From Streptomyces sp. NBC_00523 (GTDB lineage Bacteria; Actinomycetota; Actinomycetes; Streptomycetales; Streptomycetaceae): a stretch of 64,000 nucleotides of DNA. The stretch spans positions 6,138,001 through 6,202,000 of the forward strand of contig NZ_CP107836.1 of the NCBI RefSeq assembly GCF_036346615.1. Direction: 5' to 3'. The translations under genes and the position numbers were made by a program. Of this stretch, positions 1-64,000 are shown piece after piece; positions within the stretch are counted from its first letter, which is position 1; every line of letters begins with the position of its first letter. The notes under the pieces were generated by a model. The model worked only from the letters and a program-made list of their open reading frames with translations, was not told where the DNA came from and made no database searches.

Positions 1-7
1 GACCGGC

Positions 8-211
8 TCACTCCTTGATCGCGTCCGCCGCGATCATGACGGCCGCGCCCGCCACCATCAGCACGATCGACACGAAGACCGGGTACTCGGAGGCGAACGG
101 CAGCTTCTGCACCAGGTTGAAGAAGCGGAACCAGTCCAGCCACACATGGAGCAGCCCGGCGACCCCCTGGACGAAGACCAGGAACCCGACCGTCTCGCAG
201 AGTTTCTTCAT
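8..211 (-). CDS. small two-helix membrane protein
   Basis: A 67-residue protein, starting at the ATG read leftward from 211. It has a short charged N-terminus (MKKLCE) and two hydrophobic segments, about residues 8-26 and 43-63, separated by a loop rich in aromatic residues (WLDWFRFF). This predicts two membrane helices. I do not recognise a named family. It is divergent from the histidine kinase gene, with about 147 bases between them, so the two may share a control region, but nothing in the sequence assigns it a role. Length and composition look like a real gene rather than a shadow, because the long frame containing it has low-complexity upstream sequence and only this end looks protein-like. 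Confidence 0.6.
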   Translation of the reverse strand: MKKLCETVGFLVFVQGVAGLLHVWLDWFRFFNLVQKLPFASEYPVFVSIVLMVAGAAVMIAADAIKE

Positions 212-358
212 GGCCCCGAGCCTGGCCGCCGGGGCCGCTCCGCCGCGTCGGCCGGTGGGCTGCCCCGCCGGGTCCGAAAGTCTCCGTCTCCGCGACTTTG
301 GTCGCTCCCGCGCCCCGGACACCTCGAACCGGGCGCCCGCGTGCGTAGCTTTGTCGAC

Positions 359-1573
359 ATGACGCGTACGGAGTACCCCTGGCTGCTGCCCTCGGCGATG
401 GCCGGACCCGAGCTGCCCGACGACCGCGGCCGGTCCCGCCGCACCGTGCGGGACTGGGTGGTCGACCTCACCGCGTTCCTCTGCGCGGCGGGCATCGGCC
501 TGGCGACGCTCGCCACGATAGAGGCCGACCCCACCACATCGGACACCTTCGTCCTGGTGGACTCCCTCGTCGGCGCCGCCGCCTGCTGCGCCCTGTGGTT
601 CCGGCGCCGCTGGCCGGTCGGGCTCGCCGTCGCCCTGACCCTGCTGTCCACCGTCGAACCGGTCGCGGCGGGCGCCCTGCTCGTCGCGCTGTTCAGCCTG
701 GCCGTCCACCGGCCGTTCCGCCCGGTCGCCCTCGTCGGCGCGGGGGCCCTGGCCGTCGCCCCCGTACAGCCGTATCTGCGCCCCGACCCGAACACCTCGT
801 TCCTGGCGTCCACCATCATCGGGCTCCTGCTGATCCTGCTCGTCCTCAGCTGGGGCATGATCGTGCGCTCCCGGCGCCAGCTCGTCGTCTCCCTCCGTGA
901 ACGCGCCGTCCGCGCCGAGACCGAGGCCGCCCTCCGCGCCGAGCAGGCCCAGCGGCTCGCCCGCGAGGAGATCGCCCGCGAGATGCACGACGTGCTCGCC
1001 CACCGGCTGACCCTGCTCAGCGTCCACGCGGGCGCCCTGGAATTCCGGCCCGACGCGCCCCCGGCCGAGGTCGCCCGCGCCGCCGGGGTCATCCGGGACA
1101 GCGCGCACGAGGCGCTCCAGGACCTCCGCGAGATCATCGGCGTGCTCCGCGGCCCCCGCGACAGCGACGGCAACCGCCCGCAGCCCACCCTCGCCACCCT
1201 CGACGCGCTCGTCGCCGAATCCCGGGATGCGGGCATGAAGGTCACCCTGGACAACCGCCTCGCCGACCCCGACGCCGTGCCCGCCGCCTCCGGGCGCACC
1301 GTCTACCGGATCGCCCAGGAGGCGCTGACCAACGCCCGCAAGCACGCCCCCGGCACCGAGGTCACCGTCGCCGTCACCGGCGGACCCGGGCAGGGCATCA
1401 CCGTGGAGGTGCGCAACCCGGCGCCCACCGAGCCCTTCACCCCGGTCCCCGGCTCCGGCCAGGGGCTCATCGGCCTCACCGAACGGGCCACCCTCGCCGG
1501 CGGCCGTCTCGACCACGGGCCCGCCCCCGGCGGCGGGTTCGCGGTGCGGGCCTGGCTACCGTGGGCGTCATGA
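359..1573 (+). CDS. NarL-type sensor histidine kinase
   Basis: A 404-residue membrane sensor kinase. The first half has about four to five hydrophobic segments (roughly residues 35-165), with little room for an outside sensor domain. A short coiled linker rich in Ala, Glu and Arg leads to the HisKA_3 dimerisation box with the phospho-accepting His in EMHDVLAHRL (about residue 210). The C-terminus is an HATPase domain with the N box in NARKHAP and a glycine-rich box GQGLIGLTERA. It would autophosphorylate and pass phosphate to the response regulator that follows, whose ATG overlaps this stop by four bases (ATGA). The start was set at the ATG at 359 because upstream codons in this frame look non-coding and antisense to the small membrane protein gene. 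Confidence 0.93.
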   Translation: MTRTEYPWLLPSAMAGPELPDDRGRSRRTVRDWVVDLTAFLCAAGIGLATLATIEADPTTSDTFVLVDSLVGAAACCALWFRRRWPVGLAVALTLLSTVEPVAAGALLVALFSLAVHRPFRPVALVGAGALAVAPVQPYLRPDPNTSFLASTIIGLLLILLVLSWGMIVRSRRQLVVSLRERAVRAETEAALRAEQAQRLAREEIAREMHDVLAHRLTLLSVHAGALEFRPDAPPAEVARAAGVIRDSAHEALQDLREIIGVLRGPRDSDGNRPQPTLATLDALVAESRDAGMKVTLDNRLADPDAVPAASGRTVYRIAQEALTNARKHAPGTEVTVAVTGGPGQGITVEVRNPAPTEPFTPVPGSGQGLIGLTERATLAGGRLDHGPAPGGGFAVRAWLPWAS

Positions 1574-2268
1574 CCCACGCGCCCGTCCGCCTGCTCATCG
1601 TCGACGACGACCCGCTCGTCCGGGCCGGGCTGAAGCTGATGCTCGGCGGCGCCGACGACATCGACATCGTGGGCGAGGGCTCCGACGGCAGCGAGGCCGA
1701 GGCCCTGGTCGACCGGCTGCGGCCCGACGTGGTCCTGATGGACATCCGGATGCCGGTCATGGACGGCCTCACCGCCACCGAAGCGCTGCGCGCCCGGCCC
1801 GACGCGCCGGAGATCGTCGTCCTGACCACCTTCCACGCCGACGAACAGGTGCTCCGCGCCATCCGCGCCGGGGCCGCCGGCTTCGTCCTCAAGGACACCC
1901 CGCCCGCCCGGATCGTGGAGTCGGTGCGCCGGGTCGCGGCCGGCGACCCGGTCCTCTCGCCCGCCGTCACCCGGCAGCTCATGGCCCGGGCGGCCGGGTC
2001 CGGGCAGGAGGAACGCGTGGACCGGGCCGCCCGGGCGCGCGAGCGGATCGCGCTGCTCGCGGACCGGGAGCGCGAGGTGGCCGTCGCCGTGGGCCGGGGC
2101 CGGTCCAACGCGGAGATCGCCGCGACGCTCTACCTCAGCGTCGCCACGGTGAAGACCCAGGTCTCCCGCGTCCTCGCCAAGTTCGGCTTCAACAACCGCG
2201 TCCAGATCGCCCTGCTCGTCCACGACGCCGGACTCCTGGACGACGAGACCGGATCGAATCCGGCCTGA
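1570..2268 (+). CDS. NarL/FixJ-family response regulator
   Basis: A 232-residue response regulator. The receiver domain (about 1-120) shows the acidic pocket (IVDDDP), the phospho-accepting Asp in VLMDIRMPVMDG and the conserved Lys in VLKDTPP. A LuxR-type helix-turn-helix follows at about 165-220 (LADREREVAV, SNAEIAATL, VATVKTQVSRVLAKF). It is the cognate partner of the kinase just upstream, with which it is translationally coupled through an ATGA overlap. A GTG nine bases upstream (1561) is an alternative start. No nearby gene is obviously its target; the P450 gene 86 bases downstream lies on the same strand and could be co-transcribed. Confidence 0.94.
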   Translation: MTHAPVRLLIVDDDPLVRAGLKLMLGGADDIDIVGEGSDGSEAEALVDRLRPDVVLMDIRMPVMDGLTATEALRARPDAPEIVVLTTFHADEQVLRAIRAGAAGFVLKDTPPARIVESVRRVAAGDPVLSPAVTRQLMARAAGSGQEERVDRAARARERIALLADREREVAVAVGRGRSNAEIAATLYLSVATVKTQVSRVLAKFGFNNRVQIALLVHDAGLLDDETGSNPA

Positions 2269-2354
2269 GGCCCCTCGTTCCCGGCAGACCTCCCGGCATA
2301 GGCTGAACGGGCCGGTCCTCGGAGCGGGGACGACACGACCGGGAGGGCGGGCCC

Positions 2355-3530
2355 ATGTCCGAAGTCGTTGTGGATCTGCGCGGGTTGGCCGATTTCACCG
2401 CGGATCCGTACCCCTACTACGAGCGGATGCGCGCGACCGGACCCGTGCACCTCGTCCGCACCGACGAGTTCGACAGCATCTGGCTCGTCGTCGGCTACGA
2501 CGAGGGCCGGGCCGTCCTGGCCGACCAGCGCTTCGGCAAGGACTGGCGGGCGCTGCCCGGCGAGACCGGCGGCGACCCGATCAACGCCAACATGCTGGAG
2601 ACGGACGCCCCCGACCACACCCGGCTGCGCAAGCTGGTCGCCCGCGCGTTCACCCCGCGCCGCATCGAGGCGCTGCGCCCCCGGGTCGAGGAGATCACCG
2701 GCGAACTCCTCGACCTGATGGTCCCCGAGGGCCGCGCCGACCTCGTGGACGCGCTCGCCTTCCCGCTCCCCATGACCGTGATCTGCGAGCTGCTCGGCGT
2801 CCCCGACCTGGACCGGGCCGCCTTCCGCAAGCTGTCCAACGGCATCGTCGCCCCCGTGAACGCGGAGGAGGAGGGCGAGGCGGTCCGCGCCATGGGCGGC
2901 TACCTCGCGGAGCTGATCGGGGACAAGCGCCGCTCACCCGGCGACGACCTGCTCAGCGCCCTGATCGACGCCCGCCACGAGGACGACGACGCGCTCTCGC
3001 CCGACGAGCTGGTCGGCATGGCCTTCCTGCTGCTCGTCGCCGGCCACGAGACGACGGTCAACCTCATCTCCAACGGCGTACGCGCCCTGCTCGCCCACCC
3101 CGACCAGCTCGCCGCGCTCCGCGCCGACCTCTCGCTGCTCGACGGCGCCGTCGAGGAGATGCTGCGCTACGACGGACCCGTCGAGACGGCCACCCTCCGG
3201 TTCGCCCGGGAACCGGTCGAGGTCGGCTCCCGGACCATCGGAACCGGCGACGCCGTCCTGGTCTCGCTCGCCGGTTCGGACCGCGACCCGGCCCGCTACC
3301 CCGAGCCCGACCGCTTCGACATCCGCCGTGACAGCCGCGGCCACCTCGCCTTCGGACACGGCATCCACTTCTGCCTCGGCGCCCCGCTGGCCCGGATGGA
3401 GGGCCGCATCGCGATCCGCGCGCTCCTCGAACGCTGCCCGGGCCTGGCGGCCGACCCGCAGGCCGCCCCGTTCGACTGGCTGCCCGGCACGCTGATCCGG
3501 GGGGTGCGCCGCCTGCCGGTGCGCTGGTGA
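2355..3530 (+). CDS. cytochrome P450 monooxygenase
   Basis: A 391-residue soluble bacterial class I P450, usual length for the CYP105/107-like group. Visible motifs in order: the I-helix oxygen-activation motif AGHETT (about residue 225), the K-helix region EEMLRYDGPVE with the ExxR-equivalent Glu/Arg pair, and the haem loop FGHGIHFCLGAPLAR with the proximal Cys (about 338). It would need ferredoxin and a reductase, neither of which is encoded here. The ATG at 2355 follows a good ribosome binding site (GGGAGGG). It stands between the two-component pair and a sugar ABC operon with no clear functional link to either. The substrate cannot be told from the sequence. Confidence 0.93.
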   Translation: MSEVVVDLRGLADFTADPYPYYERMRATGPVHLVRTDEFDSIWLVVGYDEGRAVLADQRFGKDWRALPGETGGDPINANMLETDAPDHTRLRKLVARAFTPRRIEALRPRVEEITGELLDLMVPEGRADLVDALAFPLPMTVICELLGVPDLDRAAFRKLSNGIVAPVNAEEEGEAVRAMGGYLAELIGDKRRSPGDDLLSALIDARHEDDDALSPDELVGMAFLLLVAGHETTVNLISNGVRALLAHPDQLAALRADLSLLDGAVEEMLRYDGPVETATLRFAREPVEVGSRTIGTGDAVLVSLAGSDRDPARYPEPDRFDIRRDSRGHLAFGHGIHFCLGAPLARMEGRIAIRALLERCPGLAADPQAAPFDWLPGTLIRGVRRLPVRW

Positions 3531-3671
3531 GCGACGCGCCGCCGTCCTGTTCGTGCCCCTCCGGGTCGCGGCGGCGCGTGCTCGGGGATACTTGCCCAGC
3601 CGGGCCGGGACCACAGGGCCCCGGCTCCACCGGCAGCAGCACAGCGAGCAGCACAAGAAGGGCACGGCGTC

Positions 3672-4685
3672 GTGGCAAGGGTTCGGACAGGGGTACGTGC
3701 GATGGGCGCCGTGCTTGCGGCGGTGCTGGGGGTGTCCCTCATGGGATGCAGCAGCACCGGCGGCAAGCGGGCGGAGGAGCGTGCGGCCAAGGCCGCGGCC
3801 GAAGGCCGGGCCGCGGTGAACACGCCCCGCTGGACGTTCGCCATGGTCACCCACTCGGGCGACGGCGACACCTTCTGGGACATCGTCCAGAAGGGCGCCG
3901 ACATGGCCGCCAAGAAGGACAACATCAACTTCCTGTACTCGCACAACGACGAGGGCCAGCAGCAGGCCCAGCTCGTGCAGGCGGCCATCGACAAGAAGGT
4001 CGACGGGCTGATCGTCACGCTCGCCAAGCCCGACGCCCTCAAGGACGTCGTCGCCAAGGCCGTCCGCGCCGGCATCCCCGTCATCACCGTGAACTCCGGC
4101 TCCGCCGAGTCCAAGGCGTACGGCGCCCTCACCCACATCGGCCAGGACGAGTCCATCGCCGGTGAGGCAGTCGGCGACGAGCTGAACAAGCGCGGCCGCA
4201 AGAAGGCCCTCTGCATCCTCCACGAGCAGGGCAACGTGGGCCACGAGCAGCGTTGCGCCGGCGCCAAGAAGACCTTCGACGGCCGGATGGAGAACCTGTA
4301 CGTGGAGGGCACCAACATGCCCGACGTCCAGGCGTCCATCGAGGCGAAGCTCCAGTCCGACAAGGACATCGACGCGGTCGTCACGCTCGGCGCGCCCTTC
4401 GCGGACGCCGCCGTCAAGGCGAAGAACACCGCCGGCAGCAAGGCCGAGATCGACACCTTCGACCTGAACGCCGCCGTCGCCGCCGGGCTGAAGTCCAAGA
4501 CCCTCGGCTTCGCCGTCGACCAGCAGCCCTACCTCCAGGGCTACGAGGCCGTCGACCTGCTCTGGCTCTACCGCTACAACCGCAACGTCCTCGGCGGCGG
4601 CCGCCCGGTCCTCACCGGCCCGCAGATCATCACCGCGAAGGACGCCGACCAGCTCGCCGAGTACGCCGACCGGGGCACCCGATGA
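3672..4685 (+). CDS. CUT2 sugar ABC transporter substrate-binding lipoprotein
   Basis: A 337-residue periplasmic-binding-type protein of the ribose/galactose fold (Peripla_BP_4). The N-terminus is a lipoprotein signal: Arg residues, a hydrophobic stretch and the lipobox LMGC, so the mature protein is anchored outside the membrane by its Cys. The body shows the family pattern: [18 protein letters not shown], a Gln-rich segment around NDEGQQQAQ, and ITVNSGS. It captures a sugar for the permease and ATPase encoded next. The start is taken as the GTG at 3672, after AAGAAGG; the ATG at 3702 is an alternative that leaves a shorter signal. The stop overlaps the permease start (ATGA). The sugar is unknown; the ROK kinase downstream supports a carbohydrate substrate. 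Confidence 0.93.
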
Positions 4686-5728
4686 CCGCCGGGCCCGGAT
4701 CGTCGGCCGTCGTGGACGAACGGCTGCTGCGCACCTCGCCGCTGCGCAAGCTCCTCGGCCGCCCGGAGCTGGGCTCGGTCGTCGGCGCGCTCGCCGTCTT
4801 CCTCTTCTTCGCGGTCGTCGCCGACAGCTTCCTGCGCGCCACCAGCTTCGGCACCGTGCTGTACGCGGCCTCCACCATCGGGATCATGGCGGCGCCGGTC
4901 GCGCTCCTGATGATCGGCGGCGAGTTCGACCTGTCCGCCGGTGTGATGGTCACCAGCTCCGCGCTGGTCTCCTCGATGTTCAGCTACCAGATGACGGCCA
5001 ACGTCTGGGTCGGCGTCTTCGTGTCGTTGCTGGTCACGCTCGCCTTCGGCGCGTTCAACGGCTTCATGCTGACCCGCACGAAACTCCCCAGCTTCATCAT
5101 CACGCTGGGCACGTTCCTGATGCTGACCGGTCTCAACCTGGGCCTCACCAAGCTGATCAGCGGCACGGTCTCCACGAAGAGGATCGGCGACATGGAGGGC
5201 TTCCCCTCCGCCCGCAAGCTCTTCGCCTCCTACTGGACCGTCGGCGGCGTCGAGCTCAAGGTGACGCTGCTGTGGTGGGCGGGACTGGTGGCCGTCGCCA
5301 CCTGGATCCTGCTCCGCACCCGCTTCGGCAACTGGATCTTCGCCGTCGGCGGCGGAGCGGACGCGGCCCGCGCGGTCGGCGTCCCGGTCATCCGCACCAA
5401 GATCGGGCTCTACCTCGGCGTCGCCTTCGGCGCCTGGGTCTCCGGGCAGCACCTGCTGTTCAGCTACGACGTCGTGCAGTCCGGCGAGGGCGTCGGCAAC
5501 GAGCTGATCTACATCATCGCGGCCGTCATCGGCGGCTGCCTGATCACCGGGGGTTACGGCTCCGCGATCGGCTCGGCGGTCGGTGCCCTGATCTTCGGCA
5601 TGACCAGCAAGGGCATCGTGTACGCCGAGTGGAACCCGGACTGGTTCAAGTTCTTCCTGGGAGCGATGCTGCTCCTGGCCACCCTGCTCAACGCATGGGT
5701 ACGCAAGCGCGCGGAGGCGACGAAATGA
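4682..5728 (+). CDS. CUT2 sugar ABC transporter permease
   Basis: A 348-residue integral membrane protein of the RbsC/BPD_transp_2 family. It has eight to ten hydrophobic segments from about residue 32 to the end, and shows family signatures such as [12 protein letters not shown] (about residue 80), [14 protein letters not shown] and the cytoplasmic-loop region [12 protein letters not shown], where the ATPase docks. It forms the channel of the importer. It overlaps the upstream lipoprotein gene and the downstream ATPase gene by four bases each, so the three subunits are made in step. The insert between VSTKR and the next helix, with [16 protein letters not shown], is the expected outside loop. 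Confidence 0.94.
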
Positions 5729-6567
5729 CGGCCCCCAAGGCCCCGGAAGGGCCGCAGGACACCGGCCGGCAGGCCCTCGTCGAGCTGGACGACGTGGCCA
5801 AGTACTACGGCAACATCAAGGCGCTGGAAGGCGTCTCCCTCACGGTGCACGCGGGCGAGATCTCCTGCGTGCTCGGTGACAACGGCGCCGGCAAGTCCAC
5901 CCTCATCAAGATCATCGCCGGGCTGCACCGGCACGACGCCGGGCGGTTCCTCATCGACGGCGAGGAGACCACCCTCGCCAACCCGCGCGACGCCCTCGAC
6001 CGGGGCATCGCCACCGTCTACCAGGACCTCGCGGTCGTCCCCCTGATGCCGGTCTGGCGCAACTTCTTCCTGGGCTCCGAGCCGACGACCGGCGCCGGCC
6101 CCTTCAAGCGCCTCGACGTGAGGCTGATGCGCGAGACCACCCACGCGGCGCTGCTCCGCATGGGCATCGACCTGCGCGACGTGGACCAGCCCATCGGCAC
6201 CCTGTCCGGCGGCGAGCGGCAGTGCGTGGCCATCGCGCGCGCCGTCCACTTCGGCGCGAAGGTGCTCGTTCTGGACGAGCCGACGGCCGCGCTCGGCGTC
6301 AAGCAGTCCGGGGTCGTCCTGAAGTACATCGCGGCCGCCCGGGACGCCGGCCTCGGCGTGGTCCTCATCACGCACAACCCGCACCACGCGTACCTCGTCG
6401 GCGACCGGTTCGTCCTCCTGAAGCGGGGTGCCATGGCCGGCAGCCACACCAAGGACAGCGTCACGCTGGACGAGCTGACCCGGCAGATGGCGGGCGGCAG
6501 CGAGCTGGAGGAGCTGAGCCACGAGCTGAAGCGCACCTCCGGCCCGAGCCCCCTCGACAAGCCGTAG
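5725..6567 (+). CDS. CUT2 sugar ABC transporter ATPase, single nucleotide-binding domain
   Basis: A 280-residue ABC ATPase. Walker A is GDNGAGKST (about residue 53), the signature LSGGERQ (about 160), Walker [12 protein letters not shown] (about 180) and the switch His in LITHNPHHA. Most CUT2 importers such as RbsA use a protein of about 500 residues with two ABC domains. This one has a single domain, as in the FrcA-type subgroup, so it should act as a homodimer. The start at 5725 overlaps the permease stop (ATGA). The stop codon lies inside a 24-base perfect palindrome that probably ends or controls the transcript. The C-terminal tail ([13 protein letters not shown]) is an added helix. Confidence 0.93.
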
Positions 6568-6588
6568 GTCGTGTCCGGACACGACCTA
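6565..6588. repeat. 24-base perfect palindrome at end of sugar ABC operon
   Basis: Each half is TAGGTCGTGTCC followed directly by its reverse complement. It begins with the TAG stop of the ATPase gene. It can fold into a stem with a small loop, so it may be a transcription terminator without a T run (common in actinomycetes) or the binding site of a dimeric regulator for the ROK kinase gene 125 bases downstream. I cannot decide between these. Confidence 0.75.
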
Positions 6589-6712
6589 GAAGAGCGGTCC
6601 GCCCGCCCGTCCGACGGCCCCGCCTTCCGGGCAATGGCAGAATCGGGACGGACGGGCGCCGTCCGCCACCGGGATCACTTCTGACCCGGTCACCCCACAC
6701 CTTTCAGGGACG

Positions 6713-7876
6713 ATGAGCACGTACCGCGACTTCGCACACCGCGGCTCCGCCCGCGCGACCGTCCTGCGGACCGTGGGCACGCGGGAAAGGCGCTCGCACC
6801 TCACGGCGCCCCGGGTCCCCACCGTCGGCATCGACATCGGCGGCACCAAGGTCATGGCCGGTGTCGTGGATGCCGACGGCACGATCCTGGAGACCGTGCG
6901 CACCGAGACCCCGGACAAGTCCAAGAGCCCGAAGGTCGTCGAGGACACCATCGTGGAGCTGGTCCTCGACCTCTCCGACCGGCACGACGTGCACGCGGTG
7001 GGCATCGGCGCGGCCGGCTGGGTCGACGCGGACCGCTCCAAGGTCCTCTTCGCCCCGCACCTCGCCTGGCGCGACGAGCCCCTGCGCGACGCCCTCGCCT
7101 CCCGGCTCGTCGTCCCCGTCATGGTGGACAACGACGCCAACACCGCCGCCTGGGCCGAGTGGCGCTTCGGCGCGGGGCGTGGCGAGGACCACCTCGTCAT
7201 GATCACCCTCGGTACCGGCATCGGCGGCGCGATCCTGGAGGACGGCCAGGTCAAGCGCGGCAAGTACGGCGTCGCCGGTGAGTTCGGCCACATGCAGGTC
7301 GTGCCCGGCGGCCACCGCTGCCCGTGCGGCAACCGGGGCTGCTGGGAGCAGTACAGCTCCGGCAACGCGCTGGTCCGCGAGGCCCGGGAGCTGGCCGCAG
7401 CCGACTCGCCGGTGGCCCACGGGATCATCGAGCGCGTCAAGGGCAACGTCCCGGACATCACCGGACCGCTCATCACCGAACTGGCCCGCGAGGGCGACGC
7501 GATGTGCGTCGAGCTCCTCCAGGACATCGGCCAGTGGCTCGGCGTCGGCATCGCCAATCTGGCCGCCGCGCTCGACCCCTCCTGCTTCGTCATCGGCGGC
7601 GGGGTCAGCGCCGCCGACGACCTGCTCATCGGCCCCGCCCGGGACGCCTTCAAGCGCCACCTCACCGGCCGCGGCTACCGCCCCGAGGCCCGGATCACGA
7701 AGGCGCAGCTCGGCCCGGAGGCCGGTATGGTCGGCGCGGCGGACCTCGCCCGGCTGGTCGCCCGGCGCTTCCGCCGCACCAACCGCCGCCGCGTCGAGCG
7801 GTACGAGCGGTACGCGCAGATCTACGACCAGGCGACGAGCACCCTCCGCAGCAACCGCAACACCCGCACTTCCTAG
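6713..7876 (+). CDS. ROK-family sugar kinase (glucokinase-like)
   Basis: A 387-residue ROK kinase. The ATP-binding phosphate loop is GIDIGGTKV (about residue 38), the catalytic Asp is in DNDANTAAWAEW, and the ROK zinc motif is RCPCGNRGCWEQ (about 200). A second glycine-rich site is FVIGGGVSA. Unlike ROK repressors it has no N-terminal helix-turn-helix. It is longer than typical glucokinases (about 315 residues): about 35 residues are added before the phosphate loop and an Arg/Tyr-rich tail of about 40 residues follows the fold. The ATG at 6713 is the first start after the palindrome, but a later start near MAGVV is not possible because it would delete the phosphate loop. It probably phosphorylates the sugar brought in by the CUT2 importer upstream. 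Confidence 0.9.
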   Translation: MSTYRDFAHRGSARATVLRTVGTRERRSHLTAPRVPTVGIDIGGTKVMAGVVDADGTILETVRTETPDKSKSPKVVEDTIVELVLDLSDRHDVHAVGIGAAGWVDADRSKVLFAPHLAWRDEPLRDALASRLVVPVMVDNDANTAAWAEWRFGAGRGEDHLVMITLGTGIGGAILEDGQVKRGKYGVAGEFGHMQVVPGGHRCPCGNRGCWEQYSSGNALVREARELAAADSPVAHGIIERVKGNVPDITGPLITELAREGDAMCVELLQDIGQWLGVGIANLAAALDPSCFVIGGGVSAADDLLIGPARDAFKRHLTGRGYRPEARITKAQLGPEAGMVGAADLARLVARRFRRTNRRRVERYERYAQIYDQATSTLRSNRNTRTS

Positions 7877-7889
7877 GGGCCCCACACCC

Positions 7890-8489
7890 ATGACCGCAGC
7901 CGAGCACCCCGTCGTGCCGCGCCAGTCCCCGCCGCCCCCGGACGAGGGCGACGGGCGGCCCCCCGAGAGCCGCCGCCATCTGATCCGCCGACGCCTGATC
8001 ACGGCGACGATCATCGTGCTGCTCATCGGCGTCCCCGCCGGATACCTGCTGATCTCGGCGGGCCAGAGCCGCCGCTCCGGCCAGGACAAGGCCGCCGAGG
8101 CCGCCGCGCAAGGCCTGCGGCCCGGTTGGCCGTCGAAGATGCTGCGCCGCATCTTCGAGGTCCCGATCCCCGGGTACGCGACCGGCGTGCAGTACTACGA
8201 GACGAACAACTGGAAGGCCAGCCGGATGTACGTGCAGTTCCGCACGACGTCCAACGGCCTGGACGCCTTCCTGACCGACATCGGCACCGGGCGCGCCGCC
8301 CTGGAGCCCGGCAAGGTCACCATCGGCACGCGCGACACGAAGATCGCGGGCTGGTACTTCGGCGACGGCGTCTCCTGGGCGGGCACCACCCACACCAACG
8401 AGGACCCGCGCCCCACCCAGGACATCACCGTCGACATGACGGACCCGATGTCACCCGTCGTGTACGTCGTCTCCGCCGCCACCCCCTGA
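7890..8489 (+). CDS. membrane-anchored protein of unknown function
   Basis: A 199-residue protein with a Pro/Glu-rich cytoplasmic N-terminus, an Arg-rich stop (RRHLIRRR), one membrane helix at about 36-56 (TIIVLLIGVPAGYLLIS) and an outside domain of about 140 residues. The outside part has several aromatic and beta-rich segments (GVQYYETNNWKASRMYVQF, AGWYFGDGVSWAG) but matches no family I know. It starts 13 bases after the ROK kinase stop and is probably in the same operon, so it may be an accessory of sugar uptake. Its 3' end overlaps the convergent fusion gene by 39 bases. Confidence 0.75.
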   Translation: MTAAEHPVVPRQSPPPPDEGDGRPPESRRHLIRRRLITATIIVLLIGVPAGYLLISAGQSRRSGQDKAAEAAAQGLRPGWPSKMLRRIFEVPIPGYATGVQYYETNNWKASRMYVQFRTTSNGLDAFLTDIGTGRAALEPGKVTIGTRDTKIAGWYFGDGVSWAGTTHTNEDPRPTQDITVDMTDPMSPVVYVVSAATP

Positions 8490-10034
8490 CCCGTCGCCCG
8501 GCGCCAGTGCCTGCACCTCGGCGTACGCAAGTGCCCCGCCCCGCACCGGTCCGCCGTCCCGGATCGCGGCCGCCGTGGACACGGCCCCGGTCAGCGCCTC
8601 GCGGTACAGCAGCGAGCCCAGGCTGACCCGGCGCACCCCCAGGGTGCCCAGCTCGGCGATGCCCGGTCCGGCCGGGTTGTACAGCACGTTCAGCGGGGTG
8701 ACGAGGGCGGCGGTCAGCGCGGCGATCCCCGCCCGGTCCGCAAGGCCCGGCACGAACACCCCGTCCGCCCCGGCCTGCTCGTAGACCGCGAGACGGCCGG
8801 CCGTCCGCTCCCGGTCGAGCCCCAGCCAGTACGTGTCCGTGCGGGCGTTGACGAACAGCCCGGGCGCGGCCTCCTTCACGGCGGCGATCTTCGCGGCGTG
8901 CAGCTCCACCGGGGCGAGGGTGCCGTCGGCCCGCCCGTCCTCCAGATTGATCCCCGCCGCCCCCGCCTCGTACAGCCGCCGCGCGAACACGGCGACCTCC
9001 GCCGGGTCGTCGCTGAACCCCCCTTCCGCGTCCACGCTGAACAGGAACGGCCCGCGCCCGAGCCGCCGGGCCAGGTCCACGGTCGCCTCCTTCGTCGCCG
9101 CGGCCCCGTCCGGCAGCCCCAGTCCCGCCGCCACGCCCAGGCTGGTGGTCCCCACCGCCCCGAACCCCTCGGCGGCCAGCGCGGCGGCCGACGCGTAGTC
9201 CCAGGCGTTGGGCAGCAGGAAGGCCCTCCCCTGGTGGTGGAGGCGGGCGAACGGGGTCATCGGCCGCCCGAGCAGCCCCTCCGTCAGCGCGAGGGCGTGC
9301 GCCCTGCCCGGGCAGACCCGGGGCGGCGCGCCGAAGGTGAGCGGGGCGGGGTGGCCCTGCTGGGCGGCCACCAGGTCGAGGGCCACCGCGTCGCCCTCGG
9401 CGATGTCCCGTCCGGCGATCCGGGTGGCCCGCGCGGCGACCCGGCGCATGACCCGCACCGGCGGATCGTCCCGCAGCACCCGGGCCGTCGGAGCCCCGGA
9501 CCCGGCCGCCACGACGGACCCGGCCAGCGCGGCGGTCGCGGCGCACGCCTGGGCCAGGAGCCCGATGCGGTTGGCGACGGCCTCCAGCCCGGCCTCGTCC
9601 ACCGGGCCCGGCGCGAGCAGGTCCACCAGCCGGGCGACGGCCCGGTCGGCCCCGGCCCTGCCGTCCTCGCCGAAGTACGCGTCCGCCACCACCGCCACCT
9701 CCCGGGCGACCCGCTCCGGCTCCGGCATGTCCAGGGCGGCGGCCAGGCCGCGCACCACCCGCGTCCGCGGATCGCCCTCCCCGGAAGCCGACGCCGAGGC
9801 CGCCCGGTGCAGATCGGCCGGGGCGAGCCGGGCGAGCTCGGCCTCCACGAGGGCCCGGCGCCGCCGGTGCGGCTCACCCGACGCGAACCTCGCCACCGTG
9901 GCCCGCAACCAGGCGACACTCGCGCCGGGCGGTCCTTCGAAGGGGCCGGGCCCCGGAGGGACGAGCGCGGGATCGGCGAGGGCCGCCAGGACCTCCGCGT
10001 ACTGACTGAACTCATGGGTGGTCGCGTGGCTCAT
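8451..10034 (-). CDS. P450-like N-terminal domain fused to isocitrate lyase/PEP mutase-family enzyme
   Basis: A 527-residue protein in two parts. Residues 1 to about 245 resemble the C-terminal half of a cytochrome P450: helical Ala/Arg-rich sequence ending in a haem-type loop FGAPPRVCPGRAHALAL with the Cys present, but without a full-length P450 body or a clear I-helix AGxxT motif. Residues about 255-527 form the isocitrate lyase/PEP mutase barrel, with the metal and substrate motifs FSVDAEGGFSDD, INLEDGR and VNARTDTYW. Family members cleave or form C-C or C-P bonds next to a carboxylate; the substrate here is unknown. The start is the ATG read from 10034; 25 codons upstream in frame overlap the divergent regulator's start region and were left out. 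It is divergent from a winged-helix regulator 65 bases away. Confidence 0.85.
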   Translation of the reverse strand: MSHATTHEFSQYAEVLAALADPALVPPGPGPFEGPPGASVAWLRATVARFASGEPHRRRRALVEAELARLAPADLHRAASASASGEGDPRTRVVRGLAAALDMPEPERVAREVAVVADAYFGEDGRAGADRAVARLVDLLAPGPVDEAGLEAVANRIGLLAQACAATAALAGSVVAAGSGAPTARVLRDDPPVRVMRRVAARATRIAGRDIAEGDAVALDLVAAQQGHPAPLTFGAPPRVCPGRAHALALTEGLLGRPMTPFARLHHQGRAFLLPNAWDYASAAALAAEGFGAVGTTSLGVAAGLGLPDGAAATKEATVDLARRLGRGPFLFSVDAEGGFSDDPAEVAVFARRLYEAGAAGINLEDGRADGTLAPVELHAAKIAAVKEAAPGLFVNARTDTYWLGLDRERTAGRLAVYEQAGADGVFVPGLADRAGIAALTAALVTPLNVLYNPAGPGIAELGTLGVRRVSLGSLLYREALTGAVSTAAAIRDGGPVRGGALAYAEVQALAPGDGSGGGGGDDVHDG

Positions 10035-10099
10035 GGCTCCGACCGTAGGCCCGGAACACTTCGGACCCCGCCGAACCGTCCCTGCGCCACCATGGAGGC

Positions 10100-10774
10100 A
10101 TGTCCTCACTCGCCGACACCGCCGCCCTCTTCGCCGACCGCACCCGCGCCGCCTTCTGCGAGGCGCTGCTCGACGGGCGGGCCTGGACGTCCGGCGAGCT
10201 CGCCCGGCACGTGGGCGTGAGCGCGTCCACCGCCAGCGAGCAGCTCTCCCGCCTCGTCTCCGGCGGGCTGCTGGCCGAGGAGCGCCAGGGGCGGCACCGC
10301 TATGTCCGGCTCGCGGGCCCGGAGGCGGCCGCGCTCACCGAGGCGCTCGCCGCGTACGCCCCCGGCACCTCCCGCCCGCGCACCCTGCGCGCCTCGGTCC
10401 GCCAGGACGCCGAGGCCCGGGCGCGCACCTGCTACGACCATCTGGCGGGGCGCCTCGGCGTGGCCCTGGCGGACGCGATGACCGCGCGCGGCCTGGTCGA
10501 CACCGGCTCCGGGATCGCCGTCACCCCGGCGGGCCGCACCTGGCTGACCGACACCCTGGACTACCGGCAGCCCGCAGGCGCCCGCCGCCCCCTCGTCCGC
10601 ACCTGCCTGGACTGGACCGAGCGTCGCTCCCACCTCGCCGGAGCCCTGGGCGCGGCGCTGTGCACGGCGGCCCTGGACCGCGGCTGGGTCCGGCGCGTCG
10701 GCTCGGGGCGCGCGGTGAAGGTGACGCCGGAGGGCAGCAGGGCGTTCGGGGAGCTGCTGGGGGTGGAGGCGTGA
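10100..10774 (+). CDS. ArsR-type winged-helix transcriptional regulator
   Basis: A 224-residue regulator. The N-terminal 80 residues form a winged helix: a helical start (ADTAALFADRTRAAFCEALL), the recognition part GELARHVGVSASTASEQLSRL and a wing EERQGRHRYVRL. The remaining 140 residues are a C-terminal domain with one Cys in ARTCYDH and another in VRTCLDW, longer than classic ArsR proteins (about 110). There is no CVC metal motif, so it is probably not a metal sensor. Its start is 65 bases from the divergent fusion gene, its most likely target. It ends 7 bases from the convergent GH20 gene. Confidence 0.88.
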   Translation: MSSLADTAALFADRTRAAFCEALLDGRAWTSGELARHVGVSASTASEQLSRLVSGGLLAEERQGRHRYVRLAGPEAAALTEALAAYAPGTSRPRTLRASVRQDAEARARTCYDHLAGRLGVALADAMTARGLVDTGSGIAVTPAGRTWLTDTLDYRQPAGARRPLVRTCLDWTERRSHLAGALGAALCTAALDRGWVRRVGSGRAVKVTPEGSRAFGELLGVEA

Positions 10775-10781
10775 GCCGCGC

Positions 10782-12344
10782 TCAGCGCCAGTCCACCTCC
10801 GTGGAGGCGAAGTAGGGCAGGCCCCGGTCGGCCCAGACGTGGCCGTGGTGGGCCAGGCGCTCGCGGTATTCGGCCCATTCCGGCGCCCGCCCGCACCAGG
10901 CCGCCTCCGCGACCGAGGCCAGCCGGGGCAGCAGGAGTACGGAGACGTCCTCGAAGCCCTTGAACCGCTCGGCGAAGACCGTGGCCTCCACGCCCGCCAC
11001 GTTCGCGTCCGGGATCGCGTAGGCGCCCGGGTCCCAGGCCGCCGTGTGCCGGACGCCCAGCGGGCGGTAGCCGTCGAAGCCGAGCCGGGCGGCCTCGGCG
11101 GCCTGCTCGGGCGGGGCGAACTCCGTTGCGTACGGGCGGTCCAGGTAGAGGTGCGACTGCGGGGAGAGCAGCACGCGCCCGCCGCCCTCGACGGTGCGGT
11201 GGAGGTCGTCGTCGGTGGGGGCGAAGAACTTCTTCAGCGCCGCGATGATCTCCATGGTCCGCCCCGCGGCCACGAGTTCGGGCCGGGCGGCCAGCTCCTC
11301 CGCCGTGTCCGGGAGGTCCATCATCTCCACGTCCACCCAGTACTGCGCGATGTCCCCGGGCTCGATCCCGGCGCGTGAGGACTCCTGCCAGGCCACCGGG
11401 CGCTTGCCCAGCGCGCGGACGAGCGCGCGCAGTTCGCGTACGGAGGCGTCGAAGCTCTCCGGCGTCGCGCCGAACGCCTCGTCGGCGCCGATGTGCACGT
11501 AGGGGCCGGTCGTCAGCGCGCAGACCTCGGTGAGGACGCGGGCGACGGCGGCGCGGGTCGCCTCATCGGTCAGGTCCAGCGGCGGTACGAACGGGAAGCG
11601 GTCCGCGAGCCCGGCCGGGGCGGGGGCCGGGGGCAGTCCGGGGACGGCGGCCCGGAGCGTCGCGCAGTGGCCCGGCAGGTCGATCTCGGGGACGACGGTG
11701 ACGAACCGCCGGGCCGCGTACTCCTGAAGCTCCCGGTACTCGGCCGCCGTGTAGAACTCCGCGCCCGGGGCCGTCAGCGCCGGGGTGCCGGGCAGTTCGA
11801 TGCGCCAGCCCTCGTTGTCGGTGAGGTGGAGGTGCAGGACGTTGAGCTTGTAGAGCGCGGCGAGGTCGATGATCCGGCGCACCTCGTCCGGGGTGAGGAA
11901 GCTGCGGGCCGGGTCGACCATGAGCCCGCGCCAGGCGTAGCGGGGGGCGTCCGCCAGGTCCTGGTACGGGAGTTGACCGGTGGCGATGAGCTGGAGGGCC
12001 GTCGTCGCGCCCCGGAACACCCCGGCCGGGGCGCGGCCGTGACAGGTGATGCCGTCGGCGTCCACGCGGAGCCGGTAGCCCTCGTCCACGGGGTCCGTGC
12101 CGCCGTCGGGGGAGACGCCGAGGGGTGGGGCGGACGCCGACTCGTCCAGTCCGAGGACCAGTTCCAGGGGTGCTCCGCCCGGCGCGTCCGGCAGATGCGG
12201 GGCGAGCAGCGCCCGTACGGTCTCCGCCACCTCCGCCAGCGCCGGATCGGCCGCCCGTACGTGCCAGGCGCAGGCGGCGGGCAGGGCGCCGGAGGGCGAG
12301 GACGGTCGGGCGTCGGCGTGCGGAATGACGGCGTTCACGGGCAT
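10782..12344 (-). CDS. GH20 beta-N-acetylhexosaminidase
   Basis: A 520-residue glycoside hydrolase. An N-terminal GH20b-like domain (about 1-140) is followed by the catalytic barrel beginning RYAWRGLMVDPARSF. The barrel shows LNVLHLHLTDNEGWRIE and the catalytic Asp-Glu pair in HIGADEAFG (about residue 295), the signature of substrate-assisted GH20 enzymes that remove terminal GlcNAc or GalNAc. No signal peptide is visible, so it is likely cytoplasmic and acts on imported chito-oligosaccharides. Its start (ATG at 12344) is divergent from the GH1 gene; the 213 bases between hold one copy of the regulon operator described at 12489-12514, 145 bases from this start. Confidence 0.93.
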   Translation of the reverse strand: MPVNAVIPHADARPSSPSGALPAACAWHVRAADPALAEVAETVRALLAPHLPDAPGGAPLELVLGLDESASAPPLGVSPDGGTDPVDEGYRLRVDADGITCHGRAPAGVFRGATTALQLIATGQLPYQDLADAPRYAWRGLMVDPARSFLTPDEVRRIIDLAALYKLNVLHLHLTDNEGWRIELPGTPALTAPGAEFYTAAEYRELQEYAARRFVTVVPEIDLPGHCATLRAAVPGLPPAPAPAGLADRFPFVPPLDLTDEATRAAVARVLTEVCALTTGPYVHIGADEAFGATPESFDASVRELRALVRALGKRPVAWQESSRAGIEPGDIAQYWVDVEMMDLPDTAEELAARPELVAAGRTMEIIAALKKFFAPTDDDLHRTVEGGGRVLLSPQSHLYLDRPYATEFAPPEQAAEAARLGFDGYRPLGVRHTAAWDPGAYAIPDANVAGVEATVFAERFKGFEDVSVLLLPRLASVAEAAWCGRAPEWAEYRERLAHHGHVWADRGLPYFASTEVDWR

Positions 12345-12488
12345 CTCCCTGAGGCGTACGCGGTGGGGGCCGGAGCGGCGGCGTCAGGTTCCGGCGGGTC
12401 CGGCCCCCAGGGCATTCGGCGCGGGCCCCGGGGTGAGACCGAACCGGCCGCCTCTTCTCCCGTACCGCTGCCACCTGTACGCTAACAC

Positions 12489-12514
12489 GAAAACCGATCA
12501 ATGAACGCTTTTTG
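12489..12514. promoter_or_regulatory. operator copy A of the glycosidase regulon
   Basis: An imperfect inverted repeat of the form GAAAACCG-N9-CGcTTTTtG, with ATCA just after the left arm. It matches two further sites at 18072-18096 (inverted) and 18178-18201. It lies 43 bases before the GH1 start and includes an upstream in-frame ATG (12501), which argues against translation starting there. The likely binder is the TetR regulator encoded after GH1 (inference). Confidence 0.8.
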
Positions 12515-12557
12515 CGGAGGGGGCGAACGGCCCGCCTCCGGGCGAAAGGAGAACCCG

Positions 12558-13853
12558 ATGGTGCACGAGGCCGGACCCGGTTTCGCCCTGCCGGAAGGCT
12601 TCCTCATGGGGGCGTCGACCTCGGCCCACCAAGTTGAGGGCAACAACGTCTCCAGCGACTGGTGGGCCCTGGAGAACCACCCCGAAAGCTTCGTCCAGGA
12701 GCCCAGCGGTGACGCGGCCGACAGCTTCCACCGATGGCCCGAGGACATGGACCTGCTGCGCGAACTCGGCTTCGACTCCTACCGCTTCAGCATCGAGTGG
12801 GCCCGCGTCGAGCCGGAGCGCGGCCGGATCTCGCGCGCCGCCCTCGCGCACTACCGGGCCATGGTGCGCGGCGCGCTGGAACGCGGGCTGACCCCGGTCG
12901 TGACCCTCCACCACTTCACCTCGCCCCAGTGGTTCAGCGAGCTCGGCGGCTGGACGGCCCCCGGCGCGGACGAGCTGTTCGCGGCGTACGCGCGCACCTG
13001 CGCCGGCATCCTGCGCAAGGGCGTCCGCCATGTCGCCACCATCAACGAGCCCAACATCATGGCCCTGATGTACGCGCTCAAGCGGCACGCGGCCGAGCAC
13101 GGCTGGGAGAGCGTCGCGCACGGGGCGAACGCCGCCCGCGAGGCCGGGGCCGCCGCCGTCGACCCGGCCTCCTTCGTCCCGGACCCCGAGGTCATCCGAG
13201 CCCTGATCGGCGCCCACCGGGCCGCCACCGCCGCGCTGAAGGAGACCGTGCCCGGTGTCCAGGTCGGCTGGACCGTGGCCAACCAGGTCTACCAGCCCGA
13301 GCCGGGCTGCGAGTCCGCCGCGGCCGCCTACGCCCGGCCCCGCGAGGACGTCTTCCTGGAGGCCGCCCGCGAGGACGACTGGATCGGCGTCCAGGCGTAC
13401 ACCCGGCACCGCATCGGCCCCGACGGCACCCTGCCCCCGCCCCCGGGCGCCGAACTGACGCTCACCGGCTGGGAGTTCTACCCCGAGGCGCTCGGGGAAG
13501 CGGTGCGGCACACGGCGGAGGTCGTCGGCCCGCACGTGCCCATCCTGGTCACCGAGAACGGCATCGCCACGGACGACGACGAGCGCCGCATCGCCTACAC
13601 CACCCGCGCCCTGGTGAGCCTCGCCGAGGCGATGGCCGACGGCGTCGACGTACGCGGCTATCTGCACTGGAGCGCCCTCGACAACTACGAGTGGGGGAGC
13701 TACCGGCCGACGTTCGGGCTGATCGCGGTCGACCGCGACACCTTCGCCCGGACGCCCAAGGAGTCGGCGCGCCGGCTGGGCGCCCTGTCCCGGGACCGGC
13801 GGCTGCCCGCCGGGGCCCCGCTCGGGTCGGTGACCGCACCCTCCTCGCGTTAG
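12558..13853 (+). CDS. GH1 beta-glycosidase
   Basis: A 431-residue glycoside hydrolase family 1 enzyme, normal length. The N-terminal FLMGASTSAHQVEG is typical; the acid/base Glu is in TINEPN (about residue 172) and the nucleophile Glu in LVTENGIA (about 334). The aglycone-side motif HWSALDNYEW is also present. It has no signal peptide and would cleave imported beta-glucosides or related sugars in the cytoplasm. The start is the ATG at 12558, with GAAAGGAG six bases before it; an earlier ATG at 12501 falls inside operator A and is rejected. The TetR gene follows ten bases after the stop, so enzyme and regulator are in one transcript. Confidence 0.94.
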   Translation: MVHEAGPGFALPEGFLMGASTSAHQVEGNNVSSDWWALENHPESFVQEPSGDAADSFHRWPEDMDLLRELGFDSYRFSIEWARVEPERGRISRAALAHYRAMVRGALERGLTPVVTLHHFTSPQWFSELGGWTAPGADELFAAYARTCAGILRKGVRHVATINEPNIMALMYALKRHAAEHGWESVAHGANAAREAGAAAVDPASFVPDPEVIRALIGAHRAATAALKETVPGVQVGWTVANQVYQPEPGCESAAAAYARPREDVFLEAAREDDWIGVQAYTRHRIGPDGTLPPPPGAELTLTGWEFYPEALGEAVRHTAEVVGPHVPILVTENGIATDDDERRIAYTTRALVSLAEAMADGVDVRGYLHWSALDNYEWGSYRPTFGLIAVDRDTFARTPKESARRLGALSRDRRLPAGAPLGSVTAPSSR

Positions 13854-13863
13854 GGTGACCGGC

Positions 13864-14451
13864 ATGGCGAAACGGGGCCCGTACGAGAAGGGCGAGGCCA
13901 AGCGCAGCGAGATCCTGCACGCGGCTCTGGAGATCTTTGCCGCCGAGGGGTACCGGGGTACCTCCCTGCGGAAGGTGGCGGCGAAGTGCAGCCTCAGCCT
14001 GCCCGGTCTGATGCACTACTTCGACTCCAAGGAGGACCTGCTCACCCAGGTCCTGCGGATGCGTGACGAGACCGCGCGGGTGCGGCAGGCGGAGCGCTCC
14101 GATCCGCACGGCTACCGCGAGATCATCCGGGAGGGCGCGAAGACCCCCGGCCTGGTCGAGCTGTTCGTCTCGATGGCCGCCGCCGCCAGCGACCCGGCCC
14201 ACCCCGCCCACGCCCACTTCGCCGAGCGCTACCCGGTGGTGCGCGAACGCGTCGCCGACTTCGTCCGGGAGGGCGTCGCGGAGGGGCGGATCAGCTCCGC
14301 GATCCCCCCGGAGCGGCTGGCCGTGCTCCTGGTCGCCGTGGCCGACGGCATCCAGCTGCAATGGCTGATCGACCGCTCCACGGACATGGAGCAGCCCATC
14401 GAGGACCTGCTCGCCGTTCTCGACCCGCGTCCGGCGCCGGAAGGGGCCTGA
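13864..14451 (+). CDS. TetR-family regulator, probable controller of the glycosidase regulon
   Basis: A 195-residue TetR regulator. The DNA-binding domain (about 10-55) reads SEILHAALEIFAAEGY, TSLRKVAAKCSLSLPGLMHYF, DSKEDLL. The C-terminal helical domain would bind a small ligand. It is co-transcribed with GH1, and three similar inverted repeats lie before GH1, GH3 and the SGNH esterase; two of them fit between the -35 and -10 boxes, as expected for a repressor. I infer that it represses this set until a sugar signal arrives. A GTG at 13855 is an alternative start. A strong 14-base-pair hairpin just after the stop ends the transcript. Confidence 0.9.
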   Translation: MAKRGPYEKGEAKRSEILHAALEIFAAEGYRGTSLRKVAAKCSLSLPGLMHYFDSKEDLLTQVLRMRDETARVRQAERSDPHGYREIIREGAKTPGLVELFVSMAAAASDPAHPAHAHFAERYPVVRERVADFVREGVAEGRISSAIPPERLAVLLVAVADGIQLQWLIDRSTDMEQPIEDLLAVLDPRPAPEGA

Positions 14452-14457
14452 GCAGCA

Positions 14458-14491
14458 CTGAAGGGGCGGCGCCCGCGCGCCGCCCCTTCAG
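14458..14491. terminator. bidirectional terminator hairpin
   Basis: A perfect 14-base-pair stem (CTGAAGGGGCGGCG with its complement) and a 6-base loop between the convergent TetR and beta-lactamase-like genes. CGTTTCCC follows on the plus strand. Confidence 0.85.
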
Positions 14492-14506
14492 CGTTTCCCG
14501 TACGGG

Positions 14507-15682
14507 TCAGAGCGCCGCCGCCGTCGCGGTCACCGCCTCCGTCCAGTCCGTCCAGCGCGGATCGGTTCCGGCCGCGGGCTCCCAGGCCATCGCCGTGCAC
14601 ACGTACCCCACGGCGAGACCGCTGCGGGGGTCGGCCATGCCCAGCCGTCCGCCCGCCCCCGCGTGCCCGAACGCGCCCTCGCCCAGCATCGGCAGCCCCT
14701 TCCGGGGCAGCTCGAAGCCGAGCCCGAAGCGGGACCGGCCCGCGGGGTCCCCGCCGTCGAGCGGGGGCGGGGGCGGCACGTCGTCGCGCGGGGCGACCGC
14801 CCGTTCCAGCGTCGCCGGGGACAGCAGCCGCACCCCGTCCACCGGGCCGATCAGCGCCGCGTACATCCGGGACAGCGACCGGGCGTTGCCGATCCCGCCG
14901 GCGCCGGGCAGCTCGGCCGCACGGCCCTCGCGGGTCGCGAGACCGCGGACCGCCGCCGCCACCTCCGCCTGCGACGCCCGGAGCGCCGTCGAGAGCGGCG
15001 CGTCCGGGGCGAGCCCCAGCCCTGCGAGGAATCCGGCGACCTGCTCCGGCGAGGGATCGGGGCGTACGGAGAACTGCGGGGCGAACCGGTGCTCCTCCTC
15101 CACCGGCAGCCCGATCCACAGGTCGAGCCCCAGGGGCCCCGCCACCTCGTCGGCGAAGAACGCGCCGACGCTCCGCCCGCTCACCCGCCGCACCACCTCG
15201 CCGACCAGGTGGCCGTACGTCAGCGCGTGGTACAGGCACGCCGTGCCCGGCTCCCACACCGGCCGCATCGCCGCCAGGGCGCCCAGCAGGGCCTCCCGGT
15301 CGAACAGCCCGGGCAGCCCGCACCCCGCCGGATCGGCCGAGAACGCGGGCAGCCCGGCCCGGTGCGTGAGGAGGTCGGCCACCGTCGTCCCGGCCTTCCC
15401 CGCGGCGGCGAACTCCGGCCAGTAGCGGGCCACGGGCGCGTCCAGATCCAGGGCGCCCCGCTCGCTCAGCAGATGGGCGCAGACCGCGACGAGGCCCTTG
15501 GTCACGGACATCAGCACGCCGACCGAATCGGTCCCGAAGTCCGGCGGTCCGGAGGCCAGATCGACCACCGGGCGCCCGTGGTGGTGGACGGCCAGCTGCG
15601 CGGCGCCGGGGTCGTCGGCGCAGCCGCGTACGAAGGCGTCGCGGACGGGCTCCCAGCCGGGCGCCACCCGGCCGGTGACCAT
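14507..15682 (-). CDS. beta-lactamase-like serine hydrolase (class C / esterase EstB type)
   Basis: A 391-residue protein of the beta-lactamase superfamily. The active-site SxxK motif is SVTK (about residue 59), and a Tyr motif is in YHALTYGHLVG (about 150). The downstream HAGAGGRLG segment occupies the place of the KTG box, giving HAG, which is typical of esterases and peptidases of this group rather than true beta-lactamases. There is no signal peptide, so it is cytoplasmic. It starts one base after the stop of the GH3 gene and is surely co-transcribed with it, so a role in deacylating a glycoside or its aglycone is possible. The true substrate is unknown. Confidence 0.9.
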   Translation of the reverse strand: MVTGRVAPGWEPVRDAFVRGCADDPGAAQLAVHHHGRPVVDLASGPPDFGTDSVGVLMSVTKGLVAVCAHLLSERGALDLDAPVARYWPEFAAAGKAGTTVADLLTHRAGLPAFSADPAGCGLPGLFDREALLGALAAMRPVWEPGTACLYHALTYGHLVGEVVRRVSGRSVGAFFADEVAGPLGLDLWIGLPVEEEHRFAPQFSVRPDPSPEQVAGFLAGLGLAPDAPLSTALRASQAEVAAAVRGLATREGRAAELPGAGGIGNARSLSRMYAALIGPVDGVRLLSPATLERAVAPRDDVPPPPPLDGGDPAGRSRFGLGFELPRKGLPMLGEGAFGHAGAGGRLGMADPRSGLAVGYVCTAMAWEPAAGTDPRWTDWTEAVTATAAAL

Positions 15683-15683
15683 C

Positions 15684-17978
15684 TCAGCCCTCCCGCTGTT
15701 CCGAGCGCGCCTCCACCTCGTCCGCCAGGGCGGGCAGGCTCTCGGGGGACAGCGGGCTCTGCGGGAACTCGCAGATCACGTCGAGCGGCACACCGGCGAG
15801 GAACCGCAGCATCATGGGATCGGCGAGCGCGCTCGCGGACTCGTCCGTACGGGCCTTCGCGAACGCCTCCATCAGCAGCGGACCGCCCACCGGGTGCTCG
15901 AACCACTCGGCGAGGGTGTTCCGGCCGGTCAGCCGCAGCCCCGAGGGGTCGCCCGCCACCTCAATCTCCACCCCGGCGCGGAGGTCGCGCGAGGAGGCAC
16001 CGGCCTCGAAGCGGTAGCGGCCGCCCTCGACCTTCCAGCCGCCCTCCCGTTCGCTGAAGTACGCCAGATCGTGCCGTGCCACGCGGACCGCCACCTCGGC
16101 GCTCGCGCCCGGCTCCAGGGACACCGAGGCGAAGCCCCGCAGTTCGCGCACCGGCCGCAGGACGCGTGAACCTTCCGGCCCGCCCACGTACAGCTGCACG
16201 ATCTCGCGCCCGGCGACCGTGCCGGTGTTGGTGACGGTCAGCGTGACGAGGAAGCCGTCCCCGTCCTCCCGTACGGTCAGGCCCGCGTAGCCGAACGTCG
16301 TGTACGACAGGCCGTGGCCGAACGGGAACGCGACCTCGCGGCGCTGCGCGTCGTACCCCCGGTACCCGACGAAGATCCCCTCGCCGTACCGGGCCCGGCC
16401 CTCCTCGCCGGGGAACGAGAGGTGGCTCGGGGAGTCCTCCAGGCGCAGCGGGACGGTCTCCGTCAGCTTCCCGGACGGGTTGACCGCGCCGAACAGGACG
16501 CGGGCGAGCGCGCCGCCGCCCGCCTGGCCGAGCAGCCACCCCTCCACGAGCGCGGGCACCCGGTCCTGCCAGGGCACGGTGCGGACCACGCCGCCGTTGG
16601 ACAGCACCACGACCGCGCGCGGGTTGACGTCCAGGACCCGCCGCAGCAGCTCGGTCTGGGCGGCGGGCAGGTCCAGGTGGTCGCGGTCGAAGCCCTCGGA
16701 CTCGTCCTGCGCCGGGAGGCCGAGGAACAGCACCGCCGTGTCCGACGACTCCGCCAGCCGCACCGCCTCCTCGGCCAGTTCGGCGTCCGACGGCCCGTCC
16801 TCCGCGCCCGGCAGCGCGTACCCGGCGGCGAACCGCACCTCCGCGCCCGTCGCCAGCTCGCGCAGGCTGTCCAACGGGACGTCGAGCCGGGTCGGGGTGA
16901 CCTGCGAGCTGCCCGCGCCCTGGAAGCGGGGCGTACGGGCGAACTCGCCGATGACCGCCAGGCTGCCGCGCGCCGGGTCCAGCGGCAGCAGCGCGTCGTC
17001 GTTCTTCAGGAGCACCACGCACTGGTCGGCGGCCCGCCCGGCGACGCGGTGCGAGGCGTCCGCGTCGAAGGTGGCGGGCGCCCCGGTGCCGCCGGTCGCG
17101 CGGTCGGCGAAGAGGGCGAGGCGTTCCACGGTCCGGTCGAGCACCGCCTCGTCCAGCGCGCCGGACTCCACGGCGGCGGCCACCTCGCGGTCCGTGTGCC
17201 CGCCGGGGCCCGGCATCTGGAGGTCGAGGCCGGCGCGGAGGGCGGCGACCCGGTCGCGTACCGCGCCCCAGTCGGAGACGACGATCCCGTCGAAGTCCCA
17301 CTCGTCGCGCAGGATCTCGGTGAGCAGGCGGGTGTGCTGCGCCACGGGCACGCCGTTGACGCCGTTGTAGGAGGCCATGACGGACCAGGGGTTGTCGCGG
17401 CGGACGACGCGCTCGAAGGCGCGCAGATAGATCTCGCGCAGCGGGCGCTCGTCGATGTCGGCGCTCACCCGCATCCGGTCGGTCTCCTGGTTGTTGGCCG
17501 CGTAGTGCTTGAGCGAGGCCCCGACCCCGGCGTTCTGGAGACCGCGCACCATCGCGCCGCCCAGCTCCGACGAGACCAGCGGGTCCTCGGAGAAGTACTC
17601 GAAGTTCCGGCCGCACAGCGGTGACCGCTTGATGTTGATGCCCGGCCCCAGCACCACGTGCACACCGTGCGCCACGGCCTCGGCCGCGATGGCGGCGGCG
17701 ACCTCCTCGGCCAGTTCCGGATTCCAGCTGCTGCCGAGGGCGACGGCGGGCGGGAAGCAGGTGGCCGGCGCCGCGCTGTGCAGGTCGAGCTGGCCGCCGT
17801 CGCCGGTCTCCCGGGGCAGCCGCAGCCCGTGCGGGCCGTCGGACATCCGGACGGCGGGCAGCCCCGCCGCCTCGGACCCCTCGCTGACGAAGTCCCCGGA
17901 ACCGCTGGTCAGGGCGGCCTTCTCGGCGAGCGGGAGGGCGGTGGCGGGGGAGGGGCGGGGAGTGGATCGCTGAGTCAT
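15684..17978 (-). CDS. GH3 beta-glucosidase with fibronectin-III-like C-terminus
   Basis: A 764-residue GH3 enzyme. The N-terminal barrel carries the substrate motif KHYAANNQE and the nucleophile Asp in GIVVSDWGAV (about residue 240). The second alpha/beta domain has GAGSSQVTP, and the C-terminal Fn3-like domain has GREIVQLYVGG and FASVSLEPG, the standard three-part layout of bacterial beta-glucosidases. No signal peptide is seen. The start is taken as the ATG read from 17978; a longer frame to 18104 would run over the promoter and operator. A TTGACA / TACGTT promoter with operator B between the boxes lies about 100 bases upstream. Confidence 0.93.
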   Translation of the reverse strand: MTQRSTPRPSPATALPLAEKAALTSGSGDFVSEGSEAAGLPAVRMSDGPHGLRLPRETGDGGQLDLHSAAPATCFPPAVALGSSWNPELAEEVAAAIAAEAVAHGVHVVLGPGINIKRSPLCGRNFEYFSEDPLVSSELGGAMVRGLQNAGVGASLKHYAANNQETDRMRVSADIDERPLREIYLRAFERVVRRDNPWSVMASYNGVNGVPVAQHTRLLTEILRDEWDFDGIVVSDWGAVRDRVAALRAGLDLQMPGPGGHTDREVAAAVESGALDEAVLDRTVERLALFADRATGGTGAPATFDADASHRVAGRAADQCVVLLKNDDALLPLDPARGSLAVIGEFARTPRFQGAGSSQVTPTRLDVPLDSLRELATGAEVRFAAGYALPGAEDGPSDAELAEEAVRLAESSDTAVLFLGLPAQDESEGFDRDHLDLPAAQTELLRRVLDVNPRAVVVLSNGGVVRTVPWQDRVPALVEGWLLGQAGGGALARVLFGAVNPSGKLTETVPLRLEDSPSHLSFPGEEGRARYGEGIFVGYRGYDAQRREVAFPFGHGLSYTTFGYAGLTVREDGDGFLVTLTVTNTGTVAGREIVQLYVGGPEGSRVLRPVRELRGFASVSLEPGASAEVAVRVARHDLAYFSEREGGWKVEGGRYRFEAGASSRDLRAGVEIEVAGDPSGLRLTGRNTLAEWFEHPVGGPLLMEAFAKARTDESASALADPMMLRFLAGVPLDVICEFPQSPLSPESLPALADEVEARSEQREG

Positions 17979-18071
17979 ACGAATACCTGTCGGGCTTCCG
18001 TGAGGGGGGCGGGGCGAGGGGCGGGCCGTGGCCGTCCGGCGGAGCGAATCGGGGCAAGACGGCATGCGACC

Positions 18072-18096
18072 CAAAAACGTATGGTGATCGGTTTTC
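18072..18096. promoter_or_regulatory. operator copy B of the glycosidase regulon
   Basis: Read on the minus strand it is GAAAACCG-ATCACCATA-CGTTTTTG, sharing the left arm and ATCA with copies A and C. It fills the spacer and -10 box of the GH3 promoter, a position that would block RNA polymerase. Confidence 0.85.
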
Positions 18097-18104
18097 AGTG
18101 TCAA
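18076..18104 (-). promoter_or_regulatory. promoter of the GH3 operon
   Basis: On the minus strand, a consensus TTGACA -35 box (18104-18099), a 17-base spacer and a TACGTT -10 box (18081-18076), about 98 bases from the GH3 start. Operator B overlaps the spacer and the -10 box. Confidence 0.75.
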
Positions 18105-18167
18105 GGGTCCCCGCGCGCGGCGTGCGGGACCTCCTCGACCCGCCGGATTTCATTTCGGACGCGACTC

Positions 18168-18197
18168 TTGACGGCTAGAAACCGATCACCGTACGGT
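18168..18197 (+). promoter_or_regulatory. promoter of the SGNH esterase gene
   Basis: TTGACG (18168-18173), an 18-base spacer and TACGGT (18192-18197). Operator C covers the spacer and -10 box, as at the GH3 promoter. The leader to the ATG is about 100 bases. Confidence 0.7.
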
Positions 18198-18201
18198 TTT
18201 C
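18178..18201. promoter_or_regulatory. operator copy C of the glycosidase regulon
   Basis: The cleanest of the three copies: GAAACCG-ATCACCGTA-CGGTTTTC. Its two arms are nearly perfect inverted repeats around a 9-base centre, as expected for a dimeric TetR protein. Confidence 0.85.
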
Positions 18202-18253
18202 GAGCTCGGGCGGTCCGCTCCGATGAGTTCCCTGCTGCCGACCGCTTCATCGG

Positions 18254-18293
18254 CCCCGCACTCCCATGAATCGCCCCGCACTCCTACGAATCG
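18254..18293 (+). repeat. 20-base tandem duplication in the esterase leader
   Basis: Two adjacent 20-base units that begin CCCCGCACTCC and end GAATCG, differing at two positions. The second unit ends at the G that begins the GAGGAA ribosome binding site of the esterase gene. Confidence 0.8.
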
Positions 18294-18303
18294 AGGAACG
18301 GTC

Positions 18304-19224
18304 ATGTCGGTATCCGGTCGGTCGACCACCCCCGCGCTCCGAGAGGCGGACCACCCGGCCCGCGCCCCGCGTCTGGCCCTCGCGGCGGCGGCGGCCGTCG
18401 CCCTGCTGGCGGCCGCCGCGACCCCCGGCGTCGCCGCCCCGGCCGCTCCGGCGTCCGGCGAGCCCGTCCGGTACGTGGCGCTCGGCGACTCGTACAGCTC
18501 CGGGCTCGGCATCCCGCAGCAGACCGACACCGTCTGCGGCCGCTCCGACCGCAACTACCCCTCGCTCGTGGCCGCCGCGGTGGGCGCCGCGTCGTTCGCC
18601 GACGTCACCTGCGCCGGGGCCGACACCACCCACATGGCGGGACCCCAGGACACCGTGGCGCCCCAGCTCGACGCGCTGCGCCCCGACACCACCCTGGTCA
18701 CCCTCGGGATCGGCGGCAACGACCTCGACCTGGCCGGGGTCATCACCCGGTGCGTTCTGGTCGGCTACCTCGCCCCGCACGGCTCGCCCTGCAAGAGCAG
18801 CTTCACCCTGTTCGGCACGGACGAGATCGGCTCCCGGATCAACGCCACCGCGCCGAAGCTCGACGCGGTGCTCGACGCGATCCGCGCCCGCTCGCCGCAG
18901 GCCCGGGTCCTCGTCGTCGGCTACCCGTCGCTGATGCCCGACGACGGCAGCTCCTGCCGCGCCACGGTCCCGCTCGCCGAAGGCGACTTCGGCTGGGTCC
19001 GGGACAAGGAGAAGCAGCTCGACGCGATGATGGCGCAACGGGCCGGGACGCGCGGCGCGGGGTACGTCGACACCTACGGCCCGTCCGTCGGGCACGACGC
19101 CTGCCAGGCCGCGGGGGTGCGCTGGATCGAACCGGCCGACTCGGCCGAGGGCGCCGGCTTCCACCCGAACGCCTCCGGACACAGGAGCACGGCCGATGCC
19201 GTCCTCGCCGCCCTCGGTCACTGA
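18304..19224 (+). CDS. secreted SGNH/GDSL esterase
   Basis: A 306-residue exported hydrolase. The N-terminus has a charged stretch (to about residue 20), a long Ala-rich hydrophobic core (about 21-42) and a likely signal peptidase site near ATPGVAAPA. The SGNH blocks are present: the nucleophile Ser in ALGDSYSSG (block I), Gly in the region of block II (CAGADTT), Asn in GIGGNDLDL (block III) and the Asp/His-like block V GFHPNASGH. Six or so Cys residues suggest disulfides, as in the Streptomyces lipases of this group. Its promoter carries the same operator as GH1 and GH3, so it is likely induced with them, perhaps removing acyl groups from plant polymers (inference). Confidence 0.92.
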   Translation: MSVSGRSTTPALREADHPARAPRLALAAAAAVALLAAAATPGVAAPAAPASGEPVRYVALGDSYSSGLGIPQQTDTVCGRSDRNYPSLVAAAVGAASFADVTCAGADTTHMAGPQDTVAPQLDALRPDTTLVTLGIGGNDLDLAGVITRCVLVGYLAPHGSPCKSSFTLFGTDEIGSRINATAPKLDAVLDAIRARSPQARVLVVGYPSLMPDDGSSCRATVPLAEGDFGWVRDKEKQLDAMMAQRAGTRGAGYVDTYGPSVGHDACQAAGVRWIEPADSAEGAGFHPNASGHRSTADAVLAALGH

Positions 19225-19228
19225 CGCC

Positions 19229-19861
19229 TCAGCCCCGCCCCTCCGCCGCCACGCCGCAGCGGCGGAGGAAGGCGCGGACCTGCTCCGCCATGTCGACCGC
19301 GTCCGGGTCGAGGAGCCACTGCGTCTGGAGCCCGTCCATCAGGGCCAGCAGCTGCTGCGCCACGGCGGCCGGGTCCTCCCGGACGCCGCCCGCCGCGAAC
19401 AGCTCCGCCAGCAGGCCGGTCAGCTCGCGGCGCAGGACCTGGTAGCGCCGTACGAAGTATCCGTGGGCGGGGTGGTCCGGATCGGACGCCTCCGCCGACA
19501 GCTTCGCGTACAGCGCGACCAGGCCCGGCGTCCGGGCGTTGCGGTCGACCACGCCGAGCAGCAGGCGCAGCCGCTCGGCGGGCTCCGGCTCCGGTTCGCC
19601 CGGGTCCAGCACGGTGGGGAAGAGGCGGCGCGCGTCCAGCTCGTCGCGGCGGCTCAGCACGTCCAGGAGCAGGGCCTCCTTGCCGGGGAAGTGGTGCAGC
19701 ACCCCGGCGTGGGTGAGCCCGGCATGGGCGGCGATGTCGCGCAGCGAGACCGCGAGGAAACCGGAGCGGGCGAACAGCTCGGCCGCGGATTCCAGGATGC
19801 GGGCGCGGGTGCGCTCGCCCTTCGACAGCCGCCGGGGCGCCTCGGGCGCGGTCTCGGTCAC
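19229..19861 (-). CDS. TetR-family regulator of the peptide ABC operon
   Basis: A 210-residue TetR protein. The helix-turn-helix (about 14-60) reads RARILESAAELFARSGF, VSLRDIAAHAGLTHAGVLHHF, GKEALLL. The C-terminal ligand domain is typical in length. It is divergent from the peptide-binding lipoprotein gene, and two 18-base direct repeats lie between them, close to its own start, so it probably represses both directions. Its stop is four bases from the convergent esterase stop. The start ATG is at 19861. Confidence 0.92.
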   Translation of the reverse strand: MTETAPEAPRRLSKGERTRARILESAAELFARSGFLAVSLRDIAAHAGLTHAGVLHHFPGKEALLLDVLSRRDELDARRLFPTVLDPGEPEPEPAERLRLLLGVVDRNARTPGLVALYAKLSAEASDPDHPAHGYFVRRYQVLRRELTGLLAELFAAGGVREDPAAVAQQLLALMDGLQTQWLLDPDAVDMAEQVRAFLRRCGVAAEGRG

Positions 19862-19901
19862 TTCGGTCTCCTGCCGCGATCGGGTCTCGTCCAGCAGAAC
19901 T

Positions 19902-19951
19902 TACCGGCTGGTTAATTCCACCGAGCAAAAACCTACCAAGTGGTTAATTCC
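19902..19951. promoter_or_regulatory. pair of direct-repeat operators for the divergent TetR
   Basis: Two 18-base repeats, 19902-19919 and 19934-19951, of the form TACC-N3-TGGTTAATTCC, 32 bases apart (about three helix turns). Each contains a small dyad ACC-N4-GGT, a common core of TetR sites. Their place between the TetR gene and the ABC operon suggests autoregulation and control of the importer. Confidence 0.8.
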
Positions 19952-20017
19952 GTGTGTAGGCTCACCGGCAATCTTCGCCGGGGCGGTGCCCCCGGCTCTC
20001 CAGACGGAGCGAAAGAC

Positions 20018-21553
20018 ATGAGCAGAACTGCCCGAACCGCGACGGTCGCCGCCTGCGTCGCGGCCTCGCTCGCCCTCGCCGGATGCGCCGGCGACCACGG
20101 CGGCACCGCGGGCGCCGGATCGTCCACGCTGAACATCGCGACGATGACCCTCCCGCAGAGCCTGGACCCCGCCGTCGCCACCGGCAGCGCCCTGCCGTAC
20201 TTCCAGGCGGTGTACGACACCCTCATCAAGCGCGAGCCCGACGGCACCTTCAGCCCGATGCTCGCCACGGAGTGGACGTACAACAAGGAGCACACCGCGC
20301 TCGCGCTGACCCTGCGCAAGGACGTGCAGTTCGCCGACGGCACCGCCTTCGACGGCGCGGCGGTCAAGGCGAACCTGGAGCGCTTCCAGAAGGGCGGCGG
20401 CGCCTCAGCGAAGTGGCTGAACGACCTGGAGGCCGTCGACGTCACCGACGCCACCCACGTCACGCTGAAGCTCAAGCAGCCCAACCCGGCGATGGAGTTC
20501 TACCTCAGCGACGCGCCCGGCCTGATGGCCAATCCCGGACAGTTCGCGAAGGGCGACAGCCTCAAGACCACCCCGGACGGCACCGGCCCCTACCGCCTCG
20601 ACAAGACGCGGACCACCGTCGGCACCAAGTGGTCCTACAGTCGCAACGCCGACTACTGGGGCAAGGAACTCCCGTACAAGAACATCAACATCAGCTTCTT
20701 CGACAACGAGACCGCCATCACCAACGGCCTCAAGACCGGGCAGATCAACGCGGCGCTGCTGCAGACCTCCGACCAGCAGATCGCCATCGAGTCCGACCCG
20801 AAGGTCAAGACGGAGAAGCAGGAGTTCGACTTCCAGGGCCTGCTGCTCTTCGACCGCGACGGCAAGATCACCCCCGCCCTGCGCGACCCGCGCGTGCGGC
20901 AGGCGCTCAACTACGCCGTCGACCGCGACACCATGCTCGACCGCATCCGCCAGAACCGCGGCCGGACCACGTCGCAGGTCTTCGGCCCCGAGACCCAGGC
21001 GTACGACAAGAAGCTGGACACCTATTACGCGCACGACCCCGCCAAGGCCAAGTCCCTGCTCAAGCAGGCCGGTTACGGAGACGGCTTCACGCTGAAGCTG
21101 CCGAGGATCACGGCGATCGTCAACGACGCGCTCGCCGCCTCGCTCCAGTCCGACTTCAAGGCCATCGGCGTGAAGCTGGTCTGGGACACCCTCGACGGCG
21201 CCTCGGCCGTCCAGAAGGTGTTCAAGGACCGCCAGTACTCCGGCATGGTCATGAACATGGGCCAGTCCACCTCGGACTGGGCGGCGGCCGACGAGCTCGT
21301 CACCCCGGGCGCGTTCAACATGTTCGGCACCACGGACAAGGTGACGCGGATGCTGCTGCCCGCGCTCAAGGCCGGCAGCGAGGCCGAGGCGAAGTCGGCC
21401 GCCCGCGAACTGAACCAACACCTGGTCGAGGAGGCGTGGTTCGTCCCGTTCTACCGGATGAGCTACCTGCACGTCTCGGACGGCACCGTGAGGATCGCGC
21501 CGCAGTCCGGTATGGCCGTCCCCTCGATCTACAACTACGCGCCCGCCAAGTAG
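20018..21553 (+). CDS. peptide/nickel-type ABC transporter substrate-binding lipoprotein
   Basis: A 511-residue SBP_bac_5 protein. The N-terminus is a lipoprotein signal with the lipobox LAGC at about residue 25. The body has the family's opening ATMTLPQSLDPAVATGSALPYFQAVYDTL and the later RVRQALNYAVDRDTML. It captures oligopeptides or similar solutes outside the membrane for the permeases encoded next. It stands first in a four-gene operon and is divergent from the TetR gene. The ATG at 20018 follows GGAGCGAAAG. The Gln-rich and Lys-rich binding lobe gives no clue to the ligand. Confidence 0.93.
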   Translation: MSRTARTATVAACVAASLALAGCAGDHGGTAGAGSSTLNIATMTLPQSLDPAVATGSALPYFQAVYDTLIKREPDGTFSPMLATEWTYNKEHTALALTLRKDVQFADGTAFDGAAVKANLERFQKGGGASAKWLNDLEAVDVTDATHVTLKLKQPNPAMEFYLSDAPGLMANPGQFAKGDSLKTTPDGTGPYRLDKTRTTVGTKWSYSRNADYWGKELPYKNINISFFDNETAITNGLKTGQINAALLQTSDQQIAIESDPKVKTEKQEFDFQGLLLFDRDGKITPALRDPRVRQALNYAVDRDTMLDRIRQNRGRTTSQVFGPETQAYDKKLDTYYAHDPAKAKSLLKQAGYGDGFTLKLPRITAIVNDALAASLQSDFKAIGVKLVWDTLDGASAVQKVFKDRQYSGMVMNMGQSTSDWAAADELVTPGAFNMFGTTDKVTRMLLPALKAGSEAEAKSAARELNQHLVEEAWFVPFYRMSYLHVSDGTVRIAPQSGMAVPSIYNYAPAK

Positions 21554-21581
21554 CGCCCCGCGCCGACGGATACCGAGTGTC

Positions 21582-22523
21582 ATGCTGAACTTCATCGCCC
21601 GCAGGATCGCCTCCGGAGCCCTGCTCCTGGTCGTGATCTCCTTCCTCACCTATCTGCTGCTGTCCGTCCCGCACATCGACGTGGGCCGGCAACTGCTCGG
21701 CGAGAGCGCGTCCCAGAGCGCCATCGACGCCAAGAACGCGTCGCTGGGCCTGGACGACCCGGTGCTCCAGCAGTACGGGACCTGGCTGTCCCACGCCGTC
21801 CGGGGCGACCTCGGCACCTCCTGGTTCACGAGTGAGGACGTGGGCCAGGCCGTCGGCAACCGCCTCCCCGTCACGGCCAGCCTGATGCTCGGTGTCACCG
21901 CCGTCACCACGGTCCTCGCCTTCCTGCTGGGCGTGTGGGCCGGGGTGCGGCGCGGAGCCGCCGACCGCTTCGTCCAGGTGCTGGGCGTGGTCGGGTACGC
22001 CCTGCCGGGATTCCTGCTCACCCTGGTCCTGGTGCTGGTCTTCGCGGTACGGCTCCGCTGGTTCCCGGCCATCGGCTACACCGGGTTCACCGACTCGCCC
22101 AGCGGCTGGCTCTCCACCATCACCCTGCCGGTGCTCTCCCTCTCGGTGGCCTCCGTCGCGGGTGTCTCGCAGCAGGTGCGGGGCGCCGTCATCGACGCCC
22201 TGCGGCAGGACTACGTACGCACCCTGCGCGCCCGCGGACTGCCCGCGTCCCGCATCGTGTTCAAGCACGTCCTGCGCAACGCCTCGGCGCCCGCGCTCTC
22301 CGTGCTCGGCATGCAGTTCGTCGGCCTGCTCGGCGGCGCCGTCCTCGTGGAGCAGATCTTCGGGCTCCCCGGCATCGGCTCCATGACCGTCACCTACACC
22401 ACCCGCGGCGACATCCCCGTGATCATGGCGCTCGTCATGCTCACCGTCGTCGGTGTCGTCCTGATCAACCTCCTGGTCGACATCCTGATCGGCTGGCTCA
22501 ACCCCAAGGCGAGGGTCGCATGA
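21582..22523 (+). CDS. peptide ABC transporter permease (DppB type)
   Basis: A 313-residue permease with six expected membrane helices: one N-terminal (about 10-30), a long outside loop (about 35-95, with SLGLDDPVLQQYGTWL), then five more. The ATPase-contact loop is QDYVRTLRARGLPASRIVFKHVLRNA, a classic EAA motif. It forms half of the channel with the permease part of the next gene, whose ATG overlaps this stop (ATGA). Confidence 0.94.
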   Translation: MLNFIARRIASGALLLVVISFLTYLLLSVPHIDVGRQLLGESASQSAIDAKNASLGLDDPVLQQYGTWLSHAVRGDLGTSWFTSEDVGQAVGNRLPVTASLMLGVTAVTTVLAFLLGVWAGVRRGAADRFVQVLGVVGYALPGFLLTLVLVLVFAVRLRWFPAIGYTGFTDSPSGWLSTITLPVLSLSVASVAGVSQQVRGAVIDALRQDYVRTLRARGLPASRIVFKHVLRNASAPALSVLGMQFVGLLGGAVLVEQIFGLPGIGSMTVTYTTRGDIPVIMALVMLTVVGVVLINLLVDILIGWLNPKARVA

Positions 22524-24256
22524 GTACCGGCCGCACCCTGCGCAGGGTCCTGCGCAACCCCCTCGGCGGGCTCTCCGCCGCCCTGCTCCTGATCGTCGTC
22601 GCGGCCGTGCTCCTCGCGCCCGTGATCGCCTCGCAGGACCCGGGCGCCTCGTCGCTCGGCGAGGCGTTCGCCGGGCCGAGCGGCGGGCACCCCCTCGGCA
22701 TGGACTCGGCGGGGCGCGACATCCTCGCCCGCGTGCTGTACGGCGGCCGCAACACGCTGGGCGGCGCGCTGCTCGCCCTCGCCATCGCGCTGGTGCTCGG
22801 TGTGCCGGCGGGGCTCTTCGCCGGATACCGGGGCGGCTGGTTCGACTCGGCCGCCAACTGGACGGTCAACCTCGTCATGGCCCTGCCCGCCATGGTCGTG
22901 CTGCTCGCCTCCCGCGCCATCCTCGGCCCGGACGTCCACGTGCTGATGATCGTGCTCGGCGTCCTGGTGGCGCCCAGCTTCTTCCGCCTGGTGCGCGGCA
23001 TCGTCGCCAACGTCCGGGGCGAGTTGTACGTGGACGCCGCGAAGGTCTCCGGACTCTCCGACACGCGCATCGTCGCCCGCCACGTCCTGACCGTCGTACG
23101 CGGCCCCATCATCATCCAGACCGCCCTGGTCGCCGGGATCGCGATCGCCCTCCAGGCAGGCCTTGAATTCCTCGGCGTCGGCAGCGGGTCGTCCGCCACC
23201 TGGGGCGCCATGCTCAACGAGGCGTTCCAGAACATCCAGCGCGCCCCCCGGCTCATCCTCTGGCCCGGCCTCGCTCTCGGCCTCACCAACTGCGCGCTCG
23301 TCCTGCTCGCCGGAGCCGTACGCGACGCCCTGGAGGACCAGGCGCCCCGGCCCGCCCGCCGCCGACGCACCGGGCCCGCCGAGACCCCGGCCCCGGACGC
23401 GGAGTCCACCGCCCCGCGCGCCGCGCTGCTCTCCGTGCGCGGCCTCACCGTCGCCTACGCCCGGCCCGACGGCACCGACAAGGAGGTCGTGCACGGCGTC
23501 GACCTCGATGTGCGCCCCGGCGAAATCGTGGGCCTGGTCGGGGAGTCCGGCTCCGGGAAGACCCAGACGGCCTTCTCGGTCCTGGGCCTGCTGCCCGAGG
23601 GCGGACGCGTCACGCGCGGCAGCATCACGGTCAACGGCCGGGAGACGGCGGGCCTGCGGGAACGCGACCACCGCGCACTGCGCGGCCGCACCCTCGCGTA
23701 CGTACCGCAGGAACCCATGAGCAATCTCGACCCCGCCTTCACCATCGGCAGCCAGCTCATGGAGCCCGTACGCCACCACCTCGGACTCGGCCGCAGGGAA
23801 GTCGCCGACAAGGCACGCGAGTTGCTGCGCCTGGTCGAGATTCCCGACCCGGACCGCACCCTGCGCCTCTACCCGCACGAGATCTCCGGCGGCATGGCCC
23901 AGCGCGTCCTGATCGCCGGCGCCATGTCCTGCGACCCGGACCTCCTCATCGCCGACGAGCCCACCACCGCGCTCGACGTCCGCGTCCAGGCCGAAGTGCT
24001 CGCCCTGCTGCGCCGCCTGCGGGACGAACGCGGCCTCGGCGTCCTCCTGGTGACCCACAACCTCGGGGTCGTCGCCGACCTCTGCGACCGGGTGGCCGTG
24101 ATGAACGGCGGCCGCATCGTGGAGACCGGCACCACCGAACAGATCCTCGGCGCGCCCCAGGACCCGTACACCCGCACCCTGCTCGCGGCCGTCCTGGACG
24201 ACGCACCCGCCCGCGCCCCCTGGCAGCCCCGAGAAGCAAGGACCGTCACCGCATGA
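22520..24256 (+). CDS. fused DppC-type permease and DppD-type ATPase
   Basis: A 578-residue protein combining two subunits that are usually separate. Residues 1 to about 280 are a DppC-like permease: an N-terminal helix, the [21 protein letters not shown] motif split by the first loop, and the EAA loop [22 protein letters not shown] linker rich in Arg, Pro and Ala (about 280-310) leads to an ABC ATPase with Walker [10 protein letters not shown], signature ISGGMAQR and Walker [13 protein letters not shown], ending with the family's [11 protein letters not shown]. Start (22520) and stop overlap neighbouring genes by four bases. The fusion fixes one permease and one ATPase in each complex. Confidence 0.93.
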
Positions 24257-25113
24257 AGACCCCAGACGCCGCGCCCGACGCCGCCGCCGACGCCCTGCTC
24301 GCCGTGCGGGACCTCCGGGTCTCCTTCCCCGGCAAGGGGCGGCGCGCCCCGGAGACCGAGGTCCTCAAGGGCGTCGGTCTCTCCGTACGGCCCGGGGAGA
24401 CCCTGGGGCTGGTCGGCGAGTCCGGCTCCGGCAAGTCCACCATCGGGCGTGCCGTCCTCGGGCTCGTCCCGGTGCGCTCCGGCACGATCGCCTTCGACGG
24501 CGAGCGCATCGAGCACGCCGCCGCGCGCCGCCGCAGGGCCCTCAGCCGCGACCTCCAGGTCATCTTCCAGGACCCGTACACCTCCCTGAACCCGTCGCGC
24601 ACCATCGGGGACACCCTCGCCGAACCGCTGATCGGGCAGGGGAAGGGGGCGCGGGAGGCCCGGGGGAGGGTCGCCGGGCTGCTGGAGCGGGTCCATCTGC
24701 CGTCCGACGCGGCGGGCCGGCTGCCCCGCGAGTTCTCCGGGGGACAGCGGCAGCGGGTCGCGATCGCCCGGGCGCTGGCCCTGCGGCCCCGGCTGGTCAT
24801 CTGCGACGAGCCGGTGTCCGCGCTGGACCTGACGACCCAGCGCACGGTGCTCGACCTGCTGCTGGAGATCCAGGAGGAGACGGGGGTCGCGTACCTCTTC
24901 GTCTCCCACGACCTGGCCGTCGTCCGCTTCATGAGCCACCGCGTGTCGGTCATCCACCGGGGCGAGATCGTGGAGACGGGCGACGCCGCGACGGTCACCT
25001 CCGCACCGCGCCACGCCTACACGCGCACCCTGCTGCTCGCCTCGCCGGTGGCGGACGTGGCCGAGCAGCGCAGGCGGCGCGCGGCGGCGGAGGCCGCGTC
25101 CGTACCGGGCTGA
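24253..25113 (+). CDS. peptide ABC transporter ATPase (DppF type)
   Basis: A 286-residue ATPase, the second nucleotide-binding subunit of the importer. Walker A is GESGSGKST (about 57), the Q-loop [14 protein letters not shown], signature FSGGQRQR and Walker [13 protein letters not shown], with the switch His in VSHDLAVV. The C-terminus has [13 protein letters not shown], the usual oligopeptide ATPase tail. It pairs with the ATPase half of the fused protein. The start overlaps the previous stop (ATGA). A long hairpin follows the stop. Confidence 0.94.
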
Positions 25114-25120
25114 CCTGCGG

Positions 25121-25167
25121 GGACACGGACGCATCGGGGCGCTCACGGGCGCCCCGTTCGCGTGTCC
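25121..25167 (+). terminator. terminator hairpin of the peptide ABC operon
   Basis: Outer arms GGACACG (25121-25127) and CGTGTCC (25161-25167) enclose inner arms GGGGCGC (25136-25142) and GCGCCCC (25149-25155). The structure lies just after the DppF stop. Confidence 0.75.
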
Positions 25168-25319
25168 GGGGGGCTCTTCGGGTCGGACCGCTATCGGCTA
25201 CTCAGGGTACTTGTCGCACTTTTCAGAGTGTTACGCGGCATTTATCCCGTGCGTCATGGCATCTCTTAGGTCGATCGATTGATCAGTACGACAATCATCC
25301 CGGCTCGAAGGAGTTCAGC

Positions 25320-25988
25320 ATGCGTATTTCCGCTTCTGTCCGTGCCCGCAGCGTTCGCGCGGGCACCGTCGCGGCCGCCGTGGTCGCGGCCGCCGCCGCC
25401 ACCCTCGGCGGGGCTTCCGCCGCCTTCGCCGCCCCCGGCGACAGCGGTGACATCGACATCCGCCCCGGCGGCTGGGCGGCGCGCGGCGGCGACGGCAACG
25501 AGGTCTGCAAGTTCGTCCTCCAGGCCAGCAACTTCGGCGACATGCCGGCCGTGCCGTGGACCATCACCGCGCAGCCCCCGACCGTTCCCCCGGGGGACAC
25601 CCTCGCCAGCACCCTTCCCCTGGTGAACGGTTCGGCGCGCAGCCAGGAGTACCTGCTCCCCGAGGGCACGTACCAGCTGGTGTGGATCGTTCCGTCCGGC
25701 CCGAAGAACAAGGCGTTCAAGGTCAACTGCACCAAGCCGGCCGGTAACAACGGGTCCGGCAACAACGCCGAGCGCGGTTCCGCCGCGTCGGGCTCCGAGT
25801 CGGGCTACGAGCAGCCGTCCGGCGGTGTCCCCGCCGGTGGCGGCGGCGTCCCGGACATGGAGGGCGTCAGCTCCGAGAGCGACTCGAACGTCGGCACCAC
25901 CGCCGCGCTGGCGGCCGGCGCCGTCGGAGCCGCCGGGCTGATCATGGTCCGCCGAGCCGCACGCCGCCGTGCCCGCAACGAGGCATAA
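25320..25988 (+). CDS. secreted, membrane-tethered surface protein
   Basis: A 222-residue protein with a signal peptide (about 1-38, cleaved near AAFAAPG), an outside domain with two Cys residues (EVCKF and VNCTK, probably a disulfide), a low-complexity Gly/Ser/Asn/Glu stalk (about 140-190) and a C-terminal hydrophobic helix followed by a basic tail (RRAARRRARNEA). That end looks like a cell-wall sorting signal, but no LPXTG or LAXTG motif is visible before the helix; the nearest candidate is VPDMEGV. The gene overlaps or abuts a sortase gene, which suggests the pair work together. AAGGAG lies eight bases before the ATG. Confidence 0.85.
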   Translation: MRISASVRARSVRAGTVAAAVVAAAAATLGGASAAFAAPGDSGDIDIRPGGWAARGGDGNEVCKFVLQASNFGDMPAVPWTITAQPPTVPPGDTLASTLPLVNGSARSQEYLLPEGTYQLVWIVPSGPKNKAFKVNCTKPAGNNGSGNNAERGSAASGSESGYEQPSGGVPAGGGGVPDMEGVSSESDSNVGTTAALAAGAVGAAGLIMVRRAARRRARNEA

Positions 25989-26637
25989 CCCGCGCAGCAG
26001 ACGCCGACGGGGCCCGAGCCGGGCGTGTCGTCTCACGATGACGTTGTGCGTGACCTCCTCGCTGGTGACCGGCATCGTCTGGGCGAGTTCCGACTCGTCC
26101 GACGATGCGGTCGCCGCCGCCCACGGCAACGACGCCGCGGGCGGCGGCGACCGGCCGGTCTCGCACGCACCCCTGTCCCCGTCGCGTCCGGTGAAGGTCG
26201 CGGTGCCCGCGATCTTCATCGAGGCGCCGGTCACCGGCCTCGGACTCGACAAGAAGGGGCACCTCGGGGCCCCGCCCATGAGTAAGCCCAGGGAGGTGGG
26301 CTGGTACCGCGACGGGCCCTCACCCGGCGAGAAGGGCACCTCGCTGATCGTCGGCCACCGCGACACGGAGACCGGACCGGCGATCTTCCTCAACCTCAAC
26401 GCCCTGCACAAGGGCGACAAGGTCACCGTCACCCGGGCCGACAAGCAGACCGCGGTCTTCACGGTCGACGCGGTCGAGACGTACACGAAGGACAAGTTCC
26501 CCGACGACAAGGTGTACGGCAGCACCGGCCGTCCGGAACTCCGCCTGATGACCTGCGGCGGGCGCTTCAACAAGAAGAACGGCTACGCGGCCAACGTCGT
26601 CGTCTTCGCCCACCTCACGTCATTGAAGAAGGTGTGA
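25969..26637 (+). CDS. class F-type sortase
   Basis: A 222-residue sortase. A basic N-terminus (RSRRRRGPSR) and one hydrophobic segment (about 24-40) form a signal anchor. The catalytic domain shows the His in IVGHRDT (about 129), the Cys in LMTCGGRF (about 187, equivalent to the TLxTC motif) and a later Arg, the three catalytic residues. It would cleave a sorting signal and join proteins to the cell wall. The GTG at 25969 keeps the basic anchor and overlaps the surface protein gene by 20 bases; the ATG at 26038 would remove the Arg cluster. The surface protein just upstream is the natural substrate candidate. Confidence 0.9.
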   Translation: MPATRHNPRSRRRRGPSRACRLTMTLCVTSSLVTGIVWASSDSSDDAVAAAHGNDAAGGGDRPVSHAPLSPSRPVKVAVPAIFIEAPVTGLGLDKKGHLGAPPMSKPREVGWYRDGPSPGEKGTSLIVGHRDTETGPAIFLNLNALHKGDKVTVTRADKQTAVFTVDAVETYTKDKFPDDKVYGSTGRPELRLMTCGGRFNKKNGYAANVVVFAHLTSLKKV

Positions 26638-26644
26638 CACCCCC

Positions 26645-28099
26645 TCACCCGGCGCGCCGCTCCCGGACGGCGAAGGCGTTGAGGGTCAGGGCCAGGCTCG
26701 CGGTGAGCCGCCGCGCGTACGGCACGTGCAGCGACTCGTTCGGCCCGTGGGCGTTGGCCCCCGGTCCCAGTACCCCGCAGGCCAGGAACTGGGCATCGGG
26801 GAACCGCCGGGACAGCTTCCCCATCAGCGGGATCGTGCCGCCCTGCCCGATCCGGGCGACGTCCGCCCCGTCGAAGCAGGCCCGGCTCGCCCCGGAGAGC
26901 GCGGCACTCAGCCACGGCTCCTCGTTGGGCGCCTGCCAGCCGTCCGCGAGGACCCGGTCGGGCATGAAGCGGACCGCCGCGCCGTACGGCGGGTCCGCCT
27001 CCAGGATCCTGCCCAGCTCCGCGACGGCCGCCGCGGCGTCCACCGTCGGCGGCAGCCGCAGCGCCAGCTTCACCCGGGTGTGCGGGCGCAGCACGTTGCC
27101 GGCCGAGGCCACCGGGGGCAGCCCGTCCGCCCCGGTGACCTCCAGACTGGGGCGCCACGCCCGGTTCAGCAGCAGTTCCCCGGGGTCGTCGGCCACGGCC
27201 GAGGTGTCCCCGTACCAGTCGAAGCGCTCCTGGACCCGGTCGCCGAGCAGGGCCGCCGCCTCGCGGGTCTGCTCCCGGCGCTCCGGGGGCACCTCGCCGT
27301 GCAGGACGGCGGGGCGCAGCATGCCCGTCGACCCGTCCTCCACGCGGTCGAGCAGCTGCCGCAGCACCCGGAACGACGACGGCACCACGCCCCCGGCGTC
27401 CCCGGAGTGCGCGCCGTCGCCGAGGACCCGCACGTCGAGCGTGCCGCCGCAGGCCCCGCGCAACGACGTGACCAGCCACAGCCGTTCGTAGTCGCCCGCG
27501 CCGGAGTCCAGGCAGACCACGAGGCCCACCTCGCCGATTTGGTCCGCCAGCTCCCCGAACCAGTGGTCCAGGTCCGGGCTGCCGGACTCCTCCCCGGCCT
27601 CGAACACCCCCACGCACCGGGGCCGGGACGCGCCCTGTCCGGCCAGGGCCCGGATCGCGGTCACCGAGGCGGGCAGCGCGTACCCGTCGTCGGCGCCGCC
27701 GCGCCCGTACAGCCGGGTGCCGTCGAAGGACGGCTCCCACGCGGTACGGCCCCCCGTCCAGCCCTCGCCCTCGGGCTGCTTGTCGAGGTGGCCGTAGAAG
27801 AGGACGGTCTCCTCGGACCGGGTGCCCGCGCCGGGGACCTCGAAGAAGATCAGGGGCGTACGGCCGGGGGCGCGCAGGACCTCGGTGCGCAGGCCGGGCA
27901 GCGGCACCGCGCGCAGCCAGGCCGCCGCCGCGTCGACGGCCCGGTCCAGGTGCCCGCGGGCCTCCCACTCCGGGTCGTACGCGGGACTGACCGCCGGGAC
28001 CCGGATGTGGTCCCGGACCAGCGGAAGCACCTCGGTCTCCCACTGCGCGTCGCAGAACTCCCGTACCGGACCGGGGTCCGCGGGGAACGGCTCAGACAT
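26645..28099 (-). CDS. M20-family metallopeptidase (dipeptidase-like)
   Basis: A 484-residue M20 peptidase. Metal and catalytic motifs: FYGHLDKQP (about 99), GRGGADDGYA (about 131), EAGEESGS with the catalytic Glu (about 165) and the late His in NAHGPNE. A dimerisation insert lies between. It hydrolyses dipeptides or N-acyl amino acids, probably in the cytoplasm. Its ATG overlaps the upstream DUF917 gene by eight bases, and the OPT transporter comes first in the operon, so it likely cuts or deacylates the imported solute. Confidence 0.92.
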   Translation of the reverse strand: MSEPFPADPGPVREFCDAQWETEVLPLVRDHIRVPAVSPAYDPEWEARGHLDRAVDAAAAWLRAVPLPGLRTEVLRAPGRTPLIFFEVPGAGTRSEETVLFYGHLDKQPEGEGWTGGRTAWEPSFDGTRLYGRGGADDGYALPASVTAIRALAGQGASRPRCVGVFEAGEESGSPDLDHWFGELADQIGEVGLVVCLDSGAGDYERLWLVTSLRGACGGTLDVRVLGDGAHSGDAGGVVPSSFRVLRQLLDRVEDGSTGMLRPAVLHGEVPPERREQTREAAALLGDRVQERFDWYGDTSAVADDPGELLLNRAWRPSLEVTGADGLPPVASAGNVLRPHTRVKLALRLPPTVDAAAAVAELGRILEADPPYGAAVRFMPDRVLADGWQAPNEEPWLSAALSGASRACFDGADVARIGQGGTIPLMGKLSRRFPDAQFLACGVLGPGANAHGPNESLHVPYARRLTASLALTLNAFAVRERRAG

Positions 28100-29156
28100 G
28101 GGCGAGCCCCTGCGCGGCGGGCGCGAACTCGATGCCGAGCAGCGCCTCGACGGGGGCGTACACCTCGGGCATGTACATCGTCGGGGACAGCAGCAGGTTC
28201 TCCGCCGGGGCGACCAGCACCTCGATCCGCTTCCCCACCTCGACGTCGGCGGAGGCGAGCGGCTGCCCCGCCTCGTCGAACGTCGTGATCAGGTCCGGGA
28301 ACGCGGCCCGGCGGCCGCCCGCCAGGTCGAGCGCCATGTACTCGTTGACGAAGTGCAGTGTGGTGCCGTCGGCGTCGTCCAGGACCGCGACGCCCACGTC
28401 CAGGCCCTCGCGCTGCTCGCAGCGGTACGCGCGGACGGTCCCCGCCGCGGCGATCTCGCCGCCCAGCAGCGCGGCCGCGCCGGCCGGTCCGTCGGCCAGG
28501 AAGCGGTGCCCCAGCTCGATCGCGAAGCCGATGGCGCCCGGGGCGCCGTTGCGGACGGCGTAGCCGACCTCGACCGGGTTGCGGGCGACGCCCACCCAGC
28601 CGCCCGCCTCCACGGACGCGCGCCGGACCACGTTGGACGTCGCGTCCAGGCGGCCCGAGACGGCCCCCTCGACATAGGCGTGCGGCTTGCCGCCCGCGTA
28701 ACCCTGGCTGGACCGGTAGCCCTCGCGGCGGTGCAGGCCCATCGCCCCCATCTGGCTGGAGGGGTGCGCGCGGCCGTTGCACGCCAGGTCGATGACGGGC
28801 AGTCCGGTGAGCGCGGAGTGGAACCAGCCGTTGATCGTGGTCTCGGCGCCGTTCTCGTTGGTGTGCAGCGCGACCAGGTCGCCCGGCAGCTCGCGGCGCA
28901 GCAGTTCCAGGGCGCGCACCAGGTGGGTCGGCAGCACCTGCGGGTCGGGCGCGGCGGGGGCGCCGACCAGGGCCACGGTCGCGGTCAGATCGGCGTCCGC
29001 GAACTCGTCGGCGCTCCACAGCTCGGGCGTGCCGACCTGGAGGGCCAGTTCGGCGGTGCGCAGCCCCCGCGCCACGAAGCCGCCGCCGCCTCCGCCGAGT
29101 ACGGCACCGCCGTACACGGCCGCGCGGATGTCGTCATGGGTCAGCTGTCGCTTCAC
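28092..29156 (-). CDS. DUF917-family protein (hydantoinase/thiohydantoin-related)
   Basis: A 354-residue protein of the DUF917 family, known from gene neighbourhoods with OPT transporters and AroM and related to S-methylthiohydantoin desulfurases. It shows an N-terminal VYGGAVLGGGGGGF loop, the segment TNENGAETTING and ACNGRAHPSSQMGAMG, and a C-terminal LSPTMYMPEVYAPVE. It probably acts on a small cyclic amide or related molecule, but the substrate is not known. The start is a GTG read from 29156. The gene sits between the transporter and the M20 peptidase in one operon. Confidence 0.85.
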   Translation of the reverse strand: MKRQLTHDDIRAAVYGGAVLGGGGGGFVARGLRTAELALQVGTPELWSADEFADADLTATVALVGAPAAPDPQVLPTHLVRALELLRRELPGDLVALHTNENGAETTINGWFHSALTGLPVIDLACNGRAHPSSQMGAMGLHRREGYRSSQGYAGGKPHAYVEGAVSGRLDATSNVVRRASVEAGGWVGVARNPVEVGYAVRNGAPGAIGFAIELGHRFLADGPAGAAALLGGEIAAAGTVRAYRCEQREGLDVGVAVLDDADGTTLHFVNEYMALDLAGGRRAAFPDLITTFDEAGQPLASADVEVGKRIEVLVAPAENLLLSPTMYMPEVYAPVEALLGIEFAPAAQGLAHV

Positions 29157-29212
29157 GGGTTCTCCCAGGGTGGTGCTGTGCGGGTGGTACGAGGGGGAAG
29201 GAGGGGGTCCGG

Positions 29213-30865
29213 CTACCTGGCGGCCTTGAACACGCCGTTGCCGAAGGAGTAGAGGGCGTCCCCGGCGATGGCACCGCCGGCGAAGACCTCCAGGTCGCCC
29301 TTGACGTCCCGGCCGAGCAGGCGCGGGGCGAGGACGCGGGCGGCGATGCCGGCGGCGACCATCCAGCCGGCCATCGGGGTCGTGATGAGCAGCCCGGTCG
29401 CGAGCAGGATGCCGAGCTGCCGCTTCGACCCGCCGACGAGCTGCACGACCGCCCCGGGGACGGCCCACAGCGCGAGGTGCTTCGCGGTCTCGACGGACGG
29501 GCCCGCCTTGATCGCGGCGACGTACGCGGCGTCGATCGGGGCGGTCTGCCCGTTGTCGAAGAACATCCGGTACGAGACGAGGACGACGGCGATCGCGACG
29601 CCGAAGCCGATCATCGCGGCGATCAACTGCTGGCGGCGGCCCTCCAGTTCGAAGGCGGGGTCGGCGTTCTCGCCGCGCAGCAGGTAGCCGGTCTTCAGGT
29701 CGTACCCCATGTCCGCGAAGGCCGGACCGGTCGCGGCGGTGAAGCCGGAGAGCACGACCAGCGCCTCCGGGGGGAAGCCGATGAGGATGCCGAGCAGCAG
29801 GGTGATCAGGGCGATGGCGAAGGCCGGGAACCAGCCGGAGTGCATGGACGCGATGCCGACCAGCAGTTCGTGCAGGAACGCCGCGACGGTCGCGTAAACG
29901 AGGAAACCGATCAGCATGCCCGGGCTCATGTGCGTGGCCGCGCCGGTCCCGAAGGCCAGCAGGACCGAGATCGCCAGGTAGGCGCCGAGCCCCAGCCGCA
30001 TCGAGCGCCCCAGCCGCCGCGCGCCGTCCTCCGCGTTTTCCTCGGCACCGTCCGGCGCACCGGCCGAGCGGGCCCGCGCCGCGTTCGTCCGTCGCGCGCC
30101 GAGGATGGTCCGGCCGACCTGGACCAGGGCGACGAGACCGGCGCCGATCATCATGCCGTGCGGCAGGTACATCGCGTTCAGGTCGAGCCCGAACAGCGGG
30201 TCCGCGTACTGCGTGAACAGCAGGCCGACGCCGAACGCGGCCATCGCGCCGAAGCCGCCGATCAGGGCCACGCCGAACGCCGACATCGGCAGCGAGAACA
30301 CCGCGCCCACCAGACCGGTCACCAGCCCGAGCCCGAGCACCTTGGCGCGCCGTCCGCCCTCGTCGCCCGCCCGGATCGCCTCGGCGGCGGCGAGCCCGAG
30401 CGGCCACGGGTTCTTCGCGGGGAAGGCCGGGGTGTCGTACATCCGGTAGAGCAGCCAGGCGTCGACCAGCATCGCGACCGAGACCCCGACCAGCATCGGG
30501 ACGATCATGTCGTCCATCCCGAACAGGAACGGGATGCCGATCGGCAGGAACAGGCTGTTCGCGGCGCCGAAGGTGGCCGACGAGATGCTCGTCTGCGCCA
30601 GGTTCTGCGCGTGGACCGAGCGGAAGCCCCGGAAGGCCACGAGCGGCACGCGGGCCAGCGTCATCGCGGCGAGCGCGCCGATCAGCGAGGTGCTGGGCGT
30701 GACGCCGAGGGTGGCCAGCAGCTGCACACCGACGACCGCGCCGAACACGCTGAGCACCACGGTCAGGATCAGATTGCCGGGCGCGAGGGCGCGGGGGTGC
30801 CGCGCTCCGTCGGCCGCGGTGTGCGGGGCGTCGGTGACGGCCCGGTTCGTCGCGTCGGTGCTCAT
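29213..30865 (-). CDS. OPT/YSL-superfamily solute transporter
   Basis: A 550-residue integral membrane protein with about 12-14 hydrophobic segments and the OPT family's internal features: LAQTSISSATFGAANSL (about 90) early, the GFxxATGPAFADMGYDLKTGYLL region (about 372) and a final DALYSFGNGVFKAAR. OPT proteins move oligopeptides or metal chelates with protons. It is the first gene of the OPT-DUF917-M20 operon. The start ATG at 30865 is 48 bases from a 17-base operator like the one before the AroM gene, so the divergent IclR regulator probably controls it. Confidence 0.88.
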   Translation of the reverse strand: MSTDATNRAVTDAPHTAADGARHPRALAPGNLILTVVLSVFGAVVGVQLLATLGVTPSTSLIGALAAMTLARVPLVAFRGFRSVHAQNLAQTSISSATFGAANSLFLPIGIPFLFGMDDMIVPMLVGVSVAMLVDAWLLYRMYDTPAFPAKNPWPLGLAAAEAIRAGDEGGRRAKVLGLGLVTGLVGAVFSLPMSAFGVALIGGFGAMAAFGVGLLFTQYADPLFGLDLNAMYLPHGMMIGAGLVALVQVGRTILGARRTNAARARSAGAPDGAEENAEDGARRLGRSMRLGLGAYLAISVLLAFGTGAATHMSPGMLIGFLVYATVAAFLHELLVGIASMHSGWFPAFAIALITLLLGILIGFPPEALVVLSGFTAATGPAFADMGYDLKTGYLLRGENADPAFELEGRRQQLIAAMIGFGVAIAVVLVSYRMFFDNGQTAPIDAAYVAAIKAGPSVETAKHLALWAVPGAVVQLVGGSKRQLGILLATGLLITTPMAGWMVAAGIAARVLAPRLLGRDVKGDLEVFAGGAIAGDALYSFGNGVFKAAR

Positions 30866-30912
30866 GGATCTCCGGTGCTTCCGTGCGGGGCGGCGTGTCC
30901 ACCGCTCCAGGA

Positions 30913-30929
30913 GTTCTAAAATATGGAAC
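30913..30929. promoter_or_regulatory. IclR-type operator, copy 1
   Basis: GTTCTAAAATATGGAAC, a 17-base near-palindrome between the OPT gene and the IclR regulator gene. It agrees at 14 of 17 positions with the site at 32553-32569 when that site is reversed. IclR proteins often bind such TTCCA/TGGAA dyads. Confidence 0.8.
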
Positions 30930-31066
30930 CGTGTGTGAATATCTGGATGTGCTGGATCATCTCCGGGGCACGCCCACCCGTCAAGGGGGTGGGCGGCGGT
31001 CTCGGTATGTGGGCGCCCCTTACGATCGGACGCACGGGCCAGGGGTCCGGGGGAGGCAGGAGAACG

Positions 31067-31837
31067 GTGAGCACACTCGCCAACGCGCGGGACGTCCTGC
31101 GGCTGCTGGCGCGCCTTCAGCGCGACCTGACCGTGACGGACGTGGCGGGCGCCCTCGACCTGCCGAAGAGCTCCGTGTCGCGGACGCTGAGCATGATGGC
31201 CGAGTACGGCTTCCTGGACCGCGACCCGGTGAGCCGCGCCTACCGGCCCGGCGAACTCGTCATGGAGGCCTCGTACCACTTCCGCGCCTCCCGCTCCACG
31301 GCGTCGCTGCTGGAGGAGGAGCTGGCCAGGCTGGTCGCCGACCTCGGCTACACCGGTTACGTGGACGTGCTCGACGGGGCCGAATCGCTGGTGCTGCACA
31401 TGCGGATCGGCACGGTCGGCGCCCTTCAGGCCTACACCCCGGCCGGCACCCGCGCCCCCGCCTACGCCAGCTCGATGGGGCGCGCCCTGCTGGCCCGCCT
31501 GGACGACGCGCAGGTGCTGCGGCTCGTCGACGCCCGCCTCGAACAGGCCACCGGATCGGCCCCCCGCACCCCCGGCGAGCTGGTCTCCTCGCTGGCCCGG
31601 GTGCGCGCCGACGGCTGGGAGTCCTCGCGCGGCGAGTTCGTGCCGAACGTCGCGGGCATCTCCGCGGCCGTCGTGGACGGCGATACGGGTCAGGTCTTCG
31701 GCATCGGGATCGCCCTGCCCGCCCCCGAACTGCGCCACGAGAACGAGGCCCGCTTCGGACGGGCGGTGCGGGACGCCGCGCGGCGCGTCGGGAAGCGGAT
31801 CGGCGATCCGTACTGGCTGCGGTACGTGGCCGAGTAG
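31067..31837 (+). CDS. IclR-family transcriptional regulator
   Basis: A 256-residue regulator. The winged helix (about 1-75) reads DVLRLLARLQRDLTVTDVAGALDLPKSSVSRTLSMM, and the IclR effector domain (about 85-250) contains SLVLHMRIG, YASSMGRALLA and FVPNVAGISAAV. The start is the GTG at 31067, preceded by GGAGGCAGGAG; an upstream frame to 30923 covers the operator and looks non-coding. It sits between the OPT operon and AroM, both of which carry the same 17-base site, so it is the likely controller of the whole module. The effector may be the transported solute or its product. Confidence 0.92.
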   Translation: MSTLANARDVLRLLARLQRDLTVTDVAGALDLPKSSVSRTLSMMAEYGFLDRDPVSRAYRPGELVMEASYHFRASRSTASLLEEELARLVADLGYTGYVDVLDGAESLVLHMRIGTVGALQAYTPAGTRAPAYASSMGRALLARLDDAQVLRLVDARLEQATGSAPRTPGELVSSLARVRADGWESSRGEFVPNVAGISAAVVDGDTGQVFGIGIALPAPELRHENEARFGRAVRDAARRVGKRIGDPYWLRYVAE

Positions 31838-31852
31838 GCCCGGGCCCGTCCC

Positions 31853-32533
31853 TCAGGCGAGCAGCGGCCCCAGCATCGCGCCGACCACCGCGCCCGGAGT
31901 CAGCACCGGGGCGGTGATCCCGGCCGCGCGCAGCGCTTCCCGGTGCCGGGTCCCGTAGCCCATGCAGTCGAGCACCAGCGCCTCCGCCCCCGCGTCCAGC
32001 CGGGCGCGGGCCGCCTCGCACAGGGCGCCGTCGTCGTCGGCGTACGGCGAGGCCGTGGTGAACGCCGGGGCGGGGTCGAGCGCCCGCCACTTCGTCCGGG
32101 CCTCCGCCACCTGCTCCGGCAGCGGTACGACGACCCCGACCCGGGCGCCCCGCAGCGCCGCGCCCACGTACCCCGTGAGCAGCGCGTCCGGCTCGACGAG
32201 CCGCGCCCGCCGTGTCCGCAGCCCCGGGAACTCCCCGGTGCACAGGAGCACCACGACGTCCGCCCCTTCCGCCTCCACCCGCTCCACGAGGGCGGGGAGC
32301 CCGGCCCCGACGGCATCGGCGTCCAGGGTCACGGACGCCCCGTCGGCCAAGCGGCTCAGCAGCGTCGCCCGCCCGCGCACCGCCCCGAACCGCGCCTCCA
32401 CCTCCGCCCGGCCGAGCCCGTCGAGGACCCCCGCGTGCCGTATCCGTGCCGTGGGCGGCAGCTCCGCCTCGATGGCCGCGGAGAGATCGGGGCGGGGGGA
32501 CTGGCCGATGGTCAGGAAGGTCACGGTGTGCAC
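31853..32533 (-). CDS. AroM-family protein
   Basis: A 226-residue protein of the AroM family, of unknown biochemical role. It opens TVTFLTIGQSPRPDL, the family's mark, and has the Cys loop VLLCTGEFPGL and a later LVLDCMGYGTRHREAL with another Cys, which resembles Asp/Glu racemase-type folds. It starts at a GTG (32533), preceded by GAGG; a GTG at 32548 is an alternative. The 17-base operator ends 20 bases upstream. It is convergent with the IclR regulator and probably belongs to the same catabolic module as the OPT and DUF917 genes; a racemase-like step is possible (inference). Confidence 0.87.
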   Translation of the reverse strand: MHTVTFLTIGQSPRPDLSAAIEAELPPTARIRHAGVLDGLGRAEVEARFGAVRGRATLLSRLADGASVTLDADAVGAGLPALVERVEAEGADVVVLLCTGEFPGLRTRRARLVEPDALLTGYVGAALRGARVGVVVPLPEQVAEARTKWRALDPAPAFTTASPYADDDGALCEAARARLDAGAEALVLDCMGYGTRHREALRAAGITAPVLTPGAVVGAMLGPLLA

Positions 32534-32552
32534 AGGGCCTCGCTTCACTGTA

Positions 32553-32569
32553 GTTCCATATATTGGAAG
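32553..32569. promoter_or_regulatory. IclR-type operator, copy 2
   Basis: GTTCCATATATTGGAAG, a near-palindrome 20 bases before the AroM start. It is the partner of the site at 30913-30929. Confidence 0.8.
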
Positions 32570-32626
32570 TCGGTTGGCTTCTGCGGAACAACGTAATGCC
32601 GTGCGCGGCCCGCCCGGCAGGCGGAG

Positions 32627-32654
32627 GCCCCCGGCGGCGGTCACCGCCGGGGGC
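32627..32654 (-). terminator. terminator hairpin after the PPTase gene
   Basis: A perfect 11-base-pair stem, GCCCCCGGCGG with its complement, and a 6-base loop. It lies just after the PPTase stop on the minus strand and marks the left edge of the peptide cluster. Confidence 0.85.
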
Positions 32655-32672
32655 GTTACGGGGCGGAGCCGG

Positions 32673-33437
32673 TCAGTCCGGACCGGTGCCGCCCGCCTCG
32701 TCGCGGCGGACCGCCACCGCGGCCCGGTGGCCGGGCGGGACGGCGATGTCGGCCAGGAGCCAGCCGCCCGGGGCGGCCGGTGCCGGTCCGGCACCCACGT
32801 ACTCCGCCGACGGGTCCGCGCCCAGACCGATGCCGAGGCCCTTCAGATACGCCTCCTTCCTGGTCCACACCCGGGCGAAGGCGGCCGGTCGCAACGCGGG
32901 CGCCAGCGCGGCGAGTTCCGCCGCCTCCAGGGGATGGACGACATCGGCCGCCTCCAGGAGGGTGCGCGGGTCCGGTACGGGTTCGACGTCCACGCCGACC
33001 GGGGTGGCGGCGACGGCGATCAGGCTCAGGCCCTCGCAGTGCGAGAGCGAGAAGTGCAGGGGCCCGTCCTGGAGCACGGGGCGCCCGTGCGGTTCGCCGC
33101 AGCCGGGGCAGGGGGCCCGGGCCACCGACACCGTGCGCGGGGCGACGCCCAGGTGGTTGCCGAGGACCCGGCGCAGTCCGACGTGGGCGCACAGATACGT
33201 GGCCCGGTCGGTGGGGCGGCGGAACTCCTCGGCCCGGGCCAGCTCGGCGGGGCCGAGCACGAGCGGGGCGTACCGGGCCGCGGTCTCCTCGTGCGCGGCG
33301 GTGGCCACCAGCCAGAGCTGCGGGCGGCCCGGGCCCGGCCCGGCCGGTGGCGGGAGCGCGGCGGGCAGCGGGGGGAGCGCGGTGGGCAGGAGGACGGGTT
33401 CGAGGACGGGTGACGGGCGGGAGTCCAGCAGGGACAT
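32673..33437 (-). CDS. Sfp-type 4'-phosphopantetheinyl transferase
   Basis: A 254-residue PPTase. The Mg/CoA-binding motifs are GVDVEPV (about 147) and WTRKEAYLKGLG (about 191), with LHFSLSHCEG before them. It transfers phosphopantetheine from CoA onto the Ser of each carrier domain of the NRPS encoded here (GGHSL or GGHSM motifs), turning them on. The N-terminus is rich in Leu, Pro and Ala and may be unfolded. It starts seven bases after the stop of the exporter gene and ends the cluster's transcript at a strong hairpin. Confidence 0.94.
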   Translation of the reverse strand: MSLLDSRPSPVLEPVLLPTALPPLPAALPPPAGPGPGRPQLWLVATAAHEETAARYAPLVLGPAELARAEEFRRPTDRATYLCAHVGLRRVLGNHLGVAPRTVSVARAPCPGCGEPHGRPVLQDGPLHFSLSHCEGLSLIAVAATPVGVDVEPVPDPRTLLEAADVVHPLEAAELAALAPALRPAAFARVWTRKEAYLKGLGIGLGADPSAEYVGAGPAPAAPGGWLLADIAVPPGHRAAVAVRRDEAGGTGPD

Positions 33438-33444
33438 GACTGCC

Positions 33445-34734
33445 TCACACGGCGGTGACGGTGGGCTCGGGGGCGGCGGAGGCCTTCACGGCGGGGGCGT
33501 TCCGCGTCAGGGGGGCGCGCAGGGCGAGGGTGGCGGCGACCGGCGAGAACAGGGCGACGGAGGCGCACAGCAGCCAGGTGCCGGTCACGCCCAGGGGCGC
33601 CGAGAGCGAACTGAAGACGGCCAGGGACAGGGGCGCGGCCCCGATGCTGGACAGCGAGAACGTGGACATCGCGGCGCCCAGCTTCCCCTCGGGCACGGCC
33701 TGTTGGTACGCGGTGACCAGGGCGGGTCCGTTGAGCCCCGAGAAGACGCCGACCGCGCACGCCGTGACCGCGAGGACGGCCGGCGAGGGCACCAGGGCCA
33801 TGCAGCCCATGCCCACGGCGAGCCCGGTGCCGGTGACGACCAGCTTGACCGGGACCGGGATGCGGTGGGCGAGCGCGGCACCGGCCGCCGCCGACGCCAG
33901 GGCGCCCGCGCTGAACGCGGTCAGGGCCGCCGCGACCGAGCCGATGCCCCAGCCCTCACCGGACGCGCGCAGCGGGAGGGCCACCTCGGCCGGCCAGAGG
34001 AACGCGAAGTCCATGCAGAAGCAGGCGACGAACATCCAGCGCAGCCGGGGGTGACGGCCCAGCAGCGCCAGGCCGTCGCCGGAGCGCCGGAACAGCGACG
34101 TGCCCCCCGCGCCGGCACCGCGCTCCGGCCGGGCCATACCCCGGGTCACCTGGAACGCGCACACCAGCCACACGGCGCACCCGGCCGCCGAGACGAGCAT
34201 GACCCCGGACAGGCTGCCCGCCACCACCAGCCAGGCACCCAGCGGTGATCCGGCCATCGGGGCCAGCCGCATCACCATGGAGAACAGGGAGTTGGCGCGG
34301 CCCAGGTGCTCCTGAGGGGCCAGCCGGGTCAGCAGGACCCCCGACGCCGGGCCGGTCAGGCCGAGCAGTGAGCCCTCGACCACGGCGACGGCGATCAGCG
34401 GCCAGATGCTGTGGGCGCCCGCGGTGACCAGGGCACCGATCACCAGCACGACGAGCCGCGTTGCGGTGGCCCTCAGGACGACCGCGCGCGGGCCGAGGGC
34501 GTCGGCGAGGGCGCCGCCGAACAGCAGCATCAGGGCGCGCGGCAGCGTGGAGGCGAGGATGACGAGCGTCACCGCGGACCGGCCGCCGAGCTGAACGGCC
34601 GTCCAGTTCATGGCGATGATCAGCGCGAAGCTGCCGCACTGCACGGCCGCCTGGCCGGTGACGAAGCTGCCGATGCGCCGCCAGTCGGGCGCGGGGCCCG
34701 CCTCGGACGGCGGGGCGGTGGGATTCGTTGTCAT
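33445..34734 (-). CDS. MFS exporter, likely of the cluster's peptide
   Basis: A 429-residue major facilitator protein with 12 likely membrane helices. It shows the loop GGALADALGPRAV (the A-type GxxxDxxGxR motif) after the second helix and a central charged loop (about 200-220). It belongs with EntS-like drug:H+ exporters (DHA3 type) found beside siderophore and peptide clusters. It probably pumps the finished product out and gives resistance. It is followed closely by the PPTase gene. Upstream, on its own side, lie 146 bases with a 7-base tandem repeat, so it may have its own promoter. Confidence 0.92.
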   Translation of the reverse strand: MTTNPTAPPSEAGPAPDWRRIGSFVTGQAAVQCGSFALIIAMNWTAVQLGGRSAVTLVILASTLPRALMLLFGGALADALGPRAVVLRATATRLVVLVIGALVTAGAHSIWPLIAVAVVEGSLLGLTGPASGVLLTRLAPQEHLGRANSLFSMVMRLAPMAGSPLGAWLVVAGSLSGVMLVSAAGCAVWLVCAFQVTRGMARPERGAGAGGTSLFRRSGDGLALLGRHPRLRWMFVACFCMDFAFLWPAEVALPLRASGEGWGIGSVAAALTAFSAGALASAAAGAALAHRIPVPVKLVVTGTGLAVGMGCMALVPSPAVLAVTACAVGVFSGLNGPALVTAYQQAVPEGKLGAAMSTFSLSSIGAAPLSLAVFSSLSAPLGVTGTWLLCASVALFSPVAATLALRAPLTRNAPAVKASAAPEPTVTAV

Positions 34735-34800
34735 GGGTTCGGCTTCCTGGGTCGGCTTTCCGGGGCGAGGTTCTGGAGTTGGCGTTCTGGGGTCGGCTTC

Positions 34801-34842
34801 GTGCGGAGTGCGGAGTGCGGAGTGCGGAGTGCGGAGTGCGGG
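34801..34842. repeat. 7-base tandem repeat, six copies
   Basis: Five perfect copies of GTGCGGA and a sixth with a changed last base (GTGCGGG), in the 146 bases between the small unknown gene and the exporter. The unit is not a multiple of three, as expected in a non-coding stretch. It is flanked by shorter repeats of GGGTCGGCTT. Confidence 0.9.
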
Positions 34843-34880
34843 GCGTGTGGCGGGGTGCGCGGCGCGTGGTGCGCGTCGTT

Positions 34881-35285
34881 TCAGCGGTGCGTGACGCGGA
34901 CGTCGACGCCGGTGTCGTCGCCGCGCAGCGTCGCCGCGACGGCCAGCGCGGCGGCCCGGCCCGCGGCGCGCCGCAGGGCCCGTCGGTCGCGGCCGGCACG
35001 GGTGCGCCCGGGGGTGCGGAGTTCCAGGCGGCCGCCGAGATAGCCCCGGCCCGCCTCGGCCAGGGCGCGCTGGGCGGCGAGCCGGGCCGCGTCAGCCACG
35101 GGGTCCCGGCCGTCCTCGCCGCGTACACCGTGACCGACGGCCCCGACCGTGACGCCGGGGGCCTCCCGCAGCACGAACCGGGCCCGTACGGTGCGATGGC
35201 GGCCGGTGACGCGGTGCGGCTGCCGTGACGGGGCGGGCCGGTCGCCGGGGGCCCGCCGCGCCCCGGACGCCGCGCGCCCGGTCAC
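34881..35285 (-). CDS. small protein of unknown function, last gene of the glutamate mutase operon
   Basis: A 134-residue protein that I do not recognise. It is rich in Arg and Ala. A recognisable core is RFVLREAPGVTVGAVGHGV followed by a likely helix with DPVADAARLAAQRALAEAG and a Gly/Arg-rich stretch, ending GDDTGVDVRVTHR. The GTG start overlaps the stop of the FMN enzyme gene (GTGA), as every junction in this operon does, which is the best evidence that it is real. Arg-rich sequence can arise from chance in GC-rich DNA, so caution is needed. It might be a small partner of the FMN enzyme. Confidence 0.55.
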   Translation of the reverse strand: MTGRAASGARRAPGDRPAPSRQPHRVTGRHRTVRARFVLREAPGVTVGAVGHGVRGEDGRDPVADAARLAAQRALAEAGRGYLGGRLELRTPGRTRAGRDRRALRRAAGRAAALAVAATLRGDDTGVDVRVTHR

Positions 35286-36577
35286 GGCGTCGCTCCGGCG
35301 GACGCGGGGTCGGCGGGCAGCGGTGCTCCGGCGCCGAAGGGGGCGCCGTCCGGCCACCAGAGGTCCTCGGGGCTCAGCGCGCCGACCTCGTACTTGCCCA
35401 ACGCGCTCACGAGCAGGCGCAGTTCGAGTGCGATGCTCTCGACGAGGCGTACCAGGCCGTGGTCCGGGTCCTCGTCCACGGCGACCAGCGCGGCGCGGCC
35501 GAGCCCGACGGCCGTGGCGCCCAGGGCGAGGGCGCGCAGGGCACGTCCGCCCTCCCACATCCCGCCGCTCGCGAGCAGGCAGCCCCCGGGCGGCCCGATC
35601 CGGCGCAGGCACTCCGCGAGCGGGAGGCCGACCTGGTCCAGGAAGACACGGGGCGCCCAGCCGGTGCCGCCCTCCGCGCCGTCCACGGTGACGGCGTCCG
35701 CCCCGGCCGCCCAGGCGGTGCGGGCGGCGTGCGCGATGTCGCGGCCCGGGTGGAACTTCACCCACGTACGGGCCTTGGGGAAGTTGTTCCGCATGAAGCG
35801 CAGCTGCTGGCGCAGGATCTCGTCGGTGAAGGTGCCCGGCGTGGCGCAGCGCAGCCGGCGTCCGTCGTCCGCGCCGAACGGGTCGGTGACCGTGAAGCGG
35901 TCCGCCAGCGCCTCCGCCTCCGCGCCCCCGACGACGGTCATGCCGCCGAGGCCCGGTTTGGCGCCCTGGCCGGTCTTCAACTCGAAGGCCAGGCGCCCCG
36001 ATGCGAGCAGCGGCCGGGTGGCGGGGTCGCTGTAGAGGAGGTTCCAGACCTCCGAGTCGGCGTCCTCGGTGGACTGCTGGACGACGATCCCGCCGACCCC
36101 CTCGGGCGCCGCGTCGAGATACGCCTCGATGCGCGCGAGGAGCGCGGAGCGGGCGGCGTCCCCGCCGCGCCGGTAGCCGTGCACGGGGACCATGTTCTCG
36201 CCGATGACCATGGGGATGCCGAGGCGGCCGGCCTGCCGGGACGCCTGCACGGCCAGGTCGCCGCTGCCCGCCCGGGTCGATCCGAAGGCGGACAGGTAGA
36301 GCGGCAGCGCGGCGGTGAACCCGCCAGTGCGTGCGCCCAGTTCGACGTCCCCGAACTCCGGCTCGCGGGCGAGGTCGATCAGCTTCTCCAGCCGCTCCGG
36401 CATGAAGACGGGCGGCACGATCCTGGCCCGGTCGAGCGCGTCCGTACCGGCCTCGCTTGCGGGGCCGAAGAGCTCTCCACCGTACGAGCCGGGGTCGGGG
36501 AACACCTCGGCGGTGCCGCGCCGGGCGCGGGCGCGGATCGCGCGCTCGGGGAGGCCGGGGGCGGCGAGGGCGCTCAC
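35282..36577 (-). CDS. FMN-dependent glutamate-synthase-domain protein
   Basis: A 431-residue FMN barrel of the glutamate synthase central-domain family (GltB domain 2, also seen in GlxD-type N-methylglutamate synthases). Motifs: LKTGQGAKPGLGG (about 218), VKFHPGRDI, ADAVTVDGAEGGTG (FMN and substrate loop), LASGGMWEG and GATAVGLGRAALVAV (phosphate binding). There is no amidotransferase domain and no obvious FeS cysteine cluster. In the family, this part turns 2-oxoglutarate and ammonia into glutamate or a related amino acid. Within this operon it could supply glutamate to the mutase or nitrogen to the synthetase (inference). Its GTG start overlaps the previous stop (GTGA). Confidence 0.88.
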   Translation of the reverse strand: MSALAAPGLPERAIRARARRGTAEVFPDPGSYGGELFGPASEAGTDALDRARIVPPVFMPERLEKLIDLAREPEFGDVELGARTGGFTAALPLYLSAFGSTRAGSGDLAVQASRQAGRLGIPMVIGENMVPVHGYRRGGDAARSALLARIEAYLDAAPEGVGGIVVQQSTEDADSEVWNLLYSDPATRPLLASGRLAFELKTGQGAKPGLGGMTVVGGAEAEALADRFTVTDPFGADDGRRLRCATPGTFTDEILRQQLRFMRNNFPKARTWVKFHPGRDIAHAARTAWAAGADAVTVDGAEGGTGWAPRVFLDQVGLPLAECLRRIGPPGGCLLASGGMWEGGRALRALALGATAVGLGRAALVAVDEDPDHGLVRLVESIALELRLLVSALGKYEVGALSPEDLWWPDGAPFGAGAPLPADPASAGATP

Positions 36578-38901
36578 GGGGCCACCACCCCGGGGAGCTT
36601 CGGGTAGGCGCTGACCTGCCACAGCGCGTCGAGGCCGGTGAGGAAGCGGACGAGGCGCTGAAGGCCCATCCCGAAGCCCGCGCTGCCCGGGATGCCCTCC
36701 CGGGCCTCCTTGAGGTACCAGGCGTACTTGGCGGGGTTCTCGCCGCTCTCCCGCATCCGGGTGACGATGGTGGCGTAGTCCGACTCGCGCTCGCTGCCCG
36801 AGACCAGCTCGCCGTAGCCGTGCGGCGCGATCAGGTCGAAGTTCCGCAGCACCCCCGGGCGTTCCGGGTCCTCCCGGTCGTAGAAGCCGCGCGAGCCCTT
36901 CGGATAGTCGTTGATGAAGAACGGCCGGTCGCTCTCCAGGGAGAGGAGCCGTTCGCCGGTCCAGTCGATCTCGCTGTCCGGGCTCTGCGGGTGACCAGTC
37001 GTCAGGAGCCGTGCCACGGCCTCCTGATGGGTGCACACGTCGTACTTGCCGCTGCGGACGTCCGCGAAGTCGGCCTCCTGGCGGCCCAGTTCGGCGAGCA
37101 CATCCGGCACGGCGGTCCATACGTGCTCGGCGACGTGGGTGAGGAGCCCGGCGGCGACCTCCTGCGCGTCCTCGCGGCTCGCCCCGGCGATCTCCACGTC
37201 GATCTGGTGGAACTCGACCAGATGGCGGCCCGTGGTGGCGGTCTCCTCCGGCTCCACGCGGACGTTGGGCGCGATGTAGAACAGCTTCGGGAAGCCGTGC
37301 AGCGACGCCTGCTTGTACAGGATCGCGCTGGTCATCAGCTTGTACGGGCGCCCGTAGTAGTCGACGTCCAGTGCCTTGGCCCCGCGCCCGCCCGGGTCGG
37401 TGACGGGTCCCACGAGCGGGGGCAGCAGCTCCGTGAAGCCCGACCCCCGCAGGAAGTCGCGGGCCGCCCACAGCGCTTCCTGCTGGACGAGCATGGCGGC
37501 GCGCAGCTGCGGGGAGCGCAGGTGCTCACCGAGCGGGGGCGGCAGGGCGGGTCCTGCGGCCTGCGGGGCGTGGTCCATGACGGGCTCCTCTTCGTGGCGG
37601 TGGTGAGGGGTGTCGGTGCGGGGTCGGTACGAGGGCACGGGGTCGGCCGGCGGCCGGTCGTAGCGGTCGGCCATGTGGTTCAGGGCGGTGAGCAGGCCGT
37701 TGGAGGTCAGCGGCGCCAGGTCGGCCGGGGCGTCGGGGCGGATCGGCATCGCGCCGGTGTCCGACCAGCGCAGCCTCCCGTCCGCGCCGATCACGCTGCG
37801 GGAGCGGCCCGCGTTGTCGGGGTGGAGGCAGAACGGCACGTCGAGCAGGCCGCGTTCGAAGGCGGCGGGCAGCGCGCGGGCCAGGTCGGGGTGCAGACCG
37901 AGCACGGCCTCCACCAGGGCCCGGGCCTCCGTGTAGACCTCGGAGTCGTCCCGGCCCACGGGCAGCGGGGGACCGGCGAGTGCGGCGGCCGCGGCGGCGG
38001 TCTCCAGGGCGCGGACGTTCTCCGCGACGGTCGGGATACGCCGGGACTCGGCGGTCGTCTTCACGAGGATCCGGTCCGCCCCGGCCCGCACCGCGAGCCG
38101 CGCCGACGCCTCCAGCAGCCTGGTCGCCCCGCGCTCGGTGCGCGGGTAGACGCCCATGTAGGTGTAGAGGACGACGTGGTGGTCGACGCCCGCCGGCAGC
38201 AGCTCGCCGGCCAGGCGGCGCAGGGCCCGTATCGCCTCCTCGTCCTGGCCCGGGTCCGTCTGCTGCGCGTAGCTCAAGGAGACGCTGCGCACCCCGTGCT
38301 GGGCGAAGAACAGGCATTCCAGCACGCTCATCGCGACCAGCAGCCCGGGCGGGCAGAGCTGGCCGAGCAGGCAGCCGCCGAAGCTTTCGAGGTGCGGCAC
38401 GGAACCGGGGCGGGCGTGCCCCGCGAGGAGTTCGCACCCCTCGGCCCAGGCGGCGACGGACTCGCGCAGCGGGGTGCGGCCGTACGGCAGGCAGTAGGAG
38501 ACGGGCCCGCCCTCGGTCGCGTCGAGCCCCGCGGCGAGCAGGGCCCGGACGATGGCCTGCGGGCGGGCGGAGCCGTGGCGGACCTGGACCGGGAACCCGT
38601 CGTCGTGCACCCCGTCGAGCAGGGCCCGGGTGACGGCGAGCGGGTGCGTGGCGATCGGGTAGCCGTTGAGCCCGGCCCCCTCGGCGAGCGCGGCACCGGC
38701 GCCCGCGAGGTCGCCGACGCGGGTGTAGCTGTCGATGGTGAGCGTCCCGACGGTCGTGGCCGTGGCGGCCCGGGTCCGCTCCAGCCCCGTACGCATGGCG
38801 GCCGGGTCGCCGAACCCCATGCGGGGCTGGACCACCAGCCGTCCGGCGGACGCGGAGGCCGCGACGAACGCGCCGAACGGGCGCGGCGCGGTGGCGGTCA
38901 T
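36574..38901 (-). CDS. fused glutamate mutase large subunit and asparagine-synthetase-like class II synthetase core
   Basis: One open frame of 775 residues with two unlike halves. Residues 1 to about 425 are the glutamate mutase E subunit (methylaspartate mutase barrel): FPVQVRHGSARP (substrate Arg), EGGPVSYCLPYGR and GVYPRTERGATRL. A Pro/His-rich linker (about 425-441) has no stop codon. Residues 442-775 are a class II aminoacyl-tRNA-synthetase core like archaeal AS-AR asparagine synthetase: YKLMTSAILYKQ, VEFHQIDVEIA (motif 2 region) and FGMGLQRLVRFL (motif 3), with no anticodon-binding domain. A good ribosome binding site (GAGGAG) precedes the internal ATG at 37578, so a separate second protein may also be made. 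The start overlaps the small-subunit gene (ATGA). Confidence 0.88.
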   Translation of the reverse strand: MTATAPRPFGAFVAASASAGRLVVQPRMGFGDPAAMRTGLERTRAATATTVGTLTIDSYTRVGDLAGAGAALAEGAGLNGYPIATHPLAVTRALLDGVHDDGFPVQVRHGSARPQAIVRALLAAGLDATEGGPVSYCLPYGRTPLRESVAAWAEGCELLAGHARPGSVPHLESFGGCLLGQLCPPGLLVAMSVLECLFFAQHGVRSVSLSYAQQTDPGQDEEAIRALRRLAGELLPAGVDHHVVLYTYMGVYPRTERGATRLLEASARLAVRAGADRILVKTTAESRRIPTVAENVRALETAAAAAALAGPPLPVGRDDSEVYTEARALVEAVLGLHPDLARALPAAFERGLLDVPFCLHPDNAGRSRSVIGADGRLRWSDTGAMPIRPDAPADLAPLTSNGLLTALNHMADRYDRPPADPVPSYRPRTDTPHHRHEEEPVMDHAPQAAGPALPPPLGEHLRSPQLRAAMLVQQEALWAARDFLRGSGFTELLPPLVGPVTDPGGRGAKALDVDYYGRPYKLMTSAILYKQASLHGFPKLFYIAPNVRVEPEETATTGRHLVEFHQIDVEIAGASREDAQEVAAGLLTHVAEHVWTAVPDVLAELGRQEADFADVRSGKYDVCTHQEAVARLLTTGHPQSPDSEIDWTGERLLSLESDRPFFINDYPKGSRGFYDREDPERPGVLRNFDLIAPHGYGELVSGSERESDYATIVTRMRESGENPAKYAWYLKEAREGIPGSAGFGMGLQRLVRFLTGLDALWQVSAYPKLPGVVAP

Positions 38902-39311
38902 GCCCCCACCCGCGCGGGCGCCGCGAGGAACGCGCACAGGGCGTCCAGGTCGGCGGCCCCGTCCCCGAGGACGGCGTCGCAGCCCGCCGCGCGCAGCCGG
39001 GCCGCCTCGTCCTCCCGGGAGTGGCCGGCCGTGCCCAGCTTGCCGCCGACGGCCACCGGCAGGGCGCCGAGCCCCGGTTCGGCCCGCAGCGCGCGCACGG
39101 CGGCGAGCGCGTCCCGGTAGCCGTGGCCGTTGACGCTGCTGAGCACGACCGCGTCGGGGGCATGCCGGCGACAGGCGGCCGTGAGCAGACGGGGACTCAC
39201 GCAGGGGCCCAGCGCGACGACGGCGTGCCCCCGCTCCTCCAGGAACAGCCCGAGATACACGAGGTTCCAGGTATGGGAGTCCGAAGCGGTTCCGCTCAGG
39301 AGTATCTTCAT
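38898..39311 (-). CDS. cobalamin-binding small subunit of glutamate mutase
   Basis: A 137-residue B12-binding protein, usual length for the S subunit. The His that binds cobalt is in SDSHTWN (about 10-15), which reads DxHxxN where the classical motif is DxHxxG; SSVNGHGY (about 65) and VGGKLG (about 90) match the other two B12-contact loops. With the E subunit it rearranges L-glutamate to threo-3-methylaspartate by a radical from adenosylcobalamin. It is the first gene of the precursor operon. The ATG at 39311 is 176 bases from the MbtH gene, and a terminator lies between, so this operon has its own promoter. The leader contains repeated GCGGAAGT and GCGGCAGT elements. Confidence 0.9.
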   Translation of the reverse strand: MKILLSGTASDSHTWNLVYLGLFLEERGHAVVALGPCVSPRLLTAACRRHAPDAVVLSSVNGHGYRDALAAVRALRAEPGLGALPVAVGGKLGTAGHSREDEAARLRAAGCDAVLGDGAADLDALCAFLAAPARVGA

Positions 39312-39438
39312 GCCTCGATATTATTTTTCCGGACCCCTCCCAGGCGGAAGTAGAGGCGGAAGTCGAGCGGCAGTAACGGGCGGCAGTTTCCCGTTTCCGG
39401 GTTTTCCGGGAAAAGGGGCCGGCGGGCATGCGGAAATG

Positions 39439-39469
39439 CCGTGCCCCCGCACGAGCTGCGGGGGCACGG
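39439..39469 (-). terminator. terminator hairpin after the MbtH gene
   Basis: A perfect 13-base-pair stem (CCGTGCCCCCGCA with its complement) and a 5-base loop, 18 bases after the MbtH stop on the minus strand. It separates the NRPS operon from the glutamate mutase operon. Confidence 0.88.
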
Positions 39470-39487
39470 CAGGGGCGCTGCGGCCGG

Positions 39488-39703
39488 TCAGGCGTACTGG
39501 GCGACCAGGCTGCGGGGGCGGATGTCGGTCCAGTGCGCGGTGATGTACTCCAGGGCCTCGGAGCGGTTACCGGGCCCCCAGACACCTTCCCAGCCTGCCG
39601 GGATGTCGGCGAAGGCCGGCCACAGGGAGTGCTGTCCCTCGTCGTTCACCACGACGTGGAAGGAGCCCTCGGCGTCGTCGAAGGGGTTCGCGATGTCGCT
39701 CAT
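39488..39703 (-). CDS. MbtH-like protein
   Basis: A 71-residue MbtH protein, typical length. The signature is intact: [40 protein letters not shown], with the three conserved Trp residues. MbtH proteins bind A domains and are needed for their folding or activity. Its ATG overlaps the stop of the last NRPS gene (ATGA), so it is made with it. The free-standing and trans-acting A domains in this cluster are likely clients. Confidence 0.95.
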
Positions 39704-42700
39704 GAATAACTCCTCGTTTCGTTTTCCCGCAGGCTGTTTTCCTGCAGTGCAGAGATTTTCTCCGCGATGACTTTTCCGATGTGTGCGAGCGGTTCTTCCT
39801 CGGCCATCCGGAGATGCGTGGAATTCACGGTGTGGTTCTCGACCCGGCCCGTCAGATAAGCATTCCAGGTGGCGGCCAGTGCGCCTTCCGGTTCGCCGGG
39901 CCTGCGGGCGGTGAAGAACACCGCGCCGGTGTCCGCGACCTCGGGCACGTGCCGCGCCATGAGGGCCGCATGGGTCTCGGAGGCCCGCTGCACCGCCCGG
40001 ATCTCCTCGGCGCTGAAGCCTTCGAGCACCGGGTCCGCCGCCTCCGGCAGCGCGTCCTCGTCGGGCGCCGCATCCGGCTCCCGCGCCGGCAGCACGGACA
40101 CGCTGCCCGGCCCGGTCTGGTGGACATCCATCAGCGCGAGCAGTTCGACGCGCTGACCGGCCGCGCGGAGCCGGACGGCCATGGTGTGGGCGACGATCCC
40201 GCCGAAGGACCAGCCGAGCAGCCGGTACGGGCCCCAGGGCTGGACCTGCCGGACGCGTTCCAGGTAGTCGTCGGCCATCTCCTCGACGGAGCGCGGGAGA
40301 TGGCCCGGCTCGCTCAGCGCGCGGGCCTGGAGGGCGTACAGCGGCTGGTCCTCCCCGAGGTGCCGGGCCAGGCCCGCGTACGACCAGCCGACCCCGGTCC
40401 CCGGGTGTACGCAGAACAGCGGGCGCCGGGTGCCCCGGGTGTTCAGCGGCAGCAGGACGCCCATCGCACCGGCCGTGCCGTCCGGGTCCTGCGCACCGAG
40501 CAGCCCGGCCGGGGTCGGGGCGCGGAACAGATCGCGGACCGTCCGGTCGATGCCGAGGACCGAGCGCACCCGGCTCACCAGGCGCACACCGAGCAGCGAA
40601 TGCCCGCCCAGCGTGAAGAAGTTGTCGTCCAGACCGACCCGGGGCGCGCCCAGGATCTCGGCGAACAGCCCGCACAGCACCTCCTCCCTGGCGTTGCGCG
40701 GCGCCCGGTACCCGACGGCGGTCCGGTCCGGCGCGGGCAGCGCCCGGCGGTCCGGCTTCCCGTTCACGGTCAGCGGCACGGCGTCCAGGACGACGACCGC
40801 CGACGGCACCAGATGGGCGGGCAGCGCGGTACGGGCCAGGGCGAGGACGTCCGCCCCGGCGACCTCGGACCCGGCGCGCGGCACCACGTACCCGACGAGG
40901 GTCCGCTCGCCCGGCCGGTCCTCGCGCACGACGGCGAGGGCCTGGCCGACCGAGGGGTGCGCGGCGAGCGCGTGCTCCACCTCGCCCGGCTCGATCCGCA
41001 CCCCGCGCAGCTTGACCTGGCCGTCCGCCCGCCCCAGGAACCGCAGTTCGCCCTCCGGCGTCCAGACGACCCGGTCACCGGTGCGGTACATCCGGCTGCC
41101 GTCCGCCTCGAACGGGTCGGGGACGAACCGCTCGGCGGTCAGGTCCGGGCGGCCGGTGTACCCGCGCGCCACATGCGTACCGGCGATGTACAGCTCACCG
41201 GGCACCCCCGGCGGCACCGGCCGCAGCGCCGCGTCCAGAACGTGGCTGCGGGTGTTGTCCATGGGCCGGCCCAGATGCAGCCCGGCCGCGCCGAGCGAGC
41301 CCCGGCCGCCGGTGAGCCACTGGTTGTGCGAGGCGAACGTCGTCTCGGTGGGGCCGTAGGAGTGGACGAGGGCGGTGTCCGGGCAGTGCGTCAGGACCCG
41401 TTGCACGGCGGTGGGCGAGGCGACGTCGCCGCCCGTCCACACCTCGCGCAGCAGCCGCAGCGTGTCCAGCGCCTCATCGGCCATCACATGGAACAGGCCG
41501 ACGGTGAAGTAGGCGACGGTGACGCCGTGTTCGCGGACGGCGCGGGCGGTCTCCGCGAGGTCGGTGCCGTCGCCGCGCATGACGACCAGGCTGCCGCCGT
41601 TGAGGAGCGGCACCCACATCTCGAACACCGAGGCGTCGAAACCGGTCGCGGAGTGGACCAGCATCCGGTGGGGACCGCCGGCGGTGGTGTCGCGGTCCGC
41701 GGCCAGCTCCGTCACATTGCGGTGGGTGACGCCGACGCCCTTCGGGCGGCCGGTGGACCCGGACGTGAACATCACGTACATCAGGTCGTCCCCGTCGACC
41801 GCCACGGCCTCGCGGTCCGCAGGCGGGGTGCCCTCGGCGGGCGCGTCGGTCAGGAGGACCGGTACGGAGACCTCCTCCGGCACCACGGCCGCCTGCCCGG
41901 TGTCCGTCGCGATCAGGCGCACATCCGCGTCCTGGACCATCAGCGCGATCCGCGCCCCGGGCAGGGCCGGGTCCAACGGTACGTACGCGGCACCGCACTT
42001 GAGGGCGGCGAGCGCGGTCACCACCAGCGGGACACCGCGTTCCAGCAGGACCCCGACGGTGTCGCCCCTGCGCACCCCGGCCGCGAACAGCCGGGCGGCC
42101 AGCGCGTCGGCCCGGGCGTCGAGCTCGGCGTAACCGACGGTCTCCGCGTCGGTGATCAGCGCGGGCGCCTCCGGCGTGAGCGAGGCCCGGCGGGCGATGA
42201 CCTCGTGGACGGGGGCCCGGTCGCGGGTCGCGGTGGCCGTGTCGTTGTACTCCGCGACCAGCCGGAACCGCTCGGCCTCGGTGAGCAGGCCCACCGCCCC
42301 GATCCGTACCCCCGGATCGGCGGCGACGGTGCGCAGCAGACGCCCGATGTGGGCGGCGATCAGGTCGGCGGTGGCGGCGTCGAACAGGTCGGTGGCGTAT
42401 TCGAGCCCACCCGCCAGACCGGCCGGCCGCCCCGCCTCGTCCTTCCGCTCCCACAGGGCGAGGGTGAGGTCGAACTTGGTGGACAGCGTTTCCAGCGGCG
42501 CCGGTTCGGCCCGGAGCAGCGGCCCCTCGGAGCGGTCGGCCGTGTAGTCGTGGTGCAGCTGGACGACGAACTGGGCCAGCGGGTGGTGGGCGGTGGAGCG
42601 GGCCGGGTTGAGGTGTTCCACGATCCGGTCGAAGGGAAGCCGCTGATGTGCGTAGGCCGCGAGATCCGTGTCGCGCACCCGCCCCAGCAGCTCGCCGAAC

Positions 42701-45700
42701 TCCGGGTCACCCGACGTGTCGGTGCGCAGGACCAGCGTGTTGACGAAGAAGCCGACCAGATCGCTCAGCGCCTCGTCGTCGCGCCCGGCCGTCATGGTGG
42801 CCAGCGGCAGATCGGTGCCTGCCCCGTGCCGGGTGAGGACGGCGGCGAGCGCGGCCTGCAGCACCATGAAGAGCGTCGCGCCGTGGCGCCGGGCCAGCTC
42901 CTCCAGGGCCTCGTGCGTGGCCGCGTCGACGGCGAGCGGCGCGTGGCCGCCCCGGTGGGTGGCCTCGGCGGGGCGGGGCTTGGCGGCGGGCAGTTCGAGG
43001 ACGGGCGGCGCCCCGGCGAGGGCGCGTTCCCAGAAGGCGAGATGGTCATGCGCCGCCGGTCCGTCGAGAAGTTCCTGCTGCCAGAGCGTGTAGTCGGCGT
43101 ACTGGACGGGAAGCGGCGCCCAGTCCGGTGCGTGGCCCTCGGCGCGGGCGGCGTAGGCGGCGCCCAGGTCCGCGAGCAGCGGCCCCGTCGACCAGCCGTC
43201 GGCCGCGATGTGGTGGACGAGCACGACGAGCACCTGACCGCCGCCGTCGTCCGGGGTGAGCAGGGCGGCCCGCAGCGGGAGTTCCCCGGCGAGGTCGAAG
43301 ACATGCCCGGCCGCCGAGGCGACCGCCGCCCGGAACCGCCCGGCCGGCACCGTCCGTACGTCGAGCACGGGCCGGGCGTCCGCCACGATCGCCTGGTACG
43401 GCTCCCCGTCCACCGACGGATAGCGGGTCCGCAGCACCTCGTGGCGCTCCACCAGATCGGCCAGGGCACGGCCGAGGACCTCGGCGTCCAGCGGCTCCGC
43501 CGGACGCAGCACCAGCGGGATGTTGTACGAGGCGCTGGGACCTTCCAGCGCGTCGATGAACCAGAGCCGGTGCTGCGCCCGGGACAGCGGCAGGCGCTCC
43601 GGCCGCTCCGTGCGGCGGACCAGCGCGGGCCCCTCGTCGCCGGTGGCCCGGTGTTCCGCGATGCGGCGGGCCAGGGCGGCCGGGGTCGGGGCGAGCAGCA
43701 GGTCCCGGACGTGGACGTCGACGCCCAGGCGGGCCCTGATCCGGTTGGCGAGCCGCACCCCGCTCATCGAGTGGCCGCCGATGGTGAAGAACCCCTCGTC
43801 CGGGCCGACCTCGTCCAGCCCCAGGATCTCCGCGAACATCTCCCGCAGGGTGTCCAGGTGTTCCGCGTCCGGTGCGCCGCCCGCCCGGGCCGCCTCGGCG
43901 TCGGCGGCCTGCCGGGCGGCGAGGGCCGCGACGCGCTCACGGCGGCCGGCGAGGGCCAGGCGCTCCTCGTCGCCCAGCAGCCCGGAGTCGGCGACGGGCG
44001 CCCCGGGCCGCTCGGCAGCCGTACGCAGGGCGCGTTCCAGGGCGCCCAGGAGGAGGCGGGCGGTGTCCTCGTCGAGGACGTCACGCGCGTACTCCAGGCC
44101 GAGTTCGAGCCCGGCGGGGGAGCCGTCGGAGGTGCGGTGCTCCACGCAGGCGGCGGTCAGGTCGAACTTGGTGGTCGCGGGGCCCTCCGCCCGGAAGCGG
44201 CCGGTGAGCGCGCCGAACGCGAAGGGGGCGTCGTCCGGGGCGGCCGTGCGCAGGGTGAGCATCGTCTGGAAGAGCGGGTGCACCCCGGGCGTGCGCGGCG
44301 GGTTCAGATGCTCCACCAGCAGGTCGAAGGGGAGGCCCTGGTGCTCGTAGGCGGCGAGGTCCGTGTCGCGTACCCGCTCCAGCAACTCGGCGAACGCCGG
44401 GTCACCCGAGGTGTCGGTCGGCAGGACCAGCGTGTTGACGAAGAAGCCGACGAGCGCGCCCAGCGCCTCGTCGTCCCGCCCCGCCACCGGCGTCCCCACG
44501 GCCACCCGCTCCCCGCAGCCCGCCGCCCGCAGCGCGAGGGCCAGCGCGGCCTGGATCACCATCAGCATGCTCGCGCCGTGCGCGTCGGCCAGCCCGGCGA
44601 GCCGGGCGTGCGCGGCCGGATCGAGGCGCGTGGCGACCACGCCGCCCCGGTGGTCCGGCACCGCCGGGCGCGGCCGGTCCAGCGGCAGATCGGTCACGGC
44701 CGGCAGCCCGTCCAGCGCGGCGCGCCAGTGGGCGAGCCCGCGCGCGACGGCGGAGTCCGGGTCGTCAGCCGTACCGAGGACGTCGTGCTGCCACAGGGTG
44801 TAGTCGGCGTACTGGACGGGAAGGGGCTCCTGCTCCGGCGCCCGCCCCTGTGCACGGGCGGTGTACGCGGCGGCCAGGTCGTTCATCAGCGGCGCCAGCG
44901 ACCAGCCGTCGCCCGCCACATGGTGCAGCAGCACCGCCAGCACCGCCTCCGGACCCTCGTCCCCCTCGGGCACGAACAGCGCCACCCGCAGCGGCAGTTC
45001 CCGCGCCAGGTCGAACGTCTCGGACACGAAGTCCTGGACCCGATCCCGCAGTTCACCGGCCGGGCACTCGACCGTACGCGCCCGCACCGCCGACGCGGCC
45101 AGCACATGCTGGTACGGCTCGTCCTCCGGGGCCAGGAACACGGTCCGCAGCACCTCGTGCCGCTCGGCGAGATCCGCGACGGCGGCGGCCAGCGCCGCCC
45201 GGTCGGGCACCCCGTCCAGCTCCAGCACGATCGGCATGTTGTACGCGCAGGACGGCCCGTCCAGCTGATCCAGCAGCCACAGCCGGCGCTGCGCGTGCGA
45301 CAGCGGCACCCGGTCCTCGGCGGGCAACGGCTCCTCGTGGACGACCGAAAGACGGGGGTCCGTGGTCCGCAGCACCTTGCGGTTGATCTTCCCCGAGCTG
45401 GTACGGGGCAGCGCGGCGACGATACCGACGGCGGCGGGCACGGCGGCGGCGGGCATCCGCTCGCGCACCAGGCCGCGCAGTTCCTCGGCCCCCACCCCGC
45501 CCTCGGTGACGACGAACGCGACGAGCCGCTTGACCCCGTCCGCGTCCTGCTGGGCGACGACGGCGGCCTCCCGGACCTTCGGGTGCGAGGACAGGACCGA
45601 GTCGACGGCGGCGGGGTCGATGCGCTGCCCGCCGATCTTCACCTCGTCGTCCAGCCGCCCGTGGTACAGGATCTGCCGGTCCTCGCCGATCGTGACGAGG

Positions 45701-46803
45701 TCCCCGGTGCGGTAGGCGCGCTCCCCGTCCAGCTCGGTGAACCGGCGGGCGTTCAGCTCCGGGTTGCTCAGATAGCCGTACGACAAGCCACCGCCGAGCA
45801 GCCACAGTTCACCGCCGACGACGGCCGCCCGGACCCCAGGCAGCGGCCGGCCGATCGGCACCGGACCGTCCCCGTGGCGGGTCAGGTCGGCGACCGTCGC
45901 GACCACCGTGGTCTCCGTGGGGCCGTACGCGTTCAGCAGCCGCGTCCGCTCTCCGGTCAGCTCCCGCCACTGGGCGACCCGCTCCGGAAGCGCCGCCTCC
46001 CCATAGATGATGACCGTGTCCAGGCAGCCGGGCAGGCCCACCGCACCGGTGCTGAGGACATGGACCAGCTCGTGCCAGTACGCGGCCGGCAGGTCGAGCA
46101 CCGTGATCCCGTGCCGCGCGCAGCCGGCGAGCAGGTCGCGTACGTCCAGCATGTCGTCCGTCCGCAGCACCAGCGTCCCGCCGGCCCCGAGGGTCGCGAA
46201 CACCTCCTGCACGCTGGCGTCGAAGTGCAGCGGCGAGAACTGAAGGACCCGCGAGTCGGGCCCGATGCCGTACGCGGGGACGGCGCCCGCGATGAAGTGC
46301 GCGAGCGAATCGTGGGCGACGACCACGCCGTTGGGGGTGCCCGTGGAGCCGGAGGTGTAGATCACGTACGCGGCACCGGCCGGTGCGCCCGGGCCGGGCA
46401 GGACCAGTTCACCGGCGACGGCCACCTCGGCGGGCGTCGGCGCCAGGTCGCCGCAGCTGTCCTGGAGGATGGCCGCGTTCCGCGCGTCGGGGGCATGGAT
46501 GTCGAGGGGCAGGTAGGCGGCGCCGGTGGTGAGCACGGCGAGGAGGCCGACGATCGCGTCGATCCCGCGCGGGCGGTGGAGGGCGACGAGGCGGCCGGGG
46601 GCGGCGCCCTCGGCGGAGAGGGTCAGGGCCCGTTCCCGTACGGCGTCCGCGAGTTCCGCGTACGTCAGCCGGGCGGTGTCGTGGACCAGGGCGACCGCAT
46701 CGGGGCGGGTCTGCGCCTGGTGGGCGATGAGGTCGAGCACCGGCGGGGCGGGCGAGGGAGAGGGGCCGCCGTCGAGCAGGTCGTCCGTTCTGATGGGGGG
46801 CAT
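39700..46803 (-). CDS. terminal NRPS, A-C-T-C-A-T-TE
   Basis: A 2,367-residue NRPS. Domains: A (about 1-490), C (498-930, HHVAGDG), T (980-1055, FTIGGHSM), C (1070-1500, HHIAADG), A (1533-2020), T (2032-2105, FTLGGHSL) and TE (2128-2355, GWSFGG). The first A domain has no carrier after it, only about 20 residues before the C domain, and its A3 motif is [10 protein letters not shown], with Asn for the usual Lys; by alignment with GrsA its pocket is close to D-A-Q-D-I-Y-A-V-V-K. The last A domain reads close to D-A-F-Y-W-G-S-F-A-K. Neither matches a code I know. The middle module (C-T) lacks its own A domain. The TE releases or cyclises the peptide. GGAGGAAA precedes the ATG. Confidence 0.94.
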
Positions 46804-46978
46804 CCTGGGGTTTCCTCCGTCTGGGGCGCCGAGAGACCGGGGCGAACGGTTCCTCTCGCCTCCGTGCCTTCACGCTAGGGGCCCCCGACCGCCTCTCTCG
46901 GCAGTCCGCCCGGCAGCTCCGGGCGGCAGAAACGGGGCTACGGAGCTGCCGCTCCGCACCCCCGTCCGCCCGCCCGGG

Positions 46979-49900
46979 TCACCCCCGCCGGGCACCCGCC
47001 CTGGTCCGGCGGCGCAGCGTCGGAGCGGCCACCGGACCGGCGTCCTCCGGCTCGATCGCGTCGGCCACGGCCCCGGCGAGCCGCCGGGAGAGGGTGGCCG
47101 CCGTCGGGTTGCGGAACACATCGCGCAAGGTCAGGTCCTGGCCGAACTCCTTCCGGATCCGGTTCAGCAGCCGCACCGCCAGCAGCGAGTGCCCGCCGGA
47201 CTTGAAGAAGTTGTCGTCCGCCCCGAGCTCCCGCCCGCCCAGCACGTCCCGGAAGATCCCGAGCAGCCGCCGGTCCGTGCCCCCGCCGCCCGCCGGTGCG
47301 GCGGCCGGGCCCGCCGCGGCGTCCTCGGACAGCTCCGCCGGGTCCTCGCCCGGAGCGGGCAGCCAGGCCGTCCGCACCACCCGGGACGGGGCCAGATACT
47401 CGGGCAGCCGCTCGGCGGCCCAGGCGCGCAACGCGCTCTCGGCGGGCGGCGACCCCGGGGCGCAGGTGACGAAGACCAGCAGTCGCCCGTCGCGGACGAG
47501 GACCCGCGCCCCGGTCACCGCCGGATGACGGGTCAGCACACCCTCCACCTGGCCGGGCTCCACCGGATAGCCGTTCACGCGTTCGACGGCCACCGGCCGC
47601 AGCACCCCGTCCGCGCCCCGGTACGCCCGCCGCCCGGTGGCGCGCAGCCCACCGCCCGGCGCCGGCTCGTGCACCTCGCCCGGCACGCGGACCGGCACCT
47701 GGCGCCCCTGCGCGTCGAGGACCACCTCCGGGCCGCCCGGCGCGGGCTGCCCACCGCCCAGCGCGGAGAGCGGCGCCTCCGGGTCCGCCGCGCACGCGTC
47801 CAGCGTTTCGGCGAGGCGCCGGACCAGCAGCCGGGCCGTCTCCGCGTCGTACAGGGCCGTGACGTACTCCAGAGCGCCCCGCAGCCCGGCCCGCTCCCCG
47901 TCCGGGCCCACCGTCTCGGTGAGCGCGAACGTCAGGTCCGACTTGGCTCCCGCGCCCCGGAACGCCATCGGCTCGCCGTCCAGCGCGGACGGGGTCGCCG
48001 AGGCGTCGCCCGCGCCCGCCGCGTGCACCTGGAGCATCACCTGGACGAGCGGCGCGTGCGCGGATGAACGGTGCGGGCTCAGGTGCTCCACGAGCCGGTC
48101 GAACGGCAGATCCTGGTTGCTGTACGCCCCGAGGCCCCCGTCGCGGACCCGGCGCACCAGCTCGGTGAAGGCAGGGTCGCCCGAGGTGTCCGTACGCAGC
48201 ACCAGGGTGTTCACGAAGAACCCGACGAGCGGGTGCAGCGCCTCGTCGCCCCGGCCCGCCACGGTGGTGCCGATGGCCAGGTCGTCACCGGCCCCGTGCC
48301 GGGTCAGCAGCGCGGCGAGCGCGGCCTGCACCACCATGAACAGGGTGACGCCGTTCTCCCGCGCACACCGCAGCAGCGCCCGGTGGGTCTCCGCGCCCAC
48401 CTCGAACTGCGCGAGCGCGCCCCGCCCGTCCGGCTCCGGCCTGCGCGGCCGGTCGGTGGGCAGCGCGAGCAGCGGCGGCATCCCGTCGAGCGCGGTGCGC
48501 CAGTACGCCAGCTGCTCACCGGCCACCCCGTGCTCACCGTCCAGCAACTCGTGCTGCCACAGGGTGTAGTCGGCGTACTGGACGGGAAGCGGTCGCCACC
48601 CGGGCGCCCGGCCCGCGCACCTGGCCCGGTAGGCCCGGTCCAGGTCGGCGAGCAGGCAGCCGGTGGACCAGCCGTCCCCGGCGATGTGGTGCACCAGCAG
48701 CACCAGCACCTGGCCCCCGTCGGCCTCCTCCAGGAGCCACGCCCGGAACGGGATCTCCGCGGCGAGGTCGAACACGTACCCGGCGGCGGTGTCCACGGCC
48801 GCCCGCAGCTCCTCAGGACCGCCCGTCCGCACCACGTCGAGCACGGGTTCGGCGTGCGCCAGCACCTCCTGGTACGGCTCCCCGTCAGCCGACCGGTGCA
48901 CCGTGCGCAGCACCTCGTGCCGCCGTACGACATCGGCGAGCGCGGCACGGAAGGCGGCGGGCTCGACCGGGCGGCGCAGCCGGGTCACCACCGGAATGTT
49001 GTAGGTCGCGCTCGGGCCCTCCAACTGGCCGACGAACCACAGTCGTTGCTGCGCGGCGGAGAGCGGGAGCCGCTTCGGCCTTGCCGCGGCCGGCACCGGG
49101 CGCAGCGGCGGCCGGACCGGCCCGTCGCCCTGTTCCGCGAGGCGCCGCAGCAGCCGGGCGGGCGTCGGCGCCAGGAACACGTCACGGATGGCGGCCTGGA
49201 CGCCGAGCGCCTTGCGGATGCGGTTGGTGAGCTTCCCGGCCAGCAACGAGTGCCCGCCCAGCTTGAAGAAGCTGTCGTCCGGGCCGACGTCGTCCCGGCC
49301 CAGCACCTCCGCGAACAGGCCGCGAAGGATCTCCTCGCGGGGGTCGGCGGCGGCGGTGCGCCGGTCCTCGCCGTCACGCGGCTCGCCCTGGGTGGCGGCG
49401 GCCCGCTGTTCGGCCCGGGTCAGGGCCTCGTGACGGCGGTCGATGGCCTCGCGGTCCGAGGCGGTGAGCAGGCCGGTCCGGCTGAGGGGTGTGCCGGCCG
49501 GCTGTTCCGCGTAGGCGGTCAGCGCGCGGTGGAACAGGGTGAGGAGCAGGCGAGCCGTCTCCTCGTCGTACAGGTCGGTCGCGTACTGCAGGCCGAGCAG
49601 TACCCCGGCGGGATCGCCGTCGGGACCGTACGTCTCGGCACAGTTGAAGGTCAGGTCGAACTTGGCGGTGGCCAGGTCCGCGGCGTCGAGGGTGCCGGAT
49701 ACGGCCCCCAGGGTGCAGGTGGTGTCCTGCGCGGTCTGCGTGGTCAGCATGACCTGGAAGAAGGGGTGCAGGCCGAGGGACCGTTCCGGGTTGAGGTCCT
49801 CGACGAGCAGGTCGAACGGCAGGTCCTCGTGGGCCATGGCGGCCAGGTCCCGTTCCCGGACCCGGTCGAGCAGCGTGCCGAGGTCCGGGTCGTCGGACAG

Positions 49901-50794
49901 ATCGGCGCGCAGGGCGAGCGAGTTGACGAAGAAGCCGACGAGGTCGTGCAGATCCTCCTCGGGCCGGCCCGCCACCGGTGTCCCCACCACCACGTCGGGC
50001 CCCGCCCCCGCCGCCTGCAAAGCGGCGCAGAGGGCGGCCCGGGCGGTCATGAAGAACGTCGCGCGGTGGGCGCGGGCGGTCGCGGCGAGCGCCTTGTGGG
50101 CGGCGGCGGAAAGGCGGGCGGTGACCAGCTCTCCCCGGTGGCTCGGCTCGGCGGGGCGCGGGCGGTCGGCGGGCAGCCGGGTCGCGGCCGGTGATCCCTC
50201 CAGAGCCGTACGCCAGTAGGCGAGTTGTTCGTGCGCCAGGCTGTCGGGATCGGCGGGTTCGCCGAGCATGTCCCGCTGCCACAGCGCGTAGTCCGCGTAC
50301 TGCACGGGCAGGGGTTCCCACCCGGGTGCGCGGCCCTCGCACCGGGCCGCGTAAGCCCGGTCGAGGTCGGTGAGCAGGCAGCCGACGGACCATCCGTCGG
50401 TCGCGATGTGGTGAACGAGCAGCACCAGCACGGCACTTCCGTCGTGCGCTGTGAACAGCCGTGCCCGCAGGGGCAGATCGCTCGTCACGTCGAACGGCAG
50501 CCGCACGAAGGCGGTGACCAGCGCGTCCACGTCCTCGCCCGGCCCGCACTCCCGTACCTCCAGGCGCACGCCGGGATCGCCGACGACCTCCTGGTACGGC
50601 TCCCCGTCCACGGCCTTGTAGACCGTACGGAGCACTTCGTGGCGGTCCACCACGTCACGGACCGCCGCCTCCAGGGCGCCCGGGTCGGGCGCGGCCTCCA
50701 GGCGCAGCACGACGGGCGCGTTGTACGCGGCCGACGGGCCTTCGAGACGGTTCAGGAACCACAGCCGGTGCTGGGCGTACGAGAGGGGGATCAC
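46979..50794 (-). CDS. NRPS without a working A domain, C-T-C-(A remnant)-T
   Basis: A 1,271-residue NRPS. Domains: C (1-440, HHIATDG), T (481-551, FKLGGHSL), C (576-1010, HHIAGDG), a remnant of an A domain (about 1020-1150), T (1173-1245, FKSGGHSL). The remnant aligns only with the end of A domains: VPGEVHEP, RAYRGADG for YRTGD, and ERVNGYPVEPGQVE for the A8 hinge. The A1-A5 core and the final catalytic Lys (NGK is replaced by APGEDP) are gone. Both modules must therefore be loaded by other proteins. It starts at a GTG directly at the C domain (IPLSYAQHRLW) after GAGGAG. The C-terminal tail PTLRRRT is shared with the upstream NRPS. Confidence 0.92.
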   Translation of the reverse strand: MIPLSYAQHRLWFLNRLEGPSAAYNAPVVLRLEAAPDPGALEAAVRDVVDRHEVLRTVYKAVDGEPYQEVVGDPGVRLEVRECGPGEDVDALVTAFVRLPFDVTSDLPLRARLFTAHDGSAVLVLLVHHIATDGWSVGCLLTDLDRAYAARCEGRAPGWEPLPVQYADYALWQRDMLGEPADPDSLAHEQLAYWRTALEGSPAATRLPADRPRPAEPSHRGELVTARLSAAAHKALAATARAHRATFFMTARAALCAALQAAGAGPDVVVGTPVAGRPEEDLHDLVGFFVNSLALRADLSDDPDLGTLLDRVRERDLAAMAHEDLPFDLLVEDLNPERSLGLHPFFQVMLTTQTAQDTTCTLGAVSGTLDAADLATAKFDLTFNCAETYGPDGDPAGVLLGLQYATDLYDEETARLLLTLFHRALTAYAEQPAGTPLSRTGLLTASDREAIDRRHEALTRAEQRAAATQGEPRDGEDRRTAAADPREEILRGLFAEVLGRDDVGPDDSFFKLGGHSLLAGKLTNRIRKALGVQAAIRDVFLAPTPARLLRRLAEQGDGPVRPPLRPVPAAARPKRLPLSAAQQRLWFVGQLEGPSATYNIPVVTRLRRPVEPAAFRAALADVVRRHEVLRTVHRSADGEPYQEVLAHAEPVLDVVRTGGPEELRAAVDTAAGYVFDLAAEIPFRAWLLEEADGGQVLVLLVHHIAGDGWSTGCLLADLDRAYRARCAGRAPGWRPLPVQYADYTLWQHELLDGEHGVAGEQLAYWRTALDGMPPLLALPTDRPRRPEPDGRGALAQFEVGAETHRALLRCARENGVTLFMVVQAALAALLTRHGAGDDLAIGTTVAGRGDEALHPLVGFFVNTLVLRTDTSGDPAFTELVRRVRDGGLGAYSNQDLPFDRLVEHLSPHRSSAHAPLVQVMLQVHAAGAGDASATPSALDGEPMAFRGAGAKSDLTFALTETVGPDGERAGLRGALEYVTALYDAETARLLVRRLAETLDACAADPEAPLSALGGGQPAPGGPEVVLDAQGRQVPVRVPGEVHEPAPGGGLRATGRRAYRGADGVLRPVAVERVNGYPVEPGQVEGVLTRHPAVTGARVLVRDGRLLVFVTCAPGSPPAESALRAWAAERLPEYLAPSRVVRTAWLPAPGEDPAELSEDAAAGPAAAPAGGGGTDRRLLGIFRDVLGGRELGADDNFFKSGGHSLLAVRLLNRIRKEFGQDLTLRDVFRNPTAATLSRRLAGAVADAIEPEDAGPVAAPTLRRRTRAGARRG

Positions 50795-50856
50795 GGTTGC
50801 TGCTCCTCGGGAACGACGGGGGAGGGCGGGAGAACGGGACGGGGCACTGACGGCGG

Positions 50857-52698
50857 TCAGCCATCCTTGGCGGCCGTCAACTCCTCGATGTGGGCGGCGA
50901 GATCACGCAGCCTCGGGTGGGCGTAGACCGCCTTCACCGGAAGCGCGACGGCGAGTTCGGCACGTACGCGCGACACCAGCTTGATGGCGAGCAGCGAGTG
51001 GCCGCCGAGCTTGAAGAAGTTGTCGTCCGGGCCGATCGACGCGGCGCCCAGCACCTGCGCCCACACCCGGCCGATCAGCTCCTCCGCCCGCCCGTTCAGC
51101 CCGGCGCCCCGCTCCGGCGCCTCGACCGGCGAGGCCGCCTCGATCCGGGCCGGCAGCGCGGACCGGTCCAGCTTGCCGCTGGGTGTCGTCGCGAACCGGT
51201 CGACCGCGACGAACGCGGACGGCGTCATGTACGAGGGCAGCGCCCCCGCCACGGCGCTGCGCAGCGCGCTGGCGTCCCCGCCCCGGTGGTAGGCGATCAG
51301 GCACGGCGTGCCCCCGGCGTCCTCGCCCAGGACCACCGCCGCCTCCGTGGCGCCCGCCCGGCTCAGGGTCGCCTCGATCTCCTGCACCTCGATGCGGTGG
51401 CCGCGCAGCTTCACCTGCCCGTCGAGCCGTCCGAGGTGCACGAGGCGCCCGTCCGGCAGCAGCCGGCAGCGGTCCCCGGTGCGGTACATGCGGTCCCCCG
51501 GCGCGCCGAACGGGTCGGCGACGAACCGCTGGGCGGTCAGGTGGGGGCTGCGCCGGTAGCCGCGCGCGATCCGGGGCCCGGCGAGATACAGCTCCCCGGC
51601 CTCACCCGGACCGACCGGCGCCATGCGGGCATCCAGCAGCCGCATCCGCAGCCCCGGGAGGACGGCACCGATGTGCGGCTCGCCCGGCTCCTCGATCCAG
51701 CCGGCCGTGGCGTCGACCGTGCACTCGGTGGGCCCGTACACGTTCACCGCGCGCAGCACACCCGCCCGGTGGGCGTCGGCCAGCCGGTCCCACAGGGCCG
51801 GGCCGATCGCCTCGCCGCCGACGAGCAGCGTCAGCGGGCGCGGGCCGCCGTCCGGGGTGAGCAGGTCCAGGAGCGGTTCGGCGTGCGACGGGGTGATGTC
51901 CAGATCGGTGAGCTTCTGCGCGTCGATGAAGGCGGCCAGCAGGGCCGGGTCGCGGCGGGTCTCCTCGTCCATCATCACCAGCGTGTCCCCGCGCGACAGC
52001 CGCACCCACTGCTGCACCGACGCGTCGAACGACGGCGACGCGTTCCACCCGACCCGCCGCCCCTCACCGCGCGCCGCACCCTCGTCCTCCAGCTCCCGCA
52101 GCAGCAGCGAGGCCGAACCGCGCGCGATCTCCACACCCTTGGGCCGGCCCGTGGAGCCGGAGGTGTAGATGACGTACGCGAGTGCGTCCGGCCCCACCGG
52201 CACCGGCGCGAACGCCCCGCCGGGGAGCGCGGTCAGCTCGCCGACCGTGACCGCCCGGGGGCCGGGAAGCGCCGGACCGGTGCCGTCCGTGACCACCAGG
52301 TCGGCGCCGGAGTCCTCGAGGAGCAGCCGCCGCCGCTCCTCGGGGAGAGCCGGGTCCACGGGCAGGTAGGCGGCGCCCGCCGTGAGGGTGCCGACGATCG
52401 CGGTGACCAGGTCGGCCCCGCGCGGCAGGCAGAGCGCCACGACGCTCTCCGGCCCGGCACCCCGCCGGGTGATCCCGGCCGCGAACGAGGCGGCGTGCTG
52501 TCGGAACTGGTTGAACGTCAGCTCTCGGTCCCCGGCGACGACGGCGGTGCGGTCACCGGGCACGGCCGCGAGCCGGGCCATCAGGTCGGCGGCGCCGGTC
52601 CCGGCGGCGGTGCACGTCTCGCAGGGGCAGCCGGCCGGGTGGGCGAGGGCGGAGGCGGTCGCGCGCTCGGGGAGTACGGCGGTCATGGCGGGGCTCAC
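50857..52698 (-). CDS. free-standing A-T didomain, glutamine-type
   Basis: A 613-residue protein with an A domain (about 45-530) and a carrier (about 545-605, FKLGGHSL). A3 is [12 protein letters not shown]5 VYGPTECT and the final Lys is in PSGKLDR. The GrsA-aligned pocket reads D-A-Q-D-L-G-V-V-D-K, the known glutamine code of lichenysin synthetase (glutamate differs at the third place). A short Cys-rich N-terminus (CPCETC, about 24-29) comes before the A domain. With no C domain it must pass its amino acid on in trans, probably to an A-less module of the next protein, perhaps after hydroxylation by the dioxygenase encoded just upstream. The GTG start overlaps that gene (GTGA). Confidence 0.92.
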   Translation of the reverse strand: MSPAMTAVLPERATASALAHPAGCPCETCTAAGTGAADLMARLAAVPGDRTAVVAGDRELTFNQFRQHAASFAAGITRRGAGPESVVALCLPRGADLVTAIVGTLTAGAAYLPVDPALPEERRRLLLEDSGADLVVTDGTGPALPGPRAVTVGELTALPGGAFAPVPVGPDALAYVIYTSGSTGRPKGVEIARGSASLLLRELEDEGAARGEGRRVGWNASPSFDASVQQWVRLSRGDTLVMMDEETRRDPALLAAFIDAQKLTDLDITPSHAEPLLDLLTPDGGPRPLTLLVGGEAIGPALWDRLADAHRAGVLRAVNVYGPTECTVDATAGWIEEPGEPHIGAVLPGLRMRLLDARMAPVGPGEAGELYLAGPRIARGYRRSPHLTAQRFVADPFGAPGDRMYRTGDRCRLLPDGRLVHLGRLDGQVKLRGHRIEVQEIEATLSRAGATEAAVVLGEDAGGTPCLIAYHRGGDASALRSAVAGALPSYMTPSAFVAVDRFATTPSGKLDRSALPARIEAASPVEAPERGAGLNGRAEELIGRVWAQVLGAASIGPDDNFFKLGGHSLLAIKLVSRVRAELAVALPVKAVYAHPRLRDLAAHIEELTAAKDG

Positions 52699-53732
52699 TT
52701 TCCGTACAGGGTGGTGGAGGGGGCGGAGGCGGGCGAGCAGTCGGACAGCGGCACCGGCTCGCCCATCGCGACGAGGATCTTCCGCTCGCCGGTGAACGCC
52801 TCGCGGCCGTGCGCGCAGAGGATGTTGTCCACGAGCATCACGTCACCGGTCTGCCAGCTCTCCCGTACGGTGACCGCCTGGTACGCCTCGTTGATCGCGT
52901 CCACCTCCGCGTCGGTGAGGGCGGTGCCGTCCCCGAGGAAGGTGTTGAACGGCAGCCCGTCCGCGCCGAACGTCTCGACCAGCACGTCACGGACGTCCTC
53001 GTCCAGGCTGCGGGCGTTCCAGAAGGCGAAGTGGTTGAACCAGACCTTCTCACCGGTCACCGGGTGCGTGATGATCGCGGAACGCCGCTGCCGGGTCCGG
53101 AGGGTGTCCTCGTCCAGCCAGTCGTAGCCGATGGCGTGCGCGTCGCAGTACTCCTCGGCACCGGCCGGGTCCTCCGAGGAGAACGCCTTGCGCCACGGCA
53201 TGCCCGCCAGGTCCGAGTAGTTGCGTACGAGCAGCCAGCCGGCCTCCGCGAACCGCGCGGTCAGCTCCGGCGGCAGCTTCGCGAGCGCCGCCCGCATGTC
53301 ACCGACCGTCGTCGCGCCGCCGGTCTCGGCCGCGGTGACGCAGCCGAAGAGCAGCACCCCGGGGAAGTCCAGCGTGTAGCTGTTCTCGTTGTGCAGCCGG
53401 ATCGGCTGGACGGCCGGCAGGTCCGTGGACGAGAACACGCCCTCACCGAAGTCCGTGCGCGGGGTGGCCTTCTCCTTGTAGCCGGCCCGCTCCGCGATCA
53501 GCGCGTCACGTGCCTCGGCGAACGTCGCCGCGTCCCGCACCGGCAGTCCGCGCAGCATGACCGCGCCGGACCGGTGCAACTCGGCCTGGATCGCATGCCG
53601 CTGGGCGTTCAGCCACGCGGTGGCCTCCGCCATGGTGCCGAACTCCGGCGTGTGGACGATCACCGGCTTGCCGGGCTCGCGAACGGGGGTGATACCGGTG
53701 GCGGCGGCGGGCGGCTGGGCGAGAGCGGTCAC
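52695..53732 (-). CDS. TauD-family Fe(II)/2-oxoglutarate dioxygenase (amino acid hydroxylase)
   Basis: A 345-residue TauD/TfdA-family enzyme, similar in type to SyrP. The iron ligands are His and Glu in LHNENSY (HxE, about 145) and the distal His in ILCAHGREAF (about 316); the Arg just after binds 2-oxoglutarate. Such enzymes hydroxylate the beta carbon of an amino acid, often while it is on a carrier protein. It sits next to the free-standing A-T gene, so beta-hydroxyglutamine on that carrier is the likely product (inference). The GTG start at 53732 follows AGAGGAA. The stop overlaps the A-T start. Confidence 0.92.
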   Translation of the reverse strand: MTALAQPPAAATGITPVREPGKPVIVHTPEFGTMAEATAWLNAQRHAIQAELHRSGAVMLRGLPVRDAATFAEARDALIAERAGYKEKATPRTDFGEGVFSSTDLPAVQPIRLHNENSYTLDFPGVLLFGCVTAAETGGATTVGDMRAALAKLPPELTARFAEAGWLLVRNYSDLAGMPWRKAFSSEDPAGAEEYCDAHAIGYDWLDEDTLRTRQRRSAIITHPVTGEKVWFNHFAFWNARSLDEDVRDVLVETFGADGLPFNTFLGDGTALTDAEVDAINEAYQAVTVRESWQTGDVMLVDNILCAHGREAFTGERKILVAMGEPVPLSDCSPASAPSTTLYGK

Positions 53733-53778
53733 GATGGGTTCCTCTTTCTCGGCTTGGTTCGAACGAAGTGGGGTGGGG

Positions 53779-54561
53779 TTACGCGGACGCGGCGGCGGAG
53801 TCGCGCAGGGCGTCGAGGACCGGGTTGAGACGGGCGAAGAAGCCCGCCAGGTCCTGCTGGAAGTAGAAGTGGTCACCGGGCAGCACCTGCGGCTCGACCT
53901 CGTGCCCGGTCACCAGCGACCAGCCCGCCAGCATCTCCGCCGGGACGATCGGGTCGGCGTCCCCGCCGAACACCGCCACGGGGCAGTCCAGTTGGGCGTT
54001 CGGGGCGGTGCACCGGTAGGCATCGTCGATCGCGAAGTCGGCGCGGATGGACGGCAGGACGATCTCGCGCAGCTCGGGGTCGTCGAGGATGCCGTCGTCG
54101 GTGCCGCCGCGCTCCTTGATGGCCGCGACCAGCTGGTCGTCGTCCAGCAGTTCCGGATGCACGGGGCACTGGTTCGGCAGCACCGGCGCCCGGCACGCGG
54201 AGGCGATCAGCAGGCGCGGAGTGCGGCCGGCGGCCCGCAGGGCGCGTACCACCTCGAAGGCCACCAGCGACCCCATGCTGTGCCCCAGCACCACCAGCTC
54301 ACCGGTGTCGGCGGGCAGCGAGTCCACCACGGGCTGCGCCAGGTCGTCCACGGACAGCGGCAGGTCCTCGCAGTAGCGGGCGCCGCGGCCCGGGTACTGG
54401 CCGATCAGCAGCCGCACATCGGCCGGCAGGTGCTCGCGCCAGCCGCCGTAGGCGTGGGCGTTGCCCCCGGCGTGCGGCAGCACCAGCAGCGAGAGGCGGT
54501 GCGGGCCGTCACCGGGAAGGTCCCAGACGACGTCTTCGGGGGCGGGGGACACGGAGGTCAT
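53779..54561 (-). CDS. type II thioesterase
   Basis: A 260-residue alpha/beta hydrolase of the type II thioesterase family. Nucleophile Ser in GHSMGS (about 94), Asp in GGDADPIV (about 203) and His in PGDHFYF (about 232) form the triad; the family opening LLVLPHAGGNAHAY is present. It clears wrong or stalled acyl groups from the carriers of the assembly line. Its ATG overlaps the stop of the large NRPS (ATGA). Confidence 0.95.
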   Translation of the reverse strand: MTSVSPAPEDVVWDLPGDGPHRLSLLVLPHAGGNAHAYGGWREHLPADVRLLIGQYPGRGARYCEDLPLSVDDLAQPVVDSLPADTGELVVLGHSMGSLVAFEVVRALRAAGRTPRLLIASACRAPVLPNQCPVHPELLDDDQLVAAIKERGGTDDGILDDPELREIVLPSIRADFAIDDAYRCTAPNAQLDCPVAVFGGDADPIVPAEMLAGWSLVTGHEVEPQVLPGDHFYFQQDLAGFFARLNPVLDALRDSAAASA

Positions 54562-57500
54562 GAGCTGATCCGTTCTGTCTCGGTACGACGGCGGAGGGTG
54601 GGCCGGGCCTTCTTGGCGGCCGGTGCGGACTTCAGCGCGGTGATGTGCTCGGCGAGCCGGGCCGGTGTCGGGTGCTCGAAGACGTCGCGGACGGTGAGCC
54701 GGACGTCCAGGGAGACCGCGATGTGGTTGGTGAGGCGGGCGCCCAGGAGGGAGTGGCCGCCGTGGTGGAAGAAGTCGTCATCGATGGTCAGTGCTTCCTC
54801 GGCCCCCAGCGTGCGGGCGAAGAGGCCGGTCAGGGTCTCTTCCAGCGGGTTGCGCGGGGCGCGGCCCCGGGAGGCGACAGCGGCAGGCTCCGGGAGGGCG
54901 CGCCGGTCGATCTTGCCGTTGGGGGTGAGGGGGAGCCGGTCGAGGACGGTGAGGTAGGTGGGCACCATGTGCTCGGGCAGCCGCTCGGTGAGATGCCTGC
55001 GGATGTCCTCGGTCGTCGTGCCGGTGTCGGTGACGACGTAGGCGGCGAGCTGGCGGCGGTGGGTGGTGACGGTGGCCTGGGTCAGGTGGGGGTGGCTGAG
55101 CAGCGCGGTCTCCACCTCGGCGGGTTCGACGCGGAAGCCCCGGATCTTCACCTGGCTGTCCGCCCGGCCTTCGTAGTGCAGGCGGCCTTCGCGGTCGAAC
55201 CGGGCGAGGTCTCCGGTGCGGTAGAGCCGGGTGCCGGGTTCGCCGTACGGGTTCGGTACGAAGGTGGTGGCGGTGAGGTCGGGGCGGTTGAGGTAGCCGT
55301 GGGCGAGGCCGTGTCCGGTGAGGTAGAGGTGGCCGGTGACACCGGGCGGGACGGGTTGGAGGGTGGCGTCGAGGATGTAGGCGGCCTTGTTGGTGAGGGG
55401 TGAGCCGATGGGGATGGTGGGGTGGGGCTCGTCGGTGGGGGCGACGGTGTGGGTGGTGGTGAAGCCCATGGACTCGGCGGGGCCGTATCCGTTGACCACG
55501 GTGGTGTGGGGCGAGAGCTGTTGGAGTTTGTGCACGTGGGCGGGGGAGGCCGCCTCGCCACCGGTGTAGGCGATGGTGACGGTGGTGAATGCCTCGGGGT
55601 GTTCGTCGGTGAGGTAGTTGAAGAGGCTGGCGGAGAGTTGGAGCATCGTGACGCCGTGGCGGTGGGACAGCTCGGCGATGAGGGCGGGTTCGGGCTTCTG
55701 TCCGGGTTGGAGGACGGTGGTGCCGCCGTGGAGGAGTGCGCCCCAGAATTCGAGGCTGAAGGCGTCCCAGGAGACGGGTGAGCACTGGAGGAACACCTCG
55801 TCCGGGCCGAAGTTCCCGTATGTCTGCGCGGTGACCGTGGAGACCAGGTTGCGGTGCGAGGACAGGATGCCCTTGGGCCGTCCGGTGGAGCCGGAGGTGA
55901 ACATCACGCAGGCGAGGTCGTCGCCCTGGATCGGCAGACCGAGGTTGCCGGCGTCGTGGTGGGTCAGCTCGTCCGGGCCTTCGGGGCAGGTGGTCCAGGT
56001 TCCGGGGAGGCGGTCGGCGAGTGCGGTGTGGGTGACGAGGTGGCTGATGGCGGCCTCGGTCGCTGCGGAACGCAGGCGCTCGTCGGGGAAGTCCGGGTCG
56101 AGCAGCACGTGCCCGGCGCCGGTTTTGAGTACGGCGATGAGGGCGGCGGCGAAGGTGGCGTTGCGTTCCAGGAGGATGCCGGCGAGGTCGCCCCGGCCGA
56201 GGCCGCGTGCGCGCAGGTGGTGGGCCCAGCGGTTGGCGGTGGCGTTGAGCTCCGCGTACGTGTAGCTGTTCTCGCCGTCGATGAGCGCGACGGCCTCCGG
56301 GGTTCGGGCGGCCTGGTCCTCGAAGCGTGCGACCAGCGAGGTGGCGCCGATGTCGGCGGTGGTCCCCGCCCACGGCCCGAGGATGAGTTGCCGTTCGGCG
56401 GCCGACACCACGTCCAGCTCACCGACGCGCAGCTCGGGATCGGCCAGCGCCTGGCGCAGCACCTCGCCGAGCACGGTCACCATGCGTTCGACGGTGGACC
56501 GGTCGAACAGGTCCTCCGCGTAGAGCACCGTGCCCCGCAGCCCCTGGCCGTCGTCCGTGCGGAGCAGGAACTCCACGTCGAACTTGGCCGCGCCGCTCGT
56601 GACGTCCGGCATCGCGGTGACCGTCGCGTCCCCGAGCCGCAGCTCCGGAACGCCTCCGGATTCCAGGGTGAGGCAGATCTGGAAGAGGGGGTGGCGGGCG
56701 AGTGTGCGGGTGGGGTTGAGGGCGTCGAGGACGAGGTCGAAGGGTGCGTCCTGGTGGGCGAAGGCGTCCAAGTCCGTGGCACGGACGCGTTCCAGCAGCT
56801 CCCGGAAGGTGGGGTTGCCGTCGGTGTGGGTGCGCAGGACGAGGGTGTTGACGAAGAACCCGACCAGATCGCGGAGTGCTTCGTCGGTGCGTCCGGCGAC
56901 GGGTGAGCCGATGGCCAGGTCGGTGCCGGCGCCCAGTCGGGTGAGCGCTGCGGCCAGGGCCGCGTGCACCACCATGAACGGGGTGCACCCCTCGGCGCGG
57001 GCCAGCGCGCCGATGCGCTCGAACAGGTCGTCTCCCAGGGCGACTTCGAACTGACCGCCCCGGTGCGAGGCGCGTGCGGGGCGCGGGCGGTCCAGGTTCA
57101 GGGCGTGCTCCTCGGGGAGCCCTTCCAGCGTCTTGTGCCAGAACGCCAACTCCTGGGAGAGCACGCTGTCCGCGTCGTCGGCGGCCCCCAGCGCCCGCTG
57201 CTGCCAGACCGCGTAGTCCGCGTACCGCACCGGCAACGGTTCCAGGACACTCCCGGTCGCACCCGCGCTCCGCGCCTCGTAAGCCCGGGACAGGTCATCG
57301 AACAGCACTCCGGTGGACCGGCCGTCCGTCGCGATGTGGTGGAGCAGGAGCAGGAGCACCGAGGAGTCGTCATCGACCTCGAACAGGGTCGCCCGGACGG
57401 GGAGTTCGCTGCGGAGATCGAAGACGTGGCGCGCGGCCCCGGCCATGGCGCGGTCCAGCTCGCCGGAGGTCACCTCGCGGCGCTGGAAGGGCACCTGGGC

Positions 57501-60500
57501 CTCCGCGGCCGGTACGACGTGCTGGCGCGGTTCGCCGTCGACCGTCGCGAACACGGTCCGCAGCGGGGTGTGACGTACGACCACGTCGTGCAGCGCCGCG
57601 TCGAGCACCCCGGCGTCCAGCGGACCGGTCAGCCGTACCGCCATCGGTACGTTGTACGCGGCGCTGCCGCCGTCCAGCTCGGCCATCAGCCACAGGCGGC
57701 GCTGGGCGAAGGACACGGGCGCGTCGCCGTCACCGGACCAGGCCCCGGCGGTGAGCGGCGGGAGCGCGGGCCGGCCGTCGAGGGTGGCGATGTGCTGGGC
57801 GAGGCGTGCGGGCGTGGGGTGCTGGAACACGTCCCGCATGGTCAGCCGGATGCCCAGCACCTCGGCGAGGTGGTTGGTGAGGCGGGCCGCCAGCAGCGAG
57901 TGCCCGCCATGGGCGAAGAAGCTGTCCTCGACACCCACTGGCCCCGGAGTGCCCAGCACCTTGCTGAACAGGGCGACCGTGACCTCTTCGAGCTGGCTCC
58001 CCGGGGCGCGGCCCTGCGAGGCGACGGCGGCCGGTTCGGGCAGGGCGCGTCGGTCGATCTTGCCGTTGGGGGTGAGGGGGAGCCGGTCCAGGACGGTGAG
58101 GTAGGCGGGAACCATGTGCTCGGGGAGCCGGTCGATCAGGTGTCGGCGGATGTCTTCCGTGGCGGTCTCGGTGTCGGTGACGACGTAGGCGGCGAGCTGG
58201 TCGCGGTGGGTGGTGACGGTGGCCTGGGTGAGGTGGGGGTGGGTGAGGAGCGCGGCCTCGATCTCACCGGGTTCGATGCGGAAGCCGCGCACCTTGACCT
58301 GGCTGTCCGCCCGGCCTTCGTAGTGCAGGTGGCCGTCGTGGTCGAAGTGGGCGAGGTCTCCGGTGCGGTAGAGGCGGGTGCCGGGGTCGCCGTAGGGGTT
58401 GGGGATGAAGGTGGTGGCGGTGAGGTCGGGGCGGTTGAGGTAGCCGTGGGCGAGGCCGTGTCCGGTGAGGTAGAGGTGGCCGGTGACGCCGGGTGGGACG
58501 GGTTGGAGGGTGGCGTCGAGGACGTAGGCGGCCTTGTTGGTGAGGGGTGAGCCGATCGGGATGGTGGGGTGGGGTTCGGTGGTGGGGGCGATGGTGTGGG
58601 TGGTGGTGAAGCCCATGGATTCGGCGGGGCCGTATCCGTTGACCACGGTGGTGTGAGGTGAGAGGTGCTGAAGCTTGTGGACGTGGGCGGGCGAGGCGGC
58701 TTCCCCGCCGGTGTAGGCGACGGTGACCGACGCGAACGCTTCGGGGTGTTCGTCGGTGAGGTAGTTGAAGAGGCTGGCGGAGAGTTGGAGCATCGTGACG
58801 CCGTGGCGGTGGGACAGCTCGGCGATGAGGGCGGGTTCGGGCTTCTGTCCGGGTTGGAGGACGGTGGTGCCGCCGTGGAGGAGTGCGCCCCAGAATTCGA
58901 GGCTGAAGGCGTCCCAGGAGACGGGTGAGCACTGGAGGAACACCTCGTCCGGGCCGAAGTTCCCGTATGTCTGCGCGGTGACCGTGGAGACGAGGTTGCG
59001 GTGCGAGGACAGGATGCCCTTGGGCCGCCCGGTGGACCCCGACGTGAACATCAGGCATGCCACGTCGTTCCCCGTGACCGTCACACCCAGGTTGCGGTCC
59101 GGCGTCTCCACCGGCACTCCGCCGGAGCACGAGACCACACCCCAGGGGCCTGCCACACGCTGCCCGAGGACGTCGTCCGTTACGAGCAGGGCGATGCCCG
59201 CATCCTGTGCGGCCGAGCGAAGACGCTCGTCGGGGAAATCGGGGTCGAGCAGGGTGTAACCGGCGCCCGTCTTGAGTACGGCGATGAGGGCGGCGGCGAA
59301 GGTGGCGTTGCGTTCCAGGAGGATGCCGGCGAGGTCGCCCCGGCCGAGGCCGCGTGCGCGCAGGTGGTGGGCCCAGCGGTTGGCGGTGGCGTTGAGCTCC
59401 GCGTACGTGTAGCTGCTCTCGCCGTCGATGAGCGCGACGGCCTCCGGGGTTCGGGCGGCCTGGTCCTCGAAACGTGCGACCAGCGAGGTGGCGCCGATGT
59501 CGGCGGTGGTCCCGGCCCACGGCCCGAGGATCAGCCCCCGCTCGGCGGCCGACAGCACCTCCACGTCTCCGATGTGTGCTTCCGGGTCGTCCAGGGCCTG
59601 GCGCAGCACCCCGCCGAGCACGGTCACCATGCGCTCCACGGTGGCCCGGTCGAACACGTCCTCCGCGAAGACGACGACCCCGTGCAGGCCCCGGCTGTCG
59701 TCCGACCGGAGCAGGAACTCCAGGTCGAACTTGGCCGAACCGTTGGTCAGCCCCCGCACCTCGGCAGTCTGACCGCCCAGCCCCAGCGTCGGAGCCTCAC
59801 CGGCCTCCAGGGCGAGGCAGATTTGGAAGAGGGGGTGGCGGGCGAGTGTGCGGGTGGGGTTGAGGGTGTCGATGACGAGGTCGAAGGGTGCGTCTTGGTG
59901 GGCGAAGGCGTCGAGGTCGGTGGTGCGGACGCGTTCGAGCAGTTCGCGGAAGGTGGGGTTGCCGTCGGTGTGGGTGCGCAGGACGAGGGTGTTGACGAAG
60001 AACCCGACGAGTTCGTGCAGGGCTTCGTCGGTGCGTCCGGCGACGGGGGAGCCGATGGCCAGGTCGGTGCCGGCGCCGAGGCGGGTGAGGGCTGCGGCGA
60101 GCGCGGCGTGGACGACCATGAAGGGGGTGCAGCCCTCGGACCGGGCCAGCTCGCCGATGCGCTCGAACAGGTCCTCTCCCAGGGCCACTTCGACCTGACC
60201 GCCCCGGTGCGAGGCCACCGCCGGACGGGGTCGGTCGAGGCTCAGCCCGTGCTCCTCCGGCAGTGCGCCCAAGGTGTCCCGCCAGAAGGCGAGTTCGCGG
60301 GAGAGCACGCTGTCCGCGTCGTCGGCCGAGCCCAGCACCCGCTGCTGCCATACCGCGTAGTCCGCGTACTGCACCGGAAGCGGCTCAAGCACGCTCGCGG
60401 TCGCACCCGCGCTCCGCGCCTCGTAGGCCCGGGACAGGTCATCGAAGAAGACACCGGCCGAGCGGCCGTCCGTCGCGATGTGGTGGAAGAGCAGGAACAG

Positions 60501-63500
60501 GACGGGGCGCCCGTCTTCGAGGTCGAACAAGGTGGCCCGCAGCGGGTTCCCGGTCCGGAGGTCGAACCGGTGCCGGGTGGCCGCGTCCAGGTCACCGTCC
60601 AGCGAGGCCGCCGTCGACGTCCGGCGCTCGATGACGACCCGGGCTCCGGCGGCCGGCTGGACGCGCTGCCGGGGCTCCCCGTCGCCCGTCGTGAACACGG
60701 TGCGCAGTGGCGCGTGGCGCTCCACGACGTCGTTGAGCGCGGCTTCCAGGGCATCGACGTCCGGGGTGCCTCCCAGGCGTACGGCCATCGGCACGTTGTA
60801 CGCGGTGCTCCCGCCGTCCAGCTCCGCGAGCAGCCACAGACGGCGCTGGGCGAACGAGACGGGGCTGTCCGGCCCGTCGCCCGCCTCGCCCGCGACCAGG
60901 GGCGGCAGCGCAGGGCGCCCCTTCAGCGAGGCGATGTACTGCGCGAGGCGCGCGGGCGTGGGGTGCTGGAACACGTCCCGGATGGTCAGCCGGACGCCCA
61001 GCACATCGGCCATGTGGTTGGTGAGGCGGGCCGCCAGCAGCGAGTGCCCGCCGTGGGCGAAGAAGCTGTCGTCCACACCCGCCGGCTCCGAGGTGCGCAG
61101 CACCCGGCTGAAGAGGGCAACCGTCACCTCTTCCAGCTGCGTCTGCGGCATCCGCTCGGTGCTCACCACCGCGACCGGCTCGGGCAGCGCGCGCTTGTCG
61201 ATCTTCCCGTTCGGCATGAGGGGGAAGCGGTCGAGTGGCGTGAGGTAGGCGGGGACGAGGTGTTCGGGGAGTCTGTCGGCCAGGTGGCGGCGAAGCTCTG
61301 CCGGGTCGGCGCTGGTGACGACGTAGGCGGAGAGCTGGTCGTGGTGCTTGGTGACGACGGCCTGGGTGACCTGTGTGTGGGTGAGGAGTGCGGCTTCGAC
61401 CTCGGCGGGTTCGATGCGGAAGCCGCGGATCTTGATCTGGTGGTCGGCGCGGCCTTCGTAGTGGAGGCGCCCGTCGTGGTCGAAGTGGGCGAGGTCGCCG
61501 GTGCGGTAGAGCCGGGTCCCGCCGGGGCCGTACGGGTTCGGGACGAAGCTGGTGGCGGTGAGGTCGGGTCGGTTGAGGTAGCCGTGGGCCAGACCGTCGC
61601 CGGATACGTACAGCTCACCGGTGGCGCCGGGTGCGCAGAGCCGGAGCGCGGTGTCGAGCACATACAGCGGCTTGTTGACCAGCGGGGTGCCGATGGGGAT
61701 GGCGGTGTGGGGCTCGTCGGCGGGCTCGATGGTGTGGGTGGTGGCGTAGATCATCGCCTCCGCCGGTCCGTACCCGTTGAGCACCTTGATCCCCGGCCTG
61801 GCGCTGTGCAGCTTGTGTACGTGGACGGGCGAGGCGGCTTCCCCGACGGTGTAGGCCGTGGTCACCGAGTCGAAGGTCTCGGGGTGTTCGTCGGTGAGGT
61901 AGTTGAAGAGGCTGGCCGACAGCAGGAGGGTCGTGACGCGGTGCTTGGGGGCCAACTCGGCGATGATCGCCGGTTCCGGCTTCTGCCCGGGCTGAAGGAC
62001 GACACGTGCGCCGTGCAGCAGGGGCCCCCAGAATTCGAGGCTGAATGCGTCCCAGGAGATGGGGGAGGACTGGAGGTACACCTCGTCCGCACCCGTCGGC
62101 AGGTAGGTCTGTCCGACCAGGGTCGACACGAGGTTGCGGTGCGAGGAGACGATGCCCTTGGGCCGTCCGGTGGAGCCGGAGGTGAACATCACGCAGGCGA
62201 GGTCGTCGCCCTGGATCGGCAGGCCGAGGTTGCCGGCGTCGTGGTGGGTCAGGTCGTCCGGGCCTTCGGTGCAGGTGGTCCAGGTTCCGGGGAGGCGGTC
62301 GGCGAGTGCGGTGTGGGTGACGAGGTGGCTGATGGCGGCCTCGGTCGCGGCGGACCGCAGGCGCTCGTCGGGGAAGTCCGGGTCGAGCAGCACGTGCCCG
62401 GCGCCGGTCTTGAGTACGGCGATGAGCGCGGCGGCGAAGGTGGCGTTGCGTTCGAAGAGAATGCCCGCCAGGTCACCCCGGCCGAGGCCGTGCCCGCGCA
62501 GCTCGCGCGCCCAGCGGTTGGCGGTGGCGTTGAGCTCGGCGTACGTATAGCTGTGCTCACCGTCGATCAGCGCAACGGCCTCCGGGACCCGCGCCACCTG
62601 CTCCTCGAAACGCTGCACGAGTGACACATCGTCCCGAGCGGCCACCTCCCCGGCCCACGCCCCGAGCAGCACCTCCCGCTCACCCGCCGACAGCACATCG
62701 ACGTCCCCGATGCGCGCCTCCGGGTCGGCCAGCGCCTGGCGCAGCACCGCTCCGAGCACGGTCACCATGCGCTCGACGGTGGAGCGGTCGAACAGGTCCT
62801 CCGCGAAGACGACCATGCCGCGCAGGCCCTCGCCGTCGTCCGTGCGGAGCAGGAATTCCAGGTCGAACTTGGCCGAGCCGTTGGCGAACGTCTGCACGGC
62901 TTGCGGTCGCACCCCGGGCAGAGCCAGCACCGGTGTGCTGGTCTCCAGGGTGAGGCAGATCTGGAAGAGGGGGTGGCGGGCGAGTGTGCGGGTGGGGTTG
63001 AGGGCATCGAGGACGAGGTCGAAGGGGGCGTCCTGGTGGGCGAAGGCGTCCAAGTCCGTGGCACGGACGCGTCCCAGCAGTTCCCGGAAGCTGGGGTTGC
63101 CGGTCGTGTCAGTGCGCAGGACCAGGGTGTTGACGAAGAACCCGACCAGATCGCGCAGCGCCTCATCGGTGCGCCCGGCCACAGGTGAGCCGATGGCCAG
63201 GTCGGTGCCGGCGCCCAGCCGGGTGAGCGCTGCGGCCAGGGCCGCGTGCACCACCATGAACGGGGTGCACCCCTCGGCGCGGGCCAGCTCACCCACGCGG
63301 GCGAACAGGTCGTCACCGAGATCGACGGCCACCTCACCGCCCCGGTGCGAGGCCCGTGCGGGGCGCGGCCGGTCCAGGTTGAGACCGTGCTCCTCCGGAA
63401 GGCTCTCCAAGGCGCCCTGCCAGAAGGCGAGTTCGCGGGAGAGCACGCTGTCCGCGTCGTCGGCCGAGCCCAGCACCCGCTGCTGCCACACCGCGTAGTC

Positions 63501-63998
63501 CGCGTACTGCACCGACAGCGGCTCAAGCACCCGTCCCTCGGCTCCGGCCATCCGTGCCTCGTACGCACGGGCCAGATCCGTCACGTACGCCTCGCCCGAC
63601 TGGCCGTCCGTGGCGATGTGGTGCAGCACGAGGACCAGGTGGTGCGTGGTGCCGTCCAGCCGGAACAGTGTGACGGTGAGCGGGAGCTCACTGCGGAGGT
63701 CGAAGACGTGGCGACCCGCCTCGGCCACCGCGTGGTCCAGCTCCCCGGCGGTCACCTCGCGGCGCTCCATGCGCACCCGCGCCCCGGTGGCCGGGAGGAT
63801 GCGCTGCCGGGGTTCGCCGTCCACCGTTTCGTACCGGGTGCGCAGGGGTGCGTGGCGCTCGATGACGTCGTTGAGCGCGGCTTCCAGGGCGTCGGCGTCC
63901 AGGGTGCCGTCCAGGCGTACGGCCATCGGCACGTTGTACGCGGTGCTTCCGCCGTCCAGGTCCGCCAGCAGCCACAACCGGCGCTGGGCGAACGACAT
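54558..63998 (-). CDS. NRPS with three C-A-T modules, possibly 5'-truncated by the window edge
   Basis: At least 3,146 residues: C (1-440), A (459-936), T (945-1030), C (1045-1480), A (1506-1983), T (1993-2076), C (2092-2525), A (2549-3034), T (3043-3122). All three C domains have HHIATDG and all carriers GGHSLL; there is no epimerase. GrsA-aligned pockets: first A close to D-A-L-L-Y-V-G-I-Y-K; second and third identical, D-A-L-Q-Y-G-G-G-F-K, so they should take the same residue. I know no substrate for these codes. The third A domain is a mosaic of the other two. The first Met (63998) sits at PxSFAQRRLW, normally internal, so the gene probably continues past the right edge. The tail PTLRRRT matches that of the next NRPS. 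Confidence 0.94.
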   Translation of the reverse strand: MSFAQRRLWLLADLDGGSTAYNVPMAVRLDGTLDADALEAALNDVIERHAPLRTRYETVDGEPRQRILPATGARVRMERREVTAGELDHAVAEAGRHVFDLRSELPLTVTLFRLDGTTHHLVLVLHHIATDGQSGEAYVTDLARAYEARMAGAEGRVLEPLSVQYADYAVWQQRVLGSADDADSVLSRELAFWQGALESLPEEHGLNLDRPRPARASHRGGEVAVDLGDDLFARVGELARAEGCTPFMVVHAALAAALTRLGAGTDLAIGSPVAGRTDEALRDLVGFFVNTLVLRTDTTGNPSFRELLGRVRATDLDAFAHQDAPFDLVLDALNPTRTLARHPLFQICLTLETSTPVLALPGVRPQAVQTFANGSAKFDLEFLLRTDDGEGLRGMVVFAEDLFDRSTVERMVTVLGAVLRQALADPEARIGDVDVLSAGEREVLLGAWAGEVAARDDVSLVQRFEEQVARVPEAVALIDGEHSYTYAELNATANRWARELRGHGLGRGDLAGILFERNATFAAALIAVLKTGAGHVLLDPDFPDERLRSAATEAAISHLVTHTALADRLPGTWTTCTEGPDDLTHHDAGNLGLPIQGDDLACVMFTSGSTGRPKGIVSSHRNLVSTLVGQTYLPTGADEVYLQSSPISWDAFSLEFWGPLLHGARVVLQPGQKPEPAIIAELAPKHRVTTLLLSASLFNYLTDEHPETFDSVTTAYTVGEAASPVHVHKLHSARPGIKVLNGYGPAEAMIYATTHTIEPADEPHTAIPIGTPLVNKPLYVLDTALRLCAPGATGELYVSGDGLAHGYLNRPDLTATSFVPNPYGPGGTRLYRTGDLAHFDHDGRLHYEGRADHQIKIRGFRIEPAEVEAALLTHTQVTQAVVTKHHDQLSAYVVTSADPAELRRHLADRLPEHLVPAYLTPLDRFPLMPNGKIDKRALPEPVAVVSTERMPQTQLEEVTVALFSRVLRTSEPAGVDDSFFAHGGHSLLAARLTNHMADVLGVRLTIRDVFQHPTPARLAQYIASLKGRPALPPLVAGEAGDGPDSPVSFAQRRLWLLAELDGGSTAYNVPMAVRLGGTPDVDALEAALNDVVERHAPLRTVFTTGDGEPRQRVQPAAGARVVIERRTSTAASLDGDLDAATRHRFDLRTGNPLRATLFDLEDGRPVLFLLFHHIATDGRSAGVFFDDLSRAYEARSAGATASVLEPLPVQYADYAVWQQRVLGSADDADSVLSRELAFWRDTLGALPEEHGLSLDRPRPAVASHRGGQVEVALGEDLFERIGELARSEGCTPFMVVHAALAAALTRLGAGTDLAIGSPVAGRTDEALHELVGFFVNTLVLRTHTDGNPTFRELLERVRTTDLDAFAHQDAPFDLVIDTLNPTRTLARHPLFQICLALEAGEAPTLGLGGQTAEVRGLTNGSAKFDLEFLLRSDDSRGLHGVVVFAEDVFDRATVERMVTVLGGVLRQALDDPEAHIGDVEVLSAAERGLILGPWAGTTADIGATSLVARFEDQAARTPEAVALIDGESSYTYAELNATANRWAHHLRARGLGRGDLAGILLERNATFAAALIAVLKTGAGYTLLDPDFPDERLRSAAQDAGIALLVTDDVLGQRVAGPWGVVSCSGGVPVETPDRNLGVTVTGNDVACLMFTSGSTGRPKGILSSHRNLVSTVTAQTYGNFGPDEVFLQCSPVSWDAFSLEFWGALLHGGTTVLQPGQKPEPALIAELSHRHGVTMLQLSASLFNYLTDEHPEAFASVTVAYTGGEAASPAHVHKLQHLSPHTTVVNGYGPAESMGFTTTHTIAPTTEPHPTIPIGSPLTNKAAYVLDATLQPVPPGVTGHLYLTGHGLAHGYLNRPDLTATTFIPNPYGDPGTRLYRTGDLAHFDHDGHLHYEGRADSQVKVRGFRIEPGEIEAALLTHPHLTQATVTTHRDQLAAYVVTDTETATEDIRRHLIDRLPEHMVPAYLTVLDRLPLTPNGKIDRRALPEPAAVASQGRAPGSQLEEVTVALFSKVLGTPGPVGVEDSFFAHGGHSLLAARLTNHLAEVLGIRLTMRDVFQHPTPARLAQHIATLDGRPALPPLTAGAWSGDGDAPVSFAQRRLWLMAELDGGSAAYNVPMAVRLTGPLDAGVLDAALHDVVVRHTPLRTVFATVDGEPRQHVVPAAEAQVPFQRREVTSGELDRAMAGAARHVFDLRSELPVRATLFEVDDDSSVLLLLLHHIATDGRSTGVLFDDLSRAYEARSAGATGSVLEPLPVRYADYAVWQQRALGAADDADSVLSQELAFWHKTLEGLPEEHALNLDRPRPARASHRGGQFEVALGDDLFERIGALARAEGCTPFMVVHAALAAALTRLGAGTDLAIGSPVAGRTDEALRDLVGFFVNTLVLRTHTDGNPTFRELLERVRATDLDAFAHQDAPFDLVLDALNPTRTLARHPLFQICLTLESGGVPELRLGDATVTAMPDVTSGAAKFDVEFLLRTDDGQGLRGTVLYAEDLFDRSTVERMVTVLGEVLRQALADPELRVGELDVVSAAERQLILGPWAGTTADIGATSLVARFEDQAARTPEAVALIDGENSYTYAELNATANRWAHHLRARGLGRGDLAGILLERNATFAAALIAVLKTGAGHVLLDPDFPDERLRSAATEAAISHLVTHTALADRLPGTWTTCPEGPDELTHHDAGNLGLPIQGDDLACVMFTSGSTGRPKGILSSHRNLVSTVTAQTYGNFGPDEVFLQCSPVSWDAFSLEFWGALLHGGTTVLQPGQKPEPALIAELSHRHGVTMLQLSASLFNYLTDEHPEAFTTVTIAYTGGEAASPAHVHKLQQLSPHTTVVNGYGPAESMGFTTTHTVAPTDEPHPTIPIGSPLTNKAAYILDATLQPVPPGVTGHLYLTGHGLAHGYLNRPDLTATTFVPNPYGEPGTRLYRTGDLARFDREGRLHYEGRADSQVKIRGFRVEPAEVETALLSHPHLTQATVTTHRRQLAAYVVTDTGTTTEDIRRHLTERLPEHMVPTYLTVLDRLPLTPNGKIDRRALPEPAAVASRGRAPRNPLEETLTGLFARTLGAEEALTIDDDFFHHGGHSLLGARLTNHIAVSLDVRLTVRDVFEHPTPARLAEHITALKSAPAAKKARPTLRRRTETERISS
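55594..55844 (-). repeat. 251-base perfect repeat, copy in third A domain
   Basis: Identical base for base to 58741-58991 in the second A domain, including silent positions. It covers the pocket-forming part between motifs A3 and A5. Sequence on the downstream side stays very similar; upstream of about 55,845 it instead resembles the first A domain. Confidence 0.9.
58741..58991 (-). repeat. 251-base perfect repeat, copy in second A domain
   Basis: Partner of 55594-55844, 3,147 bases away (one module length). Complete identity within two otherwise diverged modules points to recent gene conversion. Confidence 0.9.
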
Positions 63999-64000
63999 GG

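Follow-up and report, generated by a model that had tools for sequence, protein, structure and literature searches.

TetR1, a TetR-type protein encoded at a single locus of a Streptomyces chromosome (G000, 7.53 Mb), is very likely a local, autoregulated and substrate-induced repressor that controls the uptake and degradation of a glycoside, and would act through three similar inverted repeats (O1 to O3) that lie before glycosidase and lipase genes of the same locus. This reading was reached by sequence comparison, which shows where the sites lie, how they register with the promoters, that they are restricted to one locus and that they are inherited together with TetR1. Coordinates refer to the window, the whole 64,000-nucleotide stretch of DNA that was analysed.

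Results

The genes and elements of the locus are collected in Table 1. AAAGGAG stands ahead of the GH1 start, and the beta-lactamase-fold gene behind GH3 belongs to the same operon as GH3. The SGNH protein begins with a stretch that resembles an export signal by eye. The second regulator gene, TetR2, and a gene for a family-5 solute-binding protein (start probably at 20018) point away from each other; the latter is followed by ABC transporter genes named by eye. Elsewhere in the window, an open frame at 39700-46803 (2367 aa) resembles, by eye, a non-ribosomal peptide synthetase and falls outside the regulon finding. A third TetR of the TetR1 subgroup (42% identity to TetR1) is encoded in the same genome at locus L012 (G000:C1:6946980-6950516), divergent from another GH3 gene and ahead of a gene for a CBM25 protein.

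Table 1. Genes, proposed operators and candidate promoter elements of the TetR1 locus.
Feature	Coordinates	Strand	Basis
GH20, beta-N-acetylhexosaminidase family, divergent from GH1	10782..12344	-	PF00728
TACGCTA, candidate shared -10 (TACGCT for GH1 on +, TAGCGT for GH20 on -)	12478..12484	.	conservation
Proposed operator O1 (AAAACCGATCAATGAACGCTTTT), between divergent GH20 and GH1-TetR1	12490..12512	+	before GH1 in window and 25 loci
GH1 beta-glucosidase, SGR_2426-like	12558..13853	+	PF00232; best PDB match 8kap SGR_2426
TetR1, proposed repressor, gene 2 of GH1 operon	13864..14451	+	PF00440; model pLDDT 86; operator co-occurrence
Beta-lactamase-fold serine hydrolase, 1-bp gap behind GH3	14507..15682	-	PF00144
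GH3 glycosidase	15684..17978	-	PF00933, PF01915, PF14310; PDB 5wab
Proposed operator O2 (AAAACCGATCACCATACGTTTTT), over GH3 promoter spacer and -10	18073..18095	-	before GH3 in window and 19 loci
-10 TACGTT of GH3, within O2	18076..18081	-	17 bp from -35
-35 TTGACA of GH3	18099..18104	-	TTGAC or TCGAC at same register in GH3 loci
-35 TTGACG of SGNH	18168..18173	+	conserved among aligned SGNH loci
Proposed operator O3 (GAAACCGATCACCGTACGGTTTT), over SGNH promoter spacer and -10	18178..18200	+	before SGNH in window and 22 loci
-10 TACGGT of SGNH, within O3	18192..18197	+	18 bp from -35
SGNH/GDSL lipase-esterase	18304..19224	+	PF13472; PDB 4hyq phospholipase A1, 5mal lipase
TetR2, TetR1 paralogue (36% identity)	19229..19861	-	sequence comparison
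Candidate TetR2 operator AACCACTTGGTAGGTTT, between TetR2 and family-5 solute-binding protein gene	19929..19945	-	only genome match at <=2 mismatches

TetR1 is 99% identical to its counterpart in Streptomyces sp. CB01249, and its N-terminus matches the TetR_N helix-turn-helix family PF00440 with 49.9 bits (cut-off 24). The predicted structure is an all-helical two-domain fold of nine helices, and nearly all of the top PDB matches listed for it are TetR-type regulators. Ligands of the nearest folds are very different and include acyl-CoA, uracil and drugs; the predicted fold was unusable for assigning a class of inducer.

The initial annotation described near-identical inverted repeats of the form GAAAACCG-N9-CGGTTTTC before GH1-TetR, GH3 and the SGNH gene. 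All three are present (12489-12513 on the plus strand, 18072-18096 best read on the minus strand, and 18177-18201 on the plus strand), but they are similar rather than near-identical, each with two mismatches to that pattern. At up to three mismatches the window holds three matches against 0.05 expected, and none of 100 shuffles reached three. The nine central bases cannot be kept as a free spacer. Read over all classes, for example in GH1-class sites (CCGATCAATGAACG) and in the dyad found in Agreia (AAAACCGTTCACTGTACGGGTTA), they are themselves conserved and partly symmetric, and they form part of the motif. Read across all site classes, the ideal element is a 23-bp dyad, AAAACCGwTCA-n-TGwwCGGTTTT.

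Further copies spread widely before unrelated genes had been named as an observation that would count against a regulon, and a genome search returned none of that sort: the motif is confined to the locus. With the pattern of the initial annotation at up to two mismatches, the whole genome yielded O1-O3 and one unrelated place. AAACCGATCANNNNACGNTTTT, made of the letters common to O1-O3, returned exactly these three at zero mismatches, nothing at one or two, and at three mismatches only two unrelated places and the reverse reading of O1, against one match for a reversed-pattern control. The 12 other TetR1-bearing Streptomyces genomes, each scanned entire, gave the same picture, with 36 of 36 near-matches at the TetR1 locus, up to about 11.5 kb from TetR1, and no match to the reversed-pattern control. 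One of these genomes, G116, is fragmented, and two of its three near-matches lie on a short contig that carries GH3.

The presence of the motif follows that of the regulator. TetR1 occurs at 69% identity or more in 13 of 199 Streptomyces genomes, a line set after the list of identities was known, with the lower matches of G110 and G023 counted among the other 186. Exact AAACCG-N9-CGGTTT was found in 12 of the 13 genomes with TetR1 and, among the remaining 186, in 10 (Fisher p 1.4e-12, from genomes that are not independent of one another), and the thirteenth (G161) carries four sites with one or two mismatches at its TetR1 locus. Together with the dyads that precede distant TetR genes (see below), this co-occurrence supports the proposal that the TetR encoded after GH1 is the probable binder, and sequence by itself could hardly make the pairing of TetR1 with the operator firmer.

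The comparison was widened to 40 loci named around TetR1 relatives, of which 39 were examined (L098 was left out) along with the window and a further pair of loci that are more distant. Sites are present in 32 of the 42 sequences. A class alignment of 87 sites was hand-picked from matches with up to four mismatches, without reciprocal-strand readings and the lone four-mismatch matches at L089 5044 and L096 9628, and comprises 26 sites before GH1, 20 before GH3, 23 before SGNH, eight before solute-binding protein genes and 10 in other places. Conservation was measured for GH1, GH3 and SGNH in thinned sets of 20, 16 and 19 loci, respectively, which exclude near-identical relatives, loci lacking the gene and, for GH1, L082. 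The mean majority-base frequency was 0.95, 0.90 and 0.92 in the site columns, as compared to 0.65, 0.48 and 0.47 over the upstream bases -60 to -13, and 0.49, 0.51 and 0.55 downstream. Conservation (0.82-0.92) extends to the 12 bases just 5' of the site, where the -35 or part of TACGCTA lies. In other species genes for solute-binding proteins or MFS transporters carry a TetR1-type site; the window's own solute-binding protein gene has none. At one further site (L070, position 5052), a second divergent gene was sought and no convincing frame was found. A sulfatase gene lies directly ahead of GH20, near ABC genes, in L108 (3865-7164, minus) and L076 (16415-19716); in L108 a single open frame (1099 codons) spans both, perhaps because they are fused or because a stop was lost.

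The operator also accompanies the regulator outside Streptomyces, including into Actinomadura. In Agreia (three loci), Rathayibacter and Bailinhaonella most of the window genes are absent, the dyad lies directly ahead of the gene for the TetR1 homologue, and the site stands beside MFS, GH3 or GH2 genes. Locus L111, whose TetR is 44% identical, has a perfect 23-bp dyad, AAAACAGTACG-T-CGTACTGTTTT, directly before the TetR gene, with length and register unchanged and two letters in each half differing from the AAAACCGTACA half of Rathayibacter and Bailinhaonella. No clear site was detected at the TetR1 homologues of Arthrobacter and Paeniglutamicibacter (seven loci, 47-50% identity) or at L110. 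By eye, ACC-N11-GGT occupies the same position ahead of Arthrobacter-type TetR genes in six of seven loci, where such scores are common by chance. We considered L097 from Mangrovactinospora as a counter-example, its helix-turn-helix being 78% identical with no site present, and rejected it: the TetR frame is broken and its C-terminus unrelated. What stands there (about 9955-10180) is a remnant of TetR1, broken near its start, with no operator in the 20 kb examined; the sites apparently disappeared along with the regulator.

The promoters that the initial annotation had proposed for GH3 (TTGACA-17-TACGTT) and SGNH (TTGACG-18-TACGGT) were found in the sequence as claimed, and the coordinates agree that O2 and O3 cover the spacer and the -10. 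Among the aligned loci, the TTGAC -35 and the in-site -10 keep their register at GH3, SGNH and solute-binding protein sites with few exceptions. O1 overlaps no -10 and sits just downstream of the conserved TACGCTA. TACGCT is exact on the plus strand in 23 of 26 sequences, and CTA, read as TAnnnT on the minus strand, is kept in all 23 loci with a divergent GH20 and replaced by CTG in the three without. This suggests that TACGCTA is a -10 common to GH1 and GH20, and because CTA is kept where GH20 is divergent we place GH20 under O1 as well. In the aligned loci, neither a good -35 for GH1 nor a -35 at normal spacing for GH20 was found. The earlier notion of a glycosidase-esterase regulon is supported for GH1, GH3 and SGNH but was too small, as GH20 and the beta-lactamase-fold gene also lie under the sites.

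The centres of O2 and O3 are 105 bp apart (ten helical turns), and 101-105 bp apart in most relatives. Over nine distinct spacings in 20 loci, helical phasing is a weak trend (Rayleigh about 0.09, permutation 0.054), and we do not claim it as a feature.

TetR2, a paralogue of TetR1, adjoins SGNH and is retained in the majority of Streptomyces loci, and either this protein or both TetRs could in principle bind O1-O3. A different motif, AACCANNTGGTAGGTTT, unique in the genome, however precedes TetR2, exactly or with small changes, in 19 of 20 loci by eye (it is missing in L093). Its recognition stretch (THAGVLHHF) differs from that of TetR1 (SLPGLMHYF), and sites of the O1-O3 type occur without TetR2 in the examined stretch, e.g. 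in L068, L077, L080, L083-L087 and L095. As TetR2 appears to have an operator of its own, we set it aside as the binder of O1-O3, a role that we regard as quite improbable. Between TetR2 and the family-5 solute-binding protein gene, the window contains two TetR2-type dyads within 19901-19945, TTACCGGCTGGTTAA and AAACCTACCAAGTGGTT, which are seen in most orthologous loci.

The overlap of the element with a fixed -35/-10 register at GH3, SGNH and solute-binding protein genes would also be expected of a promoter class read by an alternative sigma factor, with no operator involved. Such a register is lacking at GH1 and ahead of the distant TetR genes, both arms are kept as an inverted repeat that is perfect in L111, and the element is restricted to one locus, which together make this the least credible reading, with hardly any chance of being correct. 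The weak -35 of GH1 and the absence of a -10 overlap at O1 would suit TetR1 as an activator, or as a repressor at O2 and O3 that activates at the GH1 promoter. A site downstream of the -10 nevertheless fits a roadblock and not activation, and most studied TetR proteins are repressors according to a survey (PMC3511530); we consider activation a distinctly unlikely role.

Discussion

We favour repression by TetR1, and infer its binding, repression and induction as follows. A TetR1 dimer, or a pair of dimers, would occupy the 23-bp dyad at O1, O2 and O3. At O2 and O3 it would cover the spacer and -10 and block RNA polymerase at GH3, with its beta-lactamase-fold partner, and at SGNH; at O1 it would sit just downstream of the -10 common to GH20 and GH1-TetR1. 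Since a site lies at the GH1-TetR1 promoter, TetR1 would be autoregulated. A glycoside or a breakdown product would release the protein. The SGNH lipase would then deacylate the substrate outside the cell, uptake would proceed via the neighbouring family-5 ABC transporter (under TetR2) or another transporter, and GH1, GH3 and GH20 would split off sugars inside the cell.

The enzymes give some indication of the substrate. SGR_2426, to which GH1 is nearest, is reported to be a beta-1,2-glucosidase whose Gln229 has to do with specificity and whose Trp291 has to do with recognition (PMC12369401). The equivalents of Asn228, Gln229 and Trp291 are kept in 27 of 27 GH1 sequences, and the hydrophobic position 171 is Ile in eight and Met in 19. 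In the alignment, the relative 4r27, which we take to act on ginsenosides, is without the equivalents of Gln229 and Trp291. Because GH1 keeps these beta-1,2-glucosidase residues, our tentative guess, which has perhaps some chance of being right, is a beta-1,2-linked, sophorosyl-type and possibly acylated glycoside. A decorated, perhaps acylated substrate may be indicated by the exported-looking lipase, by GH20 and by the sulfatase genes that some species have; GH20 and the lipase fail to single out one substrate. The nearest NCBIfam model for GH3, exo-alpha-(1->6)-L-arabinopyranosidase (NF041610), scored 855.7 bits, below its cut-off of 1300. In a more speculative extension, which we hold to be rather doubtful, the TetR pair would split one uptake-degradation system, TetR1 (AAAACCGwTCA) governing the enzymes and TetR2 (AAACCTACCA) the transporter, with species swapping the binding-protein gene between the two operators, and the substrate would be an acylated beta-1,2-linked (sophorosyl) glycoside, e.g. 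a saponin from plants or a glycolipid from yeast, handled by an undescribed pathway.

The proposed mechanism, a TetR repressor of glycosidase genes that is released by the substrate, is of a known kind. UidR/GusR of Escherichia coli provides TetR-type control of glycosidase and transport genes as proposed for TetR1, has operators ahead of a glycosidase gene like O1 and O2, and responds to a glycoside inducer (PMC9881133). Unlike UidR/GusR, the TetR1 system would have three operators and four transcription units including GH1, GH3, GH20 and the lipase, and the TetR1 gene comes second in the GH1 operon. UidR (6ayi) matches residues 11-162 of TetR1 (E 3.1e-8), a weak match among many similar TetR matches. 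A survey of Streptomyces TetR proteins (Ahn, Cuthbertson and Nodwell 2012, PMC3511530) describes action on adjacent genes, as proposed here; it rests on divergent neighbours within 200 bp, whereas TetR1 is co-oriented within an operon and would reach genes at distances of up to about 4 kb. The beta-1,2-glucan cluster of SGR_2426 in Streptomyces griseus shares with the window the GH1 subgroup, the Gln and Trp of the +1 subsite, and a nearby ABC transporter and esterase, but comprises a Lin1841-related oligosaccharide ABC system and a GH193 glucanase, in place of which the window has a lipase, GH3, GH20 and a binding protein of family 5. The paper on that cluster nowhere uses the word TetR (PMC12369401). 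A literature search conducted mostly outside subscription journals found no description of a TetR1-type regulator, TetR proteins linked to tomatinase or saponins included. The TetR1 regulator, its operator, the gene set and the two-TetR arrangement appear to be new.

For an uncharacterised regulator, the analysis supplies an operator of defined sequence, a closed set of genes and a few candidate inducers to try. TetR1 and its clean 23-bp operator covering the -10 could serve as a control part in Streptomyces, and the paralogues TetR1 and TetR2, with their diverged half-sites, offer a natural case in which to study how duplicated repressors cease to cross-talk. Identifying the substrate would add to the glycoside pathways of actinobacteria that live in soil or with plants.

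Follow-up and report, generated by a model that had tools for sequence, protein, structure and literature searches.

Glutamate mutases form 3-methylaspartate, and those of friulimicin biosynthesis, vicenistatin biosynthesis and Clostridium cochlearium combine a GlmE barrel carrying substrate-binding motifs with a B12-binding GlmS subunit; we know of no fused or adjacent synthetase in any of these systems. Asparagine synthetases of the AS-A type are known to act on free aspartate, the β-carboxylate of which is adenylated before the amide is released with ammonia. The archaeal enzyme AS-AR of Pyrococcus abyssi (PDB 3p8t and 3reu) consists of a class II synthetase core without an anticodon domain. 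In the streptolydigin pathway, as cited in PMC5357945, slgE1, slgE2, slgZ and slgE3 are separate genes that are tied to one methylated residue. The literature assigns 3-methylaspartate, and not its amide, to the SlgN1 A domain.

The window analysed here, a stretch of 64,000 nucleotides from Streptomyces sp. NBC_00523, holds homologues of SlgE1, SlgE2, SlgZ and SlgE3 together, and its NRPS cluster includes a SlgN1-type A domain. We consider it likely that a cassette of the streptolydigin type, supplying 3-methylasparagine, lies here within an uncharacterised NRPS cluster, and that two of its cistrons happen to be joined.

Supply genes and their streptolydigin counterparts

The joined cistrons form an open reading frame of 775 amino acids (36574..38901, minus strand), in which no stop separates a glutamate mutase E part from an asparagine-synthetase-like core. 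The original prediction had described a single open frame without naming its strand; the frame is present, and it reads along the minus strand from 38901 to 36574, the plus-strand translation of the same interval being meaningless. The domain identities that had been proposed, a glutamate mutase E and a class II core lacking an anticodon domain, are borne out by Pfam and NCBIfam. Residues 1-416 (37654..38901, minus strand) make up the GlmE part, a SlgE2 homologue that matches Met_asp_mut_E (PF06368) at residues 9-390 of the frame with 279.2 bits against a cut-off of 26.6, and that falls under the stricter TIGR01503 cut-off (149.9 against 390.1). Its TIDSYTR, RHG, EGG and SY..PY motifs align with the solved glutamate mutase 6h9e, where we take these residues to be substrate-binding, and the motifs are kept in 77 relatives.

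Upstream of the fused frame, with its stop overlapping the start of that frame (ATGA), lies the gene for a GlmS-like B12-binding small subunit of 137 amino acids (38898..39311, minus strand; Pfam B12-binding, 45 bits), a homologue of SlgE1 that had no match in the PDB at E 0.001. In place of the usual cobalamin motif DxHxxG, the window's GlmS has DxHTWN, a difference from the friulimicin, vicenistatin and C. cochlearium systems, with the Asp and His kept and Asn replacing Gly. The same replacement is found in essentially all relatives, the S. lydicus homologue among those that show it.

The synthetase core, a SlgZ homologue of the AS-AR type, occupies residues 442-775 (36577..37578, minus strand). 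Pfam places tRNA-synt_2 at residues 460-768 of the fused frame with 162 bits and detects no anticodon-binding domain in that frame. The NCBIfam model NF005052, 'asparagine synthetase A' (cut-off 368), scores 408.7 bits with the whole frame and 412 bits with the synthetase half alone. The core thus resembles AS-AR in being a class II core without an anticodon domain, in sequence and in its predicted fold, which matches AsnRS, AspRS and archaeal AsnA; Foldseek ranks the catalytic domains of AsnRS and AspRS slightly above AS-AR. It differs from AS-AR in being joined to a glutamate mutase E within an NRPS cluster, and in its expected substrate, which would be 3-methylaspartate.

The fourth gene encodes a GltS-like FMN protein of 431 amino acids (35282..36577, minus strand), a SlgE3 homologue whose GTG start overlaps the TGA of the fused frame. 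Because its Glu_synthase match (59 bits) covers profile positions 138-311 of 369 only, with the end of the domain missing, and because no conserved cysteines were found in this protein among 79 relatives, its annotated role as a normal ferredoxin-dependent glutamate synthase that supplies glutamate appears doubtful. The gene stays beside that for AS where GlmE is absent, and it does so in S. lydicus as well.

The comparison with streptolydigin was made through its producer S. lydicus 103 (G160), in whose genome one encoded domain shares 98% identity with the crystallized SlgN1. Its GlmS, GlmE, AS and GltS homologues share 51, 61, 60 and 65% identity, respectively, with those of the window, and we assign these frames, by homology and position, as probable slgE1, slgE2, slgZ and slgE3. 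Since homologues of all four are present in the window, the fused gene there corresponds to slgE2 plus slgZ. The arrangement is different in the two organisms: S. lydicus has GlmS and GlmE on one strand and AS, GltS and SlgN1 on the other, with GlmE and AS separate, whereas in the window all of the supply genes follow one another in a single run, GlmE and AS sharing a frame. The assembly lines also differ: the window has a multi-module NRPS, whereas streptolydigin, a tetramic acid, is built by a PKS-NRPS hybrid. The pathway envisaged for the window is not new in itself, as streptolydigin biosynthesis already has counterparts of all four enzymes, encoded by separate genes. A described protein that fuses GlmE to a synthetase was not found in the literature searched, nor did searches for NRPS products containing 3-methylasparagine turn up anything informative.

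Joining of the mutase and synthetase frames

Relatives were collected by scanning one genome per species, which yielded 79 loci. The order GlmS-GlmE-AS-GltS is kept in nearly all of them, and most have NRPS genes of several kinds nearby. Among the 74 loci that could be judged, GlmE and AS are fused in 17 and split in 57. The fusion recurs in other loci, ruling out a fusion unique to the window's genome as well as homologues always encoded by two genes, but the split form is the commoner one, and the linker is free in length and sequence. In three close relatives of the window (L006, L008 and L010) one in-frame stop separates GlmE from AS, and in L028 the two lie in different frames. A tree of the joined proteins requires six state changes, five of which are forced by well-supported branches, with gain and loss indistinguishable. 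A sequencing error hiding a stop, raised earlier as a possible refutation, is unlikely, and such an error or a pseudogene was rejected, given that the frame is open in eight strains of one clade, the window included. One of these, L002, is 98% identical to the window and has the same open frame. Its host, Streptomyces sp. CB01249, has two different copies of the cassette (L002 and L070) at two genome sites, one of them of the window type. In another locus, L039, the MbtH, GlmS, GlmE, GltS, MFS and PPTase genes at 7500-13700 all appear frameshifted, probably because the assembly is a long-read draft with sequencing errors.

Across actinobacteria, the GlmE and AS genes are arranged head to tail, and in the window's clade the spacer, being in frame and without a stop, would make a 775-aa fusion possible. 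In GC-rich genomes, two-gene operons become single open frames by chance at a predictable rate, and an open frame is therefore weak evidence for a fusion enzyme. Shuffled spacers placed in a random frame give an expectation of 18.2 fused loci against the 17 observed, a comparison that is rough because the loci are related. The linker itself (residues 417-441; 37579..37653, minus strand) varies among relatives in both length and sequence, ranging from 10 to 88 codons across the fused loci, and it is modelled as disordered, with AlphaFold giving a pLDDT of about 30 for residues 419-458 of the fused protein. Within the fused clade, substitutions in the linker show no excess at third positions, falling at the three codon positions in the numbers 28/14/13, as against 27/11/65 and 13/15/70 in the two coding flanks; the Fisher p of ~1e-8 for linker versus flanks derives from overlapping, non-independent pairwise counts and overstates the certainty, although the pattern is clear.

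The original prediction had also pointed to an internal ribosome-binding site from which the synthetase half might be made alone, and this site is present, with GAGGAG at 37590-37585 and the ATG at 37578-37576 (37576..37590, minus strand). All 17 fused loci retain a GGAG-like site ahead of the start of the synthetase, as compared with 9.3% of random ATGs, and this site would also permit a separate synthetase.

These data bear on whether the fusion is a bifunctional enzyme, selected for the channelling of 3-methylaspartate out of its mutase barrel and into its synthetase core. Eight related strains share the open frame, and it also occurs in several independent lineages, which speaks for such an enzyme. 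So do the indels of the window's fused clade: all three events counted keep the frame, for which the probability is about 1 in 27, and this weakly hints that the fusion may be under maintenance in that clade. Against it stand the chance-level frequency of fusion, a linker without coding constraint, the internal start retained in every fused locus, and the predominance of the split form. Neither a conserved fusion nor a constrained linker, as a dedicated bifunctional protein would have, was found, and the special channelled enzyme that had been proposed is not upheld, the fusion being confined to a minority of relatives and having been gained or lost at least five to six times. On the grounds of chance frequency, codon-position pattern, linker length and disorder, and the kept synthetase start, the fusion was probably not selected, and channelling by a bifunctional enzyme seems distinctly unlikely. 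We attach the same low probability to the idea that the 775-aa protein is made in the window's clade and works as a bifunctional enzyme, linking the mutase reaction, whose equilibrium is unfavourable, with an amidation driven by ATP, while the internal start supplies a second pool of free synthetase. Most likely, the join of GlmE and AS reflects an incidental in-frame spacer and not a new kind of enzyme.

Consumer A domains and the timing of amidation

Beyond GlmS, the minus strand carries a gene for an MbtH-like protein (39488..39694; Pfam MbtH) and one for an NRPS subunit with the organization A-C-T-C-A-T-TE (39700..46803), whose A-domain codes are DAQDIYAVV and DAFYWGSFA. The next subunit (46979-50794) is apparently C-T-C-T, with only a C-terminal piece of an A domain, and is adjacent to a stand-alone A-T protein (50857..52698, minus strand) with the Gln-like code DAQDLGVVD. 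Across 46979-54561, the C-T-C-T subunit thus lies beside the stand-alone A-T protein, a TauD-type oxygenase and a type II thioesterase. The region resembles the legonmycin system, where transfer of a residue from one carrier protein to another is carried out by a type II thioesterase (PMC8748450). A β-hydroxyglutamine could possibly be loaded in trans.

The last subunit (54558..64000, minus strand) continues past the window edge in a frame that extends to about 67808 and has four A domains, all of one subfamily, with the codes DALLYVGIY twice and then DALQYGGGF twice. This pairing of identical codes in one subunit suggests recent duplication or gene conversion. The best single-domain PDB match of these A domains is SlgN1 (4gr5/4gr4, 510.7 bits), the next proteins scoring at most 415 bits except for two-domain LgrA chains, the summed score of which amounts to about 280 for each domain; for the A-domain core the values are 272 for SlgN1 against 173. 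The SlgN1 core is 60-61% identical to the window's A domains, and its code, DALQIGGGF, which was read from the alignment and confirmed in G160, differs from that of modules 3 and 4 only at position 299 (I to Y). Modules 3 and 4 are, by this sequence comparison, the probable 3-methylasparagine modules, of SlgN1 type. Two other candidate consumers were discarded: a DLTK-type Asp/Asn A domain does not occur in the window, which has the SlgN1-type code instead, and the code D[AS][FY]YWG, which many cassette clusters share, was set aside because comparison with SlgN1 singled out the DALQ domains instead.

The association extends to other genomes. In a set of 296 Streptomyces genomes, a GlmE/AS match was present in 38 of the 49 with a SlgN1-type A domain, as against 67 of the 247 without one, and where both occur on one contig they are mostly within about 25 kb of each other. 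Gln-278 was seen in about 14 of 20 cassette genomes, among the domains read, whereas those read from genomes with a SlgN1-type domain and no GlmE/AS match have Tyr or Asn at this position.

Computation shows what the genes are, that their order is conserved, that the four slg supply genes and SlgN1 have homologues here, and that the fusion is labile; the protein forms present in the cell, the chemistry of every step and the point at which amidation takes place are what we infer. GlmS and GlmE, as an adenosylcobalamin glutamate mutase, would convert L-glutamate to 3-methyl-L-aspartate. The AS-AR-like core would then use ATP to activate the β-carboxylate of 3-methylaspartate for amidation with ammonia, and the SlgN1-type A domains of NRPS modules 3 and 4, which have Gln-278, would load the amide. 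A route of this kind from glutamate through 3-methylaspartate to 3-methylasparagine, with use by an NRPS, had been predicted, and the slg homologues and SlgN1-type domains support it as likely.

Amidation before loading is favoured because Gln-278 suits the amide better than the acid. As the substrate of SlgN1 is given as 3-methylaspartate, amidation could instead follow loading, with the amide being formed while the acid is bound to the carrier protein or once the peptide is complete. Acidic Asp codes have Lys at 278, however, where these domains have Gln, and the known action of AS-A enzymes on free aspartate also tells against the later step, which we hold to be unlikely.

The substrate of the synthetase may also be questioned. 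Three loci (L058, L062 and L065; genomes G419, G416 and G417) have AS and GltS-like genes, with no GlmE found anywhere in the genome, and a methylated substrate may thus not be obligatory for AS. A gap of only about 300 bases separates the MbtH and AS genes of L062. In two of these genomes the A-domain code has Ala for Gly at 322, a change that, in these two cases, might fit a substrate without the methyl group. Such observations would fit an AS half that made asparagine, or the amide of another unmethylated substrate, while the mutase served a different residue; yet the vast majority of loci have the four genes in a single run, and in streptolydigin they are tied to one methylated residue, which makes this reading very improbable for the window.

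Implications for Streptomyces peptide clusters

A 3-methylasparagine supply cassette of the streptolydigin type would provide a genome signature for peptides containing this residue, namely a GlmS-GlmE-AS-GltS cassette together with SlgN1-type A domains bearing the DALQ code. A SlgN1-type domain and a GlmE/AS match occur together in roughly one in eight of the sampled Streptomyces genomes (38/296), and many uncharacterised clusters could gain a building-block assignment from the cassette signature.

What the first reader, a model, noticed from the sequence alone, without database searches (positions are those of the whole stretch)
45300..46803. A domain joined directly to a C domain without a carrier
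The last NRPS begins with an A domain that runs into a C domain after about 20 residues. With no carrier of its own it must load a carrier elsewhere. Its A3 motif has Asn in place of Lys and its hinge motif is unusual ([11 protein letters not shown]). It may serve the A-less modules.
Basis: partly seen in the sequence, partly recalled or inferred. Interest (0 to 1): 0.7.

Follow-up and report, generated by a model that had tools for sequence, protein, structure and literature searches.

The report
Peptide-factory loader domain without own carrier
In a Streptomyces-type peptide gene cluster, an amino-acid-selecting domain sits directly in front of a peptide-bond-forming domain with no carrier of its own; the arrangement is conserved in some fifty related clusters, and the domain most likely loads the several carriers that lack a working selector of their own.

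Summary
The last NRPS (39700-46803, minus strand) reads A-C-T-C-A-T-TE, with 24 residues and no carrier between the first A and C. It is not a relic: the junction occurs in 50 of 51 loci examined (the other runs off its contig), the A domain folds normally in a model, keeps its catalytic motifs and is under purifying selection. The 'odd' A3 Asn and DDEVKI hinge are inherited: the A domain is kin to MxcG, the lysine-activating myxochelin synthetase. 22 of 47 relatives keep MxcG's pocket code (DAEDxGTVVK); the window's clade changed it once (DAQDIYAVVK), so the present substrate is open. The A-less C-T modules 5 and 7 (plus extra copies in relatives) share one condensation-domain type, modules 6 and 8 another. 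Module 6's A domain is intact in 1 of 39 NRPS2 proteins, dead in 8 and without its N-terminal part in 30; the intact one has A8's code. Best reading: the carrier-less A loads T7 across C7 and T5 in trans, while A8 probably loads T6. This resembles inter-modular loading shown for fungal SidC/SidD. A new variant of a known kind; loading itself is untested.

The parts
45355..46803 (-). N-terminal A domain of NRPS3 (A7), MxcG-type, code DAQDIYAVVK, A3 [10 protein letters not shown], hinge [12 protein letters not shown]10 SGKINR; no carrier follows
   Evidence: motifs; Pfam; NF038078 stretch 7-483; code; tree
45304..45354 (-). short A-to-C linker without carrier motif
43996..45303 (-). C7, condensation domain fused behind A7 (X-type)
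   Evidence: PF00668; HMM; C tree
43654..43860 (-). T7, carrier after C7 (FFTIGGHS), no A domain directly before it
39700..43587 (-). rest of NRPS3: C8-A8-T8-TE; A8 code DAFYWGSFA
46979..50794 (-). NRPS2: C5-T5-C6-[A6 C-terminal remnant]-T6, tail APTLRRRT
47312..47581 (-). A6 remnant: C-terminal subdomain only, no A3 and no A10 motif
   Evidence: PF13193 31.5 bits
50857..52698 (-). A-T didomain, code DAQDLGVVDK (glutamine-type as recalled); lacks the LRRRT tail
52695..53876 (-). TauD-family dioxygenase, candidate hydroxylase of the A-T-bound residue
   Evidence: PF02668
53779..54561 (-). thioesterase (type II-like)
   Evidence: PF00975
54558..64000 (-). NRPS1, runs past the window (L004); 4 modules with own A domains, tail RPTLRRRT
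39488..39703 (-). MbtH-like protein directly after NRPS3
   Evidence: PF03621
38898..39311 (-). glutamate mutase small-subunit-like B12-binding protein
   Evidence: PF02310
36574..38901 (-). methylaspartate mutase E chain read in frame into asparagine synthetase A

Best explanation
The domain is an active adenylation domain of MxcG-like (lysine-activating) descent. It stands in front of the C-T half-module 7, so that A precedes C in an A-C-T unit. It loads T7 in the same chain, reaching across C7, and also loads T5 (and extra copies of it in relatives) in trans on NRPS2; these carriers belong to one A-less C-T module type. Module 6 could lose its own A domain because A8, which has the same pocket code, can load T6. 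Growing peptide passes NRPS1 to NRPS2 to NRPS3 from LRRRT-tailed subunits into C5 and C7, so the fused A domain is a loader and not a starter. Shown: architecture, conservation, kinship, decay of A6, two C-domain types. Inferred: activity, which carriers are loaded, hand-over through the tails, substrate. In the window's clade the pocket changed (E239Q, G301Y by GrsA numbering), so a neutral or amide residue (glutamine, 3-hydroxyglutamine, 3-methylasparagine) is likelier than lysine.
For: Junction in 50 of 51 loci. Catalytic motifs kept (the four apparent A10 misses L075, L083, L084, L087 have GKI/GKT on inspection, and L086 is cut off). dN/dS of the A7 N-part 0.14-0.23 and C-part 0.04-0.15 in four pairs, below intact A8 (0.22-0.27 and 0.15-0.50). 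AF2 model of A-C-T, mean pLDDT 81, blocks of the A core mostly 82-98; Foldseek finds A-T-C and A structures. A-C domains group with MxcG-type domains, support 0.993 for 77 sequences; all 25 Q239 domains form one clade, support 1.0. C5, C5b and C7 form one clade (47 of 94 C domains, support 0.853) apart from C6, C8 and NRPS1; C5 and C7 of one genome are 81% identical in L079 and 73-75% in L083/L084, against 49-55% for C5/C6. 16 loci have an extra C-T module with no extra A domain. Intact A6 (L080) groups in the A8 clade and has A8's code. LRRRT tails on NRPS1 and NRPS2, absent from A-T.
Against: No loading was tested. In the window itself C5/C7 identity is only 56% (C5/C6 53%) and T5/T7 51% (T5/T6 49%), so the pairing rests on the family tree. 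Shared C type can come from tandem duplication or gene conversion and need not mean one substrate. The A-T didomain is a second possible loader for the same carriers, and its role is not explained by this model. The node uniting the 47 A-C domains has support of only 0.244. The T-domain tree is weakly supported; in it T6 sits near the A-T carriers. The model's domain placement is uncertain (pTM 0.53).
Confidence: 0.5

Rival explanations
1. Strict one-to-one pairing: A7 loads only T7 in the same chain (a permuted A-C-T module), while the separate A-T didomain supplies T5, after hydroxylation by the TauD enzyme.
For: A7 and T7 lie on one protein in every locus that reaches that far intact; A-T is encoded directly before NRPS2 and is fused to it in L049/L025 with a degraded carrier.
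Against: C5 and C7 are one type and resemble each other most within some genomes; 16 loci have an extra C-T module without an extra loader.
Confidence: 0.22
2. A7 replaces the lost A6: it loads T6, the last carrier of NRPS2, across the subunit border, and A-T supplies T5 and T7.
For: T6 is the last domain of NRPS2 and A7 the first of NRPS3; A6 is dead or deleted in 38 of 39 NRPS2 proteins.
Against: L080 has A7 although its A6 is intact; A6's code matches A8, not A7.
Confidence: 0.12
3. The A domain is a relic that only props up the C domain.
For: No carrier follows; A6 in the neighbouring protein shows that A domains do decay in this family.
Against: Catalytic motifs intact and selection at least as strong as on A8.
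Confidence: 0.04
4. Sub-hypothesis on the substrate, compatible with the best explanation: A-T, TauD and the thioesterase make free 3-hydroxyglutamine (as recalled for beta-hydroxytyrosine supply in glycopeptide pathways), and A7 re-activates it for the A-less carriers.
For: The A-T code is the recalled glutamine code DAQDLGVVDK; the window's A7 code also begins DAQD; A-T has no LRRRT tail.
Against: 22 of 47 A7 domains have the MxcG (lysine) code although the A-T/TauD pair is present in many of those loci.
Confidence: 0.2

Closest known systems
MxcG, myxochelin synthetase (NCBIfam NF038078)
   Same: Closest family of the A domain (548 bits over model positions 443-961); A3 Asn and DDE-type hinge occur in its relatives too; pocket code identical in 22 of 47 family members.
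   Different: MxcG is C-A-T-reductase and feeds its own carrier; here A is in front of C and has no carrier; in the window the pocket is altered.
Fungal SidD / SidC NRPS (PMC10192304, abstract and passages read)
   Same: One A domain loads several carriers; SidD has a neighbouring A domain truncated at its N-terminus; modules without A domains.
   Different: There the loading A domain has its own carrier directly after it and loading is proven; here A is carrier-less, bacterial, and acts partly between proteins by inference.
VibF, vibriobactin synthetase (recalled; not read or tested)
   Same: A followed by C and then a carrier.
   Different: VibF has cyclisation domains and a different product.
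Lipopeptin/neopeptin pathway (PMC10172682 and PMC8211649, passages read)
   Same: Lipopeptin is an octapeptide with beta-hydroxyglutamine and methylasparagine, residues that A-T/TauD and mutase/AsnA could supply; seven A domains reported for its putative cluster.
   Different: It needs N-methylphenylalanine, and the NRPS1 codes here do not look like Thr-Asp-Ser-Ser (recalled codes); none of the family loci L040-L089 is titled S. hygroscopicus or S. rimosus.

Membership tests
MxcG-type lysine adenylation domain | groups with MxcG-type A domains in a tree | tested here: met
   support 0.993
MxcG-type lysine adenylation domain | pocket code DAEDxGTVVK | tested here: not met
   window DAQDIYAVVK; 22 of 47 relatives keep E239
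MxcG (whole synthetase) | full-length MxcG equivalog score | tested here: not met
   548 bits against cut-off 2300 for the 501-residue A region; whole NRPS3 952 bits
SidC/SidD-type inter-modular loading | modules without a working A domain on a line with intact ones | tested here: met
SidC/SidD-type inter-modular loading | one A domain shown to load several carriers | not testable with these tools
   needs purified proteins
Stand-alone trans-loading A or A-T protein (SyrB1 type, recalled) | A domain on a separate protein | tested here: not met
   A7 is fused to C7 in 50 of 51 loci, the other being cut off; the cluster's A-T didomain does meet it
VibF-like A-C-T order (recalled) | A directly before C, carrier after C | tested here: met
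VibF-like A-C-T order (recalled) | cyclisation domains before A | tested here: not met
   A is the first domain of the protein

The most novel reading that the evidence does not exclude
A bacterial assembly line in which one carrier-less A domain sets every X position of an alternating X-Z peptide, loading T7 across a condensation domain and T5/T5b on another protein, so that a single pocket change (E239Q with G301Y, once in the tree) rewrote two or three residues of the product at a stroke, while the Z positions are likewise taken over by A8 as A6 decays.
Probability: 0.37. Interest if true: 0.68.

Novelty: new variant of a known kind. Interest (0 to 1): 0.5.

Why it matters
Bacterial NRPS products are usually predicted from the order of A domains. 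Here A-domain number and order would not give the peptide, and the family shows the A domain of one module from intact through dead to nearly deleted. That makes A-domain sharing, and how one A domain comes to serve several carriers, directly testable, and suggests a natural design for changing several residues of a peptide by changing one domain.

Tried and rejected
Relic: disfavoured by motifs, dN/dS and conservation. Frameshift or carrier lost by sequencing error: rejected, 48 of 51 loci show the junction by motif and 2 more by HMM. A7 as a starter domain: disfavoured because NRPS2 ends with the same LRRRT tail as NRPS1, pointing to hand-over into C7. Lipopeptin as product: the residues fit only in part. 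Nine of the ten paper searches, for methylasparagine, glutamate mutase, lipopeptin/neopeptin, hydroxyglutamine, trans-loading, VibF and A-C-T architectures, listed no paper that I recognised as describing this cluster; I read passages only of the papers named in this report, and the library lacks most subscription journals. The tenth search was for MxcG. My HMM label 'MutN' was a wrong-frame reading of the B12-binding gene and is not a domain; a PDB search of that wrong-frame stretch found nothing. The T-domain tree was too weakly supported to decide the pairing.

Full report
What is there. The window is G000:C1:6138001-6202000. On the minus strand, in gene order: NRPS1 (4 modules, each with its own A; it runs past the window, L004), a thioesterase, a TauD-family dioxygenase, an A-T didomain, NRPS2 (C5-T5-C6-[A6 remnant]-T6), NRPS3 (A7-C7-T7-C8-A8-T8-TE), MbtH, a B12-binding glutamate mutase small subunit, and a mutase E chain read in frame into asparagine synthetase A. 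The finding is the A7-C7 junction. Module numbers are mine.

A7 has all core motifs, then 24 residues, then C7. In 199 same-genus genomes (own included), 17 have a match at E <= 1e-110: 11 have a match covering both A and C, and 7 loci in 7 genomes (one of which, G113, also has the A-C locus) match the A domain only. A scan of named genomes kept the best 80 of 365 confirmed places; 50 (L040-L089) belong to the A-C family and 30 (L090-L119) match essentially the A domain only. The scan used two A-domain peptides, so it is no census. Over the window and L040-L089 the junction without carrier was seen in 48 of 51 by motif, in L071 and L080 by HMM, and L086 ends too early. Record titles include Streptomyces, Micromonospora, Actinocorallia and Allorhizocola. 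That the window itself is a Streptomyces is inferred from these, not told by a tool.

Kinship. NCBIfam's best family for the A7 region is MxcG. Of four relatives tested, two (L100, L118) pass the MxcG cut-off and two (L095, L106) do not. MxcG activates and loads lysine (PMC8400222, passages). In the tree, 47 A-C domains and 30 C-A-T relatives form one group, support 0.993; the node uniting the 47 has low support (0.244), so I claim kinship but not a firm single origin of the junction. All 30 relatives have E239 (27 DAED[IVL]GTVV, 3 DTEDVGTVV), and 17 of 30 have Asn at the A3 position. Of the A-C domains, 22 of 47 keep E239 and 25 of 47 have Q239, the latter a single clade, support 1.0. The window is in the Q239 clade. 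A first table of codes left position 278 as a gap for A8 and some others; the later alignment left position 299 as a gap for A-T, which reads as L.

Is it working? dN/dS against four close relatives (L040, L041, L044, L048; simple Nei-Gojobori): A7 N-part 0.230, 0.156, 0.142, 0.146; A7 C-part 0.147, 0.038, 0.047, 0.087; A8 N-part 0.274, 0.223, 0.239, 0.267; A8 C-part 0.169, 0.150, 0.267, 0.503; A6 remnant 0.062, 0.285, 0.398, 0.274. The AF2 model of A-C-T, from 32 sequences (of 43 listed), has mean pLDDT 81 and pTM 0.53: the domains are confident, their mutual placement is not. Foldseek's best match is the DhbF cross-module fragment 5u89, then LgrA. An MbtH partner lies directly downstream.

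Who needs loading? T5, T6 and T7 have no working A domain directly before them. C domains from 22 loci chosen out of 51 (94 domains) split at the midpoint root into C5/C5b/C7 (47, support 0.853) and C6/C8/C9/NRPS1 (47, support 0.995). Identities C5/C7 against C5/C6: L079 81/55, L083 73/49, L084 75/50, L087 62/47, but in the window only 56/53. Extra C-T modules occur in NRPS2 of 16 loci (L049, L052, L054, L055, L060, L062-L066, L068-L070, L072-L074), with no extra A domain. In Allorhizocola (L124, L125) there is a further C-T-C-T unit whose two C domains lie nearest to the two types. So the line looks like a repeated X-Z pair, with one A for X at the front of NRPS3.

Decay of A6. One search lists 42 entries; I dropped the window's NRPS1 (wrong protein), L125 (duplicate of L080) and L124 (a different unit). 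Of the 39 left, A6 is intact in 1 (L080), present in part or whole without A3 and A10 in 8 (L062, L065, L071, L073, L079, L083, L084, L087), and lacks the N-terminal part in 30. L124's unit keeps only 74 residues there. Loci whose NRPS2 end the script did not catch (for example L077, where it lies in a separate frame and is degraded) are not counted. A6 of L080 groups with A8 and has its code DAYYWGSFA. The simplest reading is that A8 took over T6. In fungal SidD the truncated A lacks about 290 N-terminal residues and that carrier is loaded by another A domain (PMC10192304, passages): the same kind of solution.

Direction of the chain. NRPS1 and NRPS2 end in [AR]P[AT]LRRRT-like tails in most loci where the end was read (a few read LRKR, LKRR or LRRRA, and masked or frame-broken ends in L045, L057 and L058 show none); the A-T didomain does not carry one. 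This fits hand-over from NRPS1 to C5 and from NRPS2 to C7, with A7 as loader. In L049/L025, A-T is fused to NRPS2 and its carrier is badly degraded (score 7), a possible second route to an A-C junction; a sequencing error is not excluded.

What remains open. Which carriers A7 loads, and with what. The cluster can plausibly make hydroxyglutamine (A-T, TauD) and 3-methylasparagine (mutase, AsnA); both are inferences from family names. Both residues occur in lipopeptin (PMC10172682, passages), whose putative cluster was reported with seven A domains (PMC8211649, passages), but the codes of NRPS1 here do not suggest that peptide. I do not name the product.

Noticed in passing
46982-47698 (-), and L062, L065, L071, L073, L079, L080, L083, L084, L087, L124: Graded decay of one A domain (A6) across species: intact, full-length but dead, partly deleted, C-terminal part only, nearly gone.
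   Followed up: yes
C-termini of NRPS1 (near 54561) and NRPS2 (near 46982): Conserved tail [AR]P[AT]LRRRT on peptide-donating subunits but not on the A-T didomain; candidate docking motif.
   Followed up: partly
L049:2143-9840 (same cluster as L025): A-T didomain fused to NRPS2 with a degraded carrier, giving a second near A-C junction.
   Followed up: partly
36574-38901 (-): Methylaspartate mutase E chain and asparagine synthetase A are one open frame here but separate frames in some relatives (e.g. L045, L046, L047).
   Followed up: partly
8454-10109 (-): Protein with a C-terminal PEP-mutase-type domain (residues 287-516) and a long N-terminal part without a Pfam match, next to glycoside hydrolase genes.
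   Followed up: no
29213-31738 (-): OPT oligopeptide transporter-like protein beside the cluster.
   Followed up: no

Follow-up and report, generated by a model that had tools for sequence, protein, structure and literature searches.

A shared mosaic in the fourth A domain of a Streptomyces NRPS, M2-like from motif A2 to motif A3 and M3-like in the substrate pocket

Recombination inside the A core is a main route of NRPS diversification, and the Acore subdomain exchanges described in that setting have boundaries at conserved motifs and change the amino acids of the product (Baunach et al., 2021; PMC8097286). In Streptomyces sp. MST110588, the recombinant region of wolG1 A2 extends from motif A2 to A5/A6, has an intragenomic donor, and carries the pocket along (Booth et al., 2022; PMC9205934). 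Concerted evolution by internal recombination, in which a cluster's own modules are more alike than orthologous modules, has been described in several NRPS and PKS families, and in the rapamycin family such events were judged by the authors to be likely neutral (Medema et al., 2014; PMC4256081). With regard to substrate recognition, SlgN1 of the streptolydigin pathway, which was solved with an MbtH-like domain (PDB 4GR4/4GR5), activates (2S,3S)-3-methyl-L-Asp (PMC11253843).

The window considered here, a stretch of 64,000 nucleotides from Streptomyces sp. NBC_00523 (the genome designated L001), contains part of a four-module NRPS gene on the minus strand (54558..64000, from ORF and genome context), with an in-window reading frame at 54558-63998. 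The gene extends beyond the window; with the flank fetched, the whole of it occupies window-equivalent positions 54558-67202 (minus) and encodes 4214 aa. Its module order is C-A-T, repeated four times (Pfam: 4x Condensation, AMP-binding, AMP-binding_C, and PP-binding). Counted from the N-terminus, the modules are M1 to M4, of which M1 lies outside the window. The initial annotation of this DNA spoke of a first, a second, and a third A domain; three are indeed present in the window, but they are those of M2, M3, and M4. The A domain of M4 is located at 54876..56441 (minus) by module alignment and by its PDB matches, which include SlgN1 (4gr5) and GrsA (1amu).

In a codon alignment of the four modules, the positions at which M2 and M3 differ were taken as informative sites. 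The M4 A domain contains an M2-like tract of about 240 bases that spans motifs A2 to A3 at 55881..56121 (minus; maximum extent 55866-56141), in which M4 is M2-like at 65/66 informative sites, as against 30/270 outside the tract. The log-likelihood gain for the tract is 100.7, while the highest of 200 shuffles reached 11.7; in a second alignment with relatives added (90/92 sites), the tract ends were unchanged for the window's genome. Upstream of the tract, M4 is M3-like over 56387-56142 (54 sites), a stretch that takes in most of a 144-base run, 5' of the tract, in which M4 and M3 are identical (56125..56268, minus), and the domain is M3-like again from 55865 on. Two breakpoints are therefore observed directly, both of them inside the A core: one at 56142-56121, at A2, and one at 55881-55865, at the end of the 10-residue A3 motif of M4 (55869..55898, minus). 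The pocket part begins with 251 bases (55594..55844, minus) that are identical to bases 58741..58991 (minus) of M3, with 55844-55594 corresponding to 58991-58741. The donor-type segment in M2 lies at 62166..62406 (minus), which is the M4 tract shifted by 6285 bases, and this register follows from two exact runs (56063-55995 = 62348-62280 and 55937-55866 = 62222-62151).

Within the tract, identity at third codon positions is 95% for M4-M2, 48% for M4-M3, and 63% for M1-M2. Because the third positions differ so sharply (95% vs. 48%), the likeness of M4 to M2 in the tract reflects shared descent and not protein-level convergence. The M4 mosaic is genuine, and chance falls far short of explaining it. 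The initial annotation had proposed natural recombination inside this A domain, with a segment at about 55,860-56,110 resembling M2 and 251 bases identical to M3, and all three points hold; the similarity plot and breakpoint test that it suggested reveal a clear switch of nearest relative. Its statement that the front of the domain, up to A3, follows M2 is correct for the A2-A3 segment but not for the M3-like stretch before it, and the breakpoint that it placed near A3 is accompanied by another at A2.

None of the nine pocket-code positions, which follow the GrsA convention, falls inside the M2-like tract in the alignment. The tract corresponds to residues 107-187 of the translated domain, and the code begins further on, near residue 226. 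In all seven clusters that carry the mosaic (described below), wherever the module is present, M1 and M2 have the code DALLYVGIY, and the code of M3 and M4 is DALQYGGGF. Every relative with both M3 and M4 has a single code for the two, including S. fragilis (L010), S. tanashiensis (L014), and the outgroup G214. The M4 of S. fragilis has DALQYGGGF without the patch, and that of S. tanashiensis has DALQFGGGF. If the patch is the incoming part, the exchanged segment holds no code position. The predicted substrate of M4 is the same as in the orthologous modules. The comparison with related clusters that had been advised thus recovers the mosaic itself but no substrate change in M4, and the claim that the swap set the substrate choice is not supported by the predicted codes or by the relatives. 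A different situation is seen in M2 of S. fragilis, where the whole A domain is M3-type and the code is DALQYGGGF instead of DALLYVGIY; this is a relative in which replacement of an A domain does change the predicted substrate.

Relatives came from a scan of one genome per species, which returned many related clusters, and from a further search of 295 genomes of the genus, which added one more informative outgroup (G214). The mosaic (M1/M2-type A2-A3 and M3-type pocket in M4) is also observed in four four-module relatives (L004, L005, L006, and L007) and in two partial ones (L012 and L013), making seven clusters with the window's own. In the tree of A2-A3, the M4 copies of all seven join M1/M2 (support 95/97); in that of the pocket, they join M3. 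Approximately unbiased (AU) tests agree: M3 and M4 as one group are rejected for A2-A3 (p-AU 2e-4), as is M4 with M1/M2 for the pocket (p-AU 9e-7). Since the mosaic is common to the seven clusters, it is older than the split of these strains, and the event is an old and shared one, not peculiar to the window's genome. In L006, the M4 A domain stops aligning in its C-terminal part, after ...TATTFVPGASRRYSWISG in this frame, possibly through a frameshift or an assembly fault.

Although the mosaic is shared, its tracts are more alike within genomes than between them. In A2-A3, M4 and M2 are 98% identical in the window's genome and 99% in L004, whereas the M4 copies of these two genomes are 91% identical to each other; other M4 segments are 93-98% identical between the two. 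A clade of these two M4 copies has a p-AU of 0.03 in A2-A3, and the M4 of L006 pairs with the M2 of L006 in the A2-A3 tree (support 100/99). L005, L007, L012, and L013 each have M3 and M4 pocket parts that match one another at 98-100% identity. The tract ends also vary among the genomes that carry the mosaic. Within-genome likeness of paralogues together with varied tract ends is the pattern that repeated inter-module gene conversion leaves, and M4 has the features expected of it, namely a paralogous tract closer than the orthologous one, and a short tract with two breakpoints. M2 is M1/M2-type along its whole A domain, which fits a non-reciprocal transfer, although earlier homogenization blurs the donor state. 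Elsewhere in the four-module codon alignment, the best partner of the C and thiolation domains changes again and again over short distances; in one portion of the T domain, for example, M1 pairs with M4 and M2 with M3. Of the many inter-module exchanges in this gene, the M4 A-domain mosaic is the cleanest.

Like the Acore subdomain exchanges (PMC8097286), the M4 case involves A-core recombination bounded by conserved motifs, but those exchanges change product amino acids, whereas the patch proposed for M4 precedes the pocket and leaves it with the code of M3. Like wolG1 A2 (PMC9205934), it occurs in Streptomyces, with an intragenomic donor and a breakpoint at A2; the wolG1 exchange, however, includes the pocket, while the M4 tract ends at A3. 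As in concerted evolution (PMC4256081), the cluster's own modules are more alike than orthologous modules, although here the pattern is resolved to sub-domain tracts with distinct partners, M2 for A2-A3 and M3 for the pocket. The M4 case thus combines intragenomic A-domain recombination (PMC9205934) with concerted evolution (PMC4256081) at sub-domain scale, and it differs from substrate-changing swaps in that the inferred patch is outside the pocket.

The account that we consider probable is an old intragenic gene conversion of the A2-A3 patch followed by continuing homogenization. According to this model, an M1/M2-type A2-A3 patch would have entered an M3-type M4 A domain by gene conversion between modules of the same gene, before the split of the seven related clusters. 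Afterwards, in each genome separately, M2 and M4 would have been re-homogenized in the patch, and M3 and M4 in the pocket part. The substrate pocket would have been left untouched, so that M3 and M4 keep one code, and the patch itself may be functionally near-neutral. That an M1/M2-type patch went into an M3-type M4 appears to be the simplest history, a point on which we are slightly less confident than on the account as a whole. This direction is favored because the flanks on both sides of the tract are M3-like and because M4 of S. fragilis is M3-type through A2-A3; M3 is likewise the nearer relative of M4 in the C-A linker, at the domain start, and in the C-terminal subdomain. Three genomes fall outside the seven clusters in the MutE protein tree, namely G214, S. 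fragilis, and S. tanashiensis. In G214, M3 and M4 are identical in A2-A3 and are placed weakly nearer to the M1/M2 side; holding all M3-type copies together in the A2-A3 tree, those of G214 included, costs 6.9 log units and is not rejected (p-AU 0.065). The M4 of S. tanashiensis also has an M2-like A2-A3 segment, which probably derives from its own M2, as suggested by their grouping (support 100/95), and the patch is accordingly either older or arose twice. The order of exchanges should be read with caution, as repeated homogenization wipes out early events.

The initial annotation saw the same mosaic as a pocket swap, with M4 once M1/M2-type and then gaining the post-A3 pocket from M3 along with a new substrate. 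Under such a swap the exchanged segment would hold the code positions, and natural swaps that take in the pocket are the usual kind (PMC8097286; PMC9205934). The M4 modules of L005, L006, and L007, which are M1/M2-type from about A1-A2 to A3 and M3-type from A3 onward, are also what it would produce. However, extra exchanges are then needed to explain why the linker, domain start, and C-terminal subdomain of M4 are nearer to M3; the M4 of S. fragilis is M3-type in A2-A3; and the M4 code equals the M3 code in every relative tested, with none that has another M4 code. We regard this history as unlikely, although it is the strongest of the competing ones. Less probable again is that A2-A3 of M4 has been repeatedly exchanged while selection keeps the patch M1/M2-like and the pocket M3-like, for reasons of, for example, folding, P-loop positioning, or contact with neighboring domains. 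If true, the M4 A domain would be a two-source mosaic maintained for a functional reason.

A further history, which we find marginally more doubtful still, makes M3 the altered copy, its A2-A3 segment replaced from elsewhere, with M4 retaining the old state of M1 and M2. In the core clusters M1, M2, and M4 do have one segment type in common, from which only M3 departs, and the weak placement of G214 M3 and M4 leans the same way. Nevertheless, the core M3 A2-A3 segments form a group, if a weak one (84/83), with M3-type domains of the same pocket type from L030, S. fragilis, and S. tanashiensis, so that a private import is not required. An assembly artefact is very improbable: the modules are long and alike, so that mis-joining is conceivable, but the window's genome is in 2 contigs, and independently sequenced relatives have the same mosaic with sequence differences of their own, which contradicts it. 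Least credible is the absence of any recombination, for which no evidence was found, as third-position identity (95% for M4-M2, with the other compared pairs at 47-63%) rules out protein-level selection or convergence and, together with shuffles that never came near the observed statistic, chance similarity.

As for what M4 loads, SlgN1 is the best PDB match for the M3/M4 pocket (4gr4/4gr5), with 8/9 code residues equal, which makes it the closest solved pocket, although it belongs to another pathway and has Ile where M3 and M4 have Tyr. The same cluster encodes a methylaspartate mutase E-like (MutE) chain fused to an asparagine-synthetase-A-like domain (36574..39585, minus; Pfam PF06368 and tRNA-synt_2), and the synthetase part, of archaeal type, matches NCBIfam asparagine synthetase A above cut-off. 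Because of the SlgN1-like pocket and the mutase chain, M3 and M4 are both predicted most likely to load 3-methylaspartate or a close derivative, or its amide. The fusion protein likely supplies the 3-methylaspartate-type substrate, and its architecture suggests that a single protein takes Glu through 3-MeAsp to 3-MeAsn. A MutE match was present in all ten relatives searched. It is on the same contig as the NRPS, within several kilobases, in L004 and L012, where the lengths of the contigs match, and at neighboring coordinates in L005, L007, L010, L014, and L021. Close relatives (L005/L070 and L007/L069) have the MutE/synthetase match in a single long frame, whereas L010/L068, L014/L065, and others have a frame for each of the two parts. 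The literature searched yielded no named product that matches the cluster by glutamate mutase plus asparagine synthetase, or by 3-methylasparagine.

Other genes surround the NRPS. Directly downstream are a stand-alone thioesterase (53779-54561, minus) and a TauD-family dioxygenase (52695-53876, minus), which are probably editing and tailoring enzymes. A second NRPS protein (46979-50794, minus) has two C and two T domains and only the C-terminal subdomain of an A domain, with no A core; a separate A-T protein is encoded at 50857-52698 (minus), and loading of the former in trans is likely. Outside the window, L003:11067-16493 (minus), upstream of the NRPS region, encodes an RHS-repeat protein with a pretoxin HINT domain.

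The M4 A domain offers a well-resolved natural record of which A-domain pieces can move between modules and persist, here while at least seven strains diverged, and it indicates a natural junction pair at A2 and A3. It also calls for caution in interpreting such mosaics, as a striking NRPS mosaic need not signal a change of substrate.
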